NCBI RefSeq assembly: GCF_003002875.1
Contig: NZ_PVTH01000001.1
Location: 558,001-622,000, forward strand
Direction of reading: 5' to 3'
Origin: Arcticibacter pallidicorallinus
GTDB lineage: Bacteria; Bacteroidota; Bacteroidia; Sphingobacteriales; Sphingobacteriaceae
DNA: 64,000 nt
Shown piece after piece: positions 1 to 64,000 of the stretch. Position 1 is the stretch's first letter, and each line of letters begins with the position of its first letter. The notes beneath the pieces are model-generated. The model made no database searches, was not told the DNA's origin, and saw nothing but the letters and a program-made list of their open reading frames with translations. The position numbers and the translations under genes are program-made.

Positions 1-421
1 TGCTGGTAATTACTATCCTTCGCGTGACGGGCAAATCGCAGAGATTGAAGATGGATTAACGGATAGTGAATGGGTAGCAAAAGTTATTGGTCACCCGGTA
101 ATAAAGGCTTTTAATAATATAGTTGCCGGAAGCTTAGCTTCTAAGGCCAGGCCAGGTGGAGGAACTGATCGAATCGCCTTATCAGTTGCCGGTGATAACA
201 AGGAGCAGACAAAAGATATTATGAAACTGATTGAAGAAATTGGTTTCGATGCTATTGATGGAGGCACGTTATCAGAATCTTGGAAACAACAGCCGGGTGA
301 ACCAGCTTATTGCCAGGATTTAGAAAAAGATGCTTTGGAAGCAGCGCTACAAGAGGCAGACCCTAGCACGCATCGAGAAAACCTTGCGAAGGCCGATGAG
401 ATGGCACGGCCATATTTCTAA
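1..421 (+). CDS. NADPH-dependent F420 reductase-like oxidoreductase, 3' part
   Basis: Only the C-terminal ~139 residues lie in the window; the open frame starts at base 2 and runs through the left edge, so the N-terminal Rossmann GxGxxG part is missing. Visible segments are HPVIKAFNNI, the loop RPGGGTDRIALSVAGD, the GFDAIDGGTLSESWKQQPG stretch, and PAYCQDL near the end. These match the second half of the family annotated as NADP oxidoreductase, coenzyme F420-dependent, which in organisms lacking F420 acts as a small NADP-linked dehydrogenase of unknown substrate. An internal ATG at 221 is not the real start because conserved sequence continues upstream of it. The family call is fairly sure; the substrate is not. 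Confidence 0.75.
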   Translation, partial: AGNYYPSRDGQIAEIEDGLTDSEWVAKVIGHPVIKAFNNIVAGSLASKARPGGGTDRIALSVAGDNKEQTKDIMKLIEEIGFDAIDGGTLSESWKQQPGEPAYCQDLEKDALEAALQEADPSTHRENLAKADEMARPYF

Positions 422-943
422 GAACGGATAAGACTGATTTAAGACTTAGTTAGATGGGAAGATTTGTGAATGAAACCATTGCCTTCCTTAAGTTGCGCGA
501 CTTTACCGGATACACAAAAATTATTGTCCTATGCCTGACAAATTAGGTATCGTAAAAAGCTACTTACCTTCTGATCTCTCACGATCTGACGTACTGAAGG
601 AACCTTGTCACCCGCCTTTAATTTTAGGAGTTTTAAGTTTCTTCTACTTTATCCGCAATCTGTTCCTAACGGAGGCTTTTTCCTGTCATCACCTGTATCA
701 AAACACCTAACTATCAGTTGAATCGGCTATTTCTTACGATAGACAACAAAGACATCAAAGACTATCGCGAACTATGGGGCGTGAATCTGTTCGCCATTGA
801 TGTTAACGACTTTTTCAAGAAAGGGAATCTGATCATGACGTTAGATGATGCAAATGGAAATGTTGTATATTATAGGTTACTTAGGCGAGTAGATTAGGTG
901 AAGCTGCGCTTATTTTCAAAAGACGGAATTTAATATATGTAGT
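422..943. other. 522-bp stretch without a convincing gene
   Basis: No intact gene was found here. A 59-codon ATG frame (531-710) overlaps a longer open stretch in another frame (670-897) that has protein-like composition but no start codon. A 30-codon frame at 454-546 is also open. The pattern suggests a decayed gene between two intact ones, rather than a regulatory region. I see no hairpin with a T-run and no clear -7 box. Confidence 0.4.
670..897 (+). pseudogene. Possible gene remnant, unidentified
   Basis: The frame is open from 670 to the TAG at 895-897 and encodes about 75 residues ending ...DDANGNVVYYRLLRRVD, after NRLFLTIDNKDIKDYRELWG and VNLFAIDVNDFF. The composition looks like a real soluble protein C-terminus. 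There is no ATG, GTG or TTG in a sensible position at its 5' end, and a stop codon closes the frame at 667-669. I do not recognise the family. It could instead be a chance open frame. Confidence 0.25.
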
Positions 944-1981
944 TTATTTTGTGAGCACTTCTTCCAATTTTTGAGAGACCATACCTCCGGTTTCCCTTAA
1001 TTCAACCGCTATGATCTTCCCCTCAGGATCAATTAAAAAGTTTTCGGGCACAGCCCAAACGCCGTACATATGTGCAACGGGACTATCATATAAGCTCTCA
1101 TCGACAAGGGTTGTCCACTTTACTCCATCCTTTTGGATGGCCTTCTCTAGCGCTGTTTTTGTATCCAAACCAACACCGAGAATGTCGAAGCCTCGGTTTT
1201 TATATTTTTCATATACCTTCCTTAAGACAATATTCTCTCCGCGGCAGGGGCTACACCAACTTCCCCAAAAGTCGAGCAATACATACTTTCCTCTGTAAGA
1301 AGATAATTGCACTGATTTTCCACTAACAGACGTCATCGTGAAGTCTGGAGCGTTATCACCCACCTTAAGCTGTCTGTATTGTTCAATAAAACCCAGGAGT
1401 AAGGTGCCAAATGAATGGGCTTTTACTCTGTCTGTAAACGCGCTATAGAAGCTCTTTACCTTGCCTATCGGAATAACCTGTCTGTAGAGGTATAGTTCCA
1501 TTACGCTCTTGTAAGCATCAGGATGACTTTCGATATACCTTGTCGTTAGAGCTGTCTTAAGCGAGTCGGAATAGTTGTCTACAGTTACTTTGCCTTTGAT
1601 GTAAAATTCGTTAAAATAAAAGTCATAGTCAATGTTGGAAGCTGAACCTGACACGACAGCTGCAGGCAGGTTTCCACTGGTTCCGCTAATTCTAATTTCG
1701 CTATTCTCCAGCCAGAAGATCTTTCTCTTTTCCCTTTCAACAGCATTACTCAAAGAGGAAAAAACGATGGCAGCTTCCACGGGTTCTTTTACTTCTCCTT
1801 GAAAGCTGAATCTGTTTGCTTCAACAATTGTGGAATCAATTTGATCAGAGAGGAACTTCAAAAGATAAACCTTTGCGCCATTCTCAACCCCACTAATATT
1901 TCCAGCAATTGAGTAGGAGTGCTGTCCTAACAATGAAAGGCTACATTGTAGCAGGATGAATAAAGGCAATAAATGTTTCAT
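944..1981 (-). CDS. Secreted TlpA-like thioredoxin with DUF4369 N-terminal domain
   Basis: The 345-residue protein starts with a signal peptide (about residues 1-20, hydrophobic LLPLFILLQCSLSLL). A DUF4369-like beta-rich domain follows (about 25-115), then a helical linker, and an AhpC/TSA-thioredoxin domain from about 205 to the end. The redox motif is W-C243-S-P-C246, preceded by LLDFWGS as in TlpA/ResA proteins. Bacteroidetes encode many such periplasmic thiol-disulfide oxidoreductases, thought to reduce or repair secreted cysteine proteins; a specific partner cannot be read here. The gene is monocistronic and divergent from the cluster that begins at 2214. Confidence 0.85.
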   Translation of the reverse strand: MKHLLPLFILLQCSLSLLGQHSYSIAGNISGVENGAKVYLLKFLSDQIDSTIVEANRFSFQGEVKEPVEAAIVFSSLSNAVEREKRKIFWLENSEIRISGTSGNLPAAVVSGSASNIDYDFYFNEFYIKGKVTVDNYSDSLKTALTTRYIESHPDAYKSVMELYLYRQVIPIGKVKSFYSAFTDRVKAHSFGTLLLGFIEQYRQLKVGDNAPDFTMTSVSGKSVQLSSYRGKYVLLDFWGSWCSPCRGENIVLRKVYEKYKNRGFDILGVGLDTKTALEKAIQKDGVKWTTLVDESLYDSPVAHMYGVWAVPENFLIDPEGKIIAVELRETGGMVSQKLEEVLTK

Positions 1982-2056
1982 CTATTAATATAAAAATTCC
2001 TTCACTCAGATTGAGCTTAAACGCTTTGACGCGTGCAGGTATTGCGCATCTATATT

Positions 2057-2068
2057 TTATCGCGATAA
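2057..2068. promoter_or_regulatory. 12-bp palindrome in the divergent region before the cyclitol cluster
   Basis: TTATCGCGATAA is a perfect 12-bp palindrome midway between the divergent thioredoxin gene and the nucleotidyltransferase gene. A second AT-rich palindrome (ATAAATATTTAT) lies at 2115-2126. Such symmetry fits an operator for a dimeric repressor, but no regulator gene lies next to it and no clear TAnnTTTG -7 box was found. The nearest match is TAACTTTC at 2192-2199, too close to the ATG to be persuasive. Confidence 0.25.
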
Positions 2069-2213
2069 GAGAGGGGCAGCACCGTACAGGCACTACTTCC
2101 CGAGCGTTTCATAAATAAATATTTATCGCCGCATTTCATTGTTTAAATAATTAAGGTTATCTTAAGTGATCAATTAACCATCTGACAATTAGTAACTTTC
2201 CTAGCCTTTATCT

Positions 2214-2966
2214 ATGAATAATGTGTTAATTATGGCTGGAGGTCGGTCAAGCAGAATGCGAAACACAACCAGTCTTAGCCTGCACAAAGCTCTGGCTCCA
2301 ATTTTCGGCATACCTTTGATTGAACTGAACCTTCTTTATGCTTACGTTTACGGCTATCGTCAGGCGTGGGTGTCTGTAGCCGCAACAGAGCAGCAGTTAC
2401 TGACCCACTTGGATAGGCTTAAGAAATTGTATCGGAATAAACTTGGCCTCATTATTCAGATTATTGTTGAGGAGATACCTCTCGGGACTATAGGCGCGGC
2501 ACAGTTTGTCGATATAGGAGATGACGATGTGCTTGTGTTGAATGTAGACAATCTTCTGAATCTTGACCTTAGTGTTTTGGAGAACTCGCATATCTCTTCA
2601 AGGGCCGTTATGACTATTGCTTCTCACTACGAATCTTTTTCGATTCCTTTTGGGCAACTTGTGGTTGAAGAAGGAGAAGTGGTAGATTACCTGGAAAAGC
2701 CGAAACAAAGAATATTAGTATCCAGCGGGACATATATACTTGGACCGAAAGCCAGGAGTATAGTTAGTCAAAATTACCCGGAGCAACGAATAGATATTCC
2801 GGGTCTTAGTAAAGACTTAATAGCCTTGGGCGATAAGGTACATTCGTTCCTTCACCAATCCATCTGGAGTGATATAAATGATAAAGACACACTGGAACGA
2901 GTTCGGGAGTCGGAAAAGTGGCCTCTGATCGATAAAATACAAGACCTTATAAGAGAGGTGGTTTAA
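2214..2966 (+). CDS. Nucleotidyltransferase (sugar- or cyclitol-1-phosphate)
   Basis: This 250-residue protein is a Rossmann-like nucleotidyltransferase. The N-terminal nucleotide-binding loop MAGGRSSRMR is followed by KALAPIFGIPLIE (the L-x-P-x-x-x-x-P-L segment). The metal-binding region DDDVLVLNVDN and the FGQLVVEEGEVVDYLEKP stretch follow. Family members join NTP and a sugar-1-phosphate to give an NDP-sugar. It is shorter than typical bifunctional enzymes and has no hexapeptide-repeat C-terminal domain. It is the first gene of a four-gene operon, 13 bases before the GT4 gene. By context it may activate a cyclitol-1-phosphate, as ValB or AcbR do in validamycin and acarbose synthesis; that role is inference. 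Confidence 0.8.
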   Translation: MNNVLIMAGGRSSRMRNTTSLSLHKALAPIFGIPLIELNLLYAYVYGYRQAWVSVAATEQQLLTHLDRLKKLYRNKLGLIIQIIVEEIPLGTIGAAQFVDIGDDDVLVLNVDNLLNLDLSVLENSHISSRAVMTIASHYESFSIPFGQLVVEEGEVVDYLEKPKQRILVSSGTYILGPKARSIVSQNYPEQRIDIPGLSKDLIALGDKVHSFLHQSIWSDINDKDTLERVRESEKWPLIDKIQDLIREVV

Positions 2967-2979
2967 TAATCGCGCAACC

Positions 2980-4152
2980 ATGAAAAAACAACCCATAAAT
3001 ATCCTTTCTATAGTAGCCTACGGATTGTCGTTTGGAGGGGATGAAACCAGGTTGTTAAATCAATGTCGTTTAATAAATAAGGAGAAATTTAATTGCATCA
3101 TTTGTACACCGCGATCTGCGGGAGCCAACATGATGTCGCACTTCAAGAACATAGATGCAAAGATTATCTACATAACCATATTGCCATTCAATTTGAAAAG
3201 CGTTTGGAAACCGCTGAGATTTTTCTTGTTGTTGATCAACTTTGTGATGTATTCAGTTCAATTGGTTAGAATACTGTATAACAAGAAAATTGATATAATA
3301 GACGGTCGCCTTTTGGCGGGTGGAATATACGGCCTTCTCGCAAAAAAAATAATGGGTTTACCAGTATTGGTGACCCTTTACCAAAAGAGTGACTATAGCT
3401 TTCTTGGATCTCTTTGCTCGTACCTGCTGCGATCCAGTGATGTCATAATTTGCGACTCTCAAATGCGGTTGGACGAACTAAAAGAATGGATAGGTAAATC
3501 AAGAGCTAGATTTTTGGTAATCCCAAGTGCAATAGAGGTAAAGTTTTCTGATAAAGATGAGCTGAGAAGAATGAGCTGGTATAGGGAGGATACGAAGAAA
3601 ATAGTTATTGGACAGATAGCTAGCATTATTCCGTTCAAGGGCCAGGATTTACTGATCGATGTTTTTGGTGATATTTCGGCACTGCACAGTATGGCGGAGT
3701 TATGGTTAATTGGATATTCGCGGGACGATATCTATTACGATCGCTTGCAGCAACAGGCTTGTGAGTTAGGAATTGGGGACAAGGTTCGTTTTATCAGCTA
3801 TCCCGGATACATAGGGGACGTTTTTAAAATGATCGATATACAGGTCCATGCTAGCAGATTTGATTCGCTCCCTAACAGTATTTTGGAGGGAATGTCATTA
3901 GGAAAGGCTTTGATCGCGTCGTCTGTCGGTGGAATCCCTGAGGTGGTGGACCATGGTTTGACAGGTCTGCTTTTTGAAGTAAATGATCGTCGGGCTCTAG
4001 CTGATCATTTAAGTGAGCTGATTGTTGACGAGAAAAAAAGAGAGCGGCTCGGCCAGGCCGCGAGGAAAAGATTTGAAGAGGGGTATTCGCCAGATTTTTT
4101 GATAAAGCAACTGGAGGATGAAATAGCTGACCTTACAACTTGCAAAAGATGA
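2980..4152 (+). CDS. GT4-family glycosyltransferase
   Basis: The 390-residue protein has the two-Rossmann GT-B layout of family GT4. The N-terminal acceptor half contains SFGGDETRLLNQC, and a hydrophobic stretch near 75-100 may be a membrane-contacting helix. The C-terminal donor half has IGQIASIIPFKGQDLL, HASRFDSLPNSILEGMSLG and ASSVGGIPEVVDHGLTGLL. The E-x7-E-like donor motif is present with Asp in the first position (D...SLPNSILEG). These enzymes are retaining transferases using NDP-activated donors. The next gene's ATG overlaps this stop codon (ATGA), so translation is probably coupled. Neither donor nor acceptor can be read from sequence; the neighbouring nucleotidyltransferase is a plausible donor supplier. 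Confidence 0.88.
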   Translation: MKKQPINILSIVAYGLSFGGDETRLLNQCRLINKEKFNCIICTPRSAGANMMSHFKNIDAKIIYITILPFNLKSVWKPLRFFLLLINFVMYSVQLVRILYNKKIDIIDGRLLAGGIYGLLAKKIMGLPVLVTLYQKSDYSFLGSLCSYLLRSSDVIICDSQMRLDELKEWIGKSRARFLVIPSAIEVKFSDKDELRRMSWYREDTKKIVIGQIASIIPFKGQDLLIDVFGDISALHSMAELWLIGYSRDDIYYDRLQQQACELGIGDKVRFISYPGYIGDVFKMIDIQVHASRFDSLPNSILEGMSLGKALIASSVGGIPEVVDHGLTGLLFEVNDRRALADHLSELIVDEKKRERLGQAARKRFEEGYSPDFLIKQLEDEIADLTTCKR

Positions 4153-5054
4153 AAATAGCAATCACAGGTGCTGGCGGTTTTATAGGTTCCAATTTGGTTG
4201 ATAGCCTGCGTAAAGAGGATGTTGATCTGGTGCTGATCAGCGGGGCTCATGGAAATGTAAAGTTGTTTGATGATGCTCTTGTAGTGGATATTCTGGATTT
4301 TGAGCTGATGAGAAAATCCTTGACCGGGGTGGATCTTGTAGTGCACCTAGCCGGCTTTAACAGTGTTCGGGAATCTTTCGAGAACCCCGATCAGGCTATA
4401 ATGGTGAATACCATGGGTACAAGTATATTGTTAAACGTATGTTTTCATCTCGACATTCGCAAGGTTGTGATAATCTCCTCCGCCGAAGTTTACGGACGTC
4501 CTGAATCAAATCCAGTGACAGAGAGTGCTATGTTCAGGCCGCTTTCGCCTTATGGGGTGTCGAAAGTAGCTATAGAGCAGCTTTGCTATGTATATTACGT
4601 TGCTTATAACATGAATTTTAAGATTCTTAGACCGTTCTCAATTTATGGTCCGGGAATGTCATCCAGATCCCTGATAAGGGAGATATATAACAGCGCTAGG
4701 GATCGACATGGTGTAACATTGTTTAACTGCTCTTCCACTCGCGATTACTGCTATGTAGGGGACGTAACGTCCGCGATCAAAAAGGCTCTTTTTTCTGAGT
4801 TTTGCGGGGTCGATACCTATAATATTGCCAGTGGCATCGGCACCAATTCGAGGCAGCTGGCAGAAGCCATCCTAACATTAATGAATGAATCAGGGCGTAT
4901 ATCTGAGAGCCCGTTACCCGACAGACCAAGAAATGCTGATATCGATTGCCTGGTTGCTGACGTTTCGAAAGCGGGAGAGGAGCTGGACTGGTGGTCAACT
5001 ACCGGCTTAAATGATGGCCTTAAACAAACTATCGAGTCTTTTGAAAATGAATGA
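4149..5054 (+). CDS. NAD-dependent epimerase/dehydratase 1 (extended SDR)
   Basis: This is a 301-residue extended short-chain dehydrogenase. The NAD-binding GAGGFIG motif is at residues 7-13, the VVHLAG strand near 64-69, catalytic Ser near 110-111, and the Y135-x3-K139 pair in SPYGVSK. LRPFSIYGPG marks the substrate domain. Members interconvert NDP-sugars by 4-epimerisation, 4,6-dehydration or similar steps through a keto intermediate. The ATG at 4149 is preferred over an upstream in-frame TTG (4140) because it forms an ATGA overlap with the preceding stop. It sits between a glycosyltransferase and a second SDR in one operon. Confidence 0.85.
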   Translation: MKIAITGAGGFIGSNLVDSLRKEDVDLVLISGAHGNVKLFDDALVVDILDFELMRKSLTGVDLVVHLAGFNSVRESFENPDQAIMVNTMGTSILLNVCFHLDIRKVVIISSAEVYGRPESNPVTESAMFRPLSPYGVSKVAIEQLCYVYYVAYNMNFKILRPFSIYGPGMSSRSLIREIYNSARDRHGVTLFNCSSTRDYCYVGDVTSAIKKALFSEFCGVDTYNIASGIGTNSRQLAEAILTLMNESGRISESPLPDRPRNADIDCLVADVSKAGEELDWWSTTGLNDGLKQTIESFENE

Positions 5055-6084
5055 ACGTGTATTAATAACAGGAGCACAGGGCTTTTTAGGCCGGTATGTG
5101 ACGGCCGCAATCTTGAAGGCTGATTCCAACTGCGAAGTTATCGGGATAGGCAGATCAGGGCGTTCTGATGATAGTTTTACGCATACTCTTCACATTAAAG
5201 ATGGTCAAAATATCCCTGCGCCTCTGCCTTTAGCACTTAGAAACATTTTCACAGAACGTTATCGTTACCTTTCGGTAGATATCAACAGTAAAGCGCAAAT
5301 AGATGAGCTTTTCCAAGCTTATCGTCCATCGGCCATTATTCACCTGGCGTCAGGGTTAAGAGGTGACAGTTGTAGTAAATTATTCAATACCAATATTAGT
5401 GGGATGTTGAATTTAATGAGTGCTTGCAGGGCTTATGATTATACCGGGTCATTTATTAGCGTCTCCAGTGGTGGGGTATACGGTTTTCCAAGTAAACCAG
5501 GTGATCTTCCGTTTTTGGAGTCGCATCCTTGCAATCCCGAAGATTCGTATCAATTAACCAAGGCGGCCGAAGAAACAATTGTAAAGGAGTTTTGTGAGTA
5601 TTTGGCGATCCCCTGGATGATCCTGAGGGTCTTTAACGTTATAGGTCCGGGGCAAGACGAACGGCATGTTTGCGGCCGGTTTGTAAGCGAACTGGTGCGC
5701 ATCAAAAATGAATATAAAGACGCATACTTGAAAACGTCAGCACTTACATCAGTGCGTGATTTTGTAGACGTAAGGGACGTGGCAAGTAATATAGTGGGTC
5801 TTTTTATGAATAAGCAGTACAAAAACGTATTTAATATCTCATCAGGGAAGCCTGCAGAGATCGCTGTCGTTTTGAATAGCTGTTTGGCCGCGGTCTTTGG
5901 TGCAGAGATCGGTCATTTAAAGATCGATAGCGTGCAGACGGACGAAACCGTTAGTAAACAAATTGATCACCATTTTGGAGACAATTGTAAGTTGCTTTCT
6001 TTTGGAGGTTCTGTGAATTTTAGTTTGGAGAACAGCATCAGGGACATGGTAGCATATTATGATTCGGTGTATACTAAACATTAG
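5047..6084 (+). CDS. NAD-dependent epimerase/dehydratase 2 (extended SDR)
   Basis: The 345-residue protein has GAQGFLG at residues 9-15, AIIHLASG near 96-103, Ser near 140-141 in SVSSGGVYG, and the Y168-QLT-K172 active site. RVFNVIGPGQDE leads into the substrate domain. It belongs to the extended SDR group acting on NDP-sugars but differs clearly from its upstream neighbour, so the pair is unlikely to be a recent duplication. The ATG at 5047 overlaps the preceding gene by 8 bases; an in-frame start at 5011 would overlap it much more. Its stop (TAG, 6082-6084) overlaps the stop of the convergent cupin gene. Confidence 0.85.
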   Translation: MNERVLITGAQGFLGRYVTAAILKADSNCEVIGIGRSGRSDDSFTHTLHIKDGQNIPAPLPLALRNIFTERYRYLSVDINSKAQIDELFQAYRPSAIIHLASGLRGDSCSKLFNTNISGMLNLMSACRAYDYTGSFISVSSGGVYGFPSKPGDLPFLESHPCNPEDSYQLTKAAEETIVKEFCEYLAIPWMILRVFNVIGPGQDERHVCGRFVSELVRIKNEYKDAYLKTSALTSVRDFVDVRDVASNIVGLFMNKQYKNVFNISSGKPAEIAVVLNSCLAAVFGAEIGHLKIDSVQTDETVSKQIDHHFGDNCKLLSFGGSVNFSLENSIRDMVAYYDSVYTKH

Positions 6085-6449
6085 CCGGCATTGGTCCCGC
6101 CCTTGCTTATAGGTGTTTCCAAAACTATCAGATGTACGTCTTCGCTTCCTGTATTTAGCAATTGATGTGTCCCGCCGATTGGATTAACAATCACGTCTCC
6201 TTCTTTGACACTGTATGCTTTACCTTCAACTATCATCTCCGCTTGTCCGGATATAATGATGTAAATTTCTTGGTTATCAGCGGAATGGGTGTGCTTTCCA
6301 ATGCCGGAGGATACAGGCACCTTCACAAAATCAAGAAAGTTAAAGGCAAAATGTGAGGACAGAGTAGCCACACGGGAGAAGTAAATCGGGTTCATGCCGT
6401 TATGAGCTTTGCCATAACTATAATCAAGATTATCAAAGGAATATTTCAT
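6081..6449 (-). CDS. Single-domain cupin protein
   Basis: This 122-residue protein shows both cupin motifs. GKHTHSADNQEIYIIISGQ supplies the H-x-H-x(n)-E metal-ligand set, and NPIGGTHQLLN supplies the second-motif His. Small cupins of this kind serve as sugar isomerases or epimerases, dioxygenases or metal-dependent lyases. It is the last gene of the minus-strand operon, 18 bases after the dehydrogenase gene. In a cyclitol or sugar pathway it could be an isomerase/epimerase, the job done in validamycin synthesis by a different metal-dependent fold (ValD). That role is a guess; the fold is not. Confidence 0.8.
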   Translation of the reverse strand: MKYSFDNLDYSYGKAHNGMNPIYFSRVATLSSHFAFNFLDFVKVPVSSGIGKHTHSADNQEIYIIISGQAEMIVEGKAYSVKEGDVIVNPIGGTHQLLNTGSEDVHLIVLETPISKGGTNAG

Positions 6450-6467
6450 AACTCGTTTTAGATAGTG

Positions 6468-7400
6468 TCACAATGGGATAGGGTTGTTTAATTTCAGGGA
6501 CAGGTTGACTGCGTCTACCAATTCCTGGGTTTTTTTCGCTTCTTCTACATTACATAAAATGGATGATGGATCGTTGTTGATTACTGCGTTCAGAAAGCTC
6601 CTGGTTTCGATATCGAAGATGTCCTGACCTGACAACATAGGAAGCGATAAGTCATCCGGAGATGTCAGATTGAAATCCCATCCGGTCAAGCTGACTTTGT
6701 TTTCTTTCGTGTAAAGATCAAGTCCAATGTTCTTGGCGCTTGCATCACAGCTGTACAAAATGTTCCCCACGATACCAGATTTAAACTTAAGCGCAATGCT
6801 GATGGAGGTTGCAAAGGAAAGCTCATTGTCGGCGCCGGTGGCATATACTTCTCTTACTTCACCCATGATATAGCGGTTAAGATCAAGTAGATGGGTAGCT
6901 TGTTCGTTTAGTGGTCCTCCAGATTCTGATTGATTAGCCCACCAGGGTACCTGATACATCTTATTAATCCAGTAACTTGAAATGCCCAGACAGGCAACGT
7001 CTTTTACATGCTTTATGGAGGCGCGATATCTGTTCATGTATCCTACCGCATTTATCAATCGTTTCTCGTTGATTTTTTGCAGCAGGTTCTCTAATCCATC
7101 GGAATTGAGGGAAAGAGGTTTTTCTATAAGAAAAGGCAGATTATTCTCAATAGCAAATTCAATATGCGTCAGATGGTGGCAAGGGGGTGAGCATATAAAA
7201 AGCGCATCAATCTTTTCTGTCGGGAATTTCTCCAGGCTTGGATAGGTATGTACATCGGGATATACTTCTTTGATTTCTCTTAAACGATTCGCGTCAGTGT
7301 CTGAGACAGCTACAACACGGTGGCCGGAAGCCTGAGTAGATGCAGCCCTGATCTTACCCATTCTCCCACATCCCAGTATGCCTATGTTAAGTGTTTGCAT
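6468..7400 (-). CDS. Gfo/Idh/MocA-family NAD(P)-dependent dehydrogenase
   Basis: The protein of about 310 residues has an N-terminal Rossmann fold (IGILGCGRMGKIRA) and the family hallmark E-K-P in LIEKPLS. The C-terminal alpha/beta domain carries GGPLNEQATHLLDLNRYI with the catalytic-type His and Asp. Family members oxidise or reduce hydroxyl/keto groups of sugars and inositols, including glucose-6-phosphate 3-dehydrogenase (NtdC) in kanosamine synthesis. The start at 7400 (MQTLNIG) is preferred because the Rossmann motif begins there; an in-frame ATG at 7424 would add eight residues. It overlaps the end of the GH4 gene by 14 bases. Confidence 0.87.
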   Translation of the reverse strand: MQTLNIGILGCGRMGKIRAASTQASGHRVVAVSDTDANRLREIKEVYPDVHTYPSLEKFPTEKIDALFICSPPCHHLTHIEFAIENNLPFLIEKPLSLNSDGLENLLQKINEKRLINAVGYMNRYRASIKHVKDVACLGISSYWINKMYQVPWWANQSESGGPLNEQATHLLDLNRYIMGEVREVYATGADNELSFATSISIALKFKSGIVGNILYSCDASAKNIGLDLYTKENKVSLTGWDFNLTSPDDLSLPMLSGQDIFDIETRSFLNAVINNDPSSILCNVEEAKKTQELVDAVNLSLKLNNPIPL

Positions 7401-8604
7401 GTTCTTGTTCTTTATGATAAACATTTGAAATGTACTTTTCCATTATATCTATCTCCGTGTCTTTGGCAAGTGGGTCAAGTTCTAATGCTTGTTTAATGTT
7501 TTGTGATGTGGGATCCAGCGAAGCTGTCAAAACTGCGCTTTCAAGTTTGATAAATGTTTGTAACCATTTCCCGGCCTCCAGAGGAGCTTTTGCTGATTCA
7601 AGAGCGGTCAATGATGATTGGCTTACCTGAGTTAAACCCTCGATAGTTAATCCTGAATGGTTTACCGTATTCAGCACCAGGGTTTTTGCAGAGTCGGAAC
7701 CCATGGCTTTCAACAGGGGTATCACCCCGTTTTCGTACCAGTCCATATTTCGGTCTTTAAGGCTTAAGGGCGAATGATCAGCCTCAAGAAGGAGCTCCTG
7801 TATTATTCGATTTCCAATTAATTGTACCTCTTGCGCTCTGTACTCCGGGTGATGTGACTCGGTAAACAGATGAAAGTATTTGAGCGGAATGGCACCCAGC
7901 GCTTCGATTTCGTTACAAGTAAATCTGTTGAATCCCTCATCGGCTATCATTTCGAGAAAAGTAGCAAATACGTCCTTCCCTCTAAATTTAACGCTATGGA
8001 TGAACCCACGATGGTTAAGTCCCGAATATTGCCAGTCTATTTCCTCCGGAGGAAGCTTCAGCACTTTGGCAACTTTTTCAAGCGTTGTAACCGGTAATTC
8101 GCAAATACCGACAACATTTCTAACGTTACAATGATGAAATATGGAAACTGCGATACTGAGTGGGTTGGTTAAATTAATAACCATTGCATCGGGGCATAAT
8201 TTCATAATTTTACCTGACAGCTCTCTTAAATATGGGGCCATTCGAATGGCTGATTTCAAGCCGCATGGGCCAAGAGTTTCATCAGGGGGAAAACCAAATT
8301 TTCGAGCGAAGGATTCATCCTCCATACGTCCCACCAAACCTCCGTACCTGTTTTGATGAAGTAAAATATCTGCGCCATAAAGTGCATCATCTAAGCTGAT
8401 GCTGCATTGGATGTGCCAGCCAGCTTTTCTCAGGAGTTTTGTTGCGTACACGGCAATTAAATCCAGCTGTCCGCTATTTCTTCCATGTAATACCAGATGG
8501 TAAGCTTGTTCAAAACTCGCTGAAGCAAATTGTTCAATAAGCTCTATGGTGAAAGGGCTGCTGCCCCCTAGAATAGTGAGTTTTGGTAACCGGGCCAGGC
8601 TCAT
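7387..8604 (-). CDS. GH4-like NAD-dependent glycosidase
   Basis: The 405-residue protein matches glycoside hydrolase family 4 in length and order. It has an N-terminal NAD-binding loop (LTILGGSSPFT), ETLGPCGLKSAIR, the NLTNPLSIA segment, VVGICE with the metal-ligand Cys168, and SGLNHRGF with the metal-ligand His198. GH4 enzymes need NAD+ and a divalent metal and work by transient oxidation at C3 followed by elimination. Many take 6-phospho-glycosides from PTS systems; others take unmodified galactosides or glucuronides. Here it sits in a biosynthetic-looking operon without a PTS or transporter. It might therefore process a pathway intermediate or a pseudo-glycoside. Its start overlaps the aminotransferase stop by 4 bases. 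Confidence 0.82.
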   Translation of the reverse strand: MSLARLPKLTILGGSSPFTIELIEQFASASFEQAYHLVLHGRNSGQLDLIAVYATKLLRKAGWHIQCSISLDDALYGADILLHQNRYGGLVGRMEDESFARKFGFPPDETLGPCGLKSAIRMAPYLRELSGKIMKLCPDAMVINLTNPLSIAVSIFHHCNVRNVVGICELPVTTLEKVAKVLKLPPEEIDWQYSGLNHRGFIHSVKFRGKDVFATFLEMIADEGFNRFTCNEIEALGAIPLKYFHLFTESHHPEYRAQEVQLIGNRIIQELLLEADHSPLSLKDRNMDWYENGVIPLLKAMGSDSAKTLVLNTVNHSGLTIEGLTQVSQSSLTALESAKAPLEAGKWLQTFIKLESAVLTASLDPTSQNIKQALELDPLAKDTEIDIMEKYISNVYHKEQEHANT

Positions 8605-9704
8605 GTGTTGAAAAACTGGAGAGTGCTGTCACAAACGTAGTTTAACTCATCTTCCGTCATATCTGGTCTTACCGGCAGGCATAATAGTTCACGGGATAAT
8701 GCTTCTGCTACAGGAAAATCTCCCTTTACCCAACCTTCATTCTGAAAGGCATGCTGTAAATGGATAGCAATAGGATATCGGACAACTGCGTCTATCTCCT
8801 TACTTTTTAGAAAGGCCATGAGTTCGTCTCGCTTTTTGGTCCTTATAGTAAACTGATGATAGGCATGTACTTCATTCACATCGCGTCTTTGGAAAATTAA
8901 AGGGAGTCCGCTTAGTTTTTGAGTATAGTAGTCCGCAATTCGATTCCTATCCTCGTTCCATTTGTTTAAAAACTGAAGCTTCCAATCGAGTATTCTGGCT
9001 TGCAGAGCATCTAGCTTACTGTTAAAGCCTAACACTACATGGTTGTTTTGACCATCTTGTCCGAGTGACGCTATCCATTGGCTTTTTACGTAGAGATCTT
9101 CGTCATTGGTCACAATACAACCCGCATCACCAGCAGCTGCAAGGTTTTTACTTGGATGAAAGCTGAAGCAACCGATCTTTCCAAACGTGCCCACAAACTG
9201 TCCATTTAAAGCAGAACCGTGAGCGTGCGCACAATCTTCAATTACCGACAGGTGGTATTTGGCGCAGAGCTCTGTTATTTCCGGCATTGGAGTTGGTTTT
9301 CCATAAAGGTGTACCGGAATAATGACTTTTGTTCTATGGGTTATTTTTGCTTCGAGTTGATTGATGTCAAGGAGGTAGGTGTCATTATCTGCATCAATCA
9401 ATATCGGAGTTGCTCCTACAAACTTTATAGCCGCTACAGTAGCATGAAAGGTGTTTGCTTGTGTTATTACTTCATCACCCGGGCCAATGTTTAATACCTT
9501 CAATGCAAGTATCAGTGCATCGGTGCCAGAGTTGGTGCCACAGGCATAGCGAGCATGAGTAAATGCAGCGAAGTTTTTCAGAAACGATGTTACTTCTTTA
9601 GTGAGTACGTAATTACCTACCAACAGCATTCGTTTTATGTCATCAAATAGTTCTTCTACATCCGGCCCGAATTGCTTTTCATACGCATATCTATTTATTT
9701 TCAT
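8601..9704 (-). CDS. DegT/DnrJ/EryC1-family PLP aminotransferase
   Basis: This 367-residue fold-type I PLP enzyme has the pattern of sugar and cyclitol aminotransferases: ACGTNSGTDAL (phosphate-binding), VIEDCAHAHGS with the pyridine-N Asp157, and SFHPSKNLAAAGDAG with the PLP Lys186. It would transfer an amino group, usually from glutamate or glutamine, to a keto-sugar or keto-cyclitol. ValM and AcbV in C7N-aminocyclitol pathways, glutamine:scyllo-inosose aminotransferases, NtdA and RifK serve comparable steps. The start at 9704 overlaps the ROK kinase gene by 14 bases, so expression is likely coupled. The keto substrate is not readable from sequence. Confidence 0.9.
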   Translation of the reverse strand: MKINRYAYEKQFGPDVEELFDDIKRMLLVGNYVLTKEVTSFLKNFAAFTHARYACGTNSGTDALILALKVLNIGPGDEVITQANTFHATVAAIKFVGATPILIDADNDTYLLDINQLEAKITHRTKVIIPVHLYGKPTPMPEITELCAKYHLSVIEDCAHAHGSALNGQFVGTFGKIGCFSFHPSKNLAAAGDAGCIVTNDEDLYVKSQWIASLGQDGQNNHVVLGFNSKLDALQARILDWKLQFLNKWNEDRNRIADYYTQKLSGLPLIFQRRDVNEVHAYHQFTIRTKKRDELMAFLKSKEIDAVVRYPIAIHLQHAFQNEGWVKGDFPVAEALSRELLCLPVRPDMTEDELNYVCDSTLQFFNT

Positions 9705-10698
9705 ATATCGCTTTTCTTACAGTTTCAGAGAATCTGCCGGCGCCCGCTAATCCTATTTCTGTTCCTTCCGGTCCAATTTTTACCATTTCATCCCAGTTCT
9801 GTCCGAGATTCCAGCAAAAAGTAGCAGCAAGATCCGCAACACTACGGCGGTATGTTTCGCCCAGTGCGGTTGAAAAGCCGCCAATGATTATAAACAGCTC
9901 TATGCCCGTAGTCGTATGTATAAGCGCTATCGCTCTGGCAAGTTGCCTTGCCGTTTTGTCGATTACGCTTACCGTCCACGCGTCGCCCTTTAAGTAAGCC
10001 GTCACAAGAGTTTCGTTAAGAATATCCTGGCAGTCAGGATGTATTTTGCCCACATATGATTTCTGATAGTCTGCATGATTGGACATGGATTGGGTTTTTG
10101 CAAACCCGAGAACACCCCTGCCAGAACATATGCCTCCAAGATGGCCCTTTCCTCCGCAATCGCAAATCGGTGCTTCCTGTGAATCATCGGTTACCCAGTG
10201 ACCAATTTCTCCACCACGCCCCATAACACCGGTATAGGGTTTCCCGTTGATAAAAAGCTTACTACCGATTCCCGAACTTACACTAATGACACAGAAGTCT
10301 TCCGGGTAAATGTCTTTCAAAAGGTATCCAGCTGCCGAAATATCATTCAGGACATGAACATTCGAATTTGGCCAAAAGCTTTTAAGACGCGGGATAATGG
10401 ATGACGAACCTTTAAACCTTTCGCCCCAGATAGTGGGCGTACTCAGTAGCTCGCCGCTCGGGGTGATAGGACCGGGGAAGCCAATTGTGACCACTTCCGG
10501 CTCATCATATTCAAAAAGCTCCTTACTCAATAGAGTCATTTCTTTATAGAGTTGCTCAAAGGGCAAGACATCAGACGGGGTGTTCCAGGCATTAGGTGTA
10601 TCCTTTCTGCTGATACTGACGAGTTGTTGTGTGGCAAAGGAATAACGCCCCGCTCGCAAATTTGTACCACCAACGTCAAACACTAAAGCATCGGCCAT
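9691..10698 (-). CDS. ROK-family sugar or cyclitol kinase
   Basis: The 335-residue protein has the ATP-binding DVGGTNLRAG loop (residues 8-17), catalytic-type Asp119 in VLNDISAAGY, GSGIGS-like SSGIGSKLF, and GEIGH (Glu164, His167). The zinc-binding pattern of ROK kinases is present but altered: His167-x11-Cys179-x-Cys181-GGKG-His186, where the third Cys is normally expected and the following Glu is Gly. ROK members include glucokinases, kanosamine 6-kinase (RifN) and the cyclitol 7-kinases AcbM and ValC. Position between a cyclase and an aminotransferase gene favours kanosamine or a cyclitol as substrate over plain glucose, by inference. Confidence 0.85.
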   Translation of the reverse strand: MADALVFDVGGTNLRAGRYSFATQQLVSISRKDTPNAWNTPSDVLPFEQLYKEMTLLSKELFEYDEPEVVTIGFPGPITPSGELLSTPTIWGERFKGSSSIIPRLKSFWPNSNVHVLNDISAAGYLLKDIYPEDFCVISVSSGIGSKLFINGKPYTGVMGRGGEIGHWVTDDSQEAPICDCGGKGHLGGICSGRGVLGFAKTQSMSNHADYQKSYVGKIHPDCQDILNETLVTAYLKGDAWTVSVIDKTARQLARAIALIHTTTGIELFIIIGGFSTALGETYRRSVADLAATFCWNLGQNWDEMVKIGPEGTEIGLAGAGRFSETVRKAIYENK

Positions 10699-10714
10699 AT
10701 TTTAAAATGATTGG

Positions 10715-11842
10715 TTAATAATGTGTTGAAGCCTTAGATAATGCAAGTTCATCTTTCGCTACCAGATCGTTGCACGCATATTCAAATTCTGAAAAAGAAA
10801 AATCGCTTAGAAAAAAGGGGTCGCCGATTTTCCGGAGAGCCACGATACTAAAGTTGCCACCCTTATGTTTAGTCACGACTTCCTTTTTATCAAATAGTTG
10901 TTGGCAAGTTAAAGCTGAATGCCAGCTCGGCATGTTTAATGAGTCAAGCACTGAGACGAAATCCTCATAATGACTTTTATCCATTAAACCTTGCACATAA
11001 GCGAGGTTGTTAGATAATCGCATTCCAATACCGACAGCTTCTCCATGTGATATTTCAAAGTTGGTTAGCACCTCTATTAAGTGACCAAATTCGTGACCAT
11101 AATCAACGACACGGTACAGGTTTTCCTCAAATAGATTATCGCGTAATTCCTCCAGCATAAAGTATATTGACCGGTCTATCAATTCAATTACATCCGCATC
11201 TATTTTTTTGAGCAGAAAATTGTGAATATTGCGCTTTAATAGGTGCCAGCTATCGTTGTCTTTTAATGATATGATTTTAATCATTTCAATTAATCCATTC
11301 TTGATCTCACATAGGGGAAGCGTATCCAGGAAGTCCAAGTCGATAAAAACAACATCCGGCAAATAAAACGTGCCAAGGGAGTTCTTACAGCCGGCATAAT
11401 TAATACCGTTTTTCACTCCAACAGAGGCATCGATGATGCCTAACAAAGTGGTAGGGATCTTGATGCAGGGCGTGCCCCGTCTGATTAAATTAGCAGACAT
11501 ACCGGCCAGATCACAAACTATGCCGCCTCCAATAGCAATGATGGAGTCGCGCCTGCCAATACCATTCTTGAAACAAAATGAGGTGAAGTCTATAACAGTC
11601 TGTAAGTCTTTGCTCTTCTCTGAAGCATCAATCAAGAAGTGATAAGCTTCAATACCATTTCGTGAAAAATAGGCCTTTGCCGCAAGGTATTCGTTTATCA
11701 GCTTTCTGTCAATAAGGCAATATGCTTTATGGGTCTTGATATGATTGCCTAATGCCGGATTGTTTTCATCGAAAATGTTTGTCACCCGTTTTATCTCATA
11801 CGTTAACGTATTCTCGAGGGATATTTTAAAGACTCGATCCAT
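10715..11842 (-). CDS. Sugar-phosphate cyclase of the DHQ-synthase fold, probable EEVS-type
   Basis: The 375-residue protein has the NAD loop IGGGIVCDLAG (GGG at 105-107), RRGTPCIKIPTTLLG (121-135), VGVKNGIN (141-148), and metal ligands Glu186 (NGLIEMIK), His250 (DYGHEFGH) and His266 (SHGEAVGIGM). His250 and His266 are 16 apart, as in dehydroquinate synthase. Shikimate-pathway DHQ synthases usually read GGKTAVN and N-x-GHTxGH; here they are GVKNGIN and D-x-GHEFGH, and RRGTP precedes PTTL. This pattern matches the sedoheptulose-7-phosphate cyclase group (EEVS and relatives: AcbC, ValA), not aroB. Product: probably a C7 cyclitol. It leads the six-gene minus operon. Exact subgroup is unproven. 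Confidence 0.78.
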   Translation of the reverse strand: MDRVFKISLENTLTYEIKRVTNIFDENNPALGNHIKTHKAYCLIDRKLINEYLAAKAYFSRNGIEAYHFLIDASEKSKDLQTVIDFTSFCFKNGIGRRDSIIAIGGGIVCDLAGMSANLIRRGTPCIKIPTTLLGIIDASVGVKNGINYAGCKNSLGTFYLPDVVFIDLDFLDTLPLCEIKNGLIEMIKIISLKDNDSWHLLKRNIHNFLLKKIDADVIELIDRSIYFMLEELRDNLFEENLYRVVDYGHEFGHLIEVLTNFEISHGEAVGIGMRLSNNLAYVQGLMDKSHYEDFVSVLDSLNMPSWHSALTCQQLFDKKEVVTKHKGGNFSIVALRKIGDPFFLSDFSFSEFEYACNDLVAKDELALSKASTHY

Positions 11843-12146
11843 ATACTGAATTTGTGATGTATTTAGGTTCGTAAAGAAAGCTGACTACTTATTGCTGACA
11901 ATCACAACCAATAACCAATTGTATAGTAGGTTATTTTGTGGTTAAAAAACAGAGAGTATGAACAATTATATTGATAGCCTATATTGGCTAAACGAGTTAG
12001 TTGTTAACGAAGTGAAAGAGTCATACGATAAATTTAATCAGATTTTAATGTAAATTATGTGAACTCAGGAGACAGTTTTAGGGCATTTTTTTACCATACA
12101 GGAGCTAAAGTCGAGTAATTTGTGGGATAATAACCGGGCACGATCA
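11843..12146. other. 304-bp gap between the cyclase gene and the hybrid sensor gene
   Basis: The gap holds the 5' flank of the minus-strand cyclitol operon and the 3' end of the sensor gene. I could not identify a TAnnTTTG box for the cyclase gene on the minus strand. The only coding candidate is the 31-codon frame on the plus strand at 11958-12053. No strong terminator hairpin follows the sensor gene's stop at 12147 on the minus strand. Confidence 0.4.
11958..12053 (+). CDS. Possible 31-residue small protein
   Basis: An ATG preceded by AGAGAGT opens a frame reading MNNYIDSLYWLNELVVNEV and ending in FNQILM. It is acidic and aromatic-rich and could form one amphipathic helix. It runs against both neighbouring genes. 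Nothing in the sequence identifies a function, and a frame this short can occur by chance. Confidence 0.2.
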   Translation: MNNYIDSLYWLNELVVNEVKESYDKFNQILM

Positions 12147-14936
12147 TCATTGCCGGTTTTCTTTCTTCTTCCGCCTGTACTCCGTTGGGCTGCAATTATA
12201 TCGGGCTTTGAACACCGTGGAAAAATACGTCGGGGAGGCAATACCTACTTGATAGGTTATTTCAGAGATGGATATCTCTTCGTTCAATAATAAATATTTG
12301 GCTTTCTGTAGACGCCTGTTTAAGATATAGTCGGTAATCGTACAATCCAACAGCGCTTTCGCTTTGCGGTATAGCTGAATTCTGGACATACCTATGCTTT
12401 TGCAGATATCGTCTACACTGAAGTTTTCGTTGGCGATATTGCTCTCCACTATAGAAGCAAACTCGTTTAAAAATTTCTTGTCAAGCTTTTTGGAGGCGGG
12501 TAGTTTACTTTCTACCGGGAACTCACTGCTAAAACGGGATCGTAATAAATCTCTGTTATGAAGGAGGTTTTTGATCGTTTCGTCGAGATATTGAAGATTA
12601 AAGGGTTTGGTAATGTAAGCATCAGCCATTGTTTTTAAGCCCTTTATCTGCTGTTCCTGGCTTCCTTGAGCCGTTAGAAGGATGATGGGTATGTGAGATG
12701 TCCGGATGTCGTTTTTAAGCGCCTGGGTGATTTCTGTTCCTGATTGTGCTGGAAGCACAACGTCTGAAATGATAACATCCGGGACGTTTTCAAACGCCTG
12801 ATGTAAGCCGCTGTTTCCGTTGTTAGCTGTAAACGTCTCGTATTGGGTGGAAAACTTCTGTTTCAAGAAGTTCAACAGTTCTTCGTTGTCTTCGATTATG
12901 AGAATAGAACGCTCCTTTAATGATTGCTGAGGTATTGGTGTATCTGCTATCTCTGTTGTGTCTTCTAATTCAGTGGTATAGATCTTAATGTTGTCGTAAT
13001 CCACTGTAGATTCTTCTGCTGTATGAACTTTCTCGTCCTCATGGAGATGTCTATCACCTAAGGGCAGCTGAATAATGAAGCGTGCGCCTTTTTCTTTTTG
13101 ACTGGACACTTTTATTGATCCTTTGTGTAACAAGATCATCTCTTTCGAAAGCGACAGTCCCAGACCAGAACCTTTGGATCGCTTCAAATCATCTTGATAG
13201 AACAGGTCGAACGCATGCGTCAGTGTATGTTCATCCATTCCTGCGCCATTGTCCTCGACTTTCAACTCCACGCTATTCGTCTCCTCGTTCTTTTCTATGG
13301 TGACAATGATTTTTCCGCTGTCGTGGCTGAACTTAAAGGCGTTGGATAGCAGGTTGAATAGCACTTTGTCAAGCATATTGGTGTCGAACCAGGCGCTTAT
13401 ACGGCTTTCGCGGCTTACCATCCGTAAATCTATATTTCTTTTATACGCGATATCTTTGAATAGATCGATAATCTCCTTTGTGAATGCTAGAAGATCATTT
13501 TCTGTAGCGCGTACCCGCATCTTTTCATAGTCTATCTTTCTGAAATCAATCAACTGATTGACCATTCGCAGGAGCCTCATCACGTTTCTGTTAATAAGCT
13601 GCAAATGACTTCGTGTTTTTTGAGGAAGTTTGCTGTCGGCAAGCAGCTCTTCTAATGGTATGAGTATCAGGGTTAAAGGAGTTCTGAATTCATGTGAGAT
13701 ATTGGTAAAGAAATTAAATTTGGCTTCCGTGGCGGATTTGGCTTTTTCAGACATTTCTATTAGCTGATTTTGCTTTTCGAGAATCTCATGATTTTTGTTT
13801 TCCAGGTGCTTATTGTTTTTCCAGTTTTCGTTAAGTGAATAAAAAGCGATTCCGGCGAACACAATCGCTAATACCAGGCTGACGACCAGAATATTCAGTA
13901 TTACTTGCTGATTGTTATAAACAATTTTTTGTTCGGAAAGCATATTCTGCTGCCTCTCAATATCTTTCTGCTGGCTGGTCATTTTATCTGCCTGCAGGAT
14001 CATCAGTTCTACATTGCTTGAATCGATCACAACTGACTTCAATGCTGTGTTTTTATCGAAGGGCAACTTGTTCAGGATATTGATGGCTGTGCGGATCGCT
14101 TCTTTTCCTCCTGTAGGGTACAACATGGATGCATCGAGTACTTTTTTTGATACTAGTTCAAGACCGTTGTTTTTTCCGGGTAAAGCATCAACGCCTACGA
14201 GTTTGATCTTTCCTTCAAGGTCGTTGTTTCTAAGAACAGCGCAGGTTCCCAAGGCCATTTGATCGTTATGAGCGAATATGGCATCGGCCTGGAAGAGTAA
14301 GTGCTTGTTCAAGCTGACCTCTTCTTGTGCCTTATTGTTGAGCCAGCTTCCCGAAAGCTGCTTAATGATTTTGATTGATGGATAGCGTTTTAGAGCATTC
14401 TTAAAGCCCTCGTTTCGCTCTATTGCAGGAGAGGATCCGGTAAGTCCTGTCACCTCAATAATATTTCCTTTTTCCCCCAGACGGTGAGCCAGGTATTCGC
14501 CGGCCATTCTCCCGATCTCAAAATTGTCGGCACCCACGTATGCTGTATAAAAGTTAGAAGAGACCTTACGGTCAATTACTACGACTGGCGTTCCCTGGCT
14601 GAAAGCTTGTTCGACAATGGGTGTCAGGGGCTCTGATTCGTTGGGGGAAATAATCAGGAGATCGATATCTTTCTCCAGTAGTGATTTGACCTGTTCAATC
14701 TGTTTATTACTGTTTCCGCCCGCATCTTCATAAATGAGCTCGATATCTGAATGAAATGATAGTTCTCTGCGCATCTCTTCCAGCATGGTGACCCTCCACT
14801 GGTCGGAACCGATGCACTGGGAGAAACCGATTGTGAATCTGGGCTTATCTTGATTGCCTTTACAAGCACTCAAAAACCCTGCAAAAAGCGATAAGAGTAA
14901 AATCAAAAGATGAAGTCTCTTCTTATTTCCCGTCAT
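12147..14936 (-). CDS. Hybrid two-component sensor/regulator (HTCS), BT1754-like
   Basis: The 929-residue one-piece sensor has a signal sequence with lipobox-like FLSAC25 and a periplasmic sugar-binding domain of the LacI/ribose-binding type (about 33-310). A transmembrane helix (346-367) and coiled linker follow. The histidine kinase has His415 in SHEFRTPL, ATPase motifs near 525-595 (NLLSNAFKFS, GSGLGLSLS) and a response-regulator domain (Asp683, phospho-acceptor Asp725, Lys777). An AraC-type HTH (830-925) ends the protein. In Bacteroides thetaiotaomicron, BT1754 with this architecture binds fructose and activates the fructan PUL. Here it is divergent from a fructan PUL, so fructose is the likely ligand. 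Confidence 0.92.
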   Translation of the reverse strand: MTGNKKRLHLLILLLSLFAGFLSACKGNQDKPRFTIGFSQCIGSDQWRVTMLEEMRRELSFHSDIELIYEDAGGNSNKQIEQVKSLLEKDIDLLIISPNESEPLTPIVEQAFSQGTPVVVIDRKVSSNFYTAYVGADNFEIGRMAGEYLAHRLGEKGNIIEVTGLTGSSPAIERNEGFKNALKRYPSIKIIKQLSGSWLNNKAQEEVSLNKHLLFQADAIFAHNDQMALGTCAVLRNNDLEGKIKLVGVDALPGKNNGLELVSKKVLDASMLYPTGGKEAIRTAINILNKLPFDKNTALKSVVIDSSNVELMILQADKMTSQQKDIERQQNMLSEQKIVYNNQQVILNILVVSLVLAIVFAGIAFYSLNENWKNNKHLENKNHEILEKQNQLIEMSEKAKSATEAKFNFFTNISHEFRTPLTLILIPLEELLADSKLPQKTRSHLQLINRNVMRLLRMVNQLIDFRKIDYEKMRVRATENDLLAFTKEIIDLFKDIAYKRNIDLRMVSRESRISAWFDTNMLDKVLFNLLSNAFKFSHDSGKIIVTIEKNEETNSVELKVEDNGAGMDEHTLTHAFDLFYQDDLKRSKGSGLGLSLSKEMILLHKGSIKVSSQKEKGARFIIQLPLGDRHLHEDEKVHTAEESTVDYDNIKIYTTELEDTTEIADTPIPQQSLKERSILIIEDNEELLNFLKQKFSTQYETFTANNGNSGLHQAFENVPDVIISDVVLPAQSGTEITQALKNDIRTSHIPIILLTAQGSQEQQIKGLKTMADAYITKPFNLQYLDETIKNLLHNRDLLRSRFSSEFPVESKLPASKKLDKKFLNEFASIVESNIANENFSVDDICKSIGMSRIQLYRKAKALLDCTITDYILNRRLQKAKYLLLNEEISISEITYQVGIASPTYFSTVFKARYNCSPTEYRRKKKENRQ

Positions 14937-15245
14937 GTGTTTCCTCTGATTCTATAATTGATTATTGAAAGCTACATAAATTTGATTAAATGCTAAACCT
15001 TAAGGGTTTGATCACCGCGTTTGAACTCCTCAGACCTATCTCTAAAGTGATTTAAAAGTTAAAAAAGGTGATACAAATTTGAAAGTGTAGTTGGTTCTTA
15101 AATTGGTGTTTAAAGATAAATATTTGATATATAGATATTTACAAATATATTCGACTGCGCTTCATTTTTTGAAGACATTGATACGAATTCAAAACCTAAA
15201 ATTGGAATAAGCATCTACTTTGGTGATTGTAAACCTAATAAGTAT
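14937..15245. promoter_or_regulatory. Divergent control region of the fructan PUL
   Basis: This 309-bp AT-rich region separates the sensor gene from the MFS transporter gene and must hold promoters in both directions. Repeated ATTTG/CAAAT half-sites occur at 14980-14984, 15074-15081 (palindrome CAAATTTG), 15122-15126 and 15142-15146, the last two facing each other across 15 bases. They are candidate binding sites for the sensor's AraC domain. TACTTTG at 15216-15222 resembles a Bacteroidetes -7 box with one spacer base missing. These assignments are by eye. Confidence 0.4.
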
Positions 15246-16577
15246 ATGCAAAAAAATTCTGTTATCGCCTGGTCACTGGTTGTGGCACTCGGCGGATTTC
15301 TCTTCGGCTTTGACACTGCGGTGATTTCGGGAGCTGAAAAATCTATCCAGCAATATTGGGCACTTAATGTCTTCGAACATGGCCTGACGGTGTCTATAGC
15401 TTTAATAGGTACCGTAATAGGCTCCCTGGTTGGCTCGGTTCCTTCTGATAAATATGGTAGGAAAAATACGCTATATATGGTTGCTGCTTTGTATTTGTTG
15501 TCTGCTATTGGAACGGCTTATGCAACCGACTGGTATGTATTCTTGCTATTCAGATTGATGGGCGGATTCGGAGTGGGTATGTCTTCGGTTACTGCTCCTA
15601 TCTACATCTCGGAAATATCTCCTGCTAATCTGAGAGGCCGTTTGGTTGCCTTGTTTCAGTTCAATGTGGTACTGGGGATTTTGATTGCTTATTTATCCAA
15701 TTACCTCATTGGTCAGGAGGGGGAGAATTCATGGCGATGGATGCTCGGTGTTCAGGCATTTCCGTCACTCATCTATCTTGCGTTAATCAGGTTGGTTCCT
15801 GAGAGTCCCCGTTGGTTGGTATTGCACAAGGGGAGGGATGCTGAAGCTTTGAAGGTATTGAAACGGATCAATCCGCTTAATTCGGAGCAGGAGCTGATCG
15901 CGATTAAGCAATCACATAGGGTTCTGGCTGAATTTGAAAAGCCGGATTCTCTGCTCACAAAGAAGTATAAAACGCCGATAACATTGGCGGTTTTATTCGC
16001 TGTCTTCAATCAGGTGTCAGGTATAAATGCGATTATCTATTATTCTCCGCGCATTTTTGAGATGGCGGGACTGGGTGCTCATACATCTTTATTATCTACT
16101 GTAGGTATTGGGCTAGTAAACTTTACTTTCACTTTGATAGCCATTGGCTTCATCGATAAGGTGGGAAGAAGGACCTTGATGTTGATAGGGTCTGTGGGCT
16201 TAATACTCTCTCTCGGTTTGGTCTCACGTACTTTCTTTATGAACGATTTTAGCGGCTTCGCGATCACATTTTATCTGATGATATATATCGCATTCTTTGC
16301 TTTTTCACAGGGTGCCGTAATCTGGGTATTTATTTCAGAGATCTTCCCAAATGAGGTTCGCGCGAAAGGCCAGACGCTCGGAAGTTTTACGCATTGGATT
16401 ATGGCAGCTGCGATTACCTTTTGTTTTCCATACCTGTCTGAAATTGCGGGCGGCGGAAATACATTTCTATTTTTCAGTGTAATGATGATGCTGCAGTTGC
16501 TCTTCGTATGGAAACTTATGCCTGAGACTAAGGGTAAGTCACTTGAGCAGATTGAAAGCAATATGATGATGCATTAA
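15246..16577 (+). CDS. MFS sugar porter, probable fructose importer
   Basis: The 443-residue inner-membrane protein has twelve hydrophobic segments and the sugar-porter signatures: GFLFGFDTAVISGA in helix 1, SDKYGRKN (loop 2-3), RLMGGFGVGMSS, PESPRWLV before the central loop, and FPNEVRAKG and PETKGKSLEQIE at the C-terminus. These define the GLUT/XylE-type branch of the major facilitator superfamily, which moves monosaccharides by proton symport or facilitated diffusion. As first gene of an operon continuing with a fructokinase and SusC/SusD, it corresponds in position and class to the putative fructose importer BT1758 of B. thetaiotaomicron. Substrate is inferred from context. Confidence 0.9.
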   Translation: MQKNSVIAWSLVVALGGFLFGFDTAVISGAEKSIQQYWALNVFEHGLTVSIALIGTVIGSLVGSVPSDKYGRKNTLYMVAALYLLSAIGTAYATDWYVFLLFRLMGGFGVGMSSVTAPIYISEISPANLRGRLVALFQFNVVLGILIAYLSNYLIGQEGENSWRWMLGVQAFPSLIYLALIRLVPESPRWLVLHKGRDAEALKVLKRINPLNSEQELIAIKQSHRVLAEFEKPDSLLTKKYKTPITLAVLFAVFNQVSGINAIIYYSPRIFEMAGLGAHTSLLSTVGIGLVNFTFTLIAIGFIDKVGRRTLMLIGSVGLILSLGLVSRTFFMNDFSGFAITFYLMIYIAFFAFSQGAVIWVFISEIFPNEVRAKGQTLGSFTHWIMAAAITFCFPYLSEIAGGGNTFLFFSVMMMLQLLFVWKLMPETKGKSLEQIESNMMMH

Positions 16578-16605
16578 CCATATTAAACCTTTAAGAATTG
16601 CAGGT

Positions 16606-17532
16606 ATGAAAGGAAAAGATCACAATGTAGTCTGCTTTGGTGAGATTCTATGGGATAACTTGCCCACAGGCAGAAAGCCAGGCGGCGCACCCATGAACGT
16701 CGCCTACCATTTAAAAAAACTGGGTATAAACAGTATACTGATCAGTCGGGTAGGGGATGATCATAATGGTGAAGAGCTGATCCGCTTTATTAAGGCAAAG
16801 GGATTATCTACGGACTTTTGCCAGAAGGATCCTGATCACGTAACTTCTACGGTAGAGGTAGTGATAGGCGATGACCAGGAGGTGAGGTACGATATCGTTG
16901 CGCCCGTAGCCTGGGATTATATAGCACTCGAAAAGGGCTTGCCTGAGCTTGTTTCTGAATCAGATGCCTTCGTCTTTGGAAGTCTGGCAACAAGAAATAG
17001 GACTTCTTACGAGACGTTGCTTTCTTTACTTGAGAAAGCGAGCTGCAAAGTGTTTGATGTTAATCTGCGCGCTCCTCATTTTGACGTGAAGAAAATCGGT
17101 AAGTTGCTATCAAAAACCGACTTGTTGAAACTAAATATCCATGAACTTTACCTCATCTCTGGTTGGTTTGATACAACCTGTAGTACGGAAAGTGAAAGGA
17201 TCAGCGTATTGCAAAATCTCTTTGGCATTCCGGAAATAGTTCTGACCAAGGGTGGAAGTGGTGCATCTTTCTATACTCAAAACGCTCAGTGTAATTACCC
17301 TGCTTTTAAGGTTGAAGTGAATGATACTGTCGGGAGCGGAGACTCTTTTCTTGCTGCATTTTTGTCGAAAAGGATAAAGGGAGAGGGTATTGAGGGGACT
17401 TTAAATTACGCCGCAGCTTTGGGAGCTTTTATTACGACTCACTCAGGAGCATGTCCGGAGTATAAGAAATACGATTTAGAAAGATTTATATGGAAAAATG
17501 ATCTAAACTCAGCCAGACACTTAATTAAGTAG
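16606..17532 (+). CDS. PfkB-family fructokinase
   Basis: The 308-residue cytoplasmic kinase has the N-terminal PfkB motif (GGAPMNVAYHLKKLG, residues 26-40) and the C-terminal signature DTVGSGDSFLAAFL with catalytic-base Asp246 and the GSGD anion hole. FGEILWDNLP at the start is typical of the fructokinase/aminoimidazole-riboside subgroup. It would phosphorylate imported fructose to fructose-6-phosphate. It lies 28 bases after the transporter gene and 24 before SusC, so it is in the same operon and matches BT1757 in the B. thetaiotaomicron fructan locus. Confidence 0.9.
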   Translation: MKGKDHNVVCFGEILWDNLPTGRKPGGAPMNVAYHLKKLGINSILISRVGDDHNGEELIRFIKAKGLSTDFCQKDPDHVTSTVEVVIGDDQEVRYDIVAPVAWDYIALEKGLPELVSESDAFVFGSLATRNRTSYETLLSLLEKASCKVFDVNLRAPHFDVKKIGKLLSKTDLLKLNIHELYLISGWFDTTCSTESERISVLQNLFGIPEIVLTKGGSGASFYTQNAQCNYPAFKVEVNDTVGSGDSFLAAFLSKRIKGEGIEGTLNYAAALGAFITTHSGACPEYKKYDLERFIWKNDLNSARHLIK

Positions 17533-17556
17533 AAAATTAACTAACTAACCAAACTC

Positions 17557-20500
17557 ATGAAAAATTTAATACTTATAATTCCTCTGATTTTAGCTGTAAT
17601 GTGCTCTTCCACAGCGCAGGAGCGAATAGTCAGGGGAAGGATCACAGAAAAAGCAACCGGGCAACCTGTTATCGGTGCTTCTGTTGTCGTTCAGGAAACG
17701 AACAAAAGTACAAGTACCGATATAAATGGAGCATTCGCTGTTAATGCGGCCACCGGCCAAACGATCAGGGTCACTTATATTGGCTTCGAGACTGCGCTGG
17801 TAAAAGTAACTACCGGAAACGAGATAGTTATTCAGCTTGATGAAGCTGCCGCGAGTTTATTGTCTGAAGTTGTGGTTACCGGATATCAGTCCCAACGAAA
17901 GAAGGATTTGACAGGAGCTGTTACGGTGGTCGATGTGGAGGAAATGAATAAGCAGGCTGTAGCCAATCCTATGAAAGCATTGCAGGGACAGGTTCCTGGA
18001 ATGTATGTTACCGGAAATGGTGCGCCAAGCTCTCCCGCGACTGTCAGAATCCGGGGTATAGGGACGCTTAATGACAATAATCCGCTGTATATAATTGATG
18101 GAGTACCCACAAAGTCTGGTATGCATGAATTAAACTCTGCAGACATTGAGTCGATGCAGGTATTGAAAGATGCCTCTGCCGCCAGTATTTACGGATCCAG
18201 GGCAGCTAATGGGGTTATCATTATAACGACGAAGAGAGGAAAATCCGGTGCTGCGCAGGTGAGTGCAAGTGCATCTACTTCACTCTCGAGCCTTGTCAAT
18301 AATGTAAGTATGCTGGATGCGGAAGGCTATGGACGCGTCATGTGGCAGGCAAATGTTAATGGTAATTTCAATCCCGACAACAACGGCATTCAGTATAAAT
18401 ATGACTGGTATGTTGATCCGGAAACGAACGAGCCTGTGTTAAACAAAGTATTCGTCCCGGAGTTCCTGGATCCTGCTCATACCATGAGATCAGCAGATAC
18501 TGATTGGCTAAAAGAAATATCCCAGGTCGGCGTCGTGCAGGATTATAACGTTCAGCTCGCTAATGGCTCGGAGAACGGAAGTTACCTGTTGTCTGTTGGC
18601 TACTTTGATAATAAAGGCGTTGTGAGAACCACAGGTTTTAACAGGCTATCGGCACGTGTGAATTCTGACTACCGGTTATTTAAGGGGAAGATAAACGTTG
18701 GGCAAAATTTAAGTTTGTCGAAAACAAAAGAAGTTGCGGCGGACATTATCAACTCTGCTATCCAGGCAGTTCCTATTATTCCTGTGCGTACTGAGGATGG
18801 TATTGGATGGGGAGGTCCGGTAGCGGGCATGAACGACAGGCAAAATCCGGTACGTGTCCTGGAGGATAACAAGCAGAACGGATACAACTATATGCGTCTG
18901 TTCGGGAACTTCTTCGCTGACCTCAAAATTGTTGAGGGATTAACTTTCAGATCTAATGTCGGCATTGATTACGGGAACTTCACATCGCGCAACTGGCAGA
19001 AGAAATATCAGTCAGGCTACCTCAAAAATGACGTGAACAAAGTAACCAATACGCAAACACATAGCGTCAAGACGACATGGACGAATACCCTGAATTATAA
19101 ACTCCAGTTAAAACAGCATAATCTTGATATCATAGGCGGGACGGAGTATTATGTGGATAATACAACCTCATTTATGGCATCCAGAGAGGGTTTCGTATTG
19201 GAGGATCCGAATTATTTATACCTGGATGCAGGAACGGGTACGAAGGACAATGCTGGAAGTGGAGCTAAAAATGTATTGCTTTCTTATTTTGGAAAAGCCA
19301 ACTACTCTTATCTTGACAGGTACCTGTTTTCTGCAACGATCAGATATGACGGATCTTCCCGTTTTGGTGATAATAATCGTTTCGGAACCTTTCCGGCCTT
19401 CTCAGCAGGATGGCGTATTAGCGAGGAAGGGTTTATTAAAGATAACGCGGAAATTTTTGATGAATTAAAACTCCGTTTCGGCTGGGGAAAAACGGGCAAC
19501 CAGGAGATCGAAAATAATGCTATTTATAACCTGTATTTTCCGAACTATAACATCACTGCCTACGATATTAATGGCGATAAAAGTGGCGTGCTGGCTTCTG
19601 GATTTTACTTATCACAAAATGCCAATCCCAATCTGAAATGGGAAGCTACGGAAATGAGCAACGTAGGGCTTGATTACTCCTTGTTTAATCAAAAGCTTTA
19701 TGGAAGTGTGGACTACTACATTAAAAAGACATCTGACATTTTGCTAAAACCACCATATATCGGTGTCTTAGGTGAGGGTGGTAATACTTGGGTTAACGGT
19801 GCGTCAATGGAGAATAAGGGTTTTGAATTTGTCATTGGACACCGGAGTACGATCAACAGAAATCTTAAGCTTGATCTCACCGGTAATTTTGATGTGGTTA
19901 AAAACAGAGTGACCAAGTTGCCTCCGGAAGTTATCAATGCCTACGGTGGTGACGGACGGGGACAGAACATTCTGGGAAGAACGTTCGGGTCACACTTTGG
20001 CTATATTGCCGATGGCTTGTTTAGAACGCAGGATGAAGTTGATGCAAGTGCCGAACAGCCGAATAAGGGACTAGGGCGTATCCGCTATCGCGATCTGAAT
20101 GGAGATAAGGTGATCAATGATTATGACAGAACATGGATTGGTACTCCTCTCCCCAAGTTTACGTATGGTTTCAATGCGGCGGTTAGTTATAAGAACTTTG
20201 ACTTTTCTTTCTTGCTGCAGGGATTGGGGTCAATCGATGTCAGGAACGAGTCGAAGTTTTATACCGACTTCTGGAGTGCTGTAGAATCTTCATCCAACAA
20301 GGGGACGCGGCTGTTGGACGCATGGTCGCCTACTAACCCTGATTCAGACATCCCCGCGGTAGCGCTCACAGATAATAATTCGGAAGCAAGGTTTTCGACC
20401 TATTTCGTTGAGAACGGGTCTTATCTGAAGCTGAGAAATGCTCAAATTGGTTATTCACTCCATAAATCGCTTATATCCAGACTTAAGGTGCAATCGGTGA

Positions 20501-20634
20501 GAGTATACCTCGGTGGCGATAATCTGGGGATACTGCTTAAATCAAAATCGTTTACTGGTGTGGATCCTGAGAGTCCGGGATTTGGATACCCCAATCCGCT
20601 GGTGGTCACTGCAGGAGTTAACCTGCGCTTTTAA
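17557..20634 (+). CDS. SusC-like TonB-dependent outer-membrane transporter, fructan PUL
   Basis: The 1025-residue protein has a signal peptide (to about residue 20) and a carboxypeptidase-regulatory-like beta-sandwich (about 23-105, RIVRGRITEKATGQPVIGASVVV). The TonB-box region SEVVVTGYQSQ follows, then a plug domain (about 115-230; IRGIGTLNDNNPLYIIDGVP, TTKRGKSG) and a 22-strand barrel ending in NLRF. It forms the pore through which SusD-captured oligosaccharides enter the periplasm with TonB energy. The next gene is its SusD partner. Length and domain order are those of a normal full-length SusC. Confidence 0.95.
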   Translation: MKNLILIIPLILAVMCSSTAQERIVRGRITEKATGQPVIGASVVVQETNKSTSTDINGAFAVNAATGQTIRVTYIGFETALVKVTTGNEIVIQLDEAAASLLSEVVVTGYQSQRKKDLTGAVTVVDVEEMNKQAVANPMKALQGQVPGMYVTGNGAPSSPATVRIRGIGTLNDNNPLYIIDGVPTKSGMHELNSADIESMQVLKDASAASIYGSRAANGVIIITTKRGKSGAAQVSASASTSLSSLVNNVSMLDAEGYGRVMWQANVNGNFNPDNNGIQYKYDWYVDPETNEPVLNKVFVPEFLDPAHTMRSADTDWLKEISQVGVVQDYNVQLANGSENGSYLLSVGYFDNKGVVRTTGFNRLSARVNSDYRLFKGKINVGQNLSLSKTKEVAADIINSAIQAVPIIPVRTEDGIGWGGPVAGMNDRQNPVRVLEDNKQNGYNYMRLFGNFFADLKIVEGLTFRSNVGIDYGNFTSRNWQKKYQSGYLKNDVNKVTNTQTHSVKTTWTNTLNYKLQLKQHNLDIIGGTEYYVDNTTSFMASREGFVLEDPNYLYLDAGTGTKDNAGSGAKNVLLSYFGKANYSYLDRYLFSATIRYDGSSRFGDNNRFGTFPAFSAGWRISEEGFIKDNAEIFDELKLRFGWGKTGNQEIENNAIYNLYFPNYNITAYDINGDKSGVLASGFYLSQNANPNLKWEATEMSNVGLDYSLFNQKLYGSVDYYIKKTSDILLKPPYIGVLGEGGNTWVNGASMENKGFEFVIGHRSTINRNLKLDLTGNFDVVKNRVTKLPPEVINAYGGDGRGQNILGRTFGSHFGYIADGLFRTQDEVDASAEQPNKGLGRIRYRDLNGDKVINDYDRTWIGTPLPKFTYGFNAAVSYKNFDFSFLLQGLGSIDVRNESKFYTDFWSAVESSSNKGTRLLDAWSPTNPDSDIPAVALTDNNSEARFSTYFVENGSYLKLRNAQIGYSLHKSLISRLKVQSVRVYLGGDNLGILLKSKSFTGVDPESPGFGYPNPLVVTAGVNLRF

Positions 20635-20680
20635 CGAGAGAGATTGTCTGATTTAATAATCTGTTATAGATCTGAATAGT

Positions 20681-22378
20681 ATGAAAAGATATTTTTTTAA
20701 AGCTATTTTAATAGCTATCACTTTGAGTTCTTGCACCAAGGACCTTGATGTGGGCGCAGTAGGTGCGCTTGACGAAAGCCAGGTTTCTAACCCTGAGCAA
20801 GCTGAAGGCTTCGTGATTGCAGCTTATTCGCAGCTTGGCAATGATGAAATTAACCGCGCCTTCAGTATGTACCAGTATGGTAATGTCAGGGCTGACGATG
20901 CCTACAAGGGAGGAGGCGGTATCAGCGACGGGGATGTTTTTCACTTTATGGAGACTTTCGTAACCTCCAGACCGGATCAATGGAACTATGATGGTATTTG
21001 GTTTAATATTTATGTGGGGATTCGAAGAGCTAACGAAGGCCTGCGTATTCTTAATCAGTTTACTACTGCCGAATATCCGCTGGTAAATATACGTAAGGCT
21101 GAATTGCGCTTTTTAAGGGGCTACTGGTATCTTATGCTTGAAAATTTATTCAAGAATATCCCTTACATAGACGAGAACGTACCTGCCTCAGAATATAAAT
21201 TCGTTTTAAATAATGAATTTACAAGGGATGAAATCCTGGAAAAGATTGCAGCTGATTTTCAATACGGTACAGAAAACCTTCCGGCAACACAACCTCAAAT
21301 TGGGCGCGCCAATAAGTACGCTGCCTATGCCTTCCTTGCAAAAACAAGATTGTTTCAGGCATATAAGCAAAACGATCAGCACGCTGTGACCAGCATAGAT
21401 GCAGGTAAACTGGAAGAAGTGGTTCAGGCTGCCAATCAGGTGTTGAGTTCCAGTTATGGCCTTCAGCCGGATTTCGCGAATAATTTTCTATCAGGCTCCG
21501 GTTTTGAAAATGGAAAAGAAGCGATCATGTCTGTACAGTTTTCAAGCAGTGATGGGGCAGGACGCGGAAGAGTGAATTTCGGTGACATGCTTACGGTACC
21601 CCAGGGATTGGGCTGCTGTGATTTTCAAAAGCCTTCGCAGACTTTAGTAAACGCTTACAGGACTAATGCTAATGGTGTTCCTTTATTTGAGACGTATAAC
21701 CAGCAAAATGTAGACTTGGCAGAGGCAACGATTGATCCGCGATTAGACCACACCATCTCCAGACCGGGCGCACCCTGGAAATATGATCCTAACCTGCTGG
21801 TATCTAACGGATGGAGCCGGAATATTGCACTGTATGGTACGTATAATTCCATGAAAGAAAATGTATCGCCAGATGCTCTGATAAACATCGATCCATTCTA
21901 CGGAAATACCAAACCGCGCATTATGATCAGGTATGCTGATGTGATGTTGTTTAAAGCCGAGGCTTTAATTGAATTGGGTCGCCACAATGAGGCTCTTCCA
22001 CTCATAAATGAAATTAGAGAAAGAGCCGCAAATAGTGCCGCTCGGTTGGTTAAAGCTGACGGAACGCCAACTGCAAAGTATTACGTGCAGCCTTATATAG
22101 CTGGCGAGAACATCATTTGGAATCAGGAAAACGCGCGCAAGGCTTTGCGTTTTGAGCGGCGGCTTGAAATGGCTCTCGAAGGGGAGCGATTCTTTGACTT
22201 GATGCGCTGGGGCGTTACAGCTGAAGTGATGAACGCATTTTTCGACGCAGAGAGGCCGTCCCGCAGTATATATCAGGGCGCAAGATTTACGAAGGGTAGA
22301 GATGAGTTTTTGCCTATTCCTCAGAATCAAATTTTCTGGAGTGAGAACCGGTATGTTCAAAATCCAGGATATAATTAA
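20681..22378 (+). CDS. SusD-like surface glycan-binding lipoprotein, fructan PUL
   Basis: The 565-residue lipoprotein has lipobox ITLSSC18 followed by KDLD. Its body is the all-helical RagB/SusD fold: AELRFLRGYWYLMLENLFKNIPYID (TPR-like region), an AKTRLF helix, and the C-terminal half with RYADVMLFKAEALIELGR and ALRFERRLEMALEGERFFDLMRWG, which are diagnostic. The end FLPIPQNQIFWSEN..QNPGYN is also typical. It caps the SusC channel and captures fructo-oligosaccharides at the surface. It is 46 bases after SusC in the same operon. Confidence 0.95.
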   Translation: MKRYFFKAILIAITLSSCTKDLDVGAVGALDESQVSNPEQAEGFVIAAYSQLGNDEINRAFSMYQYGNVRADDAYKGGGGISDGDVFHFMETFVTSRPDQWNYDGIWFNIYVGIRRANEGLRILNQFTTAEYPLVNIRKAELRFLRGYWYLMLENLFKNIPYIDENVPASEYKFVLNNEFTRDEILEKIAADFQYGTENLPATQPQIGRANKYAAYAFLAKTRLFQAYKQNDQHAVTSIDAGKLEEVVQAANQVLSSSYGLQPDFANNFLSGSGFENGKEAIMSVQFSSSDGAGRGRVNFGDMLTVPQGLGCCDFQKPSQTLVNAYRTNANGVPLFETYNQQNVDLAEATIDPRLDHTISRPGAPWKYDPNLLVSNGWSRNIALYGTYNSMKENVSPDALINIDPFYGNTKPRIMIRYADVMLFKAEALIELGRHNEALPLINEIRERAANSAARLVKADGTPTAKYYVQPYIAGENIIWNQENARKALRFERRLEMALEGERFFDLMRWGVTAEVMNAFFDAERPSRSIYQGARFTKGRDEFLPIPQNQIFWSENRYVQNPGYN

Positions 22379-22395
22379 TACTAATCATCATAGAT

Positions 22396-23778
22396 ATGAC
22401 CAGCTATTTTAACCGACATAGAGCATACTGTTTGCTCATGGTACTTGTAATGTTATCGTTTGGGTGTAAGAAAGATAGTTCGACGCTCAATCTAGACGCT
22501 GAAGTACAATTGACTTCCTTTGCCATTAATGGTGTCACCGGAGAAATAAATCAGGGATCTGGAGATATATTAATCAATCTTCCTTTTGGGACTGATGTTA
22601 GTTCTTTGACCCCTGTTCTTGGGCTTCCTGAGCAGGCTGTTTCATCGATGGATCCGGGGCGGCCGCATAACTTTACGGGCCCGGTAAGTTACAGAATCAC
22701 GAATGGGAATTTATATAAAGAGTACTTAGTAACAGTAAAGATCATTCCTCCATTGGTATCGTTTAGTATCAACGGTGTTGACGCTACAATTGACCATGGG
22801 AACAAGAGTATTTCTGTACTGCTGCCGGATGGTACCGACCTGAGCAACTTAACGCCTTCTATTGCTTTGCAGCAGGATGTGACTGTTTCTCCTTCTCCAA
22901 ATACTGCTCAGAATTTCGTTAAACCGGTGTTGTATACCCTTTCAAAAGGCGGTGTGAGTGCTGTTTATCAGGTAAACGTGATCAGCAACTCGATCAGTCA
23001 GTATGCGTTTCTTGGAGTGGCTCCAAGCCGGGACATGATTACGAACAGCGATGAAAAGGCTGCTGCGGACTGGTTCTTTGAAACGTATCCTGAAGCGGAT
23101 TATATTTCTTTTCAGACAATAGAAACGGGAATGAGACTGTCGAATTACAAGGTAATCTGGTGGCATTTTGATTCTTCTCAATCCTTGCCTGACGCGGCCC
23201 TAAATCCGAATGTTATCAACGCCCTTAAAGCTTACCGGGCTAATGGAGGGAGCTTGTTGTTAACGTCCTATGCGACCATTTATCTGGAGAGGCTGGGTAT
23301 AGTACCTGCCGGTAAGGGGCCGAACAATGTTTTTGGTGATTTTCTCCCTGCGGGTGGTATTGAGTTCAATAGTGACTGGGGGATCTCATTCAAAGGAAGG
23401 GAGAATCATCCGATCTTCAGGAACCTGGAGACTTTCGAAACAGGTAAGGCCTATCTTCTGGAAAGAGGAACATTCCGGCTAAATCACACGGCGTGGTGGT
23501 TCTTGCCTGAGTGGGGCGGGTATGGAAATGGAGCTAACTGGAGACAGCAAACCGGCGGTGTAAATCTCGCTTCGGAGGCTTGGGATGACCAGCTTGATGG
23601 AAGAGTTGGAATTGCCGAATGGCCAGCGGCAGGTAATGGCAATACACTTATCATTGCCTTCGGAGCTTACGATTGGTATTCTGAGCCTCAAGCTGGCGCA
23701 AGTACTGCTAACAGATACATGAATAACATTCGGATTCTTACGAGAAACGCTGTAGACTATTTAAGAGGAACTAACTAA
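22396..23778 (+). CDS. Surface lipoprotein with Ig-like repeats and DUF4960 domain (BT1761-like)
   Basis: The 460-residue lipoprotein (lipobox LSFGC24) has two tandem DUF5018/Ig-like domains of about 78 residues, each starting SFxINGV and containing ITNGN or LSKGG (about 38-115 and 118-195). A DUF4960-type C-terminal domain follows (about 200-458) with KVIWWHFDSSQ, NGGSLLLTSYATIYLERLG and the tryptophan-rich AWWFLPEWGGYGNGANW. The same architecture occurs at this place in fructan PULs, where BT1761 is a surface glycan-binding protein. Levan or inulin binding is inferred from that precedent. The aromatic residues in the C-terminal domain could contact sugar rings. Confidence 0.85.
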   Translation: MTSYFNRHRAYCLLMVLVMLSFGCKKDSSTLNLDAEVQLTSFAINGVTGEINQGSGDILINLPFGTDVSSLTPVLGLPEQAVSSMDPGRPHNFTGPVSYRITNGNLYKEYLVTVKIIPPLVSFSINGVDATIDHGNKSISVLLPDGTDLSNLTPSIALQQDVTVSPSPNTAQNFVKPVLYTLSKGGVSAVYQVNVISNSISQYAFLGVAPSRDMITNSDEKAAADWFFETYPEADYISFQTIETGMRLSNYKVIWWHFDSSQSLPDAALNPNVINALKAYRANGGSLLLTSYATIYLERLGIVPAGKGPNNVFGDFLPAGGIEFNSDWGISFKGRENHPIFRNLETFETGKAYLLERGTFRLNHTAWWFLPEWGGYGNGANWRQQTGGVNLASEAWDDQLDGRVGIAEWPAAGNGNTLIIAFGAYDWYSEPQAGASTANRYMNNIRILTRNAVDYLRGTN

Positions 23779-23816
23779 GCGCGTTATCCAAAAAACCATT
23801 TACTAACAAGACAATT

Positions 23817-25391
23817 ATGTTTTTAGGAAGAATATTTTGTGCTGCAGGCCTGCTATTAAGCTTGATGTCTTGTAGCAAAGACAAAACGGAATACACTTTT
23901 GAACCGGTGAAGGTTGAAAAGTTTACTATTTACCCTAAGCCAACCGGAGGTACGAGCCAGAATAATGGATATATAGGCTGGGTGGGTGATGTGATGCCCT
24001 ATTATGAAGATGGTAAATTTCAAATTTTCTTCCTTCATGATGCAACCGATCTGGTGAAAAGCAGCAGTGCAGGACAACATCCTGTCCATAAGTTTACTTC
24101 AACCAACGTATTGGATTTTAATTACGAAGGGGAGATGATCCCCTATGGTGATGCAAATACGCAGGATCAACTGCCAGGTACAGGATCTGTCGTTAAGGTG
24201 GGGGATACTTATTACTTTTATTATACGGGACATAACAGCAGTGCTTCCTGGCTGCAAAATAACAATCCTGGCTGGGCTACGGCAAACGACCGGGAAGCGG
24301 TGATGTATGCGACAAGCAAAGATCTCAGTAACTGGACAAAGCGTAAAGACTTTTCACTGAGAGCCCCCTCCGGATATACAGGCAATGACTTCAGGGATCC
24401 TTATGTGTTTTATAACGATGAGTTCGGGGAGTACTGGATGCTGGTGAGTACAAAAACAGCGACTAATGGGGCAGTCGGAAAAGGAGTTATTCTGGTATAT
24501 ACTACAAAAGACCCTTCTTCGAATACCTGGGTGTTAAAGCCTGCTCCTTTATCTGTTGAAGGTACTTACGAAATGCTCGAATGTGCAGATATCTTTAAGG
24601 CGGGAGACAAGTATTATATGCTATTTGCTGAAGACTGGAGTAGCACACCTGGTACTCATTACCGTGTAGCTAATTCTACCGCAGGGCCATGGATGAAGCC
24701 CGCAGATGGAAATGATATGTTTGACGGTCATCAGTTCTACGCCGCTCGTTCAGCTGCTGACGCATCTCATCGTTATGCTTTTGGATGGGCCCATCGTCGA
24801 CAGGGTGAAACGGATAACGGCGCAAGAACCTGGGCAGGAAACTTGATTACACATGAAATTTACCCCCTTTCCAATAATAAGCTGGGTGTGAGAAGTCCTC
24901 TCTCCGTAACAGAATATTTTAGCAATGAGAAAGAAGCCAGCGCAATTTCTGAAAGCGGGACGGTGAGCCGTTCGGGTTCAAATTATATGTTGAACGGAAC
25001 GAATGGCATGGCTTTATACAAATTTGAAGGGATAGAAGGGACAGCTAAGGTTCTGGGCACCTTCGCTATAAATAATCTTACAGGTACCGCTGCTATAGGG
25101 TTCAATACAACTGATAATAACACAGGCAGTTACACAATAAAGTTCGACGCAGGAACCGGTCGTATTGTGGCTTATAATAATGGTGTGGAAGTAACTCGTG
25201 TTCCTTTCAACCTGGAAGTTAACAAAGCCTATACGTTCAGTTTGATTATAGACGGGTCGGTGAGCGTACTCTATGTAAATGACGAAGTGGCATTGACGAA
25301 CCGAATATACAGTCTACAAGGGAAGCCCTGGAGCTTCACAGCTGATGGAGTCACATTAAATGTGAACAATCTGAAGGTGCGCTATCATTAA
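23817..25391 (+). CDS. Divergent GH32 lipoprotein, possible surface endo-fructanase
   Basis: The 524-residue lipoprotein (lipobox LMSC19) is a five-bladed-propeller GH32 enzyme. The nucleophile motif reads GWVGD58VMP in place of WMNDPNG; the RDP transition-state Asp is D194 (NDFRDPYV) and the acid/base is Glu255 (YEMLECADIF). A beta-sandwich C-terminal domain follows from about residue 395. All three catalytic carboxylates are kept, so activity is likely. The altered nucleophile motif and lipid anchoring fit a cell-surface enzyme making oligosaccharides for SusC/D import, as the endo-levanase BT1760 does. Endo action is inference. Confidence 0.85.
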   Translation: MFLGRIFCAAGLLLSLMSCSKDKTEYTFEPVKVEKFTIYPKPTGGTSQNNGYIGWVGDVMPYYEDGKFQIFFLHDATDLVKSSSAGQHPVHKFTSTNVLDFNYEGEMIPYGDANTQDQLPGTGSVVKVGDTYYFYYTGHNSSASWLQNNNPGWATANDREAVMYATSKDLSNWTKRKDFSLRAPSGYTGNDFRDPYVFYNDEFGEYWMLVSTKTATNGAVGKGVILVYTTKDPSSNTWVLKPAPLSVEGTYEMLECADIFKAGDKYYMLFAEDWSSTPGTHYRVANSTAGPWMKPADGNDMFDGHQFYAARSAADASHRYAFGWAHRRQGETDNGARTWAGNLITHEIYPLSNNKLGVRSPLSVTEYFSNEKEASAISESGTVSRSGSNYMLNGTNGMALYKFEGIEGTAKVLGTFAINNLTGTAAIGFNTTDNNTGSYTIKFDAGTGRIVAYNNGVEVTRVPFNLEVNKAYTFSLIIDGSVSVLYVNDEVALTNRIYSLQGKPWSFTADGVTLNVNNLKVRYH

Positions 25392-25412
25392 TCACTTTTA
25401 ACGCTTATTTAC

Positions 25413-27395
25413 ATGGGTAAAGTATTTTTTAGATCCTCAATTTATACAATCCTGATGTTCACTTTCTTGGTTTCAGACGTAAATGGGCAGCAAAACTCAT
25501 CGAGGAGCAGAGAAGAAAAGTACAGGCCCCAATACCATTTTAGTCCTGAGAAAGGATGGATAGGAGACCCCGACGGCTTGGTTATTCATCGGGGTAAATT
25601 TCATCTCTTCTGGTGGGGGCATGCAGTATCTGAAGATCTTGTGCACTGGAAAGAATTACCACCGCCAATGAAGGGCGACGATAAATCATTTTCTTACTTC
25701 AGCGGATCTGTGGCAGTAGATCTTCAGAATACGAGTGGATTTGGAAAAAACAGCATGGTGGCGGTATATACAAGACATTTTGCGGGTGATTCTTTGCCTG
25801 AAACGCAGGCGCTTTCTATTAGTAAAGACGATGGATTGGTGTTTAATTATTATGCAGAAAATCCGGTTTTAGATATTGGGAAAGTATTCTTCAGAGACCC
25901 TCAGGTTTTTTGGTACCCGGCAGACAAGCTGTGGAAAATGGTTGTTGCTCTTCCAGATGTGCAGCAAATTCACATATATGAGTCGAGAGATTTAAAAAGC
26001 TGGCAGTTTTGCAGCACATTTACCGGCTTAGGGGCCCAGAATTCTTTTTGGGAGTGCCCGGATCTCTTTGAGCTACCTGTGTTGAACGGTAAAAAGGAAA
26101 AAAAATGGGTAATGCTCATTGGTCGCGGTCCAAATAGAGTCCAGTACTTTGTAGGCGATTTTGATGGGAAAACATTCACATCTGATACTCAAACTGCCAG
26201 TTTCATTAAAACTGGAAAAGGTCTGGATGGTGAGGTCTACGATGATTTTGAGGCAGGCCATGAGTCGAAATGGAGTAGGGAAGGAACGGCGTTTTCCAAG
26301 AATACCGGAAGTAAAGAGCTAACCGATTACCTGGGTAAAAGTTACATCGGGAGCGTAGCTAAAGAGGGCTCAATAGGCAGGATGAAATCTGCACCATTTC
26401 TGATTAAGCAAAAAGCGATTAATTTTTTAATTGCCGGAGGTGATTCTGCGGATTCTACTGGTATACGTTTGATTGTAGATGGTAAAGTCGTGAGATCTTC
26501 TACGGGAGATAATAGCAAGGTTTTAAAATGGAATGGTTGGGATGTACGTAATCTGGCAGGTAAACGGGCTTACCTGGAGATTTTAGACCTTACTACGGAT
26601 ACGATCAGCGGCTCCATAGCTATAGATCATATTGTATTTTCTGATCAGTTGTTAAATCAGCGGCTGGAGCATGCTTTATGGTTGGATTATGGAAGTGACT
26701 ACTATGCTACGAGAACCTGGAGAAATTATGATGAAAGTAAGGCGCTGGGTGATACAGTGTTCGCCATAGGGTGGATGGGAAATTGGGATTATGCCAGAAA
26801 AGCACCAACGTCATGGGGAAAGGGGTTCGAGTCGTTGCCCCGGACGATGGCTCTTAAGCGAACTGGAGCGGGATATCGGATCGTCCAGCAGCCGGTTCCA
26901 CAGTTGCAGAAGCTCCGGCAGGCCCTTCACGAATCTGGAATGCAAGAAATAAATGGAATACAAAAACTCGAAACATTCCGGCCGTCAAGAAATACATATG
27001 AAATGGAGGTAGAATTTAAGGCATCGTCTGATGCAGCGTTCGGCCTGTTTTTACTTGAAGGAGAGGGGAGGAAGTTAGTTTTGCGATATGATCCGGTAAC
27101 TTCTGAAATCCGCCTGGACCGTACAAACTGTACTGATTTTGTATCGGATTCATCGTTTAACGAACTATTTGCTAAGGAAATGTCTGCTCCTTTAAAGTTG
27201 GATCAAGGAAAGCTTCGGCTACACATTTTTGTAGATCAATCTTCCATAGAAGTGTTTACGAATGATGGGGAAGTGGTGCTCAGCGCCACAACATTTCCAT
27301 CGGATGGGCAATTAGGAATATCGCTGTTTTCCGAAAGAGGGAAAACGCAATTAACCAAACTGAAAGCCTGGGAGTTGAATTCTATTTGGAAGTAG
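25413..27395 (+). CDS. GH32 fructan hydrolase with inserted beta-sandwich domain
   Basis: The 660-residue secreted enzyme (signal peptide ending near VNGQ) has nucleophile motif GWIGD52PDG, RDP Asp162 (FFRDPQV) and acid/base Glu214 (FWECPDLF). Between blades, about residues 262-410 form an inserted domain (DDFEAGHES...YIGSVAKEGSIGRMKSAPF...IDHIVF) resembling a carbohydrate-binding jelly roll. The propeller then resumes at LEHALWLDYGSDYYATRTW. A standard GH32 C-terminal sandwich ends the protein. Bacteroidetes GH32 enzymes with this insertion are usually exo-acting levanases or inulinases. It has no clear lipobox, so periplasmic or secreted location is likely. Confidence 0.88.
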   Translation: MGKVFFRSSIYTILMFTFLVSDVNGQQNSSRSREEKYRPQYHFSPEKGWIGDPDGLVIHRGKFHLFWWGHAVSEDLVHWKELPPPMKGDDKSFSYFSGSVAVDLQNTSGFGKNSMVAVYTRHFAGDSLPETQALSISKDDGLVFNYYAENPVLDIGKVFFRDPQVFWYPADKLWKMVVALPDVQQIHIYESRDLKSWQFCSTFTGLGAQNSFWECPDLFELPVLNGKKEKKWVMLIGRGPNRVQYFVGDFDGKTFTSDTQTASFIKTGKGLDGEVYDDFEAGHESKWSREGTAFSKNTGSKELTDYLGKSYIGSVAKEGSIGRMKSAPFLIKQKAINFLIAGGDSADSTGIRLIVDGKVVRSSTGDNSKVLKWNGWDVRNLAGKRAYLEILDLTTDTISGSIAIDHIVFSDQLLNQRLEHALWLDYGSDYYATRTWRNYDESKALGDTVFAIGWMGNWDYARKAPTSWGKGFESLPRTMALKRTGAGYRIVQQPVPQLQKLRQALHESGMQEINGIQKLETFRPSRNTYEMEVEFKASSDAAFGLFLLEGEGRKLVLRYDPVTSEIRLDRTNCTDFVSDSSFNELFAKEMSAPLKLDQGKLRLHIFVDQSSIEVFTNDGEVVLSATTFPSDGQLGISLFSERGKTQLTKLKAWELNSIWK

Positions 27396-27434
27396 GTTGC
27401 TCTGTTCAATCTGAATAATAAATTAAATATTTTT

Positions 27435-28961
27435 ATGAGAACTATTAGATTACTTTGTTTCTTGTGCCTTGCTCTAACTATTGGAGCTTGTAATGTTAGC
27501 AAAATTGCTGTCGCACAACCTTACAATCAAACTCACCGCCCACAGTTTCACTTTTCTCCTAAGGCGCACTGGATGAATGACCCCAATGGTATGGTCTATC
27601 TAAATGGGAAATATCATTTATTTTATCAGCATTATCCAGAAGGTACAACCTGGGGCCCTATGTACTGGGGACATGCGACAAGTAAGGATTTGGTGCATTG
27701 GCAGGAGCAACCTGTCGCGTTGTCACCAGACAGCCTGGGCTATATATTTTCAGGAAGTGCAGTTGTAGATCATAACAACACGTCGGGTTTGGGCAAGGAC
27801 GGAAAAGTGCCGCTTGTAGCGATCTTTACCCATCATAACAAGGAATTGGAGAGTAAAGGCCGGAATGATTTTCAGTACCAAAGCATTGCATATAGTTTGG
27901 ATGAAGGTATTACGTGGGCGAAATATGCTGGTAATCCGGTTCTTAAAAATCCCGGAATCGTTGATTTTAGAGATCCTAAGGTAATGTGGCATGAGGAGGG
28001 GAAAAAGTGGATTATGACTTTAGCTACTAAGGACAGGATAACGTTTTATTCATCTCCAGACTTAAAAAGCTGGGTAAGAGAGAGTGATTTTGGAGCCGAG
28101 ATCGGTGCTCATGGCGGCGTATGGGAATGTCCTGATCTTTTTCCTCTCGATCTGGACGGGAAGAAGACATGGGTGCTATTGGTAAGCATCAATCCCGGAG
28201 CTCCGAACGGTGGTTCAGGTACGCAGTATTTCACGGGAGATTTTGATGGTAAAACGTTTGTTCCGCATTCTACGGAAACCAAGTGGCTTGACTATGGGAC
28301 TGATAATTACGCAGGAGTAACCTGGTCTAATACAGGAAACAGAAAAGTATTTATTGGTTGGATGAATAACTGGCAGTACGCGAATGTTGTTCCAACGGTT
28401 GAGTGGCGAGGAGCAACCACTATGGCGAGAGAGTTGAGCCTCACGGCGGTAGATGGAAAAGCTTATTTGGTGTCTTCTCCTGTTAAGGAGTTCGAAAAGA
28501 TAACGAGGCTAACCTATTCAAAAGAAAATATTAATAGCTCAAGGGAAATTGATCTGTCCGCCAAACTTAAAAAGCTGAACGGTAGTTTTAGGCTGGACGT
28601 ATCTTTCCAAAATAAGGAAAATTTTCAGGTCGTTCTTTCTAATAAAACCGGTGAAGAGTTAAGGATAGGATACGAAAAGGATTCCAATCAATATTTTATT
28701 GACAGGAGCAAGGCGGGTAAGTCTGATTTCGAAAAAGGTTTCGCAAAAAAACATTTTGCACCCCGGATATCTTCTTCAGAGCGAATTGATTTGAGTATCT
28801 ATTTTGATTCTGCGTCTGCTGAGGTTTTTGTCGATAATGGTTTAAACGTGTTTACCGATGTCTATTTTCCGGAGAATCAAATGGACCAGCTTAAAATTGA
28901 AACAAATAATGCAGCTACTGTAGGCCGGATAGAAGTTTACGATATTAGCAGTATCTGGTAA
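27435..28961 (+). CDS. Canonical GH32 exo-levanase/inulinase lipoprotein
   Basis: This 508-residue GH32 enzyme has the textbook motifs: HWMND49PNG nucleophile, FRD180PKV and WECPDLF with acid/base Glu231. FSGSAVVDHNNTSG and YWGHATSKDLVHW are also intact. The N-terminus carries lipobox TIGAC19, so it is probably membrane-anchored. The C-terminal sandwich (about 350-508) contains the FDSASAEVFVDNG strand typical of the family. Expected activity is release of terminal fructose from levan, inulin or sucrose-type oligosaccharides. It is the last gene of the fructan operon, 39 bases after the preceding GH32 gene. Confidence 0.93.
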   Translation: MRTIRLLCFLCLALTIGACNVSKIAVAQPYNQTHRPQFHFSPKAHWMNDPNGMVYLNGKYHLFYQHYPEGTTWGPMYWGHATSKDLVHWQEQPVALSPDSLGYIFSGSAVVDHNNTSGLGKDGKVPLVAIFTHHNKELESKGRNDFQYQSIAYSLDEGITWAKYAGNPVLKNPGIVDFRDPKVMWHEEGKKWIMTLATKDRITFYSSPDLKSWVRESDFGAEIGAHGGVWECPDLFPLDLDGKKTWVLLVSINPGAPNGGSGTQYFTGDFDGKTFVPHSTETKWLDYGTDNYAGVTWSNTGNRKVFIGWMNNWQYANVVPTVEWRGATTMARELSLTAVDGKAYLVSSPVKEFEKITRLTYSKENINSSREIDLSAKLKKLNGSFRLDVSFQNKENFQVVLSNKTGEELRIGYEKDSNQYFIDRSKAGKSDFEKGFAKKHFAPRISSSERIDLSIYFDSASAEVFVDNGLNVFTDVYFPENQMDQLKIETNNAATVGRIEVYDISSIW

Positions 28962-29018
28962 GGTACTGTTGTCTATGCCGTGATGTAAGTTATCAAGATT
29001 TAGACTGTCGGTTGTGAA

Positions 29019-29046
29019 TTATTGCGACATTATATTGTCGCAATAA
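29019..29046. repeat. Perfect 11-bp inverted repeat after the fructan operon
   Basis: TTATTGCGACA (29019-29029) and its exact complement TGTCGCAATAA (29036-29046) flank a 6-base loop. There is no T-run on either side, so a classic intrinsic terminator is not supported. It may be an operator, an mRNA 3' stabilising hairpin, or a Rho-independent terminator without a T-tract. It lies 58 bases after the last GH32 stop. Confidence 0.45.
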
Positions 29047-29169
29047 CTTATCCTGCCAGCGGAAGATTAAGATCTCTTGTTGTGCTTCGCTGCCATTTAC
29101 TTTGCGAACAAAAAACAGATGCAGCTGGGTGAAAGTATTGTTGTATATTTACTATACACTCACACACCA

Positions 29170-29595
29170 ATGTTGAAAGGATTTATCAAAGCCGTCGTAT
29201 GTCTTACTGTAATATGGTTTTCGAGCCATGCAGTGGGTCAGGCACAGATCGTCGTCAATCCAGACGGTTCTCATTCGATCGTAGCGGGGAACGTTGCGAT
29301 TAATCCAGACGGTACGCACTCTGTTATAGTCGGGAACATTGCAATTAATCCAAACGGAACGCATTCTGTCATCATGGGCAATACTGTCGTTAACCCAAAT
29401 GGCACGCACTCCGTGATTGTGGGCGGTTCTCAGGAAGAGAGTACATCTTACATGCGGTCGAAGAAATCAGATTACAGAAGTATAACCTGGTCTGAATACC
29501 GTCAGGCAAAATTAGCACGTAAAGAGGGGAGGCGAAAAGCCAGAGAGGCCCGCCGTTTAATGAAACGAGGAAATGAAGGGGGGAACGAACTATGA
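29170..29595 (+). CDS. Secreted protein with four 15-residue repeats and a basic tail
   Basis: From the ATG at 29170 the 141-residue product has a signal peptide (LKGFIKAVVCLTVIWFSSHAVGQA). Four near-identical 15-residue units follow, each N-P-(D/N)-G-(S/T)-H-S-(I/V)-x-x-G-N-x-x-x, with the fourth shortened. The tail is lysine/arginine-rich (KLARKEGRRKAREARRLMKR). A regular 15-residue period suggests a short beta-solenoid or stacked hairpins. An earlier in-frame start at 29077 would put 31 non-signal residues first, so it is less likely. Its stop overlaps the next gene's start (ATGA). Function unknown. Confidence 0.65.
   Translation: MLKGFIKAVVCLTVIWFSSHAVGQAQIVVNPDGSHSIVAGNVAINPDGTHSVIVGNIAINPNGTHSVIMGNTVVNPNGTHSVIVGGSQEESTSYMRSKKSDYRSITWSEYRQAKLARKEGRRKAREARRLMKRGNEGGNEL
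29257..29427 (+). repeat. 45-bp tandem repeat within a coding region (3.8 copies)
   Basis: Units start at 29257, 29302, 29347 and 29392, each beginning AAtCCAgACGG or close to it and containing CA(T/C)TC. They encode the NPxGxHS repeats. Copies differ mainly at third positions and a few conservative codons, so they have diverged under protein-level selection since duplication. Confidence 0.9.
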
Positions 29596-30017
29596 GAACA
29601 ATAAATCCATGGATCAACTTTAACGGCAATGCCGAAGAAGCGTTCACTTTCTACAAATCTGTTTTTGGTGGAGAGTTCACGAAGGTTATTAGATTTAAGG
29701 ATTTAACAAGCGCTGAATTTCCTGTTCCGGATAATGAGGCAGATAAAATAATGTACATTGCTTTGCCTCTTGGCAAAAACAACCAATTAATTGGTAATGA
29801 CGTCCCGGAATTTATGGGACAGATAAATGAAAACGAAAACCGATCCAAGATCTCCATTAGCACTGAAAGCCGAGAGGAAGCAGATAAATTATTTAACGGA
29901 CTATCAGCAGGTGGAAGTGTTGAAGGGGAGATAGGCGAGAGTCCGTGGGGTACCTATGCTGGAATGTTCAGAGACAGATTTGGCATAGAGTGGATTGTGG
30001 AATTCGATTCCGGTTAA
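29592..30017 (+). CDS. PhnB-like VOC-family protein
   Basis: The 141-residue protein begins INPWINFNGNAEEAFTFYKSVFGGEF, the standard opening of the PhnB/glyoxalase-like (VOC) family. It also contains SKISISTESREEADKLFNGLSAGG and ends PWGTYAGMFRDRFGIEWIVEFD. These small dimeric proteins bind a metal or small molecule; the exact function of this subfamily is not established. The gene starts within the stop codon of the repeat-protein gene (29592-29595), so translation is probably coupled. Confidence 0.88.
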   Translation: MRTINPWINFNGNAEEAFTFYKSVFGGEFTKVIRFKDLTSAEFPVPDNEADKIMYIALPLGKNNQLIGNDVPEFMGQINENENRSKISISTESREEADKLFNGLSAGGSVEGEIGESPWGTYAGMFRDRFGIEWIVEFDSG

Positions 30018-30043
30018 TTTGACTCGACAAACCTTATCCGCAT

Positions 30044-31786
30044 ATGCGCTTTACTCAGATAATAATACTTATACTTTTAAGTGTATTTTTTACTTCCTGC
30101 AAGAAAGATCAAGACAAAGAAGAACCTCAGCAACCTCCAATCGTTAAGGAAACGGAGCAGAGCTTTTACAAAGATTTGAAGGTAGACAGCATACAGATGC
30201 TCTCTGCCCTGGTGTCTTTTCAGCTCTCTAAACCCATGAAGGGGGTAGGAATGTTAATTGCGCTTGACTCATTATCGCTGGTAAACCGAATCGAGGATTA
30301 CATGAATCGGGATTTGGTTTTGCGGGATAACAGATATTACGGAAAAATTGAATGGCCATATAATCTGCCTCCCAGTGATGACATCTTTTGGTTCCGTCTG
30401 TATGTCATTGAAGAGAACGGTACAAGGACCTATTCTCCGGTATTTCGTCAGCCAATAGCCACCTACCAGATAAAGAATATCTATGTTGTCAACGGCAATG
30501 GTTCTTTCAATAAGCATCCCAAGAATTTTTATATGAATTATGAAGGTGGCGCTATCGGTTCCTATGATAACGCGCTTATGGCAGAAGCAGTGACTAATGA
30601 CGTAAACCCTAAAAATTACAAGGCGACTTTAAACGGAGTAAGTATTTCCACAAACAGTGTGGACCCTATGGCATATCCGGAAAGCCACAAACGAATAGTA
30701 TTTGACGTTCCGGACGATTATCCGCTCGGGGCGGCTACTTTTAAATTGTATTATCTGAATGAATTGGTCTTAGCTCAGCAAGTGCAGGTAATAAACGGCG
30801 GGCTTTTGACTAAGGATAAACATCCCAGTAGCGAATATATAGAATGGCAAAGTGTCTTCGTTCACGATAATGAGCTGTATACGTTTATAAGTGGGATCAC
30901 AATTCGGGTAAGTAGGCTTTATAAATGGAACCCATTGACAAAAAAATGGTCTGAACTGCCAAGCCCTGGCGTTGCGCCCAGGATAGGTCAGAGCAATAGA
31001 GCGTTTTCTATCAATGGGATAGTTTACTTTCCCCCTGCGAAAATCGAACGCTGGGGTATTTTTGATGAGAACAATCCCTACTATTATAAAGAGGTGATTA
31101 CTACCTATGAACCATCAAGTAATTCGTGGGGGGAGATTGAGTTATTTTCTACCCTGGATGAAAACCTGGATAGGGGATTGGAAGTACTAGAAAGCTTTGC
31201 CATCGGTGATAATATTTACAGTATCATACGGGAGAGCTCAAAGAACGCAGCAATGAGTCGCTGTATTATAAAGGTATTCAACGTGAAGGACAGAAGTTGG
31301 ACGGAGTTCATGGAACTTCCCAGTAAGGTTTATCGAGCTACAGTATTGGATGGCATCGTGTATCTTCTGAGCTGTGAGGGGGATGTTCAGGAATATGCGT
31401 CAAGTACTTTCAAAAATGAGTTCATGATCCTCGATTTGGCAAACAAATCGCTCATAAAGAAGAGGTGGATCTCTCATAAGAACGCGGGTACTTATAAGTC
31501 ATATTTGACAGCCTTTGAAAATAAGATCTATGTATATGGCGGGCAGTATTCTTCAGGTTATACAACTTTGTATTCATCGTTGTTCGCAGTTTATAACCCT
31601 TCAGTGGATGAATGGAAGCCGGTAAGTGGATACAGTTATTTTACAGCGTGGGTGAGTCAAACAAACGGGTTCATGCTTCCGATCGATAAAAAGCTTTATG
31701 TCGGCATGGGCTTTGACAGGTACACCAATGGTAATATTTACGGGAGTGTAAGTAATTTTACAATCTCTCAGCTGTCGGTAAGGTAG
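30044..31786 (+). CDS. Lipoprotein with Kelch-like beta-propeller
   Basis: The 580-residue lipoprotein (lipobox FFTSC19, then KKDQ) has an N-terminal region of about 250 residues with Ig-like strands. A C-terminal series of Kelch-like blades follows: LYKWNPLTKKWSELPSPG, TYEPSSNSWGEIE, KVFNVKDRSWTEFMELP, and AVYNPSVDEWKPVSG. Spacing of about 55-70 residues suggests five or six blades. It is probably displayed on the outer membrane and may bind carbohydrate or protein. It stands between two PULs and shares no operon with the xylan genes, which start 554 bases later. Confidence 0.75.
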   Translation: MRFTQIIILILLSVFFTSCKKDQDKEEPQQPPIVKETEQSFYKDLKVDSIQMLSALVSFQLSKPMKGVGMLIALDSLSLVNRIEDYMNRDLVLRDNRYYGKIEWPYNLPPSDDIFWFRLYVIEENGTRTYSPVFRQPIATYQIKNIYVVNGNGSFNKHPKNFYMNYEGGAIGSYDNALMAEAVTNDVNPKNYKATLNGVSISTNSVDPMAYPESHKRIVFDVPDDYPLGAATFKLYYLNELVLAQQVQVINGGLLTKDKHPSSEYIEWQSVFVHDNELYTFISGITIRVSRLYKWNPLTKKWSELPSPGVAPRIGQSNRAFSINGIVYFPPAKIERWGIFDENNPYYYKEVITTYEPSSNSWGEIELFSTLDENLDRGLEVLESFAIGDNIYSIIRESSKNAAMSRCIIKVFNVKDRSWTEFMELPSKVYRATVLDGIVYLLSCEGDVQEYASSTFKNEFMILDLANKSLIKKRWISHKNAGTYKSYLTAFENKIYVYGGQYSSGYTTLYSSLFAVYNPSVDEWKPVSGYSYFTAWVSQTNGFMLPIDKKLYVGMGFDRYTNGNIYGSVSNFTISQLSVR

Positions 31787-32340
31787 CTCGTTCAGGTAAA
31801 TACTACGTCATTCCATGAACTTTTTATAGCAAGGAAAATCTTTAAGTTTCAGGAGTGCTAAGTGCTTTATGGGTAGCCGATTTCTGCGCCAGGAGGCTAG
31901 AAACTGCATTTTAAACAAATAAGACAGCAATTTGTACAATTGTGCCATCGACTAGATCAGTCTTCAACTACTTTAGTTCAACCAAATATTATTGGCGATG
32001 AAGTACTATCGCCGGATTAATAACCAACTAACCAATTATAAATAACATGATTAAAAACTTACCTAACGACGGGCACTAACTGAAAAGGTGCCGAACGGCC
32101 AACTCATTACCATTTATCATTACTTATCTTATACATAACTCCGTTTTCGGTAATCGCGCCGCTTACGCATCATCAGCGGTCCTGAGTAAGTTTTGTGGCG
32201 GATACCGAGCCTAACCGATAAGATAAGAAACGCAGCATTTTAAGGAAGCAGGATTATTGTTTTTCCAACAGTGGAGGGAACCTCTATGCCTTTGAATGAG
32301 AGAATTCCTGCTAACAAATTATTTAAACCTTTTTTAACCA
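31787..32340. promoter_or_regulatory. 554-bp leader and control region of the xylan PUL
   Basis: This unusually long gap before the xylan SusC gene contains a hairpin (GGCGAT/ATCGCC, 31994-32013) and an ATG-initiated ten-codon frame at 32047-32079, preceded by the ACCAACTAACCA sequence often seen before SusC start codons. A nested inverted-repeat structure at 32123-32227 and about 110 bases of further leader complete it. No perfect TAnnTTTG was found; TACTTTAG near 31969 is the nearest. It is likely to be transcribed as a long 5' untranslated region. Confidence 0.4.
32123..32227 (+). promoter_or_regulatory. Nested inverted repeats, possible structured leader RNA
   Basis: CTTATCTTAT (32123-32132) pairs exactly with ATAAGATAAG (32218-32227). 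Inside, CGGTAATCGC-like sequence near 32149 partly matches the complement of GTGGCGGATACCG near 32195, and CTTAC/GTAAG forms an inner arm. The outline is one long stem with internal loops, about 105 nt. It ends 113 bases before the SusC start. It matches no riboswitch I can name. Confidence 0.35.
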
Positions 32341-35300
32341 ATGGAAAGTAGTAAAAAAGTTCATAAGGACTGGCGTCAAGGGCGACGCTCTCTTAAAAAA
32401 GCTCTGCTTGCAGGCCTTGTTTTCGTTTTGCTGGCAAACGTCGTTTTTGCCCAGCAGCAAAGAACGGTCACCGGGGTTGTTGTCGAGGGACAAGATATTC
32501 CTGTCATAGCAGCAACTGTATCTGTAAAGGGCACGTCCATTAAAACCTCTACCAACGGATCGGGGCAATTCACACTGAGCGTCCCGCAAAATGCGACGAC
32601 CTTAACAGTGGTTTACATTGGGATGGTGAGCCAGGAGGTGGATATCCGCAATAAGAACAGTGTTCGTGTGGTTATGAAAGATGACGTGCAGATGCTCCAG
32701 GAAGCTGTAGTTCAGGTTGGTTACGGCCAGCAGAAGAAGGCAAGTGTGGTTGGCTCCATCACTCAAACCACAAGCGAAGTGTTGGAGCGTACCGGGGGTG
32801 TAACCAGTTTGGGGGCTGCCCTGACTGGAAATTTACCAGGGGTAATCACAACAGCAAGTTCAGGTATGCCAGGGGAAGAGGATCCTCAAATCCTGATCCG
32901 AGGTCGCAGTACCTGGAATAATGCCAGTCCACTCATTCTCGTGGACGGTGTCGAACGATCGATGAATAATATAGATATCGCCTCGGTTGAAACAGTATCG
33001 GTACTGAAAGATGCATCAGCTACTGCTGTATTCGGAGTTAAGGGAGCAAATGGTGTTATTTTGATAACCACTAAAAGGGGCCGCTCAGGTAAAGCTGAAG
33101 TCAGAGCTTCTTTGAATACGGTTGTAAAAGCGCCATCAAAACTTCCGGGAAAGCTGGATTCCTATGATATGTTTCGTACCAGAAACCAGGTCATTGAATA
33201 TGAGTTGGGTCTTTCACCAGGCGCATGGTCTTCTATTCTGCCTGAAGAAGTGATGATGAAGTACCGTTCTCCCGCCAATCTGGAGGAAGCCGAGCGCTAT
33301 CCGAATGTTGACTGGGTAGATGTACTGTTTCGCGATAACGCCATGAGTTACAATGCTAACGTAAATGTTAGTGGGGGTACTCCCTTTGTGAAATATTTCA
33401 CGTCAGTTGATTATCTCGACGAGGGTGACCTTTTCAAACGTTTCGAGAACAATCGCGGATACGAAGGGGGATATGGTTATAATAGATTGAATGTACGTAG
33501 TAATCTGGATTTTCAGCTTACAAAAAGTACTGTGTTCAGAACCAATCTTACTGGTTCCAGAGGGTTAACCAGCCGTCCGTGGATTGGAGTAAATCCTTAT
33601 AATACCTGGACTGCTGCTTATTCTGCAGCACCGAACCTTTTCTTACCAAAATATTCGGATGGAGTCTGGGGATTTTATTTCCCGAATGTACAGCAAGGGC
33701 TCAACTCAGCGCAGATCTTGTCAACAAGCGGAGTCCAGGACGTTACTACTTCCCGCATCACTACAGATTTTACACTTGACCAGGATCTAGGGATGGTTCT
33801 GAAGGGCTTGAACTTCAAGGGAACCCTTTCTATTGACAATACGTTTGTTGAAGATCAACGTGGAGTGAATGATACGAATAACGGTGTTTTGAGTAAATAT
33901 ATTGATCCTGAAACGGGTCTTGTAACCTACTCGCAAACTAAAGACGCCGGGACAGAACTTGAATGGAGAGAGAGTGTTCGTTGGGCAAGCAGCGCAGGTT
34001 CCGTCGATGACAGGGCTACTTACAGGCGCATGTTTTCGCAATTTCAGTTAAACTATGGAACTCAAATTGGGAAGCATCACAATGTTACAGCAATGGGACT
34101 TTGGAGCCGCGACCAGACTGCACGAGGTAGTGTTATTCCATCATACCGCGAAGACTGGGTGTTTAGAACAACATATAACTATAAAGGAAAGTACAGTGCT
34201 GAGTATAACGGAGCCTATAACGGTTCTGAGAGGTTTGGCCCAGACTATCGCTTCGAGTTCTTTTCTTCCGGAGGTTTCGGATGGATGCTGTCTGAAGAAG
34301 CCTTCATGAAAAATATTCGCTTCCTGGATATGCTTAAAATCAGAGGATCATACGGAGAAATTGGTGATGATGGTGGTTCACCAAGGTTCGCTTACCTCGG
34401 AATTTGGGAGTTTGGCGGTCGGACTCCATTGGGTATAACCGGAGAATCTGCAGAACAGAGTCCTTATAACTGGTACAGAGAAACGGGAGTGGGAAATCCG
34501 AATGTACGTTGGGAGAAAGTTGTGAAAAAGAACATTGCAATTGATTTTGGAATTTTTAGAAATCTGTTGTCGGGTAGTATCGACTTCTTCCAGGATGATA
34601 GAAGTGATATTCTTAGTACTACACGTGCTGTGCCGACATATTACGGTGCCAATCCTCCTGTAGCGAACGTTGGAAGAGTGAGGTCAAGAGGGTATGAATT
34701 TGATTTACGTTTCAACAAGCGGATCAACGATAATCTTCGCGTGTGGTCAAATATCAATTTTACCCATGCGAAAAATGAAGTGCTTGAGGCAGACGTAGCA
34801 TCATTGTTGCCACTTTACTCAAAGCCTTTGGAAAAGCAGATTGGTCAGGCGTATTCTCACGTGAGCCAGGGTTATTACAACACCTGGGATGAGCTTTTTG
34901 CCAGCACTCCACACAACGCGAATGACGACCAAAAACTTCCGGGTAACTATCACATCGTTGACTATAACGCGGATGGTATTATCGATGCAAACGATAATAT
35001 TCCTTACGGCTATTCCGGAGCTCCCGAGAACACCTATAACGCTACATTGGGTTTTGACTGGAAGCGCTTCAGCATATTCGCTCAGTTCTACGGTGTGAAT
35101 AATGTTACTCGCCAGGTTGTTCTGGGAAGTTTCGGTGGAAAGAACACTGTTGCTTACGAAGAAGGAAGTTACTGGTCAATGAATAATACTAGTCCGGATG
35201 GACCAATGCCGAGATGGGAATCAACACCAACCGGTTTCTACACTGCGGACAGGCATTTTTATGATGCTTCTTATATCCGCTTGAAGAACGCAGAGATTGC

Positions 35301-35505
35301 TTATACGTTTGATCAAAACTGGATTAAAAAGGCAGGTATGTCTAGCGTAAGGCTGTTTATCAATGGAAACAACCTGTTCGTTTGGACCAAGATGCCTGAT
35401 GACCGTGAAGCAAACTACCAGGGTGCAGGCGGGCAGGGATGGGCTTCTCAGGGAGCGTATCCTACGGTAAAACGTTATAACCTTGGTGCAAACATCACCT
35501 TCTAA
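32341..35505 (+). CDS. SusC-like TonB-dependent transporter 1, xylan PUL
   Basis: The 1054-residue protein has a long basic N-region and signal peptide (cleavage near FAQQQ, about residue 40). A carboxypeptidase-regulatory-like domain (RTVTGVVVEGQDIPVIAATVSVKG) is followed by the plug with VQVGYGQQKKASVVGSI, LIRGRSTWNNASPLILVDGVER and TTKRGRSGK, then a barrel ending NLGANITF. It is the first of two SusC proteins in a SusC-SusD-SusC-SusD array. That array with a DUF1735 protein and GH10 matches the core xylan system (XusA-E plus Xyn10C) known from Prevotella and Bacteroides. Confidence 0.94.
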   Translation: MESSKKVHKDWRQGRRSLKKALLAGLVFVLLANVVFAQQQRTVTGVVVEGQDIPVIAATVSVKGTSIKTSTNGSGQFTLSVPQNATTLTVVYIGMVSQEVDIRNKNSVRVVMKDDVQMLQEAVVQVGYGQQKKASVVGSITQTTSEVLERTGGVTSLGAALTGNLPGVITTASSGMPGEEDPQILIRGRSTWNNASPLILVDGVERSMNNIDIASVETVSVLKDASATAVFGVKGANGVILITTKRGRSGKAEVRASLNTVVKAPSKLPGKLDSYDMFRTRNQVIEYELGLSPGAWSSILPEEVMMKYRSPANLEEAERYPNVDWVDVLFRDNAMSYNANVNVSGGTPFVKYFTSVDYLDEGDLFKRFENNRGYEGGYGYNRLNVRSNLDFQLTKSTVFRTNLTGSRGLTSRPWIGVNPYNTWTAAYSAAPNLFLPKYSDGVWGFYFPNVQQGLNSAQILSTSGVQDVTTSRITTDFTLDQDLGMVLKGLNFKGTLSIDNTFVEDQRGVNDTNNGVLSKYIDPETGLVTYSQTKDAGTELEWRESVRWASSAGSVDDRATYRRMFSQFQLNYGTQIGKHHNVTAMGLWSRDQTARGSVIPSYREDWVFRTTYNYKGKYSAEYNGAYNGSERFGPDYRFEFFSSGGFGWMLSEEAFMKNIRFLDMLKIRGSYGEIGDDGGSPRFAYLGIWEFGGRTPLGITGESAEQSPYNWYRETGVGNPNVRWEKVVKKNIAIDFGIFRNLLSGSIDFFQDDRSDILSTTRAVPTYYGANPPVANVGRVRSRGYEFDLRFNKRINDNLRVWSNINFTHAKNEVLEADVASLLPLYSKPLEKQIGQAYSHVSQGYYNTWDELFASTPHNANDDQKLPGNYHIVDYNADGIIDANDNIPYGYSGAPENTYNATLGFDWKRFSIFAQFYGVNNVTRQVVLGSFGGKNTVAYEEGSYWSMNNTSPDGPMPRWESTPTGFYTADRHFYDASYIRLKNAEIAYTFDQNWIKKAGMSSVRLFINGNNLFVWTKMPDDREANYQGAGGQGWASQGAYPTVKRYNLGANITF

Positions 35506-35516
35506 TATTGATTGTA

Positions 35517-37403
35517 ATGAAAAGATATATAAAGAGCATATTGATTATGGGACTCGTTTCCTCTATGGTAGGAGGAGTTTCTTGTAAAAAGTATTTAGAC
35601 AGGGATCCGGAGTCAATCGTATCAGAGGAGTCTGCATTCAAAGACTTTCGAAACTTTCAGGGATATACAGAAGAACTATATAACTGTATTCCGGATTTCA
35701 CGAACCGGTATTGGACGAATAGCTGGAATTGGGGCGAGGATGAGATTCAATCTACGGTCCAGAATTTTCACATCGTTAACAAGATCGATAACGGCGATTT
35801 TTGGGGATGGCAGCGCGAATTCGACGGCTGGGGTGCGGGGTTCATGGACAACGCTACGGCAAATACGAATAATGACCGTATGACAAAAGGGCTTTGGCCG
35901 CTGGCATGGTACGCCATTCGTAAATCGAACATAGGCTTGGAGAATATAGATAAGATGGTTAACGCAACGGATGAGGAGCGGAAACTGATCAAAGGTCAGC
36001 TTCTTTTTTTCAGAGCCTGGTCTCACTTCATGCTTATGCAGTATTTCGGAGGCTTGCCGTATGTTGATAAGGTGCTTCCGTCTGATGAGCCACTAAGGCT
36101 TCCGAGACTAAGCTACCAGGAATGTGCAGCTCTGGCCGCAAAAGATTTTCGCGAAGCTGCCGATCTGCTACCGATAAATTGGGATGACACCCAGGCTGGA
36201 AGAACAACGCTTGGAAAGAATCAATTGCGTATTAACAAGATCATGGCTCTGGGCTATCTGGGTAAAAACTACCTGTGGGCAGCCAGTCCGCTGATGAATT
36301 CAGAATCTACAGGAAGTAAATCATACAACGCTGAGTTAAGTAAACTTGCAGCAGCGGCGTTTGCTGAACTTTTACAGCTTACAGAGAGTGGTGCTGCTCC
36401 TCACAGGTTGCTGCCTTTTAACAAATACAGCGATAACTTTTATACAATCGGGCAGAATTTCATGATTCCCGGCGGTACTGAAGCGATTTTTACGGGTCCG
36501 TATTGGGGAGCCCATGGATCTACTTACGGAACCGCAAAACAGTATATGACGCTTGTAGCGGGTGCTGAGTCGCTTGTTTTTACACCTACTGCCAATTATG
36601 TGAACTATTACGGAATGCAGAACGGCCTTCCTATTCCTAACTCAGCTCAGGCAGATGCTGCATCGGGATATGATCCGCAGTACCCATGGCGCGGTCGCGA
36701 TCCTCGTTTTTATAATGACATCGGTTATGACGGAGTGAAGGTGATTCAGGGCCCGCTCGCTGAAGAAGTGGAGCGCAATCGCTATGCTAATCTTCACACC
36801 GGGGGAAGCTATCGCGATGACCGGTCAGGTAGCCGTACAGGATATCTTTTGTACAAGTTCGTCCCACGTACCGCCAATGGGTATGATCAGGGATGGAATT
36901 ATGGTCAGAATCTTAATATAAAGGTGTCGTACATGCGTTTAGCCGACATTTATCTGATGTATGCCGAGGCTGTTGCTGCAGGTTACAACTCAGCTGCTGC
37001 GAGTGCTCCGGGATTCGCCAAGACGGCTGTCGATGCTGTCAACGTTATTCGTGACAGGGCAGGTGTAGCACATGTTGCTCCTCAATTCCTTGCTTCTGCT
37101 GACGAGTTTATGAAAGAGGTTAGAAGGGAACGTGCTGTGGAACTCGCGTTTGAGGGTCACCGCTTTAACGATCTTCGCCGCTGGTATCTCCTTTCAGAAG
37201 TGCCTTATACTTTGAAGACGGCAGCGGAGTTCGACAGGGCTGCAACGTTGAATTCAACCATTGATCCAAAGGAAAACAGGGTGGTAAACTATCGTGAACG
37301 GGTGATCTTGCAGCGTCCATTCGGAGAAAGGCATTACTGGTTGCCGCTTAAGAGATCCGATGTAAACATGTATCCGGAGTTTAAACAAAATCCCGGTTGG
37401 TAA
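35517..37403 (+). CDS. SusD-like lipoprotein 1, xylan PUL
   Basis: The 628-residue lipoprotein (lipobox GGVSC23, then KKYLD) shows the RagB/SusD pattern: SEESAFKDFRNFQGYTEEL, LLFFRAWSHFMLMQYFGGLPYVD, KVSYMRLADIYLMYAEAVAAG, and REVRRERAVELAFEGHRFNDLRRW near the C-terminus. It ends PEFKQNPGW. The ATG at 35517 is chosen over an in-frame TTG nine bases upstream. It starts 11 bases after the SusC stop. It would bind xylan or arabinoxylan oligosaccharides with the preceding SusC. Confidence 0.94.
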   Translation: MKRYIKSILIMGLVSSMVGGVSCKKYLDRDPESIVSEESAFKDFRNFQGYTEELYNCIPDFTNRYWTNSWNWGEDEIQSTVQNFHIVNKIDNGDFWGWQREFDGWGAGFMDNATANTNNDRMTKGLWPLAWYAIRKSNIGLENIDKMVNATDEERKLIKGQLLFFRAWSHFMLMQYFGGLPYVDKVLPSDEPLRLPRLSYQECAALAAKDFREAADLLPINWDDTQAGRTTLGKNQLRINKIMALGYLGKNYLWAASPLMNSESTGSKSYNAELSKLAAAAFAELLQLTESGAAPHRLLPFNKYSDNFYTIGQNFMIPGGTEAIFTGPYWGAHGSTYGTAKQYMTLVAGAESLVFTPTANYVNYYGMQNGLPIPNSAQADAASGYDPQYPWRGRDPRFYNDIGYDGVKVIQGPLAEEVERNRYANLHTGGSYRDDRSGSRTGYLLYKFVPRTANGYDQGWNYGQNLNIKVSYMRLADIYLMYAEAVAAGYNSAAASAPGFAKTAVDAVNVIRDRAGVAHVAPQFLASADEFMKEVRRERAVELAFEGHRFNDLRRWYLLSEVPYTLKTAAEFDRAATLNSTIDPKENRVVNYRERVILQRPFGERHYWLPLKRSDVNMYPEFKQNPGW

Positions 37404-37438
37404 TTCATCGAGTGTATAGATCAGATAAAAAATTTAAT

Positions 37439-40400
37439 ATGAAATATTCAAGAATAGCATGGGCTATATACCTTTTTGTCATGCTCTCGGTTGGTGTGGC
37501 AAATGCTCAGGATGCCGCTAAAATAGCTGTTAAAGCAATTGTCCGGGGGGTTGGCGGCGAACCGCTCTCCGGGGCTGTAATTACCAACGAATCGCTAAAA
37601 CTTAAAACGGTGACTGATAGCCGCGGCATGTTAGAGGTTAGCGTTCCGGAAGAAGCCATTCTTACTGTCAGCGCTGATGGCTACAAGACATCCTCTATCG
37701 TGGTCACTGCTGATTTAGATCGCATTGACCTGGCTCAGGATATTTATTCTGTCAATGTTGCTTTCAAATCGGCTAATGCTAAGGACTTGCCATCGGGAGT
37801 ATCCAGTGTAAATATTTCCGAACTGTTGGAAAAGAACTATCTCATCAATTATGACGGCCTGGAAGCTTTTGCACCCGGTTACAATGGAAACCAGTTATGG
37901 GGAATGAACAGCTCGCTGGTATTGATAGATGGTGTGCCTCGTGATATCAGCAGCATTTCACCTAATGAAGTCGACCATATTACCTTTCTGAAAAGTGCAT
38001 CAGCCGTTGCCCTCTATGGAAGCCGGGGCGCAAAAGGCGTTATTATGGTATCTACGAAGAGGGGAACAGACTCTAATCAACGCATAAACGTCCGCGCAAA
38101 TGCGGGTATTAATGCTCCGAAAGGATATCCTCAATACCTGGGTTCTTCTGAATACATGACATTGTATAACGAGGCCAGACTGAATGATGGCCTGGGCGTA
38201 TTGTATTCTGACGAGGCTATCTACAATCATTCTGCAGGAAATCCTTACCGTTATCCGAACGTGGATTACTACTCATCTGATTACATTAAGAACAGTTATG
38301 CGCGCTACGATGCTGTAACTGAAATATCGGGAGGTAACGAGCGTGCCCGCTATTATACTAATCTGGGTATGAGTTCAAATGGTTCTCTTCTGAACTTTGG
38401 CGAGGCGAAGGATCACAATACGACGCAACGTTTCAACGTGCGCGGTAATGTTGATATGAAGCTTAACAGGATTTTGAAAGCGCGGATCGACGCCAGTGCA
38501 GTGTTCGCAAACGGTTCCGGTGTGAATACAGACTATTTTGGAAGCGCCGCAACGTTACGTCCGAATCGCTTTACTCCACTCATACCTTTGAGCTACCTGG
38601 AAGAGAATGATGAGGCTAATTGGGCTATAGTGAATGCCGCTACGATTATTGACAATAAGTATGTTCTCGGTGGTACATCTCTGGATCAAACGAACCCATT
38701 CGCTGCAATCTACGCAGGGGGTAGTAATAAATTCGTGCAACGTGAATTTCAGTTCACCACAGGTGTGGATGCGGATCTGAATGGTCTAATGGATGGCTTA
38801 TCTTTTAGCACAACAATGGGCGTGGATTACTGGAACAGATACAACCAGGGTTACAGAAACGGGTACGCAACTTATCAACCGACCTGGACATCGTATTCAG
38901 GTACAGATTTACTGTCAGGACTACAGATCTTCGGACAAGACACACGTAGCGGACAGGAAGTAATTGCAGATAGCTGGTACCGTCAAACGATTTCGTTATC
39001 GGCGCAGTTGAATTACAATAAGACAGTAAACGGTAGTCACAACATCTCGGCAATATTGATGGGTGCCGCGTTCCGCCAATCTCTTTCTGAAGTTTACCAG
39101 CCGACTACCAATTCGAACATTGGTTTGCAGTTGGGATACAACTTCAACCAAAAGTACTTTGCAGAACTTACGGGTGCTGTAGTGCGCTCACCAAAGCTCG
39201 CTTCGGGCAATCGTACTGCATTTTCACCGGCAGGCTCGATCGGCTGGAGACTTAGCGAAGAGCCATTCCTTAAAGATGTATCGTTTATTGACAATCTGAA
39301 GCTAACAGCTTCTGCCGGAATCTTACATACGGATATCGACATTACGGATTATTTCCTGTACGAAAGCATATACACCGGTACCGGAAACTGGTATGGCTGG
39401 AATGACGGCTCGGGAACACAATCAACTGATTCGCGGAGAGGCGAAAACTTCGATCTGAAAATGGCCAGAAGAGAAGAGGTTAGTCTGGGTATAGATGGTA
39501 TTTTGTTTAAAAATCAGCTTAGCTTTGGTGCAAACGTTTTCCGTAACACGTTGTCTGGTAATGCTATTCAGGCATCTGCGTTGTATCCAAACTATTTTAC
39601 TCAAAATTTCCCGAGTTCATCGTTCATCCCTTATGTGAACTATAATAATGATCAACGCACAGGCCTTGATTTTTATCTGAATGTTAACAAGCGCATTGGC
39701 GCCGTAAACTGGATCCTGGGTACTGCATTAACCTATTATACTACGAAAGCGACAAAGCGTGCAGAAATTTTCCAGGATGCTTACCAGAATCGCTCAGGCA
39801 GACCACTGGATGCTATCTGGGGTCTTCAAAGCGATGGCTTCTATATGGACGCCGCGGAAGTTGCTGCTGCTGACGGTGTAAATGGTGCTAAGCCTGCATT
39901 TGGTGCGATTGCGCCGGGTGATATCCGATATAAGGATCAAAATGGCGACAATGTCATCAATGAGCGGGATGAGGTATATCTTGGTCGTGGAGGATGGTCT
40001 GGATCTCCTTTGACTGTAGGGGTTAACCTGTCTGCGACATGGAAGAACCTGACGTTTTTCGCATTGGCAACCGGTCGCTTTGGCGCCTATGCAATGAAGA
40101 GCAATAGCTATTTCTGGGTTAATGGTGATGATAAATATTCTGCTGTTGTGAGGGACCGCTGGACGGAGGAAACTAAAAATACAGCGACCTTCCCACGACT
40201 GACAACGCTTGGCGGTGATAACAATTTCAGGAACTCTGACTTCTGGATGTATTCTACAGACAGGATTGATCTCTCCAAAGTGCAGATATCATACAAGATT
40301 TCTGATAACGTATTGAAGAGTAAGTTTCTTCATGAACTCGGTATATATGTAGCAGGATATAATCTACTTACAGGGGCAAAGGAACGGGAGATACTGGAAA

Positions 40401-40462
40401 CAAATTTTGGCGCTGCTCCTCAGACGCGGCTTTACAACCTGGGCGTAAAGGCTCTCTTTTAA
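37439..40462 (+). CDS. SusC-like TonB-dependent transporter 2, xylan PUL
   Basis: The protein of about 1007 residues has a signal peptide (to about VANAQD) and an N-terminal beta-sandwich with GGEPLSGAVITNESLKL. A plug shows MNSSLVLIDGVPRDISSI and SASAVALYGSRGAKGVIMV, then STKRGTDS. The barrel ends in NLGVKALF. It lacks the usual TRIRG-type strand before the ligand loop (it reads NGNQLWGMN), a sign of a divergent XusC-type subgroup. The ATG at 37439 gives the signal peptide directly; an in-frame TTG at 37397 would place 14 extra residues and overlap the preceding SusD gene. Confidence 0.92.
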   Translation: MKYSRIAWAIYLFVMLSVGVANAQDAAKIAVKAIVRGVGGEPLSGAVITNESLKLKTVTDSRGMLEVSVPEEAILTVSADGYKTSSIVVTADLDRIDLAQDIYSVNVAFKSANAKDLPSGVSSVNISELLEKNYLINYDGLEAFAPGYNGNQLWGMNSSLVLIDGVPRDISSISPNEVDHITFLKSASAVALYGSRGAKGVIMVSTKRGTDSNQRINVRANAGINAPKGYPQYLGSSEYMTLYNEARLNDGLGVLYSDEAIYNHSAGNPYRYPNVDYYSSDYIKNSYARYDAVTEISGGNERARYYTNLGMSSNGSLLNFGEAKDHNTTQRFNVRGNVDMKLNRILKARIDASAVFANGSGVNTDYFGSAATLRPNRFTPLIPLSYLEENDEANWAIVNAATIIDNKYVLGGTSLDQTNPFAAIYAGGSNKFVQREFQFTTGVDADLNGLMDGLSFSTTMGVDYWNRYNQGYRNGYATYQPTWTSYSGTDLLSGLQIFGQDTRSGQEVIADSWYRQTISLSAQLNYNKTVNGSHNISAILMGAAFRQSLSEVYQPTTNSNIGLQLGYNFNQKYFAELTGAVVRSPKLASGNRTAFSPAGSIGWRLSEEPFLKDVSFIDNLKLTASAGILHTDIDITDYFLYESIYTGTGNWYGWNDGSGTQSTDSRRGENFDLKMARREEVSLGIDGILFKNQLSFGANVFRNTLSGNAIQASALYPNYFTQNFPSSSFIPYVNYNNDQRTGLDFYLNVNKRIGAVNWILGTALTYYTTKATKRAEIFQDAYQNRSGRPLDAIWGLQSDGFYMDAAEVAAADGVNGAKPAFGAIAPGDIRYKDQNGDNVINERDEVYLGRGGWSGSPLTVGVNLSATWKNLTFFALATGRFGAYAMKSNSYFWVNGDDKYSAVVRDRWTEETKNTATFPRLTTLGGDNNFRNSDFWMYSTDRIDLSKVQISYKISDNVLKSKFLHELGIYVAGYNLLTGAKEREILETNFGAAPQTRLYNLGVKALF

Positions 40463-40481
40463 TGATTTAACACTTAATGAT

Positions 40482-42245
40482 ATGAATAGATTTTCAGTGC
40501 TACTTATAGGTGTTGTTCTAGCGCTTACCGGCTGTAAGAAATTAACAGACCCGGCTCCCCAGAATAACGGCGACTTCGAAAATATATATGATGAACCGAG
40601 TTTGGCTCACGGCCTGTTATTGAATGGCTATACCCGTCTTCCGACAAACGGCTGGACATTTAGCGATGTAGCAACCGATGATGCGGTAAGTAATGATGCA
40701 ACCAATAATTTCAGGAGAGTTGCTACGGGACAATGGTCATCTGTTTTGAATCCTCTGGATCAATGGACTAATTCACGTGCTGGCATTCAATACCTGAACA
40801 TGTTTCTGGCTGAGGCCGACAAAGTGAACTGGGATACTAAAGATCCAATGCTTGCTACGATGTTCAAGGACAGGCTTACAGGCGAGGCTTATGGCCTTAG
40901 AGCGTATTTGATGTTTTATATGCTGCAGGCTCATGCCGGTTGGGTAAACGGCGTTTTGTATGGCTTTCCTTTGGTTCTGGATCCGGAAACACCTACTTCA
41001 GACTTTAATAAGCCGAGGGCAACTTTTGACGAGTGTATGCAACAGATTTATAGCGACCTTGCAAAGGCGGAAGAACTTCTTCCTTTGGACTATAACGACA
41101 TCTCGTCAGCATCTCAGGTGCCTGCTAAGTATGCAGGGGTAAAAACGGAAAATTACAACCGGGTTTTTGGCCGTCTTTTTAAACTGAGGATGACAGCGAG
41201 GATTGCGAAGGCAATCCGTGCAAAGGCAGCTCTACTGGCAGCTAGCCCTGCGTACTCGACGGCAAATAATCCTGATCGCTGGGTTGAAGCGGCGAATCGT
41301 GCCGGAGAAGTTCTGCAGCTTAACGGATGGTTGACCAACCTGGATCCTGAGGGTGTAACCTGGTACAACAACAAAGCTGAAATTGACGCTTTAGCCTCGG
41401 GAGCCATTCCTAAGGAAATACTATGGCGTACTAATATTGGTTCTAACAGTGACCTTGAAGCAGACCATTATCCACCTACATTGTTTGGAAACGGACGTCT
41501 GAATCCGACACAGAACCTCGTCGATGCGTTCCCGATGGCTAATGGTTATCCCATCAGGGATGCTGCATCAAGTGGCTACAGCTCTGGTACTCCTTACGCG
41601 AATCGCGATCCACGTTTAGCTAAGTACATCGTGTATAACGGAGAAATCGCAGGTCCGACGAATGCCGTAATCAACACATCAGCTGATGGCCTTACCAATG
41701 ATGCTTTGAACAGGGTGGAAACTTCTACCAGAACGGGTTATTACATGCGTAAACTGCTGAGACAAGATGTGAGCAGGAATTCTGCTTCCATTAACAACCA
41801 GAAGCATTATAGACCACACATCCGTTATACTGAAATCTTTCTGGCATACGCCGAAGCGGCGAATGAAGCATGGGGACCAACAGGAACGGGAGGTAATGCC
41901 AACAGTGCTTATGATATTATTAAAGCACTGCGTAACAGGGCAGGTGTAGGAAGAACCAATGGAGATGCTTACCTTGAATCAGTGAAAAATGACAAGGATG
42001 CTATGAGAACGCTGATCAGGAATGAGCGGAGATTGGAGCTAGCCTTTGAAGGCTTTAGATTCTGGGATCTGCGCAGGTGGAACCAAGATTTGAACGAAAC
42101 GGCTAAGGGAGTTCGTATACAGCAAAACGTTCATCAGGTAATTGATGTCGAGGCTCGATCATATCAGGATTTTATGAGGTTTGGCCCTATCCCTTATAGT
42201 GAGGTTTTAAAATTTAACGCGCTGCAACAAAATACAGGATGGTAA
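40482..42245 (+). CDS. SusD-like lipoprotein 2, xylan PUL
   Basis: The 587-residue lipoprotein (lipobox LTGC18, then KKLTD) has SusD features: LTGEAYGLRAYLMFYMLQAHAGWV, IAKAIRAKAALLAASPAYS, HIRYTEIFLAYAEAANEAWG, and IRNERRLELAFEGFRFWDLRRWNQ. It ends ALQQNTGW. It follows its SusC partner by 19 bases. In core xylan PULs the second SusC/D pair is thought to widen the range of imported xylo-oligosaccharides. Confidence 0.94.
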   Translation: MNRFSVLLIGVVLALTGCKKLTDPAPQNNGDFENIYDEPSLAHGLLLNGYTRLPTNGWTFSDVATDDAVSNDATNNFRRVATGQWSSVLNPLDQWTNSRAGIQYLNMFLAEADKVNWDTKDPMLATMFKDRLTGEAYGLRAYLMFYMLQAHAGWVNGVLYGFPLVLDPETPTSDFNKPRATFDECMQQIYSDLAKAEELLPLDYNDISSASQVPAKYAGVKTENYNRVFGRLFKLRMTARIAKAIRAKAALLAASPAYSTANNPDRWVEAANRAGEVLQLNGWLTNLDPEGVTWYNNKAEIDALASGAIPKEILWRTNIGSNSDLEADHYPPTLFGNGRLNPTQNLVDAFPMANGYPIRDAASSGYSSGTPYANRDPRLAKYIVYNGEIAGPTNAVINTSADGLTNDALNRVETSTRTGYYMRKLLRQDVSRNSASINNQKHYRPHIRYTEIFLAYAEAANEAWGPTGTGGNANSAYDIIKALRNRAGVGRTNGDAYLESVKNDKDAMRTLIRNERRLELAFEGFRFWDLRRWNQDLNETAKGVRIQQNVHQVIDVEARSYQDFMRFGPIPYSEVLKFNALQQNTGW

Positions 42246-42268
42246 TCCGCTGCAGATTATAAAACAAT

Positions 42269-42298
42269 GATAGGGTTTAACGATTCGGTTGCCCTATC
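42269..42298 (+). other. Intra-operon hairpin
   Basis: GATAGGG (42269-42275) pairs exactly with CCCTATC (42292-42298) across a 16-base loop in the 81-base gap between the second SusD gene and the DUF1735 lipoprotein gene. There is no T-run. It could protect upstream mRNA or attenuate downstream expression. Confidence 0.4.
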
Positions 42299-42326
42299 TG
42301 AGTTCATATATAACTAAAATATTGTG

Positions 42327-43301
42327 ATGAAAAGATTATTAAATATTGCGCTGGTGCTGGTAGCAGCATTAAGCTCCTGTAAAAATGAAGAATGGGCATT
42401 TCCCGACTATGATGTCCAGTCGGTCTATTTCTCCTATCAAGGCCCAATCCGCACGCTAACATTGGGTGAAGACATATTCGATACTTCATTAGATAATGAA
42501 AAGAAGGTACAGATTATGGCTACAACTGGCGGTGTGTATAAGAATAGGAAAGATATAACAATAGGAATAGCTGTAAATAACTCTCTGACTCAAGGGCTAA
42601 ATTTTCCCGCTCCGTTTAGTGGAGCTGTAAGACCTATGCCTGAAAGCTATTACAGACTTGCTTCGGATAGGATAGTCATTCCTTCGGATAAACTGATAGG
42701 CGGGGTAGAGGTACAGCTTACTGATGCCTTCTTTGCAGATCCTCTATCTATAAAGACCACCTATGTGATTCCCTTATCGATGACCAATCTGTCGGGTGCC
42801 GACTCTATTCTGGCGAGTAAATCGTACACGCTTTATGCCATTAGATACATCAATCAGTGGGACGGTAACTACCTGCGCAGAGGAAAAGATGTATTTGTTG
42901 GTAAAAATGGAAACACGGCTCTGAATACAACCGTAACCAGACATGCGCAATACGTGGAAAAAGATGAAGTGAAGAAGATAAGTACCCGATCATTAAATCA
43001 GGTTGAATTCCCTGTGAGCTTCAAGGCTGCCGACGCAACAAACATCAATCGTACTTTGCTTCTCACCTTTAGTGACGATGGCAATTGCACAATTGCTGCA
43101 GCCGATGCGAGCTTCACTGCAAGTGGAAGCGGTAAGTTTGTAAAGAAAGGTGAAAAAAACAGTTGGGGTAGCAAAGACCGTGACGCCCTTTACCTGACTT
43201 ATCAGGTGGAATTGCCGGAAAGGAATGTTTCTTCTACGGACACCCTGGTTTTGCGTGACCGGGGAGTGAAAGCAGAATTCTTTACCCCGATAGCGAACTA
43301 A
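42327..43301 (+). CDS. DUF1735-type surface glycan-binding lipoprotein
   Basis: The 324-residue lipoprotein (lipobox LSSC18, then KNEEW) starts with a DUF1735-like beta-sandwich (VYFSYQGPIRTLTLGEDIFDTSLDNEKKVQI, with YRLASDRIVIPSDKLIGGVEVQLT). A C-terminal domain with IRYINQWDGNYLRRGKDV follows. Proteins of this type occupy the XusE position between SusD and GH10 in xylan PULs and are considered surface glycan-binding proteins. The ATG at 42327 is chosen; a GTG lies directly in front of it. It is 24 bases before the xylanase gene. Confidence 0.85.
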   Translation: MKRLLNIALVLVAALSSCKNEEWAFPDYDVQSVYFSYQGPIRTLTLGEDIFDTSLDNEKKVQIMATTGGVYKNRKDITIGIAVNNSLTQGLNFPAPFSGAVRPMPESYYRLASDRIVIPSDKLIGGVEVQLTDAFFADPLSIKTTYVIPLSMTNLSGADSILASKSYTLYAIRYINQWDGNYLRRGKDVFVGKNGNTALNTTVTRHAQYVEKDEVKKISTRSLNQVEFPVSFKAADATNINRTLLLTFSDDGNCTIAAADASFTASGSGKFVKKGEKNSWGSKDRDALYLTYQVELPERNVSSTDTLVLRDRGVKAEFFTPIAN

Positions 43302-43325
43302 TTATAAACTTTAGATCCGGAACAA

Positions 43326-45014
43326 ATGAAATTAGTTAACAAATTCGCATTAGGGCTGGCCTTCTCGGTGGGCTTAGTTTCCTGTAATGAATATGAATCT
43401 CTTGACTACGAGGTTGAAAAACCTCAGACAGTCATTGAGCAGGAAAGAATAGATTCTTTGGAGCCCTTGAAGGCTTATATAGATAGAGCGGCAAACCCCG
43501 GTTTTAAGCTTGGCGTGGCACTTTCATTATCTCAGTATACAAGCAAGGGCCTGATGTACAGGCTTGCAAACAGTAACTTTGATGAAATAACGCTGGGGTA
43601 TGAAATGAAGCATGGGGCTATCGTCCAGGCTAATGGAACATTAAACCTGGCTAACGTAACTGCGCTTCTTGAAACAGCATCGGAGGCAGGTACTTCCGTA
43701 TACGGACATACGCTTGCCTGGCATGCCAATCAGAACGCAACTTATTTGAAGAGTTTAATAGCGCCAGTAGTGATTCCTTCAACCGGAGGACCTAGTTGGG
43801 ATCTCGTCACAGCTGCGGACTTTGAGACGGATGCTGCGCCGAATTATCAGTACAATACAAACGCGGTGGCTGGATTTACTGCGCAGGGACAGGGTGCTAA
43901 GGGATCTGGAAGAGCACTGAAGATTACGAATACAGCTGTTCGTGCCAACGACTGGGACGTTCAGTTGTTTGTGAAGTTCTCGCCCGCCGTCAAGGTTGGA
44001 GAGCAGTATCGGCTTACACTTGATGTACGTTCTGATGTAAATGCTTCTTATGGCACCCAGGCTCATATTACAGCAGGATCTTATAAACACTGGGATTTTT
44101 TTGGTACTGTGAACTCAACCCCGGAATGGAAGACTTATACCAGGGAAATTGTCGTCACTACGGAAATGGTGACCAGCGGCGCGATCGCCTTTAATCTCGG
44201 AAAAACCGCAACGACGTTTTACTTCGATAATTTAAAACTGGAGAAATTGAATCCGGAGGGTGGAAGTACCATAATTGAAAAGACTGCGGAAGAAAAGAAA
44301 GTCATCCTTACTGCTGCTCTCGAAAACTGGATCAAGGGCATGCTTGAAGTATCTAAGCCGTATGTCAAAGCTTGGGATGTTGTTAACGAACCTATGGACG
44401 ACGGAAAGCCTATGGAGCTCAAAACAGCAGCAGGAAGAGAGTCTATTCCCGCGGATCACTTCTTCTGGCAGGATTATTTGGGTAAGGATTATGCTTTGAA
44501 GGCTTTTCAGCTCGCAAGACAATACGGTAATCCGACGGACATCCATTTTATCAATGACTATAATCTCGAATACAGCCTTGATAAGTGTCGCGGTCTGATA
44601 GAATACGTGAAGTATCTGGAATCTAAAGGCGCAAAAATCGACGGAATTGGTACTCAAATGCATATCGATGCCACTTCGGATAAAGCGAAAATTGAGGAAA
44701 TGTTCAAGTTGCTTGCAGCTACAGGGAAACTTATAAAGGTATCAGAACTGGATATGGGTCTTGGAGGAAAGGTATTGACTCCTCAGGCGACACCGGCACA
44801 GTATGCTGCACAAGCGGAGATGTACAAGTGGGTAATCCAAAAGTATATGGAGCTTGTTCCTGCAGCACAGCGTTACGGTATCACGATCTGGAGTCCGTTA
44901 GATAGTCCTGCCGGTTCAGGTTGGAGGGCCGGGGAGCCTGTAGGTCTGTGGACAGAAGGCCAGGTGAGGAAGCCTGCTTACATGGGGGTAGTGGAAGGTC
45001 TTAAAAAGAAATAG
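43326..45014 (+). CDS. GH10 endo-1,4-beta-xylanase with inserted carbohydrate-binding module
   Basis: The 562-residue lipoprotein (lipobox LVSC20) is a GH10 barrel. The first part (about 45-150) contains HTLAWH (His128, His133). A CBM4/22-like sandwich is inserted at about 152-310 (DFETDAAPNY...YFDNLKLEKL). The barrel then resumes with acid/base Glu355 (WDVVNEP), His446 (QMHID) and nucleophile Glu474 (VSELDMG). IWSPLDSPAGSGW and GLWTEG end the fold. This interrupted architecture is that of Bacteroidetes Xyn10C-type enzymes, which act on xylan at the cell surface. It closes the xylan operon and is followed by a strong terminator. Confidence 0.95.
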   Translation: MKLVNKFALGLAFSVGLVSCNEYESLDYEVEKPQTVIEQERIDSLEPLKAYIDRAANPGFKLGVALSLSQYTSKGLMYRLANSNFDEITLGYEMKHGAIVQANGTLNLANVTALLETASEAGTSVYGHTLAWHANQNATYLKSLIAPVVIPSTGGPSWDLVTAADFETDAAPNYQYNTNAVAGFTAQGQGAKGSGRALKITNTAVRANDWDVQLFVKFSPAVKVGEQYRLTLDVRSDVNASYGTQAHITAGSYKHWDFFGTVNSTPEWKTYTREIVVTTEMVTSGAIAFNLGKTATTFYFDNLKLEKLNPEGGSTIIEKTAEEKKVILTAALENWIKGMLEVSKPYVKAWDVVNEPMDDGKPMELKTAAGRESIPADHFFWQDYLGKDYALKAFQLARQYGNPTDIHFINDYNLEYSLDKCRGLIEYVKYLESKGAKIDGIGTQMHIDATSDKAKIEEMFKLLAATGKLIKVSELDMGLGGKVLTPQATPAQYAAQAEMYKWVIQKYMELVPAAQRYGITIWSPLDSPAGSGWRAGEPVGLWTEGQVRKPAYMGVVEGLKKK

Positions 45015-45040
45015 TTAATTTCGCAATAGGCAATAAAGTA

Positions 45041-45075
45041 AAAGGGTGCACCGGTTAACGGTTGCACCCTTTTTT
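45041..45075 (+). terminator. Intrinsic terminator of the xylan operon
   Basis: AAAGGGTGCA (45041-45050) pairs with TGCACCCTTT (45063-45072), and the right arm runs into a T-tract. It lies 27 bases after the xylanase stop codon. Confidence 0.85.
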
Positions 45076-45168
45076 ACGTTTTTCGAGCTACTCTCGAAGC
45101 TTTTGTGCAGGCCTGGAATTGACCGGCTAATCAACTAATTTTAATATCATTGTATAAACAATAATTAT

Positions 45169-45813
45169 ATGAAAAAAACCTTACTCCTGTTCGTACTCAT
45201 CAGTGCAAACCTACTTGCTTTTGGGCAATACGAAAATGCGAAACAAGTATTTGAAAGTCCTAAACTAAAGACTGCTGTGGCTACACATAAAGTCGTAGCC
45301 ATCCTTCCCTTTGGAACTAAAATATCTTTCAAGAAGCAACCCAAAGATTTTGATCTGGAAGCCCATGTGCAAAAGGAAAGGGCAATGGCAACTTCCATTC
45401 AGTCGAGTATGTATACTTTTCTCCTTAGAAAGTCAAGCAACTACACTGTTGAATTTCAAGATGTCGAAAAGACAAATGTGTTGCTGAAAAAAGCCGGGCT
45501 GATTGACAAATTAGATGAAGTTACTAAAGATGAAGTGGCGAAGGCTTTAGGTGTTGATGCCGTCATTTCAGGGAAATTTGAGACAGAGCAAACAAGATCA
45601 GAAGCTGGAGCAATTGTAACTACTGTTTTATTTGGTGGTATTGGAAGCAAAACAGGCTCAGGTTCACTAACTATGGCTGTTTATAACGGTCAGTCAGGCG
45701 ATATGTTGTGGCGTTTCTTCAAAGCTATGAATGATGGAGTCTTTTCTTCCAGCGATGAATTAATTGATCGGATGATGAGAAAGGTATCCCGAAACTTTCC
45801 ATACAGTAAATAA
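45169..45813 (+). CDS. Secreted protein of unknown function, CsgG/GNA1162-like fold possible
   Basis: The 214-residue protein has a signal peptide (MKKTLLLFVLISANLLAFGQ). The mature part has VVAILPFGTKISFK near the start and then KALGVDAVISGKFETEQTRSE and GSGSLTMAVYNGQSGDMLWRF. This order (VAILPF, then a helix, then GVDAVISGxF, then a strand with D-MLW) resembles the anticodon-binding-like fold of CsgG/TolB-N/GNA1162 proteins. I cannot name its function. It is a single gene between two terminators. Confidence 0.6.
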   Translation: MKKTLLLFVLISANLLAFGQYENAKQVFESPKLKTAVATHKVVAILPFGTKISFKKQPKDFDLEAHVQKERAMATSIQSSMYTFLLRKSSNYTVEFQDVEKTNVLLKKAGLIDKLDEVTKDEVAKALGVDAVISGKFETEQTRSEAGAIVTTVLFGGIGSKTGSGSLTMAVYNGQSGDMLWRFFKAMNDGVFSSSDELIDRMMRKVSRNFPYSK

Positions 45814-45851
45814 TAGATGTTACTTTCAGGCATTTCATAATGTGACATAAG

Positions 45852-45880
45852 AAAAGCGGGGAATGAATCCCCGCTTTTTT
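45852..45880. terminator. Bidirectional intrinsic terminator
   Basis: AAAAGCGGGGA (45852-45862) and TCCCCGCTTTT (45868-45878) form a perfect 11-bp stem with loop ATGAA and T-runs on both strands. It serves the secreted-protein gene on the plus strand and pntB on the minus strand. Confidence 0.9.
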
Positions 45881-45943
45881 TGCATTTAGTGTCCTTTAAG
45901 TTCTCTGATACTCGGAGACACCAGTCCAAAACTGTTAGATTAT

Positions 45944-47335
45944 TTAGAGCTCCTTTAGCTCGCTTACTACTTTAGACATAGAAGATTTGGCGTCTCCAAA
46001 TAGCATTAAGCAGTTTGGAAAGCCGAACAATTCGTTCTCGATACCTGCATAACCTGCGTTCATACTCCGTTTAGAAACAATTACAGTACGAGCTTTGTCA
46101 GCATTTAATATCGGCATACCATAGATAGGGCTTTGTGGATTGTTACGGGCAGCGGGATTCACAACATCATTCGCACCAATAATTAATGCGATATCGGTAT
46201 TAGCGAATTCATCATTGATGTCGTCCATTTCAATCAACTTATCGTAAGGGATATTTGCCTCTGCCAAAAGTACATTCATGTGCCCCGGCATACGTCCTGC
46301 AACAGGATGAATAGCGAACTTAACAGAGATGTTCCTTTTTTCTAACAGGTCGGTTAATTCCCTTACCACGTGCTGGGCTTGTGCCACTGCCATTCCGTAA
46401 CCCGGAACAATGATAACAGAGGAAGCCGAATCAAAAAGCATCGCTGTTTCTTCAACACCCACTTCTTTGGTCACTATTTCCTGCTCACTCTTCGAAGAAG
46501 TCCCTACGGTTTGACCGAAGCCTCCTAACAACACGTTTGCTAAAGAACGGTTCATGGCTTTACACATAATTTGCGTAAGGATGATACCCGAGGTTCCTAC
46601 GAGCGCGCCAGCGATGATTAAAACCTGGTTGTTTAATATGAAACCTGTTGCACATGCTGCGATACCGGAGTAAGAGTTGAGCAAAGAAATTACTACTGGC
46701 ATATCGGCACCACCGATAGGTATCACTACCAACACGCCTAAAACCAGTGATAAGAACAATAGGGAGAACATCCAAACTTCGGTGTTGGGACTGGAAACCA
46801 TCATTGCGGATAGAATGATGATTGCAGCTAAAAAAAGTGCGTTTAATAAGTGCTGTCCTTTGAAAGTCACAGACCCTCCGTTTATCAAACCTTTTAGTTT
46901 GCCAAACGCCACCATAGATCCTGTGAAAGTAACAGAGCCGATGATAACACTTAAGGCTGTCGTTATTGCAGCGATAGGATCCATAGTTGCAGCGCTATCG
47001 TGTGCTAATTTCCAATATTCGGATGTTGCTACTAAAACAGAAGAAGCACCGCCAAAGCCATTTAACAACGCCACCATTTCGGGCATTTGCGTCATCTCGA
47101 CTTTCTGAGCGATATATAAGCCCACAGCAGATCCGATCAGGATAGTGACGAATATTTCAGTATAGCTTAATACATTCTTATCCAAAAGCGTTATTAACAC
47201 GGCAATTAACATTGCAGCAGAGCTTAGGGTATTTCCTTTGCGGGCGGTCGTCGTTTTTCCAAGCATCTTAATGCCCACGATAAACAGGACGGATGCTACC
47301 AAGTAGGCTATTTTTATAATAATGTCTTGATTCAT
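45944..47335 (-). CDS. pntB: NAD(P) transhydrogenase subunit beta
   Basis: The 463-residue membrane protein has eight or nine transmembrane helices in its first about 265 residues (dII part). A soluble NADP(H)-binding domain III follows: SVIIVPGYGMAVAQAQHVVRELT, FAIHPVAGRMPGHMNVLLAEA, DINDEFANTDIALIIGANDVVNPAA, and SKRSMNAGYAGIENELF. These loops are characteristic of PntB. With PntA it couples hydride transfer between NADH and NADP+ to proton entry, supplying NADPH. The start overlaps the pntAB stop (ATGA-type overlap). Confidence 0.96.
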   Translation of the reverse strand: MNQDIIIKIAYLVASVLFIVGIKMLGKTTTARKGNTLSSAAMLIAVLITLLDKNVLSYTEIFVTILIGSAVGLYIAQKVEMTQMPEMVALLNGFGGASSVLVATSEYWKLAHDSAATMDPIAAITTALSVIIGSVTFTGSMVAFGKLKGLINGGSVTFKGQHLLNALFLAAIIILSAMMVSSPNTEVWMFSLLFLSLVLGVLVVIPIGGADMPVVISLLNSYSGIAACATGFILNNQVLIIAGALVGTSGIILTQIMCKAMNRSLANVLLGGFGQTVGTSSKSEQEIVTKEVGVEETAMLFDSASSVIIVPGYGMAVAQAQHVVRELTDLLEKRNISVKFAIHPVAGRMPGHMNVLLAEANIPYDKLIEMDDINDEFANTDIALIIGANDVVNPAARNNPQSPIYGMPILNADKARTVIVSKRSMNAGYAGIENELFGFPNCLMLFGDAKSSMSKVVSELKEL

Positions 47336-47619
47336 TTCTTCTTTTTAAACATCTGGAGCATTCTGTCGGTAACTGCGTAACCACCTACTACATTTAGTGT
47401 AGCCAGGAAAAGTGCAGCTATTCCTAAAACTTTACTGGTCGACCATACATCCGGACCGGAGGCTACAATGGCGCCAACAATGGTAATTCCGGATATGGCA
47501 TTGGAACCCGACATTAGTGGTGTATGTAAAGTAGGAGGGATTTTGGCGATAAGTTCAAATCCGACGAAACTGGCCAAAACCAGCACATAGAGCAGTACGA
47601 TTAAGTTTTCTGGGTTCAT
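47332..47619 (-). CDS. pntAB: NAD(P) transhydrogenase subunit alpha, membrane part
   Basis: The 95-residue protein has three hydrophobic segments: LIVLLYVLVLASFVGFELI, then a stretch around SGSNAISGITIVGAIVA, and LGIAALFLATLNVVGGYAV. HTPLMSGSNAISG is the hallmark of the membrane domain carried at the C-terminus of single-chain PntA. Here it is a separate gene, as in the three-subunit enzyme of Rhodospirillum and many Bacteroidetes. It overlaps both neighbours by 4 bases, so the three genes are translationally coupled. Confidence 0.93.
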   Translation of the reverse strand: MNPENLIVLLYVLVLASFVGFELIAKIPPTLHTPLMSGSNAISGITIVGAIVASGPDVWSTSKVLGIAALFLATLNVVGGYAVTDRMLQMFKKKK

Positions 47620-48752
47620 GCTTTGTTTTTATTTAGTATTTCTTTGGTAAAATCGTTCACAATTTCAGCATTATGGGTGATGAGTGATCCTTTGGTAATC
47701 TCATCATCCATGTCCCATTTGAAATGTTCCCTATCTGCCAGATGTAGCAACAAAGTGCTGATGTTTTTTGCGTAAAGTTCGCTGGCGTTCACAGCAACGA
47801 GTCCAGGCAGGTTCGCTTCGCCAACCAGGGTAATTCCGTGTTTGACAATTGTTGTATTGAACTCGCTCAGCTCGCAGTTGCCCCCGCTTTCTACGGCCAT
47901 ATCAACGATTACTGAACCTGGTTTCATCGTTTTGACCATGTCTTCAGTAATCAGTACCGGTGCTTTTTTTCCGATTACAAGAGCTGTCGTTATCACAATA
48001 TCAGCTTCCGCTACATGTTTGGAAATAAGTTCTTTTTGCTTCTTTAAATACTCCTCAGAGACCTCTGTCGCGTATCCGCCTTCGGTTTGAACGCCATCTG
48101 ACTCTACTTGTAAAAAGCGTCCGCCAAGTGATTCTACCTGTTCCTTCGTTTCGACCCGTACATCTGTTACTTCTACAACCGCCCCCAGGCGTTTAGCAGT
48201 AGCCACAGCTTGCAGGCCTGCAACTCCGGCACCAAAAATGAGTACTCGTGCAGGTGTAATTGTGCCTGCTGCGGTCATCATTAATGGGAATATTTTCCCT
48301 AGTGCATTTGCACCTAAAAGTACTGCTTTGTATCCCGCTAAGTTTGATTGAGAGCTTAATGCATCCATCTTTTGAGCCCGGGAAATCCGTGGAACTGCAT
48401 CCATCGCAAAGGTGGATATCTTCTTTGCATTACAGGCTTCCACTATCTCAGGGATCGTGTAAGCATACATAAAGGAAATGATGACAGCGCCTTCTTTTAA
48501 AAGCGATACCTCATCAAGCGATGGGGCATTCACTTTTAGCAAAATATTGGCGTCGCCCAGTAAAGGCGCTCTGTCCTTTTCAATCACGGCACCTGCTGCA
48601 ACATAAGATGAGTCATAAAATCCGCTCCCGTCTCCGGCAGAACTTTCAATATGACATTTGAACCCTGCTTTTACCAGTGTTTTAACAACGTCTGGCGTTA
48701 ATGCCACCCTTTTTTCAGGATGTTTCTTTTCTTTAAGAACTGCTACCTTCAA
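47616..48752 (-). CDS. pntAA: NAD(P) transhydrogenase subunit alpha, NAD-binding part
   Basis: The 378-residue soluble subunit starts KVAVLKEKKHPEKRVALTPD and has the alanine-dehydrogenase/PntA fold. The NAD-binding loop is ARVLIFGAGVAGLQAVATAKRLGAVVEVTD (GAGVAGL), and the mobile loop with GGYATEVSEEYLKKQKEL and VITTALVIGKKAP is present. MKPGSVIVDMAVESGGNCE is diagnostic. It binds NAD(H) in domain I. It is the first gene of the operon; the candidate promoter is at 48823-48852. Confidence 0.95.
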   Translation of the reverse strand: MKVAVLKEKKHPEKRVALTPDVVKTLVKAGFKCHIESSAGDGSGFYDSSYVAAGAVIEKDRAPLLGDANILLKVNAPSLDEVSLLKEGAVIISFMYAYTIPEIVEACNAKKISTFAMDAVPRISRAQKMDALSSQSNLAGYKAVLLGANALGKIFPLMMTAAGTITPARVLIFGAGVAGLQAVATAKRLGAVVEVTDVRVETKEQVESLGGRFLQVESDGVQTEGGYATEVSEEYLKKQKELISKHVAEADIVITTALVIGKKAPVLITEDMVKTMKPGSVIVDMAVESGGNCELSEFNTTIVKHGITLVGEANLPGLVAVNASELYAKNISTLLLHLADREHFKWDMDDEITKGSLITHNAEIVNDFTKEILNKNKA

Positions 48753-48822
48753 TGCGCTACGAATTATTTATTTGAATATAAGTTTATTTTGGTAAGTGCC
48801 TGCTCATTAAGTTCATGCTGTT

Positions 48823-48852
48823 CAAAAGTAAGAGGAATGTCCATATCGCAAA
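48823..48852 (-). promoter_or_regulatory. Bacteroidetes-type promoter for pntAA-pntAB-pntB
   Basis: On the minus strand, TTTG (48852-48849) is followed after 18 bases by TACTTTTG (48830-48823), matching the -33 TTTG and -7 TAnnTTTG consensus. The predicted start is about 63 bases before pntAA. The -33 box lies in the left arm of the inverted repeat ATCGCAAAA/TTTTGCGAT (48845-48853 and 48868-48876). Confidence 0.55.
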
Positions 48853-48959
48853 ATGTTCTACGTCATTTTTTGCGATTTAGAGGGTGGTCGTAGGGTGATG
48901 ACAGGATATATTCATCATTTGAGAATGCGACAATGAAAAAAGAAAATCATAGCAATTGT

Positions 48960-48967
48960 TACCTTTG
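48960..48967 (+). promoter_or_regulatory. -7 box (TAnnTTTG) for the PhnA-type gene
   Basis: TACCTTTG matches the Bacteroidetes -7 consensus exactly. Transcription would start just after it, about 15 bases before the ATG at 48989. This supports that start codon over an in-frame start at 48956. No clear -33 TTTG was found at the expected distance. Confidence 0.5.
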
Positions 48968-48988
48968 CCTGGAACAATATTTAATAAC

Positions 48989-49327
48989 ATGAACGAACTA
49001 GCACCTTGCCCAATTTGCCAATCACCCTATACTTATGAACAGGAAAGCTTACTGGTTTGTCCGGAGTGCGGACATGAGTGGGCTGCTGCTGAAGAGCAGA
49101 CTGGTGAGACAAGCTTCGTCGTAAAAGATAGTAACGGTAATATTCTGGCCGACGGCGATTCTGTGATTACAATCAAAAATCTGCCGGTAAAAGGGAGCCC
49201 GAAGAGCATCAAAGCTGGTACAAAGGTCAAGAATATCCGTCTGGTGGATAGCGATCACAATATTGATTGCAAGATAGAGGGTTTCGGTGCTATGGCGCTC
49301 AAATCAGAATTTGTTAAAAAGGCCTGA
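48989..49327 (+). CDS. phnA: PhnA/YjdM-type zinc-ribbon protein
   Basis: The 112-residue protein has an N-terminal zinc ribbon (Cys7-x2-Cys10 in PCPIC, Cys24-x2-Cys27 in CPECGHEW). The PhnA C-terminal domain follows: [27 protein letters not shown] and [38 protein letters not shown]. Despite the old name, this protein is not part of phosphonate lyase; its function is unsettled. It is monocistronic. Confidence 0.9.
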
Positions 49328-49367
49328 CCTTCAAGTTCGCTTTGATGATCAGGCTTGGCGCTGTATG

Positions 49368-50933
49368 CTATTTTGCCCAGTCTTTCCCTTCCTGAGTGAA
49401 TCGCCATTGAAAGTATGAATCTAATACCCTCATGGATTTTTCATCGGGAACGGGGCCAAGGTGCGAAGTTGTTTTCAGATACATCACTTTTGGATTTGTG
49501 TGCTTGAAGGCCGGCCATTCTGGTACTCCTTTTCCGTTGGGATTCCCGGTTTTAGCAAAGTTTGTCCAGTAGGTACTGATGAGATCTGAAACCTTGATAT
49601 CAGAGGGAGTAATATCGGGATTCTTGTCATTCAGGGTCTGAAATACATAGGCCACATCTTGTCCATGCGGAGATCCCTGTCCGTATTTTGGAGAATCTTT
49701 CGGGTATTCCGGGTGTTGGTCGAAATAATAGAGGAAAACCTTGTCCTGACTGGTTTGCGATTGCAGATTAGCCCAGATCCAGGTCTGCCAACCGAAGGCT
49801 GCATCGCGGCTCAGGTTGCGGGCTGATTTAGGTATGCCATCTTTGGAAAGGGGATAAGCTGCCAATAGCGGTTCGGCAAACTTTCCATATCGTTTTTCGA
49901 CATTAGCCTTAAATTCTTCAGGGTTCTTTTCCCGGGTAAAGCTGAGTCCTTCGTCTGAGTTATAACCAATCAGAACGGGTGTCGGGTTGTATTTGCCTTC
50001 TTTGTAAAGCTTGTACTGATTGTCGGGAAGAACGTGACCATCGATGATCGGCCATCCTCCACCCATATTCATGCCCATAGGCAGTTTCTCAGGATCCAGT
50101 TTGCGCAATTCGGCTATAGAAGAAGCGTTCACTGCCTGGGCATATGTAAGGCCATCAGCTTCAGCCAGCTTCAGCGTTTTCATGTTTTCGCCGGGGTAGG
50201 TAGTGGCACGAGTTGGACCGAAGGAGCCACCGCTTTGGGAAATAGCACCGTGAAACAGGCCCTTGGCTAATGGAGATGCGCAGAGCATGCTAACAGATAT
50301 CCCTCCGGCAGACTCACCAAATATGGTCACTTTTCCAGGATCCCCACCGAAGGCTTTGATGTTTTTCTGCACCCATTTGAGTCCCGCTATCTGGTCTAGT
50401 AAGCCATAGTTACCGGATACTTTATTCGGATCTTCGGCACTTAGTTCTGGATGAGCAAGAAACCCTAACTGGCCAACGCGGTAGGGGATACTCACAATAA
50501 TTACGCCCTTTTTTGCCAGGTTAGCACCAGTTGTGGTCGGATCTGCTGTTGATCCGAAGCTGAATCCGCCACCATAGATCCAGACCATAACGGGCAGTTT
50601 CTCTTCGGGTGATTTAGCCGGTGTCCAGACATTCAGGTACAGGCAATCCTCGCTTTTTCCGGCAGCGGCGTTTCCAGGCTGATAAGGGGAGGGAGAAAAC
50701 TCTGTTGCTTGTTTAATGCCTTCCCATTTTGCGGCTTGTTGAGGGGCTTTCCAGCGTAATTCTTTTACAGGAGGTGCTGCGAAGGGAATGCCTTTGAAGA
50801 CAGTTAAGCCATTTTCATTTTTCCCCTGCAATATCCCTTGTTCAACTTTGACTTGGAGAGGGTTTCTTTGCGGCTGAGCCATAGTGGATAAGGCTATTGC
50901 AATAAGGAAGGTACTTAGAATTGGAACTTTCAT
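49368..50933 (-). CDS. Secreted type-B carboxylesterase
   Basis: The 521-residue alpha/beta hydrolase has a signal peptide (to about MAQ, residue 20). The type-B pattern is complete: SEDCLYLNVWTP, the oxyanion hole YGGGFSFGS, nucleophile Ser208 in FGESAGGIS, LIGYNSDEGLSF with the probable acidic residue, and SPHGQDVAYVF with the active-site His. Such enzymes hydrolyse aryl and alkyl esters, including para-nitrobenzyl esters; some in PUL organisms remove acyl groups from glycans. No PUL gene is adjacent, so the substrate is open. Confidence 0.9.
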   Translation of the reverse strand: MKVPILSTFLIAIALSTMAQPQRNPLQVKVEQGILQGKNENGLTVFKGIPFAAPPVKELRWKAPQQAAKWEGIKQATEFSPSPYQPGNAAAGKSEDCLYLNVWTPAKSPEEKLPVMVWIYGGGFSFGSTADPTTTGANLAKKGVIIVSIPYRVGQLGFLAHPELSAEDPNKVSGNYGLLDQIAGLKWVQKNIKAFGGDPGKVTIFGESAGGISVSMLCASPLAKGLFHGAISQSGGSFGPTRATTYPGENMKTLKLAEADGLTYAQAVNASSIAELRKLDPEKLPMGMNMGGGWPIIDGHVLPDNQYKLYKEGKYNPTPVLIGYNSDEGLSFTREKNPEEFKANVEKRYGKFAEPLLAAYPLSKDGIPKSARNLSRDAAFGWQTWIWANLQSQTSQDKVFLYYFDQHPEYPKDSPKYGQGSPHGQDVAYVFQTLNDKNPDITPSDIKVSDLISTYWTNFAKTGNPNGKGVPEWPAFKHTNPKVMYLKTTSHLGPVPDEKSMRVLDSYFQWRFTQEGKDWAK

Positions 50934-51154
50934 TTAATTTCTTTTAGGTTTTAGGAGATTAAGTACAGGCTGCAAGCACTTGAAGGTGACTTGATTATTG
51001 TTATGCAATTTATTATTTATACCTGGATAATAAAAATGCTAATGGTGGACGCGGAAGATGGCGTTTACGAATGTGTCTGGTTAGTTGACGGGAACCTGAG
51101 GTGTCCTTTGGAGAAGTGATGGAGATGTGGTTCGTGTTTTTCGTCAATTCTGTG

Positions 51155-51162
51155 TAGGTTTG
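51155..51162 (+). promoter_or_regulatory. -7 box (TAnnTTTG) for the secreted propeller gene
   Basis: TAGGTTTG matches the consensus exactly and lies 52 bases before the start codon at 51215. No good -33 TTTG was seen upstream, so this rests on the -7 box alone. Confidence 0.4.
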
Positions 51163-51214
51163 AAGCCGTTGATGAGAGTGGAGTCAACCGTAAACCTCCC
51201 TAATAAAGATAAAG

Positions 51215-52165
51215 ATGAAAAAGCTTTTAACCTGTTTGATTGGAATCATTGCATGCTCTTCAGTTTTAGCGCAGAAATACTCGGGGAACCGAAAGTTTTT
51301 GCTTAGGGATGAGGGTCTCTCACAGGTCAGCTTCGTAAACCTGGATGATTCGACGGCCAACTGGTTTATTAAAGTGCCTGCAGGCCGTGATCTGCAGCTG
51401 GTGGGCAACAGAACCGTACTTGTGAGTACTGGTACGGGATATCAGGAACTTGATGTCCGTTCAGGAAGAATGCTGAAAGAGGTTTCTGATTATGCAGGGT
51501 CTGTAATGGCGCGTCGATTAAAGAACGGGAATACATTGCTTGTGGGGCTGAATTGGGAAGGTAAAAAGGGTGTTGTTCTATTGGAAGTTGATGCAGACGG
51601 AACGAATAGGAAGGTTTTAAATTTTCCGGAGCATAATTATGTGCGTTTGGTTAGGGAAACGGCTAAGGGAACTTTTTTAATTACCGCCAATACCATGGTG
51701 TTTGAGTCTGACCGGGATGGGAAAGTTATATGGAAAGCCAATTTGACCGGACCTAAGAAAATTAATTCATGGCAGGCGTTGCGACTGCGTAGAAATAAGA
51801 CTGTTGTTAGCTCGGGTTATGCAGTGAACTTTCAGATTCTTGATAAAAATGGTGCCGTCAGTAAAACTTTCACAGGCCCTAAGGAAGTGAATCCTCATTT
51901 CTTTGCAGGCTTTCAAGTTTTGAAGAACGGCAACTATCTGGTTACAAACTGGCAGGGACATGGCCCAGATTTTGGTCACAGCGGCAGTCAACTGCTTGAG
52001 TTTACACCGCAGGGTAAACTGGTGTGGTCATGGAAGCAGGACCCGGCGAAGTTTTCTTCGCTGCAAGGGGTTATAGCGCTTGATGGCTTAAATCCGGAAT
52101 ATTTATATATTGAGGGTAAGGACGGCAAGCTTAAGAAGCAAAAGACGGCGAAAAAGTCAAAATGA
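51215..52165 (+). CDS. Secreted beta-propeller protein
   Basis: The 316-residue protein has a signal peptide (LLTCLIGIIACSSVLAQ). Repeated four-stranded blades follow with the pattern LKNGNTLLVG..., KGTFLITA..., RNKTVVSSG... and LKNGNYLVTNWQGHG, each ending in a strand such as D-x-D-G-x-x-x-W. This suggests six or seven short PQQ/NHL-like blades. The HFFAGFQVLKNGNYLVTNW...HGPDF segment is highly conserved-looking. No catalytic signature is recognised. It lies upstream of a TlpA gene with a 79-base gap. Confidence 0.7.
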   Translation: MKKLLTCLIGIIACSSVLAQKYSGNRKFLLRDEGLSQVSFVNLDDSTANWFIKVPAGRDLQLVGNRTVLVSTGTGYQELDVRSGRMLKEVSDYAGSVMARRLKNGNTLLVGLNWEGKKGVVLLEVDADGTNRKVLNFPEHNYVRLVRETAKGTFLITANTMVFESDRDGKVIWKANLTGPKKINSWQALRLRRNKTVVSSGYAVNFQILDKNGAVSKTFTGPKEVNPHFFAGFQVLKNGNYLVTNWQGHGPDFGHSGSQLLEFTPQGKLVWSWKQDPAKFSSLQGVIALDGLNPEYLYIEGKDGKLKKQKTAKKSK

Positions 52166-52244
52166 TTTGGTTAAGTGATTGTCTTTTACTGTAGCTGTTT
52201 TAATCTGCCCGATTGTTGGAAATCAGCTTTTGCAAAGACCGCAT

Positions 52245-52832
52245 ATGAATAGATTGTTGCAATTTCTTCGAAATAATGGCTTCTCCCTCATTATTGGAAT
52301 CGCCTTAATCGTTTTAATGGTTAGCCCTGATGCAAAGTCGTTTGTGCTACGACAGATGATGTTAACAGGGTTCTTTAATGCGAGCATCGATAGAAATACT
52401 TCTGAAGATTCGAATGATAGTCATGTTGATTTTAGTTTCGAAGACGGAAACGGAACTATTCAAAACACAGCTTCTTTGAGAAATAAGGTCGTGTTTGTTA
52501 ATTTCTGGGCATCGTGGTGCCCTCCATGCCGGGCAGAATTTCCTTCAATTGAAAAACTATATTCAGAATTTAAAGACCATCCTGATGTTTTCTTTCTGAT
52601 GATTAACGAGGATAGTGATCCTACCACCGTAAAGGCTTATCTCAATAAGGAGAAATACTCCGTTCCCCTATACAGGTCGGTCGGAAGTGTGCCCAAGGAA
52701 GTTTATTCCGGATCATTGCCCACAACAGTTGTGCTCGACAAGAGAGGCAAAGTCAGGCTTCATCATACAGGACTTGCTAATTACTCATCCGCTGGTTTTC
52801 TGAAGCAGATTGAGGAGTTGATAAGGGAGTAA
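52245..52832 (+). CDS. Membrane-anchored TlpA-family thioredoxin
   Basis: The 195-residue protein has one N-terminal membrane anchor (about 12-30, FSLIIGIALIVLMVS). A thioredoxin domain follows with VVFVNFWASWCPPCRAEFPSIEKL, so the redox pair is Cys-Pro-Pro-Cys, and a cis-Pro loop YSGSLPTTVVLDKRGKV. It probably reduces disulfides in the periplasm, for example in cytochrome c maturation. The ATG at 52245 is chosen because it places the anchor at the N-terminus; an earlier TTG (52179) is in frame. Confidence 0.88.
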   Translation: MNRLLQFLRNNGFSLIIGIALIVLMVSPDAKSFVLRQMMLTGFFNASIDRNTSEDSNDSHVDFSFEDGNGTIQNTASLRNKVVFVNFWASWCPPCRAEFPSIEKLYSEFKDHPDVFFLMINEDSDPTTVKAYLNKEKYSVPLYRSVGSVPKEVYSGSLPTTVVLDKRGKVRLHHTGLANYSSAGFLKQIEELIRE

Positions 52833-52854
52833 CTTATTCATTATATTTATCTCA

Positions 52855-53877
52855 ATGAAAAAAATTGGCTTTTTATCGTTCGGGCATTGGTCGAATCAAC
52901 CTTCTTATAAGGCCCGTAGCGCTGGGGATACTTTGCTTCAAGCCATTGAACTTGCTGTTGCCGCAGAGGAACTTGGCCTTGACGGTGCCTATTTCCGGGT
53001 GCATCATTTCGCTGCTCAACTGGCATCACCGTTTCCTTTGCTGGCTGCCGTTGCGGCAAGGACGAGTAAAATCGAGATCGGTACCGGCGTGATCGATATG
53101 CGGTATGAAAACCCTATGTACATGGTGGAAGATGCCGGTGCTGCTGATCTTATTTCCGGAGGGCGCTTGCAGCTGGGCATTAGCAGAGGTTCTCCGGAGC
53201 AGGTGATCGACGGGTGGCGATATTTCGGCTATGAACCGAAAGAAGGAGAAAGTGACGCCGATATGGGAAGAAGAAAAGCTCTGGAATTTTTGGATAAACT
53301 CAAAGGTGTCGGCTTTGCTAAGCCTAATCCGTATCCCATGTTTCCCAATCCGCCGGGATTGTTGCGGTTGGAACCGCACTCAGAAGGTCTGCGGGATCGT
53401 ATCTGGTGGGGCGCGGCATCGAATGCTACGGCTATTTGGGCTGCCGAAAACGGGATGCATCTGCAGAGCTCTACACTGAAATACGATGAGAGTGGCAAGC
53501 CGTTTCATGTACAGCAGGCTGAACAGTTACGGCTTTTTAAAGATGCCTGGAAGAAAGCTGGACACGCGGGGGAACCCCGTACATCGATAAGCCGTTCAAT
53601 CTTCGCGTTGGTTAATGACCAGGACCGGTATTATTTCGGTCATGAAGCGAGTCGTGACGACAAGTTCGGTTATATCGATAGTAATAAGCGGGCGATCTTT
53701 GGCAAGGGTTACGCAGCGGAACCGCAGCAGCTTATTGACGAATTGGCCAAAGATGAAGCTATCCAGGAAGCCGACACACTGTTATTGACCATACCGAACA
53801 CTTTGGGCGTTGACTACAATGTGCATGTATTGTCCTCGATTTTGGAACATGTCGCGCCCGGGCTAGGGTGGCGGTGA
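52855..53877 (+). CDS. LLM-class flavin-dependent oxidoreductase
   Basis: The 340-residue protein has the luciferase-like TIM-barrel signatures: AVAAEELGLDGAYFRVHHF, RTSKIEIGTGVIDMRYENPMYMVEDAGAADLISGGRLQLGISRGSPEQ, and RIWWGAASNATAIWAAENGMHLQSS. Members use FMNH2 or F420H2 to oxygenate or reduce small substrates; Bacteroidetes versions probably use flavin. Substrate unknown. It is 22 bases after the TlpA gene and may be cotranscribed. Confidence 0.88.
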   Translation: MKKIGFLSFGHWSNQPSYKARSAGDTLLQAIELAVAAEELGLDGAYFRVHHFAAQLASPFPLLAAVAARTSKIEIGTGVIDMRYENPMYMVEDAGAADLISGGRLQLGISRGSPEQVIDGWRYFGYEPKEGESDADMGRRKALEFLDKLKGVGFAKPNPYPMFPNPPGLLRLEPHSEGLRDRIWWGAASNATAIWAAENGMHLQSSTLKYDESGKPFHVQQAEQLRLFKDAWKKAGHAGEPRTSISRSIFALVNDQDRYYFGHEASRDDKFGYIDSNKRAIFGKGYAAEPQQLIDELAKDEAIQEADTLLLTIPNTLGVDYNVHVLSSILEHVAPGLGWR

Positions 53878-53888
53878 GTTACACCGCC
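53870..53888. terminator. Probable terminator between convergent genes
   Basis: GGCGGTG and CACCGCC form a perfect 7-bp stem over loop AGTTA. The left arm contains the oxidoreductase stop codon. It is followed by GTTTCTC, a weak T-run. It lies six bases before the end of the convergent lipoprotein gene. Confidence 0.4.
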
Positions 53889-53893
53889 GTTTC

Positions 53894-54736
53894 TCACTTC
53901 ACTGAAATGTTAAATTCCTGCGTTACCATCTTCCCTTCGAGCACCGTTATCTGGTTCTTATGAATCGGGACGTACACCTCTCTTGGGGTGCCTGCCCCGA
54001 GAAGCTGAACTAGAACCGGACGGGAGGTGTTCAGGAGAAGAATATCAATTGGCCCGTCCAGATTGCTCGATCTTGGAAATGTGTAGTTCTGGACGCGTCC
54101 AAAAGTACTTCCCGATGCAAACATGACTGCTGTCTGCTCTAGATAAATCTCCACCTGATAGTCCGTCAAATCGGAGATCCTCACCTCCAGCTTTCCAATG
54201 ATTCGCTGCATGATTATGTCCAGTGTTTTATCGCTAGCGATGTTCGCGTCCACCTGCGCCAAAAAGGTATCGGTGGTTTGATACGTTCGGTTCGCTTCGC
54301 TGTGGGATTTTTGCCAGTATTGCATATTCGCCTCCTGGTAGGGCAACATTACAGCGCTAAGAGTGTCTTGAAGCCGAAACTGATTAATGCCAAAAGGCGT
54401 TTGCGAACTTGCAGCTACAAACCGATAGTTTCCCTTGGGTAGCTCAAATTCGATATCTCCGAAATTGCTTTGCGTGAAGAGGTGCGTTTGTCGAGCCACC
54501 TCATTTCCTGTTTCCATGCTATACACAATGACACTCAACTGGGAAACGTAATTCTTAAGCGGTTCTGTTTGAAAGCCGGTGTTTGGCTCTCCTACCGTAT
54601 GGTTATACCCCCCGAAGCGGAAGTCAACCAGATACTTCTTTTTACCGTGACCGTCGTGAAGATCCAAAAACGCCTGCTCACAACCAGAAAGTGTTGTGAG
54701 AAATACCAATGAAATGAAAATGATGAGAGTTTTCAT
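53894..54736 (-). CDS. Lipoprotein of unknown function, fimbrillin-like
   Basis: The 280-residue lipoprotein (lipobox LSGC19, then EQAFLDLHDGHGKKK) is beta-rich: YVSQLSVIVYSMETGNEV, IEFELPKGNYRFVAASSQ, and IIGKLEVRISDLTDYQVEIYLEQTAVMFA. The alternation of a strand carrying a putative backbone turn and a second domain after TLDIIMQRIIGKLEV resembles FimB/Mfa2-type anchors of Bacteroidetes fimbriae. I could not confirm this, and no fimbrillin gene is beside it. Confidence 0.5.
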   Translation of the reverse strand: MKTLIIFISLVFLTTLSGCEQAFLDLHDGHGKKKYLVDFRFGGYNHTVGEPNTGFQTEPLKNYVSQLSVIVYSMETGNEVARQTHLFTQSNFGDIEFELPKGNYRFVAASSQTPFGINQFRLQDTLSAVMLPYQEANMQYWQKSHSEANRTYQTTDTFLAQVDANIASDKTLDIIMQRIIGKLEVRISDLTDYQVEIYLEQTAVMFASGSTFGRVQNYTFPRSSNLDGPIDILLLNTSRPVLVQLLGAGTPREVYVPIHKNQITVLEGKMVTQEFNISVK

Positions 54737-55025
54737 AGGCTTTTTTTTATAAATATACAGGTAATCAGTTGTTTAGCCCATAGGTATTTGAGGTCGAGAC
54801 GAAATTGGTGATTTCGGGAAACATTCTCACACAGTGTATTCACATCGCAGCCATCACTATTGTTCCTGCCTTATTTCGGAGCTGATTGATCAAACAAGAG
54901 ACCTTGTGTGATAGTATGAAGAATAGAGAATATAGGATATACTGCTGGTTAGGAATGCGGTCTAAATTAAACCAAACATGCATTCCCTTGTTAGAAATTA
55001 AATACTTCAATTTTAGCTGTACTGA

Positions 55026-56108
55026 ATGAATAATTTAATTCCCTACTTCGAACATATCCCTGACTTTATTTTTAACCTTTTGCTTCTGTTTCTTGCAATC
55101 ATCGCCGGTCTGGTTATCAGATTCATTTTGAATAAGAGTTTCTGGATTTATTACCGACGGAGCAAAAGTTTCACTTCTCAGCAAATCATCAGGCATCTGC
55201 ATACTCCTGTGGGTTTTCTTCTTCCGCTGATGATGGTAAATGCCACCCTTCCGCTGATGAGAATGAGTAAGGATGCTTTGGCAGTGGTTGATAAGACTGT
55301 TGAGATTGGCCTTGTCCTGGCCTTTGCAGCGGTCATAATTTATTCGATTAAAATACTCGAATTGGTGGTATTCCATATATACGACATTAGTCAGTCAAAC
55401 AATCTCAAAGCGAGGAGGATCCGTACACAAATGCAGTTTATTCGACAACTGCTCGTGTCGATCATTGTGGTGTTGACTCTCGCCGCTATACTCATGAGTT
55501 TCGAAAATATGCGTAAGCTGGGAGCCGGCTTGTTAGGGGGAGTGGCTATAGGCGCAACCATCCTGGGATTTGCTGCCCAACAATCCCTTGGCAATTTACT
55601 TGCCGGATTCCAGATTGCCTTCACACAACCTATACGCATCGATGACGTGCTTGTTGTCGAGGGCGAATGGGGGAGAGTGGAGGAAATCACGCTGACTTAT
55701 GTGGTGCTGAGAATCTGGGATCAAAGGCGACTGATTCTTCCAATCAGTTACTTTATTCAGAAGCCTTTTCAAAACTGGACACGCAACTCTTCGGATATTC
55801 TGGGTACAGCCTTTTTTTATCTCGATTATCGTGTTCCGGTAGAAAAGGTCCGTGAAGAACTTACCCGTTTGCTGCAATTATCTCCGCTGTGGGATGGAAA
55901 AGTAGACGTGTTACAGGTAACCGACACCAAGGAAAGAAGCGTTGAAATTCGGGCACTAATGAGCGCCAGAAATTCGGGAGAGGCATTCGATCTTCGGTGT
56001 TACATCAGGGAGAATTTAATCAAGTTCATTGAGAATAACTATCCCGAAAGCTTGCCGCGGACGAGAGCCGAAATTGACCAGGCCGTAGTAGTAACGGACT
56101 GCCGATAG
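55026..56108 (+). CDS. MscS-family mechanosensitive channel
   Basis: The 360-residue membrane protein has four hydrophobic helices (about 15-32, 62-80, 95-118, 140-160). The pore-lining helix is rich in Gly/Ala: GAGLLGGVAIGATILGFAAQQSLGNLLAGFQIAFTQPIRIDD, characteristic of MscS. The beta domain follows (VLVVEGEWGRVEEITLTYVVLRIWDQRRLILPISYF) with a C-terminal alpha/beta part. It releases solutes under hypo-osmotic stress. Confidence 0.92.
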   Translation: MNNLIPYFEHIPDFIFNLLLLFLAIIAGLVIRFILNKSFWIYYRRSKSFTSQQIIRHLHTPVGFLLPLMMVNATLPLMRMSKDALAVVDKTVEIGLVLAFAAVIIYSIKILELVVFHIYDISQSNNLKARRIRTQMQFIRQLLVSIIVVLTLAAILMSFENMRKLGAGLLGGVAIGATILGFAAQQSLGNLLAGFQIAFTQPIRIDDVLVVEGEWGRVEEITLTYVVLRIWDQRRLILPISYFIQKPFQNWTRNSSDILGTAFFYLDYRVPVEKVREELTRLLQLSPLWDGKVDVLQVTDTKERSVEIRALMSARNSGEAFDLRCYIRENLIKFIENNYPESLPRTRAEIDQAVVVTDCR

Positions 56109-56290
56109 TGAGGTGAGAAGAAATTATTTATTTGGCTCCCTGATACCGCCGAAATTTATATTTAAGTTAGCAATAGGCAATCTCAGTAGATTGCTGTTAT
56201 ACAATGACGAGAGGAATGACCAAACTCTTAGTTATGAAGCTGCATCTTGATTGGACCATAATAATTTAGGAGCTCCGGGGAGATTAAACT

Positions 56291-56713
56291 ATGGCGACAA
56301 AAAACAAAACGGCATCTACGCCCGTCAGCGTAGTAGAGTTTATAAACTCATCTGTTGAAAGCACACAAAGGAAGCAAAACAGCTTTCGTCTCATTGAACT
56401 AATGCAGGAATGGTCCGGCTGCGAACCCAAAATGTATGGGCCGACGATAATAGGATTTGGAAGCTATCATTATAAATATGCCAGCGGCCATGAAGGAGAT
56501 GCCCCTTTAATCGGGTTTTCGCCACGGAAAGCTGAGTTTTCACTTTATGTAACCGCTCCGGGGAATGAGGACCAAAACCATTTTGATAAATTAGGTAAAG
56601 TTAAGATGGGAAAAGCGTGTATCTATTTCAAGAAGTTGGATGATCTCAATCTCGATGCCCTGGAACAGATTAGTATAGCGACGATCAGATACATAAAGAA
56701 GCACTACGCATGA
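56291..56713 (+). CDS. DUF1801-family protein
   Basis: The 140-residue protein contains MYGPTIIGFGSYHYKYASGHEGDAPLIGFSPRKAEFSLYV, the characteristic stretch of DUF1801 (YdhG/YjbR-like fold). Function is not established; some members bind iron or are linked to stress. It is preceded by a good Shine-Dalgarno-like GGAGCTCCGGGGAG. The next gene begins in its stop codon. Confidence 0.85.
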   Translation: MATKNKTASTPVSVVEFINSSVESTQRKQNSFRLIELMQEWSGCEPKMYGPTIIGFGSYHYKYASGHEGDAPLIGFSPRKAEFSLYVTAPGNEDQNHFDKLGKVKMGKACIYFKKLDDLNLDALEQISIATIRYIKKHYA

Positions 56714-56991
56714 GTTTGAGAAAGACGATTCTATTTACTCTTCATTATGCAAGTGAGGCTTATTCCATACAAGTCATGCCCAATGAGTATTATAGTTTAA
56801 TGACCCTCATCGCAGACAAGCTCGCCATTCCGGGCTTCGGTTTGTGTTGCGGAATGGGCAGTTGTGGCACTTGCCTGGTGCAGATCGCTCATGCTCAAAG
56901 CAAAGCGAAAGCAAATGTTCTGGCTTGCGACATACGTGTGGATGACAGTCTTGCTAACGCAGTGATTATCATTCCGGACACCAGATTTTGA
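56710..56991 (+). CDS. 2Fe-2S ferredoxin-like protein
   Basis: The 93-residue protein has the plant-type ferredoxin pattern: Cys47-x4-Cys52-x2-Cys55 in CCGMGSCGTC and Cys73 in VLACDIRV, with an extra Cys46. It would hold a 2Fe-2S cluster and carry single electrons. The gene starts within the stop of the DUF1801 gene (ATGA), suggesting that the two proteins are used together. No partner reductase is adjacent. Confidence 0.85.
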   Translation: MSLRKTILFTLHYASEAYSIQVMPNEYYSLMTLIADKLAIPGFGLCCGMGSCGTCLVQIAHAQSKAKANVLACDIRVDDSLANAVIIIPDTRF

Positions 56992-57194
56992 AATCCCGAT
57001 ATTGCTGTTTCGAACAATATGGAGGCGTTTCCTGACAAATGTCCTATCGTTTTAGACAATTTTACTATTCCCGCTTCTCCTAATCAGTTAATATTGTGAC
57101 GGATATCGTGATGTTTTGTGAAAGAACTTAAACGAGTTTCTGAAAAGTCTGATCTGAGTAACTAACCTAAATTAATTATACCTAAAGTTCAAAT

Positions 57195-57929
57195 ATGGAC
57201 ATAAAACGCAAATCATTATTGCTGGGGATGGCCTTTGTAATTTCTGCCGGAATGGGATTACAAAAAGTGTCTGGCAATTTAAAGGACAAGATCGACAGTA
57301 CTGTGCAAAAAGACACCTCAAGAAGTATAGCATCGTACTTCAGCCCAGCGACAACATCAAAGAAGACGCCTGACTCTGAAGGCTTCATCCAACGATGGCT
57401 ACTCCTGGAGCCGATAAATAAACCTAACCGCACTAATACGGTATTTACTGACAGCTACTTAAGGGCAGCTTTTGCTGAGAAATATTTCCCAAATCAATTA
57501 ACTGTTCTGCCGAAAAATGGAGATAAGGTCAAGGTTGGAGATCAGGAGCTTAAATGGCATGCTCTGGATAGCAAAAATTTTAATGTAAAGCTGTTTCGCT
57601 TTGCACACGGGCTGGAGAAGGAGATATATGGAGTGCTTTTTTGGGCGGTGACCATTGTGGATAGTCCCAGGGAAATGAAAGATGTAAGAATGGCTGTCGG
57701 GTCAAATTCAGCATCAATGTGGTGGTTAAATGGGAAGGAGGCCCTTTTGCTTTCAGGTGACAGGCGTATGGTAATGGATGATGTTGTTTCAAGACGGCTA
57801 ACGCTCAACAAAGGCAGAAACATCATCCGCGGCGCAGTAATCAACGGTCCGGGAATGAGTGATTTCTGCGTCCGTTTTTTAGATGACAAGGGCGAGCCGG
57901 TAAAATCTCTCAACATAAGCCATAAATGA
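57195..57929 (+). CDS. Secreted jelly-roll protein, like the N-terminal module of acetylxylan esterases
   Basis: The 244-residue protein has a signal peptide (LLGMAFVISAGMGLQ). Its body has FIQRWLLLEPINKPNRTN, GDKVKVGDQELKWHALDSK, FWAVTIVDSPREMKDVRMAVGSNSASMWWLNGKEALLLSGDRRM and LNKGRNIIRGAVINGPGMSDFCVRFLD. This is the galactose-binding-like module often found in front of secreted esterases and glycosidases. No catalytic domain is attached; it stops after the module. It is 12 bases before a GH43 gene and may assist it in substrate binding. Confidence 0.65.
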   Translation: MDIKRKSLLLGMAFVISAGMGLQKVSGNLKDKIDSTVQKDTSRSIASYFSPATTSKKTPDSEGFIQRWLLLEPINKPNRTNTVFTDSYLRAAFAEKYFPNQLTVLPKNGDKVKVGDQELKWHALDSKNFNVKLFRFAHGLEKEIYGVLFWAVTIVDSPREMKDVRMAVGSNSASMWWLNGKEALLLSGDRRMVMDDVVSRRLTLNKGRNIIRGAVINGPGMSDFCVRFLDDKGEPVKSLNISHK

Positions 57930-57941
57930 TAAAGAATTACC

Positions 57942-59393
57942 ATGATCAAAGGAATTAAAAGAACTGGCACAATAGCCATATTAACATGCTTGGTGACAAG
58001 CGCAGCAATAGCACAAGTAGGAAAACCATTTATTCATGATCCGTCGACCATCGCGGAATGCGACGGTAAGTATTACACATTTGGCACCGGGTCTGGCGGT
58101 TTAATATCGAAAGATGGCTGGACATGGGAAAAAGGCGGTGTACGACCGGGCGGCGGAGCTGCTCCGGATGTTTTGAAAATAGGTGACCGCTACCTTGTCG
58201 CGTATGGTGCAACCGGAGGGGGCTTAGGTGGTGGACACAACGGCAGGATACTGACTATGTGGAACAAAACGCTTGATCCTGATTCCCCTGATTTCAAATA
58301 CACAGAGGCTATCGTAGTGGCATCTTCCGATGGAACGGAAGATTGCGACGCTATTGACCCCGGACTTCTGCTTGATCCTACGGACGGCCGTTTATGGTTA
58401 TCTTATGGTACTTACTTTGGGTTCATTCGCCTCGTAGAACTTGATCCGAAAACAGGTAAACGTGTGGAAGGGAATGAAGCAATCAATATTGCTATTGATT
58501 GCGAGGCTACAACTATGATGTATCAGGATGGCTGGTATTATCTTCTTGGGACGCACGGAACGTGCTGCGACGGGCCGAACTCGACTTATAATATTGTAGT
58601 GGGCCGCTCCAGGAAGGTTACTGGTCCTTATCTGGATAATATGGGAAGGGACATGTTAAAGGGTGGAGGTAAAATGGTTATTGCTGCTGGTGGAAGGGTA
58701 AACGGGCCCGGCCACTTCGGACGCTTGGTCCTTGGTGACGGAGTTGAGAAGATGTCTTGTCACTTTGAAGCGGATCTGGATCAAAGCGCTAGAAGTGTAT
58801 TGGGTATTCGGCCATTACTTTGGAAAAATGGATGGCCGGTTGCAGGGGATTTGTTTAAGGAAGGGACTTACGAAATTGAATCAGAGAGAAGAGGATATGC
58901 GTTGGAGTTGACGGTTGATTTTACAAGAATGCCTGGTGGAATGCGTGGGTTTAACCGTGATAACAACGAGCCTATAAAGCCTGTTGCCTCACAACAATTG
59001 GCAGACGTTATTAAACTATGGCCTACAGGGAATATCGATGTGAGAATAGGTGACTACATGTTCCGCCCCCATCAAAAATGGACAATTACAGCGGTTCCTG
59101 AAGCAGGCGGCCATTTAGGCGGCCCTTATTTTAAAATCGTAATAGAAGGAACCGACCGGGCATTAGCAGCAACTGCAGACGCTGAGGTGATCACTGTTCC
59201 AAAATTTACAGGCGCTCAGGAACAGTTATGGCGGATCGATCAACTTACTGATGGCACCTACAGGATAATGCCCAAAGTCATTCCTGGTTTAAATAAGAAC
59301 CTGGCTTTAGTGTCTGCCGGAGATAGCACGCCCACACTTGGCGAGTTTGATATGAAGAGCGATAATTCTAAATGGAATTTTAAAGCTCATTGA
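57942..59393 (+). CDS. GH43 glycosidase with ricin-type lectin tail
   Basis: The 483-residue secreted enzyme (signal peptide ending AAIAQ) is a five-bladed-propeller GH43: base Asp33 (FIHDPST), pKa-modulating Asp139 (DAIDPGLL) and acid Glu188 (IDCEATTMM). GRVNGPGHFGRLVLGD supplies a late blade with the His typical of the family. A C-terminal beta-trefoil (about 370-483; AQEQLWRIDQLTDGTYRIMP, NSKWNF) resembles a ricin-B lectin. GH43 enzymes act on arabinans, arabinoxylan or galactans; arabinofuranosidase or arabinanase action is most likely. It forms a two-gene unit with the preceding jelly-roll protein. Confidence 0.88.
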   Translation: MIKGIKRTGTIAILTCLVTSAAIAQVGKPFIHDPSTIAECDGKYYTFGTGSGGLISKDGWTWEKGGVRPGGGAAPDVLKIGDRYLVAYGATGGGLGGGHNGRILTMWNKTLDPDSPDFKYTEAIVVASSDGTEDCDAIDPGLLLDPTDGRLWLSYGTYFGFIRLVELDPKTGKRVEGNEAINIAIDCEATTMMYQDGWYYLLGTHGTCCDGPNSTYNIVVGRSRKVTGPYLDNMGRDMLKGGGKMVIAAGGRVNGPGHFGRLVLGDGVEKMSCHFEADLDQSARSVLGIRPLLWKNGWPVAGDLFKEGTYEIESERRGYALELTVDFTRMPGGMRGFNRDNNEPIKPVASQQLADVIKLWPTGNIDVRIGDYMFRPHQKWTITAVPEAGGHLGGPYFKIVIEGTDRALAATADAEVITVPKFTGAQEQLWRIDQLTDGTYRIMPKVIPGLNKNLALVSAGDSTPTLGEFDMKSDNSKWNFKAH

Positions 59394-59413
59394 GTTTATA
59401 CTTTACTTTATCG

Positions 59414-59446
59414 AAGGCGCAGGTTAGAACTAACTTGCGCCTTTTT
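59414..59446 (+). terminator. Intrinsic terminator after the GH43 gene
   Basis: AAGGCGCAGGTTAG and CTAACTTGCGCCTT form a long stem (59414-59427 and 59430-59443; one G-T or mismatch) over a two-base loop, followed by TTTTT. It lies 20 bases after the stop codon. Confidence 0.85.
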
Positions 59447-59640
59447 ATTACTTAGGGTTAAGCGTTATAGATGGGTAGAATTGAAAGGATTGAGTTATTG
59501 CAGCTTTCAAAGACCCCTGGCTCAGAATTTTTAACATATGTCTATTGGCTTCAGAAAATTCGTTATTAGACATCGATGTATTGTATTGAAAATGAGTCTG
59601 ATTGTTCGGATTAATAATCTAATTTTATAAAAAAATTAAC

Positions 59641-60093
59641 ATGAAAAAAACCTTCTTATCACTATTACTCGTATTAAGTATAACCCTTTCTTTCAGTCAG
59701 GAAAACAGTACTTACAAAGCATCATTAAAAAAAATGATCCAGGTTTCAGGTTCAGAATCAGCCTCCAAAGGCATAGTAAATCAAATGATCACCATGTTTA
59801 AACAGCAGCAAGCAAATGTGCCTGTCGAATTTTGGGATGAATTTGCTGCCGAAATGAACAGAGATGCTATCGGCCAGCTTGTAGACATGCTAACGCCGAT
59901 ATACCAAAAACACTTAACTGAGAAAGACCTTCAAGGTGTGATTTCTTTTTATGAAACGCCTTCTGGCAAAAAGTTCGCAGAGAAAACTCCTCTTATTACT
60001 CAGGAGTCGATGCTCGCAGGTCAGGAGTGGGGTAAGCAAATTGCCACCAAGGTGGTTGAAAGGCTTCAAGCGAAGGGATATATGAACAAATAA
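59641..60093 (+). CDS. Secreted DUF2059 protein
   Basis: The 150-residue protein has a signal peptide (MKKTFLSLLLVLSITLSFSQ). The DUF2059 pattern is all-helical: LKKMIQVSGSESASKGIVNQMITMF, MLTPIYQKHLTEKDLQGVISFYETPSGKKFAEKTPLITQES. Function is unknown; the family is common in secreted helical proteins. It is preceded by an AT-rich leader. Confidence 0.88.
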   Translation: MKKTFLSLLLVLSITLSFSQENSTYKASLKKMIQVSGSESASKGIVNQMITMFKQQQANVPVEFWDEFAAEMNRDAIGQLVDMLTPIYQKHLTEKDLQGVISFYETPSGKKFAEKTPLITQESMLAGQEWGKQIATKVVERLQAKGYMNK

Positions 60094-60113
60094 AACGCCA
60101 AAAATAAACGCCG

Positions 60114-60659
60114 ATGGGAAAGTTAATCATGTGGAATATCATCACACTGGATGGTTATTTTGAAGGAACAAAAAGTTGGGATCTTCCTTTTCATGAAACG
60201 GTGTGGGGGCCAGAGTTAGAGCGTCTGTCCATCGGGCAGCTGGAATCAGCAGCTTATCTGGTGTTTGGGCGCGTGACGTACGAAGGAATGGCGGCCTACT
60301 GGACGGACGCTGAAGGCGAAATTGCTGACTTGATGAATAGCATACCCAAAATAGTCATCTCCCGGACGCTCGAATCAGCCGACTGGACTAACTCGACCTT
60401 GGTTCAGGAAAATATAGTATCCGAACTCATACGTTTAAAGTCGGAAGCCGATAAAGATATGTATGTATTTGGCAGTGCCAACTTATCGGAGACACTCATA
60501 AGAGAGGAGATTTTTGATGAATATAGAATTGGAGTAGCACCGGTTCTTCTAGGAAGTGGGAAGCGTTTGTTTCCTGAATTAATGAATACAAAAAAGTTAT
60601 CTCTGCTTTCTTCTCAGCCTCTTAGCAATGGAGGTATCGTATTGAAATACCGATCTTAA
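60114..60659 (+). CDS. Dihydrofolate reductase-fold protein (RibD C-terminal type)
   Basis: The 181-residue protein starts MGKLIMWNIITLDGYFEGTKSWDLPF and has AAYLVFGRVTYEGMAAYW, IPKIVISRTLESADWTNSTL, and DMYVFGSANLSETLIREEIFDEYRIGVAPVLLGSGKRLFPE. This is the DHFR-like YyaP/YwjB group related to RibD-C reductases. It probably reduces an unknown small molecule with NADPH. It lies 20 bases after the DUF2059 gene and may share its transcript. Confidence 0.9.
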   Translation: MGKLIMWNIITLDGYFEGTKSWDLPFHETVWGPELERLSIGQLESAAYLVFGRVTYEGMAAYWTDAEGEIADLMNSIPKIVISRTLESADWTNSTLVQENIVSELIRLKSEADKDMYVFGSANLSETLIREEIFDEYRIGVAPVLLGSGKRLFPELMNTKKLSLLSSQPLSNGGIVLKYRS

Positions 60660-60665
60660 AAGACA

Positions 60666-60704
60666 AAAGCCAGAAATCATCCTATGGGGATGATTTCTGG
60701 CTTT
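60666..60704. terminator. Terminator hairpin between convergent genes
   Basis: AAAGCCAGAAATCATCC (60666-60682) pairs exactly with its complement at 60688-60704 across five bases. The plus-strand side lacks a T-run, but on the minus strand the arm leads into TTTTGTCTTTT. It best serves the minus-strand SusD gene and probably both. Confidence 0.75.
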
Positions 60705-60748
60705 GAACGTCAGCTGGTGCAAGCTGACATTCTGCATAAACAGCCATT

Positions 60749-62299
60749 TTATGGCTTATCCCAAAATATCCGTGTTGTCAGATTATCAGGACCAAAGCTG
60801 GCAACTGCCGCTTGATAGCTTTCGCTATTTCTCGCTGACTCTTCATTTGGATAAGCGAACCGTCTGACAAATCCACCTTGTAAGTTGTTGTTATAATTGT
60901 TTGGTGTCAGTGCAGGATATCCGCTTCTGCGGAAGTTGGCAAATGATTCCGCTCCGTTCCCGAAAGAAGCAATCCAGTATTGGGTATTGATACGCTCAAG
61001 TGCATTGGCAGCACTGTACGCAACTGCAGGCTGATTCAGGTAGCTATCCTGGGTGCTACCCGGAATTGCGGGATTAGGCACTGTTGGGTAAAGTGAATAC
61101 TCATCCATTGATGCTTTAACACCGGCATTATAATATTCCTGCGCGGTCAAAGCTCCTGCAGGAAGCCAGCCCCGGAAAGACGCTTCAGCTAAAAGCAGCT
61201 TCGTTTGTGCATTAGTGACAAAGAATATAGGAGCGGTAGCACTTCCAAAAACCCGTAAGTTGATCTGCGAATAGTTCTGACCAGTGCCGGCTGTTCCTCT
61301 GTACCCAGGTGCATTTTTTACACTTGTTTGATCATAACCAATCGGGAAGCCGAATTGATTGGCCGCTGTAGTGTCCGGAGTCAGTGCTAACGCCTCATTC
61401 GGTGCCGCATATTTTCCGGAGATATATTTCAGGCGCGGATCGTTTGCTGATTTAAGCCTGTTGACAAATGGCTCTGCGAGGTAAAAGTAATACAGGTTTC
61501 CGGTTCTTATTACTGCATTAAGCGGGTTATTGTATGTGGCATTATATTGCACCATTACGTTATCGGAATTTGATGCCATTACCCCGCCATTAAAAGCTTC
61601 CTGTACAATTGAGGCAGCTTTAGTCGGATCTAACTTAGAGTAGCGCATTCCTAAACGCAACAGGAGGGAATTGCCGACCTTTCTCCATTTTTCTACCTGA
61701 ATGGCAGCAGAGCCGGAGGTGCCAAAAAACAGTTCTTCCTTTACCTGATCCTTCTCGGGAGATAGCGCTGCAGTAGCTGTCTTGATCTCATTGTACAGAT
61801 CCTCATAAATTACCTCGTCTTTATCGTATTTAGGATAGTAGAGTCCACCAATGTAGGCTTTGCCTGCTTCGCTGTAAGGTACATCACCATAAGTATCTAC
61901 CAAGGTCATAAATATATATGCCCTCCATATCCTCAACTGGCTGTACAGATTGCTACGTGCAGGATCGTCTTTCACTAATTCGATGGCTTGCTCCAGGAAC
62001 TTGATGGGGCCCGGATAGTTATCATTCCAGCGCGGCACGTTGAAAATGTTAGAATCCTCATTAAAATTGAAACCTGTCGTAGCTCCAAGGTTATATGCGT
62101 TAACAAATTGCTGAACTACTGTTTGCTCGGCTTCATAAAAGCCGCCGCTGGTAAGTCGCTGCGCGTTAGCGAACAATAGTGCAGGGTTGATATTCGTGAG
62201 TGCGTACGGATTGGTGTTTACCTTGTCGAAGTCTTTGTCGCAACCGGACAGAGAAAACGCAATCAGAATGGTGTATGTATAATATTTTAATCTGTTCAT
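60749..62299 (-). CDS. SusD/RagB-like lipoprotein of a third glycan locus
   Basis: The 516-residue lipoprotein (lipobox LSGC20, then DKDFDKVNTNPYAL) is of the SusD-like_2 subgroup: KVNTNPYALTNINPALLFANAQ, RIWRAYIFMTLVDTYGDVPYSEAGKA, WRKVGNSLLLRLGMRYSK, and QTKLLLAEASFRGWLP. It ends GPDNLTTRIFWDKP. It follows the partial SusC gene by 10 bases. Substrate cannot be told: no glycosidase belongs to this locus inside the window. Confidence 0.93.
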   Translation of the reverse strand: MNRLKYYTYTILIAFSLSGCDKDFDKVNTNPYALTNINPALLFANAQRLTSGGFYEAEQTVVQQFVNAYNLGATTGFNFNEDSNIFNVPRWNDNYPGPIKFLEQAIELVKDDPARSNLYSQLRIWRAYIFMTLVDTYGDVPYSEAGKAYIGGLYYPKYDKDEVIYEDLYNEIKTATAALSPEKDQVKEELFFGTSGSAAIQVEKWRKVGNSLLLRLGMRYSKLDPTKAASIVQEAFNGGVMASNSDNVMVQYNATYNNPLNAVIRTGNLYYFYLAEPFVNRLKSANDPRLKYISGKYAAPNEALALTPDTTAANQFGFPIGYDQTSVKNAPGYRGTAGTGQNYSQINLRVFGSATAPIFFVTNAQTKLLLAEASFRGWLPAGALTAQEYYNAGVKASMDEYSLYPTVPNPAIPGSTQDSYLNQPAVAYSAANALERINTQYWIASFGNGAESFANFRRSGYPALTPNNYNNNLQGGFVRRFAYPNEESARNSESYQAAVASFGPDNLTTRIFWDKP

Positions 62300-62309
62300 G
62301 ATGCCAGTC

Positions 62310-64000
62310 TTAGAATTTCACATTTAGGTTTAAACCGTAGGTACGGGTGGTAGGTAGGGTCGTTTGCTCATAACCGATCCTGTTATCGCCTGATGATGCG
62401 AATGCTTCAGGATCAAGATCGTCTATGTACTTTTTGAGAATCAGTACATTCCGGCAAGATGCAGATAATGTCAGTCCTTTAACAAACTTCAACCTTGTTC
62501 CAATCATGTTGGAGAAATCGTAGGCCAGAGTGATATTCCTAAGCTTGATGAAATCTGCTTTGTAGATAAATGGATCAGCGATCTGAAGGTTCCGGTAATC
62601 GGTATAGAACGTCTGAGGATCTACAGCCACAGTGTTCGGCGTACCGTCGGCCCTGACTCCGGGGAAGATCACTCCACCTTCACGTCCAACTAACGAAGCT
62701 TTTGTATGACCCTGTCTCAATCCGTTAAGCGCCGTCGAAGAGAGGATTTTACCACCAAATTTGTAGTCAATATGAACTAACATAGTCAGGTTCTTAAAAC
62801 GGAATGAGTTATTCCAGCCTCCGGTGTATTTCGGGGTTCCGGTACCGAATAGAACGTCGCTGCTGTTAGCCAAAAGACGACCGTTGTTGCCTACAACGAT
62901 ATTGCCATTATCATCTCTCAGATACGTTCTGGCGGCAAGCTGGTTCAAGGGCTTACCTACTTCATACACAAGTGAGCCGATAAATTCATTACCTCCAAAT
63001 TGAGAAACGATCTGCCTGTTTACTCCAGGTGCGAGTGACAATACTTTTGAGTTGTTTAAAGCGGTGTTGAAAGATGTATTCCACTTGAAGTTTTGTGTGC
63101 TTACAGGTAATAGATCAAGTAAAACTTCCACGCCACGATTTTCCAATGAACCCAAATTCAGGGGGGTTCCGGTGTAGCCGGAGGCATTTGAAACAGGAAC
63201 TATAATAATCTGGTCGCGTGTCTGTTTATCATAGAAAGCGATATCGAAATTCACCCTGCTATCGAATGTTTTTAGTTCCAGACCTATTTCTTTCTCACTT
63301 ACACCAAAGGGCTTGATCTGCGGATTTGGGCTGTTTGCATTACGAATAGTCCCCAGGCTAATGGCGTTGAATGGATTTGCTTCAACTCCATAAGCAAGAC
63401 GGTTTGAATATGCACCGATTCCGTTTGCACTACCCACATCGGCATAAGTAGCTCTCAGCTTACCATAATTAAGCCATGAAGATCCTTTAAGTAATTCAGA
63501 GAAGATGAAACTACCACTAACTGAAGGGTATAGGTAAGAGTTGTTAGCAGGATCCAAAACAGAAAACCAGTCCTGTCTTGCTGTCACATTCAAATAAAGT
63601 AAGTTTTTATAGCCAATATCTGCGAAGGCATAAAGTGAATTAACTTGTTCCTTATAGATTCCAAAAGTTTGGTCTTTTGTTATACCATTTTCAATTGAGT
63701 AAAGATCGATAACAGTAAAGTCAGTTACATTCTGCGTTACGTTTTTATTGGTGATGGTAAATCGGTTTCCGCCGATGCTTGCGTCAACGCTGATATCCCC
63801 GAACTTATGGTTAAAGCCCAACAGGAAATCCATGTTCATTTGCTTTTCGGTACTATTGTTGACGGCATAAGCACCATTGTATCCGGCGCCCGTGCCGTTT
63901 AAAGCAGTAGAACTGCCCATGCCGGTCGGCGTGTTTCTTTCGAAGAATGGAGTAGCATAATCCATATTCACCCGTCCCTGTAAATACAGCCAGTTAAAGA
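62310..64000 (-). CDS. SusC-like TonB-dependent transporter, C-terminal part
   Basis: The frame runs off the right edge of the window; about 563 C-terminal barrel residues are present. Upstream of an in-frame GTG at 63971 the frame stays open to the edge (NWLYLQGRVNMDYATPFFE), so the gene is truncated by the window and not by a true start. It contains LYLNVTARQDWFSVLDP, GKLRATYADVGSANG, GWNNSFRFKNLTMLVHIDYKFGGK, ADFIKLRNITLAYDF and the terminal LNLNVKF, the usual SusC barrel landmarks. Its SusD partner follows. Confidence 0.92.
   Translation of the reverse strand, partial: FNWLYLQGRVNMDYATPFFERNTPTGMGSSTALNGTGAGYNGAYAVNNSTEKQMNMDFLLGFNHKFGDISVDASIGGNRFTITNKNVTQNVTDFTVIDLYSIENGITKDQTFGIYKEQVNSLYAFADIGYKNLLYLNVTARQDWFSVLDPANNSYLYPSVSGSFIFSELLKGSSWLNYGKLRATYADVGSANGIGAYSNRLAYGVEANPFNAISLGTIRNANSPNPQIKPFGVSEKEIGLELKTFDSRVNFDIAFYDKQTRDQIIIVPVSNASGYTGTPLNLGSLENRGVEVLLDLLPVSTQNFKWNTSFNTALNNSKVLSLAPGVNRQIVSQFGGNEFIGSLVYEVGKPLNQLAARTYLRDDNGNIVVGNNGRLLANSSDVLFGTGTPKYTGGWNNSFRFKNLTMLVHIDYKFGGKILSSTALNGLRQGHTKASLVGREGGVIFPGVRADGTPNTVAVDPQTFYTDYRNLQIADPFIYKADFIKLRNITLAYDFSNMIGTRLKFVKGLTLSASCRNVLILKKYIDDLDPEAFASSGDNRIGYEQTTLPTTRTYGLNLNVKF

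Follow-up and report, generated by a model that had tools for sequence, protein, structure and literature searches.

A ten-gene unit in Arcticibacter pallidicorallinus proposed to form a C7-(amino)cyclitol pathway

Ten adjacent genes of Arcticibacter pallidicorallinus are proposed to form one horizontally mobile pathway to a pseudo-sugar, a C7-(amino)cyclitol that is either activated by a nucleotide or glycosylated. Sequence data establish which families the genes belong to, that they are arranged in two blocks, that they are conserved together and in which clade the cyclase falls; the identity of the product and the chemistry that leads to it are inferred. We consider it probable that the ten genes constitute an aminocyclitol pathway derived from sedoheptulose 7-phosphate (S7P), a judgment that does not extend to every step. 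In our judgment the block encodes a previously undescribed version of the C7-(amino)cyclitol pathway, with an unidentified end product and no enzymology. No such pathway was found described for Sphingobacteriaceae.

Organization and conservation of the unit

The ten open reading frames are all intact and occupy positions 2214–11842 of the window, the whole 64,000-nucleotide stretch of DNA that was analyzed. Four genes lie on the plus strand and six on the minus strand in two blocks arranged tail to tail, and the family of every gene was confirmed by Pfam. Percentages in the list refer to the Daejeonella oryzae orthologs.

2214..2966, + strand: nucleotidyltransferase (NTP_transferase, PF00483), 250 aa; Pfam; ortholog 50%
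2980..4152, + strand: GT4-family glycosyltransferase (Glycos_transf_1), 390 aa, candidate coupling transferase; Pfam; ortholog 47%
4140..5054, + strand: extended SDR 1 (NAD epimerase/dehydratase, Epimerase); Pfam; ortholog 54%
5011..6084, + strand: extended SDR 2 (NAD epimerase/dehydratase, Epimerase); Pfam; ortholog 50%
6081..6449, − strand: small Cupin_2 protein, 122 aa, proposed cyclitol isomerase/epimerase; Pfam; ortholog 68%
6468..7424, − strand: Gfo/Idh/MocA dehydrogenase (GFO_IDH_MocA), 318 aa; Pfam; ortholog 55%
7387..8604, − strand: GH4-fold NAD/metal enzyme (Glyco_hydro_4 + 4C), 405 aa; Pfam; ortholog 50%
8601..9704, − strand: DegT/DnrJ/EryC1/StrS aminotransferase, 367 aa; Pfam; ortholog 69%
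9691..10698, − strand: ROK-family kinase, 335 aa, proposed cyclitol 7-kinase; Pfam; ortholog 60%
10715..11842, − strand: sugar-phosphate cyclase (DHQ_synthase + DHQS_C), 375 aa, proposed entry enzyme; Pfam and tree; ortholog 59%

The junctions in gene order are +13, −13, −44, −4 (convergent), +18, −38, −4, −14 and +16 nt, and both blocks are tightly packed because these values run only from +18 to −44 nt. Several overlaps are expected to shrink if downstream starts are used: SDR 1 probably begins at ATG 4149 and not at TTG 4140, and the Gfo/Idh gene may begin at 7400 instead of 7424. The Bacteroidota −7 promoter motifs TANNTTTG are absent from both outer intergenic stretches. The sequence-only reading had described ten adjacent genes in two tight convergent operons, with which the ORF limits and junctions agree, and each family role that it assigned is matched by Pfam.

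D. oryzae carries all ten genes in identical order and orientation at a different chromosomal site, with 47–69% identity. Colinear recurrence of all ten in another genus means that the arrangement is not due to chance, and it bears out the expectation that the genes would stay together. None of the 5 congeners and none of the 19 further Daejeonella that were searched carries the unit, and its presence in D. oryzae together with this absence marks it as a portable, patchy island. A single-protein scan of genome contigs returned no match. D. oryzae was the sole match in a scan with the GH4 pair, which used just two short patterns, and absence elsewhere is weak evidence. Each proposed role rests on family membership, since the block is known in two genomes only.

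Placement of the cyclase

The best solved relative of the cyclase is ValA (EEVS, 4p53, 1e-55), followed by cyanobacterial DDGS (2.9e-41) and then by true DHQ synthases (DHQS). In a tree without DOIS and aminoDHQS reference sequences, the A. pallidicorallinus and D. oryzae cyclases form a lineage of their own (support 100/100) that joins EEVS/DDGS and a Streptomyces S7P cyclase with a support of 97/89. Alignment shows that the EEVS residues Leu267, Asp281 and His360 are kept; the residue numbers reportedly go back to Kean 2014, and the positions given here were taken from the alignment. Asp281 and His360 are present in both cyclases, where DDGS has A and T, but they are not unique to EEVS because EboD also carries D and H. 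Within the superfamily the cyclase falls in the S7P-cyclase half, where it is a distinct deep lineage; S7P turnover itself is inferred. The original description of the enzyme as EEVS-like stands as regards this half and Asp281/His360, but not as regards membership of EEVS proper, because nesting of the separate lineage inside that group was rejected (AU p = 0.028). AlphaFold models built from two-sequence alignments were too poor for use (mean pLDDT of 40.5 for the cyclase and 49 for the GH4-like enzyme).

Pfam and NCBIfam both give the cyclase the name DHQ_synthase/aroB, which lends some support to a shikimate or aminoshikimate reading in which the enzyme is a DHQ or aminoDHQ synthase and the block is aromatic or AHBA-like. 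This reading is very improbable. The TIGR01357 (aroB) score of 234 bits lies below the cut-off of 305, grouping with DHQS was rejected (AU test, p = 0.012), and a separate AroB is encoded elsewhere in the genome on contig 7, which upholds the earlier assignment to the EEVS type rather than the DHQS type. DHQS has Asn where EEVS has Asp (ValA 281), and the DHQS Asn and Lys positions are replaced in the cyclase. Neither an aminoDHQ dehydratase nor an aminoDAHP synthase occurs among the ten genes, so that their previously claimed absence holds within the block, a scope that does not take in the whole genome.

A cyclitol has been proposed as the product of the non-AroB sugar phosphate cyclase that is encoded by the ebo operon (EboA–F) of Bacteroidota, cyanobacteria and eustigmatophyte plastids (PMC5133447). 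The present block is likewise a Bacteroidota locus with a cyclase other than AroB, and this cyclase shares some active-site residues with EboD: His at the Pro288 position (ValA numbering) in both the A. pallidicorallinus and D. oryzae enzymes, and Asn at 172. A grouping with EboD was disfavored and not rejected (p = 0.114), and the cyclase could be functionally EboD-like, with a product that is not of the valiolone type and leads to a cyclitol metabolite of a different kind. We hold this to be improbable, because the best tree places the cyclase with EEVS/DDGS and gives EboD a separate clade (100/100), and Leu267 is as in EEVS. In the ebo operon the cyclase is accompanied by a UbiA prenyltransferase and by TatD-like, xylose-isomerase-like and phosphatase proteins, and none of UbiA-like EboC, EboE and EboF is found among the ten genes.

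Partner enzymes and related clusters

The S7P-cyclase-type gene and the ROK kinase gene are adjacent (10715–11842 and 9691–10698), a pairing also seen in loci L048, L049 and L050. Independent support comes from a set of 72,556 plasmids, in which the kinase has its closest relative in the S7P-cyclase cluster of Streptomyces sp. NBC_00467 (7e-49, 35%), and the second-lowest E-value belongs to an R. rhizogenes protein encoded directly beside an S7P cyclase (3e-18). The zinc motif of the kinase is atypical (CxCGGxGHLGG), and the odd form CDCGGxGHLGG is common to it and the Streptomyces relative. The data do not demonstrate a single clade for all S7P-linked ROK kinases (44% of bootstraps), nor do they exclude one (AU p = 0.51); the wider set of SPC-linked ROK proteins is not a clean clade, and a Croceicoccus ROK protein without a nearby cyclase falls among them. 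A cupin homolog (38%) adjoins the S7P cyclase in Streptomyces sp. NBC_00467. Stand-alone Vibrio cupins match at similar strength, and the cupin alone was dropped as a marker of cyclitol clusters on this account. The second-best distinct plasmid match of DegT is in an S. clavuligerus S7P-cyclase cluster (45%), and the nearest curated relative of Gfo/Idh is inositol 2-dehydrogenase.

DegT is also close to the 3-keto-sugar aminotransferases QdtB (1.5e-86) and NtdA (4e-50), and Gfo/Idh–DegT pairs (NtdC/NtdA, WbpB/WbpE) are known for amino-sugar formation. The nucleotidyltransferase, GT4 and SDRs look like the usual enzymes of sugar-nucleotide metabolism, and one plasmid relative of the nucleotidyltransferase belongs to a legionaminic-acid cluster. 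These observations count toward the reading that the block produces an uncommon amino-sugar or a building block for glycans (a 3-amino sugar, kanosamine-like or a GDP-sugar), with Gfo/Idh and DegT aminating a hexose and the cyclase product being a small part or a separate decoration. Such an outcome appears unlikely given that the cyclase, ROK, DegT, GH4, Gfo/Idh and cupin genes stand together as a block of six in each of the two genomes, that the cupin is a Cupin_2 protein without a match to FdtA/QdtA (PF05523), and that no hexose-specific 4,6-dehydratase equivalog scored above cut-off. The best curated relatives of the nucleotidyltransferase are guanylyl-type, with a weak match (21.7 bits) to glgC, which the ValB/AcbR type resembles, and it is a probable cyclitol- or sugar-1-phosphate nucleotidyltransferase.

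In the acarbose route, AcbC, AcbM and AcbO precede NADPH-dependent AcbL, which dehydrates to valienone 7-phosphate, and AcbN, which reduces (PMC7081202). The block has in common with the acb and val clusters of Actinomycetota an S7P-cyclase-type entry, a ROK kinase, a nucleotidyltransferase, an aminotransferase, dehydrogenases and a glycosyltransferase. It differs in its separate cyclase lineage, DegT, two SDRs and Bacteroidota host, and where the acarbose cluster has AcbL/AcbN/AcbO it has the GH4-fold enzyme, Gfo/Idh and Cupin_2. Pfam found no pseudo-glycosyltransferase of the GT5 (AcbS) or GT20 (ValL/VldE) type among the ten genes, whose sole transferase is GT4/Glycos_transf_1. The block is also without an exporter, polymerase, amylomaltase, phosphatase or AcbL-type dehydrogenase gene. 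Its product could be either of the two first suggested, a glycosidase inhibitor or a surface-glycan sugar. The sequence-only reading had called the parts list close to acb/val apart from the cupin, GH4 and GT4, in agreement with these families.

A plasmid of Streptomyces sp. NBC_00467 carries an acarbose-like cluster (L076) that shares the S7P cyclase–cupin–aminotransferase set, ROK kinase, nucleotidyltransferase and glycosyltransferase but has another aminotransferase class, an ABC exporter and MalQ; tblastn detected neither GH4 nor Gfo/Idh in it. The S. clavuligerus cluster (L049) shares ROK, S7P cyclase and DegT but contains a medium-chain dehydrogenase, a ribulose-phosphate 3-epimerase, HAD and GNAT, with no GH4 or cupin.

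The GH4-like enzyme and the proposed pathway

GH4 enzymes carry out oxidation, elimination, hydration and reduction on 6-phospho-sugars (PMC10628242). A multiple alignment that includes BglT and five others shows the GGSS NAD motif near the N-terminus, the metal ligands Cys168 and His198, and the catalytic Tyr243 in place in the GH4-like enzyme. The GGS NAD motif, the metal Cys/His pair, the Tyr base and the fold family are shared with the GH4 6-phospho-beta-glucosidases. Identity to these relatives, whose substrates are 6-phosphates, is 23–30%. The substrate motifs GQET, RYY and NTRN are not kept (DET, FHLF and NTVN/NKPT in the two orthologs), CN/CD is changed, and the enzyme, unlike the glucosidases, sits in a biosynthetic block without a PTS. 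We propose that it catalyzes redox-assisted dehydration or epimerization of a cyclitol 7-phosphate.

The pathway would start with conversion of sedoheptulose 7-phosphate by the cyclase to a valiolone-type cyclitol. That this product is an S7P-derived cyclitol is quite likely, and that it is exactly 2-epi-5-epi-valiolone is slightly short of an even prospect. The ROK kinase would then phosphorylate the hydroxymethyl C7 like AcbM/ValC, a likely assignment. The cupin and the GH4-fold enzyme may jointly replace AcbO and AcbL, with epimerization beside the ketone and loss of water. For the GH4 enzyme we suggest, tentatively, a transient NAD oxidation of the ring with metal-assisted enolization/elimination, in which the 7-phosphate would mimic the hexose 6-phosphates of its relatives. 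There is a reasonable case that Gfo/Idh would adjust the ring ketone/alcohol and DegT would aminate the ring ketone. The last step is evenly balanced between right and wrong: the nucleotidyltransferase would activate the product or a partner sugar, the two SDRs would remodel the nucleotide sugar, and GT4 would join the halves into a small glycosylated aminocyclitol. That the genes serve one pathway from an EEVS-type cyclase, as first suggested, finds support in the cyclase phylogeny and the ten-gene conservation.

C7-cyclitols are the basis of the diabetes drug acarbose and the crop fungicide validamycin, and to our knowledge the worked-out C7-cyclitol pathways all come from Actinomycetota. 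The block may represent a third, convergently assembled C7N aminocyclitol route in Bacteroidota, with an unrecognized S7P-cyclase lineage at its entry, a GH4-derived enzyme that was recruited from sugar-6-phosphate hydrolysis and acts on a cyclitol 7-phosphate as NAD/metal redox dehydratase/epimerase, and a ten-gene island that moved between genera; we offer this as a possibility that falls somewhat below an even chance. The claim is directly testable because D. oryzae DSM 19973 is a deposited strain with the whole unit. If true, a Sphingobacteriaceae pathway in which the cyclase lineage is new and a GH4-fold enzyme replaces the usual dehydratase would widen the available chemistry, provide a testable example of a glycosidase fold reused in biosynthesis, and hint at glycosidase-inhibitor-like molecules in Bacteroidota.

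Organization of the gene block

The ten reading frames proposed by the sequence-only reading at 2214–11842 are all present and uninterrupted, and Pfam agrees with that reading on the family of every gene. The two strand blocks lie tail to tail with a 4 nt overlap, and junctions throughout range from +18 to −44 nt. None of the ten proteins (0/10) reached a curated NCBIfam equivalog cut-off, and they are therefore outlying members of their families. A thioredoxin-like gene flanks the block on one side and a fructan-utilisation locus on the other.

Features of the window
2214–11842, plus strand (four genes): nucleotidyltransferase, GT4, two extended SDRs
2214–11842, minus strand (six genes): cyclase, ROK kinase, DegT aminotransferase, GH4-like enzyme, Gfo/Idh dehydrogenase, cupin
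12147–28961: fructan-utilisation locus with a hybrid two-component sensor, MFS sugar porter, PfkB kinase, long SusC-like gene, DUF4960 protein and three GH32-type proteins
32341–45014: another polysaccharide-utilisation region, encoding a SusD protein and a GH10 xylanase that looks split

Placement of the cyclase

The closest solved relative of the window cyclase is ValA (1e-55), a proven EEVS, followed by a DDGS (2.9e-41), with all DHQ synthases behind. A 50-sequence tree places the window and Daejeonella oryzae cyclases in one long-stemmed lineage that joins EEVS, DDGS and one Streptomyces sedoheptulose-7-phosphate (S7P) cyclase with 97/89 support. Forced grouping with the shikimate DHQ synthases was rejected (AU test, p = 0.012). 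The enzyme had been called EEVS-like, and the likeness stands at the level of the joint EEVS/DDGS group, but placement inside EEVS proper was rejected (p = 0.028) and membership there is ruled out by the tests made. Forced grouping with EboD, the ebo-operon cyclase, was not rejected (p = 0.114).

Active-site positions follow ValA numbering, as in the ValA paper. Leu267, Asp281 and His360 in the window cyclase are in the EEVS state; position 281 is Asn in DHQ synthases, and DDGS has Ala and Thr where EEVS has Asp281 and His360. Two further positions instead resemble EboD, with His at 288 and Asn at 172. The ValA structure yielded a 14-residue fingerprint, two sites of which discriminate EEVS from DDGS (eLife 05919). 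A distinct AroB, the shikimate enzyme, is encoded on contig 7 of the window genome, and AroB is also present in each congener. Judged from the tree, the residue positions and the separate AroB, the most likely identity of the block's predicted entry enzyme is an S7P cyclase that represents a new lineage, with an undetermined cyclitol product.

Many relatives in Sphingobacteriaceae (records L035–L045) have EboD-clade cyclases, and ebo operons therefore appear common in the family. The window genome has no EboD-clade cyclase match, and ebo operon membership of the block is ruled out by the tests made. Two Gfo/Idh dehydrogenase genes precede an ebo-type cyclase on a Ketogulonicigenium vulgare plasmid (L063), a departure from the usual ebo layout. 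On a Streptomyces microflavus plasmid (L065, 4854–5969), a sugar-phosphate cyclase that has diverged strongly (branch length 2.07) and carries Gln where ValA has His360 is encoded beside a flavoprotein gene.

Conservation, inferred transfer and plasmid relatives

A cyclase ortholog occurs in 2 of 301 genomes of the GTDB family, the window genome and Daejeonella oryzae DSM 19973 (Sphingobacteriaceae). The expectation that the ten genes stay together is met in D. oryzae, where all ten have identical order and relative orientation and the proteins are 47–69% identical. The D. oryzae block has two additional genes, one methyltransferase-like, separating GT4 from SDR1, and one after the cupin that is glycosyltransferase-like by eye only. 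The site of this block differs from that in the window, with flanking rsgA-like GTPase and D-aminoacyl-tRNA deacylase-like genes (annotated by eye). The cyclase was absent from the window genome's five congeners and from all 19 other Daejeonella searched, and samples scanned at order, phylum and class level yielded no close ortholog beyond the two genomes. Three congeners conserve the sensor–transporter end of the neighbouring fructan locus with 0/10 block genes within 20 kb. Patchy presence together with internal order kept at different sites indicates that the block was transferred as a unit.

Plasmids (72,556) were searched blind with one protein per query. The top ROK kinase match was in Streptomyces sp. 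NBC_00467 (7e-49), where the neighbours are an S7P cyclase, cupin, aminotransferase, ABC exporter, nucleotidyltransferase, glycosyltransferase and MalQ, a make-up that recalls the acarbose cluster. The runner-up (3e-18), in Rhizobium rhizogenes, directly adjoins another S7P cyclase. An atypical CxCGGxGHLGG motif is common to the kinases of the window, D. oryzae and NBC_00467. The window cupin is 38% identical to the cupin adjoining the NBC_00467 cyclase; this link is weaker because free-standing Vibrio cupins match equally strongly. The second-best distinct DegT match lies in a Streptomyces clavuligerus S7P-cyclase cluster.

The NBC_00467 cluster (L076) is on a linear plasmid at 136000–166000, and its cyclase branches outside EEVS+DDGS with Arg at the His360 position. 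The S. clavuligerus cluster (L049), found in many plasmid records of that species, comprises an S7P cyclase, ROK, DegT, medium-chain dehydrogenase, ribulose-phosphate 3-epimerase, HAD and GNAT. Two Rhizobiaceae plasmids, R. rhizogenes pC6.5b (L048) and one of A. vitis (L050), have S7P cyclase–ROK pairs followed by TIM-barrel epimerase genes, resembling cyclitol clusters. A Sinorhizobium plasmid (L077, 6415–9891) holds tagatose-6-phosphate kinase-like, cupin, DegT (46% to the window DegT) and HAD genes between transposases, a module that may be a further aminocyclitol or amino-sugar cassette.

Predicted chemistry and product

The GH4-like enzyme exceeds Pfam thresholds for both GH4 domains and is merely 23–30% identical to GH4 glycosidases; no counterpart at 1e-28 was found in 396 sampled Bacteroidota genomes, its own aside. 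Multiple alignment shows that it retains the N-terminal NAD motif, the metal-binding residues Cys168 and His198 and the catalytic Tyr243, with roles assigned as in BglT/GlvA. Both orthologs have GQET changed to DET, RYY to HLF and a degenerate NTRN, and Glu follows the metal Cys in place of the Asn/Asp of GH4 glycosidases. Among pseudo-sugars, a cyclitol 7-phosphate corresponds to the 6-phosphate of a hexose. GH4 enzymes act on 6-phospho-hexosides through oxidation by enzyme-bound NAD, β-elimination, water addition and reduction (PMC10628242). From this redox chemistry and the likeness of the two phosphates, the GH4-fold enzyme is inferred to perform redox-assisted dehydration and/or epimerisation, with Gfo/Idh serving as oxidoreductase and the cupin possibly acting as an isomerase.

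DegT, whose relatives are scyllo-inosamine-type and 3-amino-sugar aminotransferases, would provide the amino group. In the plus-strand block the nucleotidyltransferase would activate, the SDRs remodel the nucleotide sugar and GT4 couple. The nearest relatives of the nucleotidyltransferase are guanylyltransferases. AcbR of acarbose biosynthesis prefers GTP and forms GDP-valienol (PMC9200736); the guanylyltransferase likeness fits, but does not prove, a similar GDP activation by the window enzyme. The ten genes lack a polymerase, a flippase and a dedicated exporter, which makes a repeating polymer a less likely product than a small glycosylated aminocyclitol, though the product could still be built into a glycan that is made elsewhere.

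Membership of a GT5/GT20 pseudo-glycosyltransferase cluster is ruled out by the tests made. In searches of open-access literature, S7P-cyclase-type biology in Bacteroidota came up solely as the ebo operon (PMC5133447), and nothing was found on the ten-gene block. The block shares its working principle with known C7-cyclitol pathways but differs from them in cyclase lineage and several tailoring enzymes.
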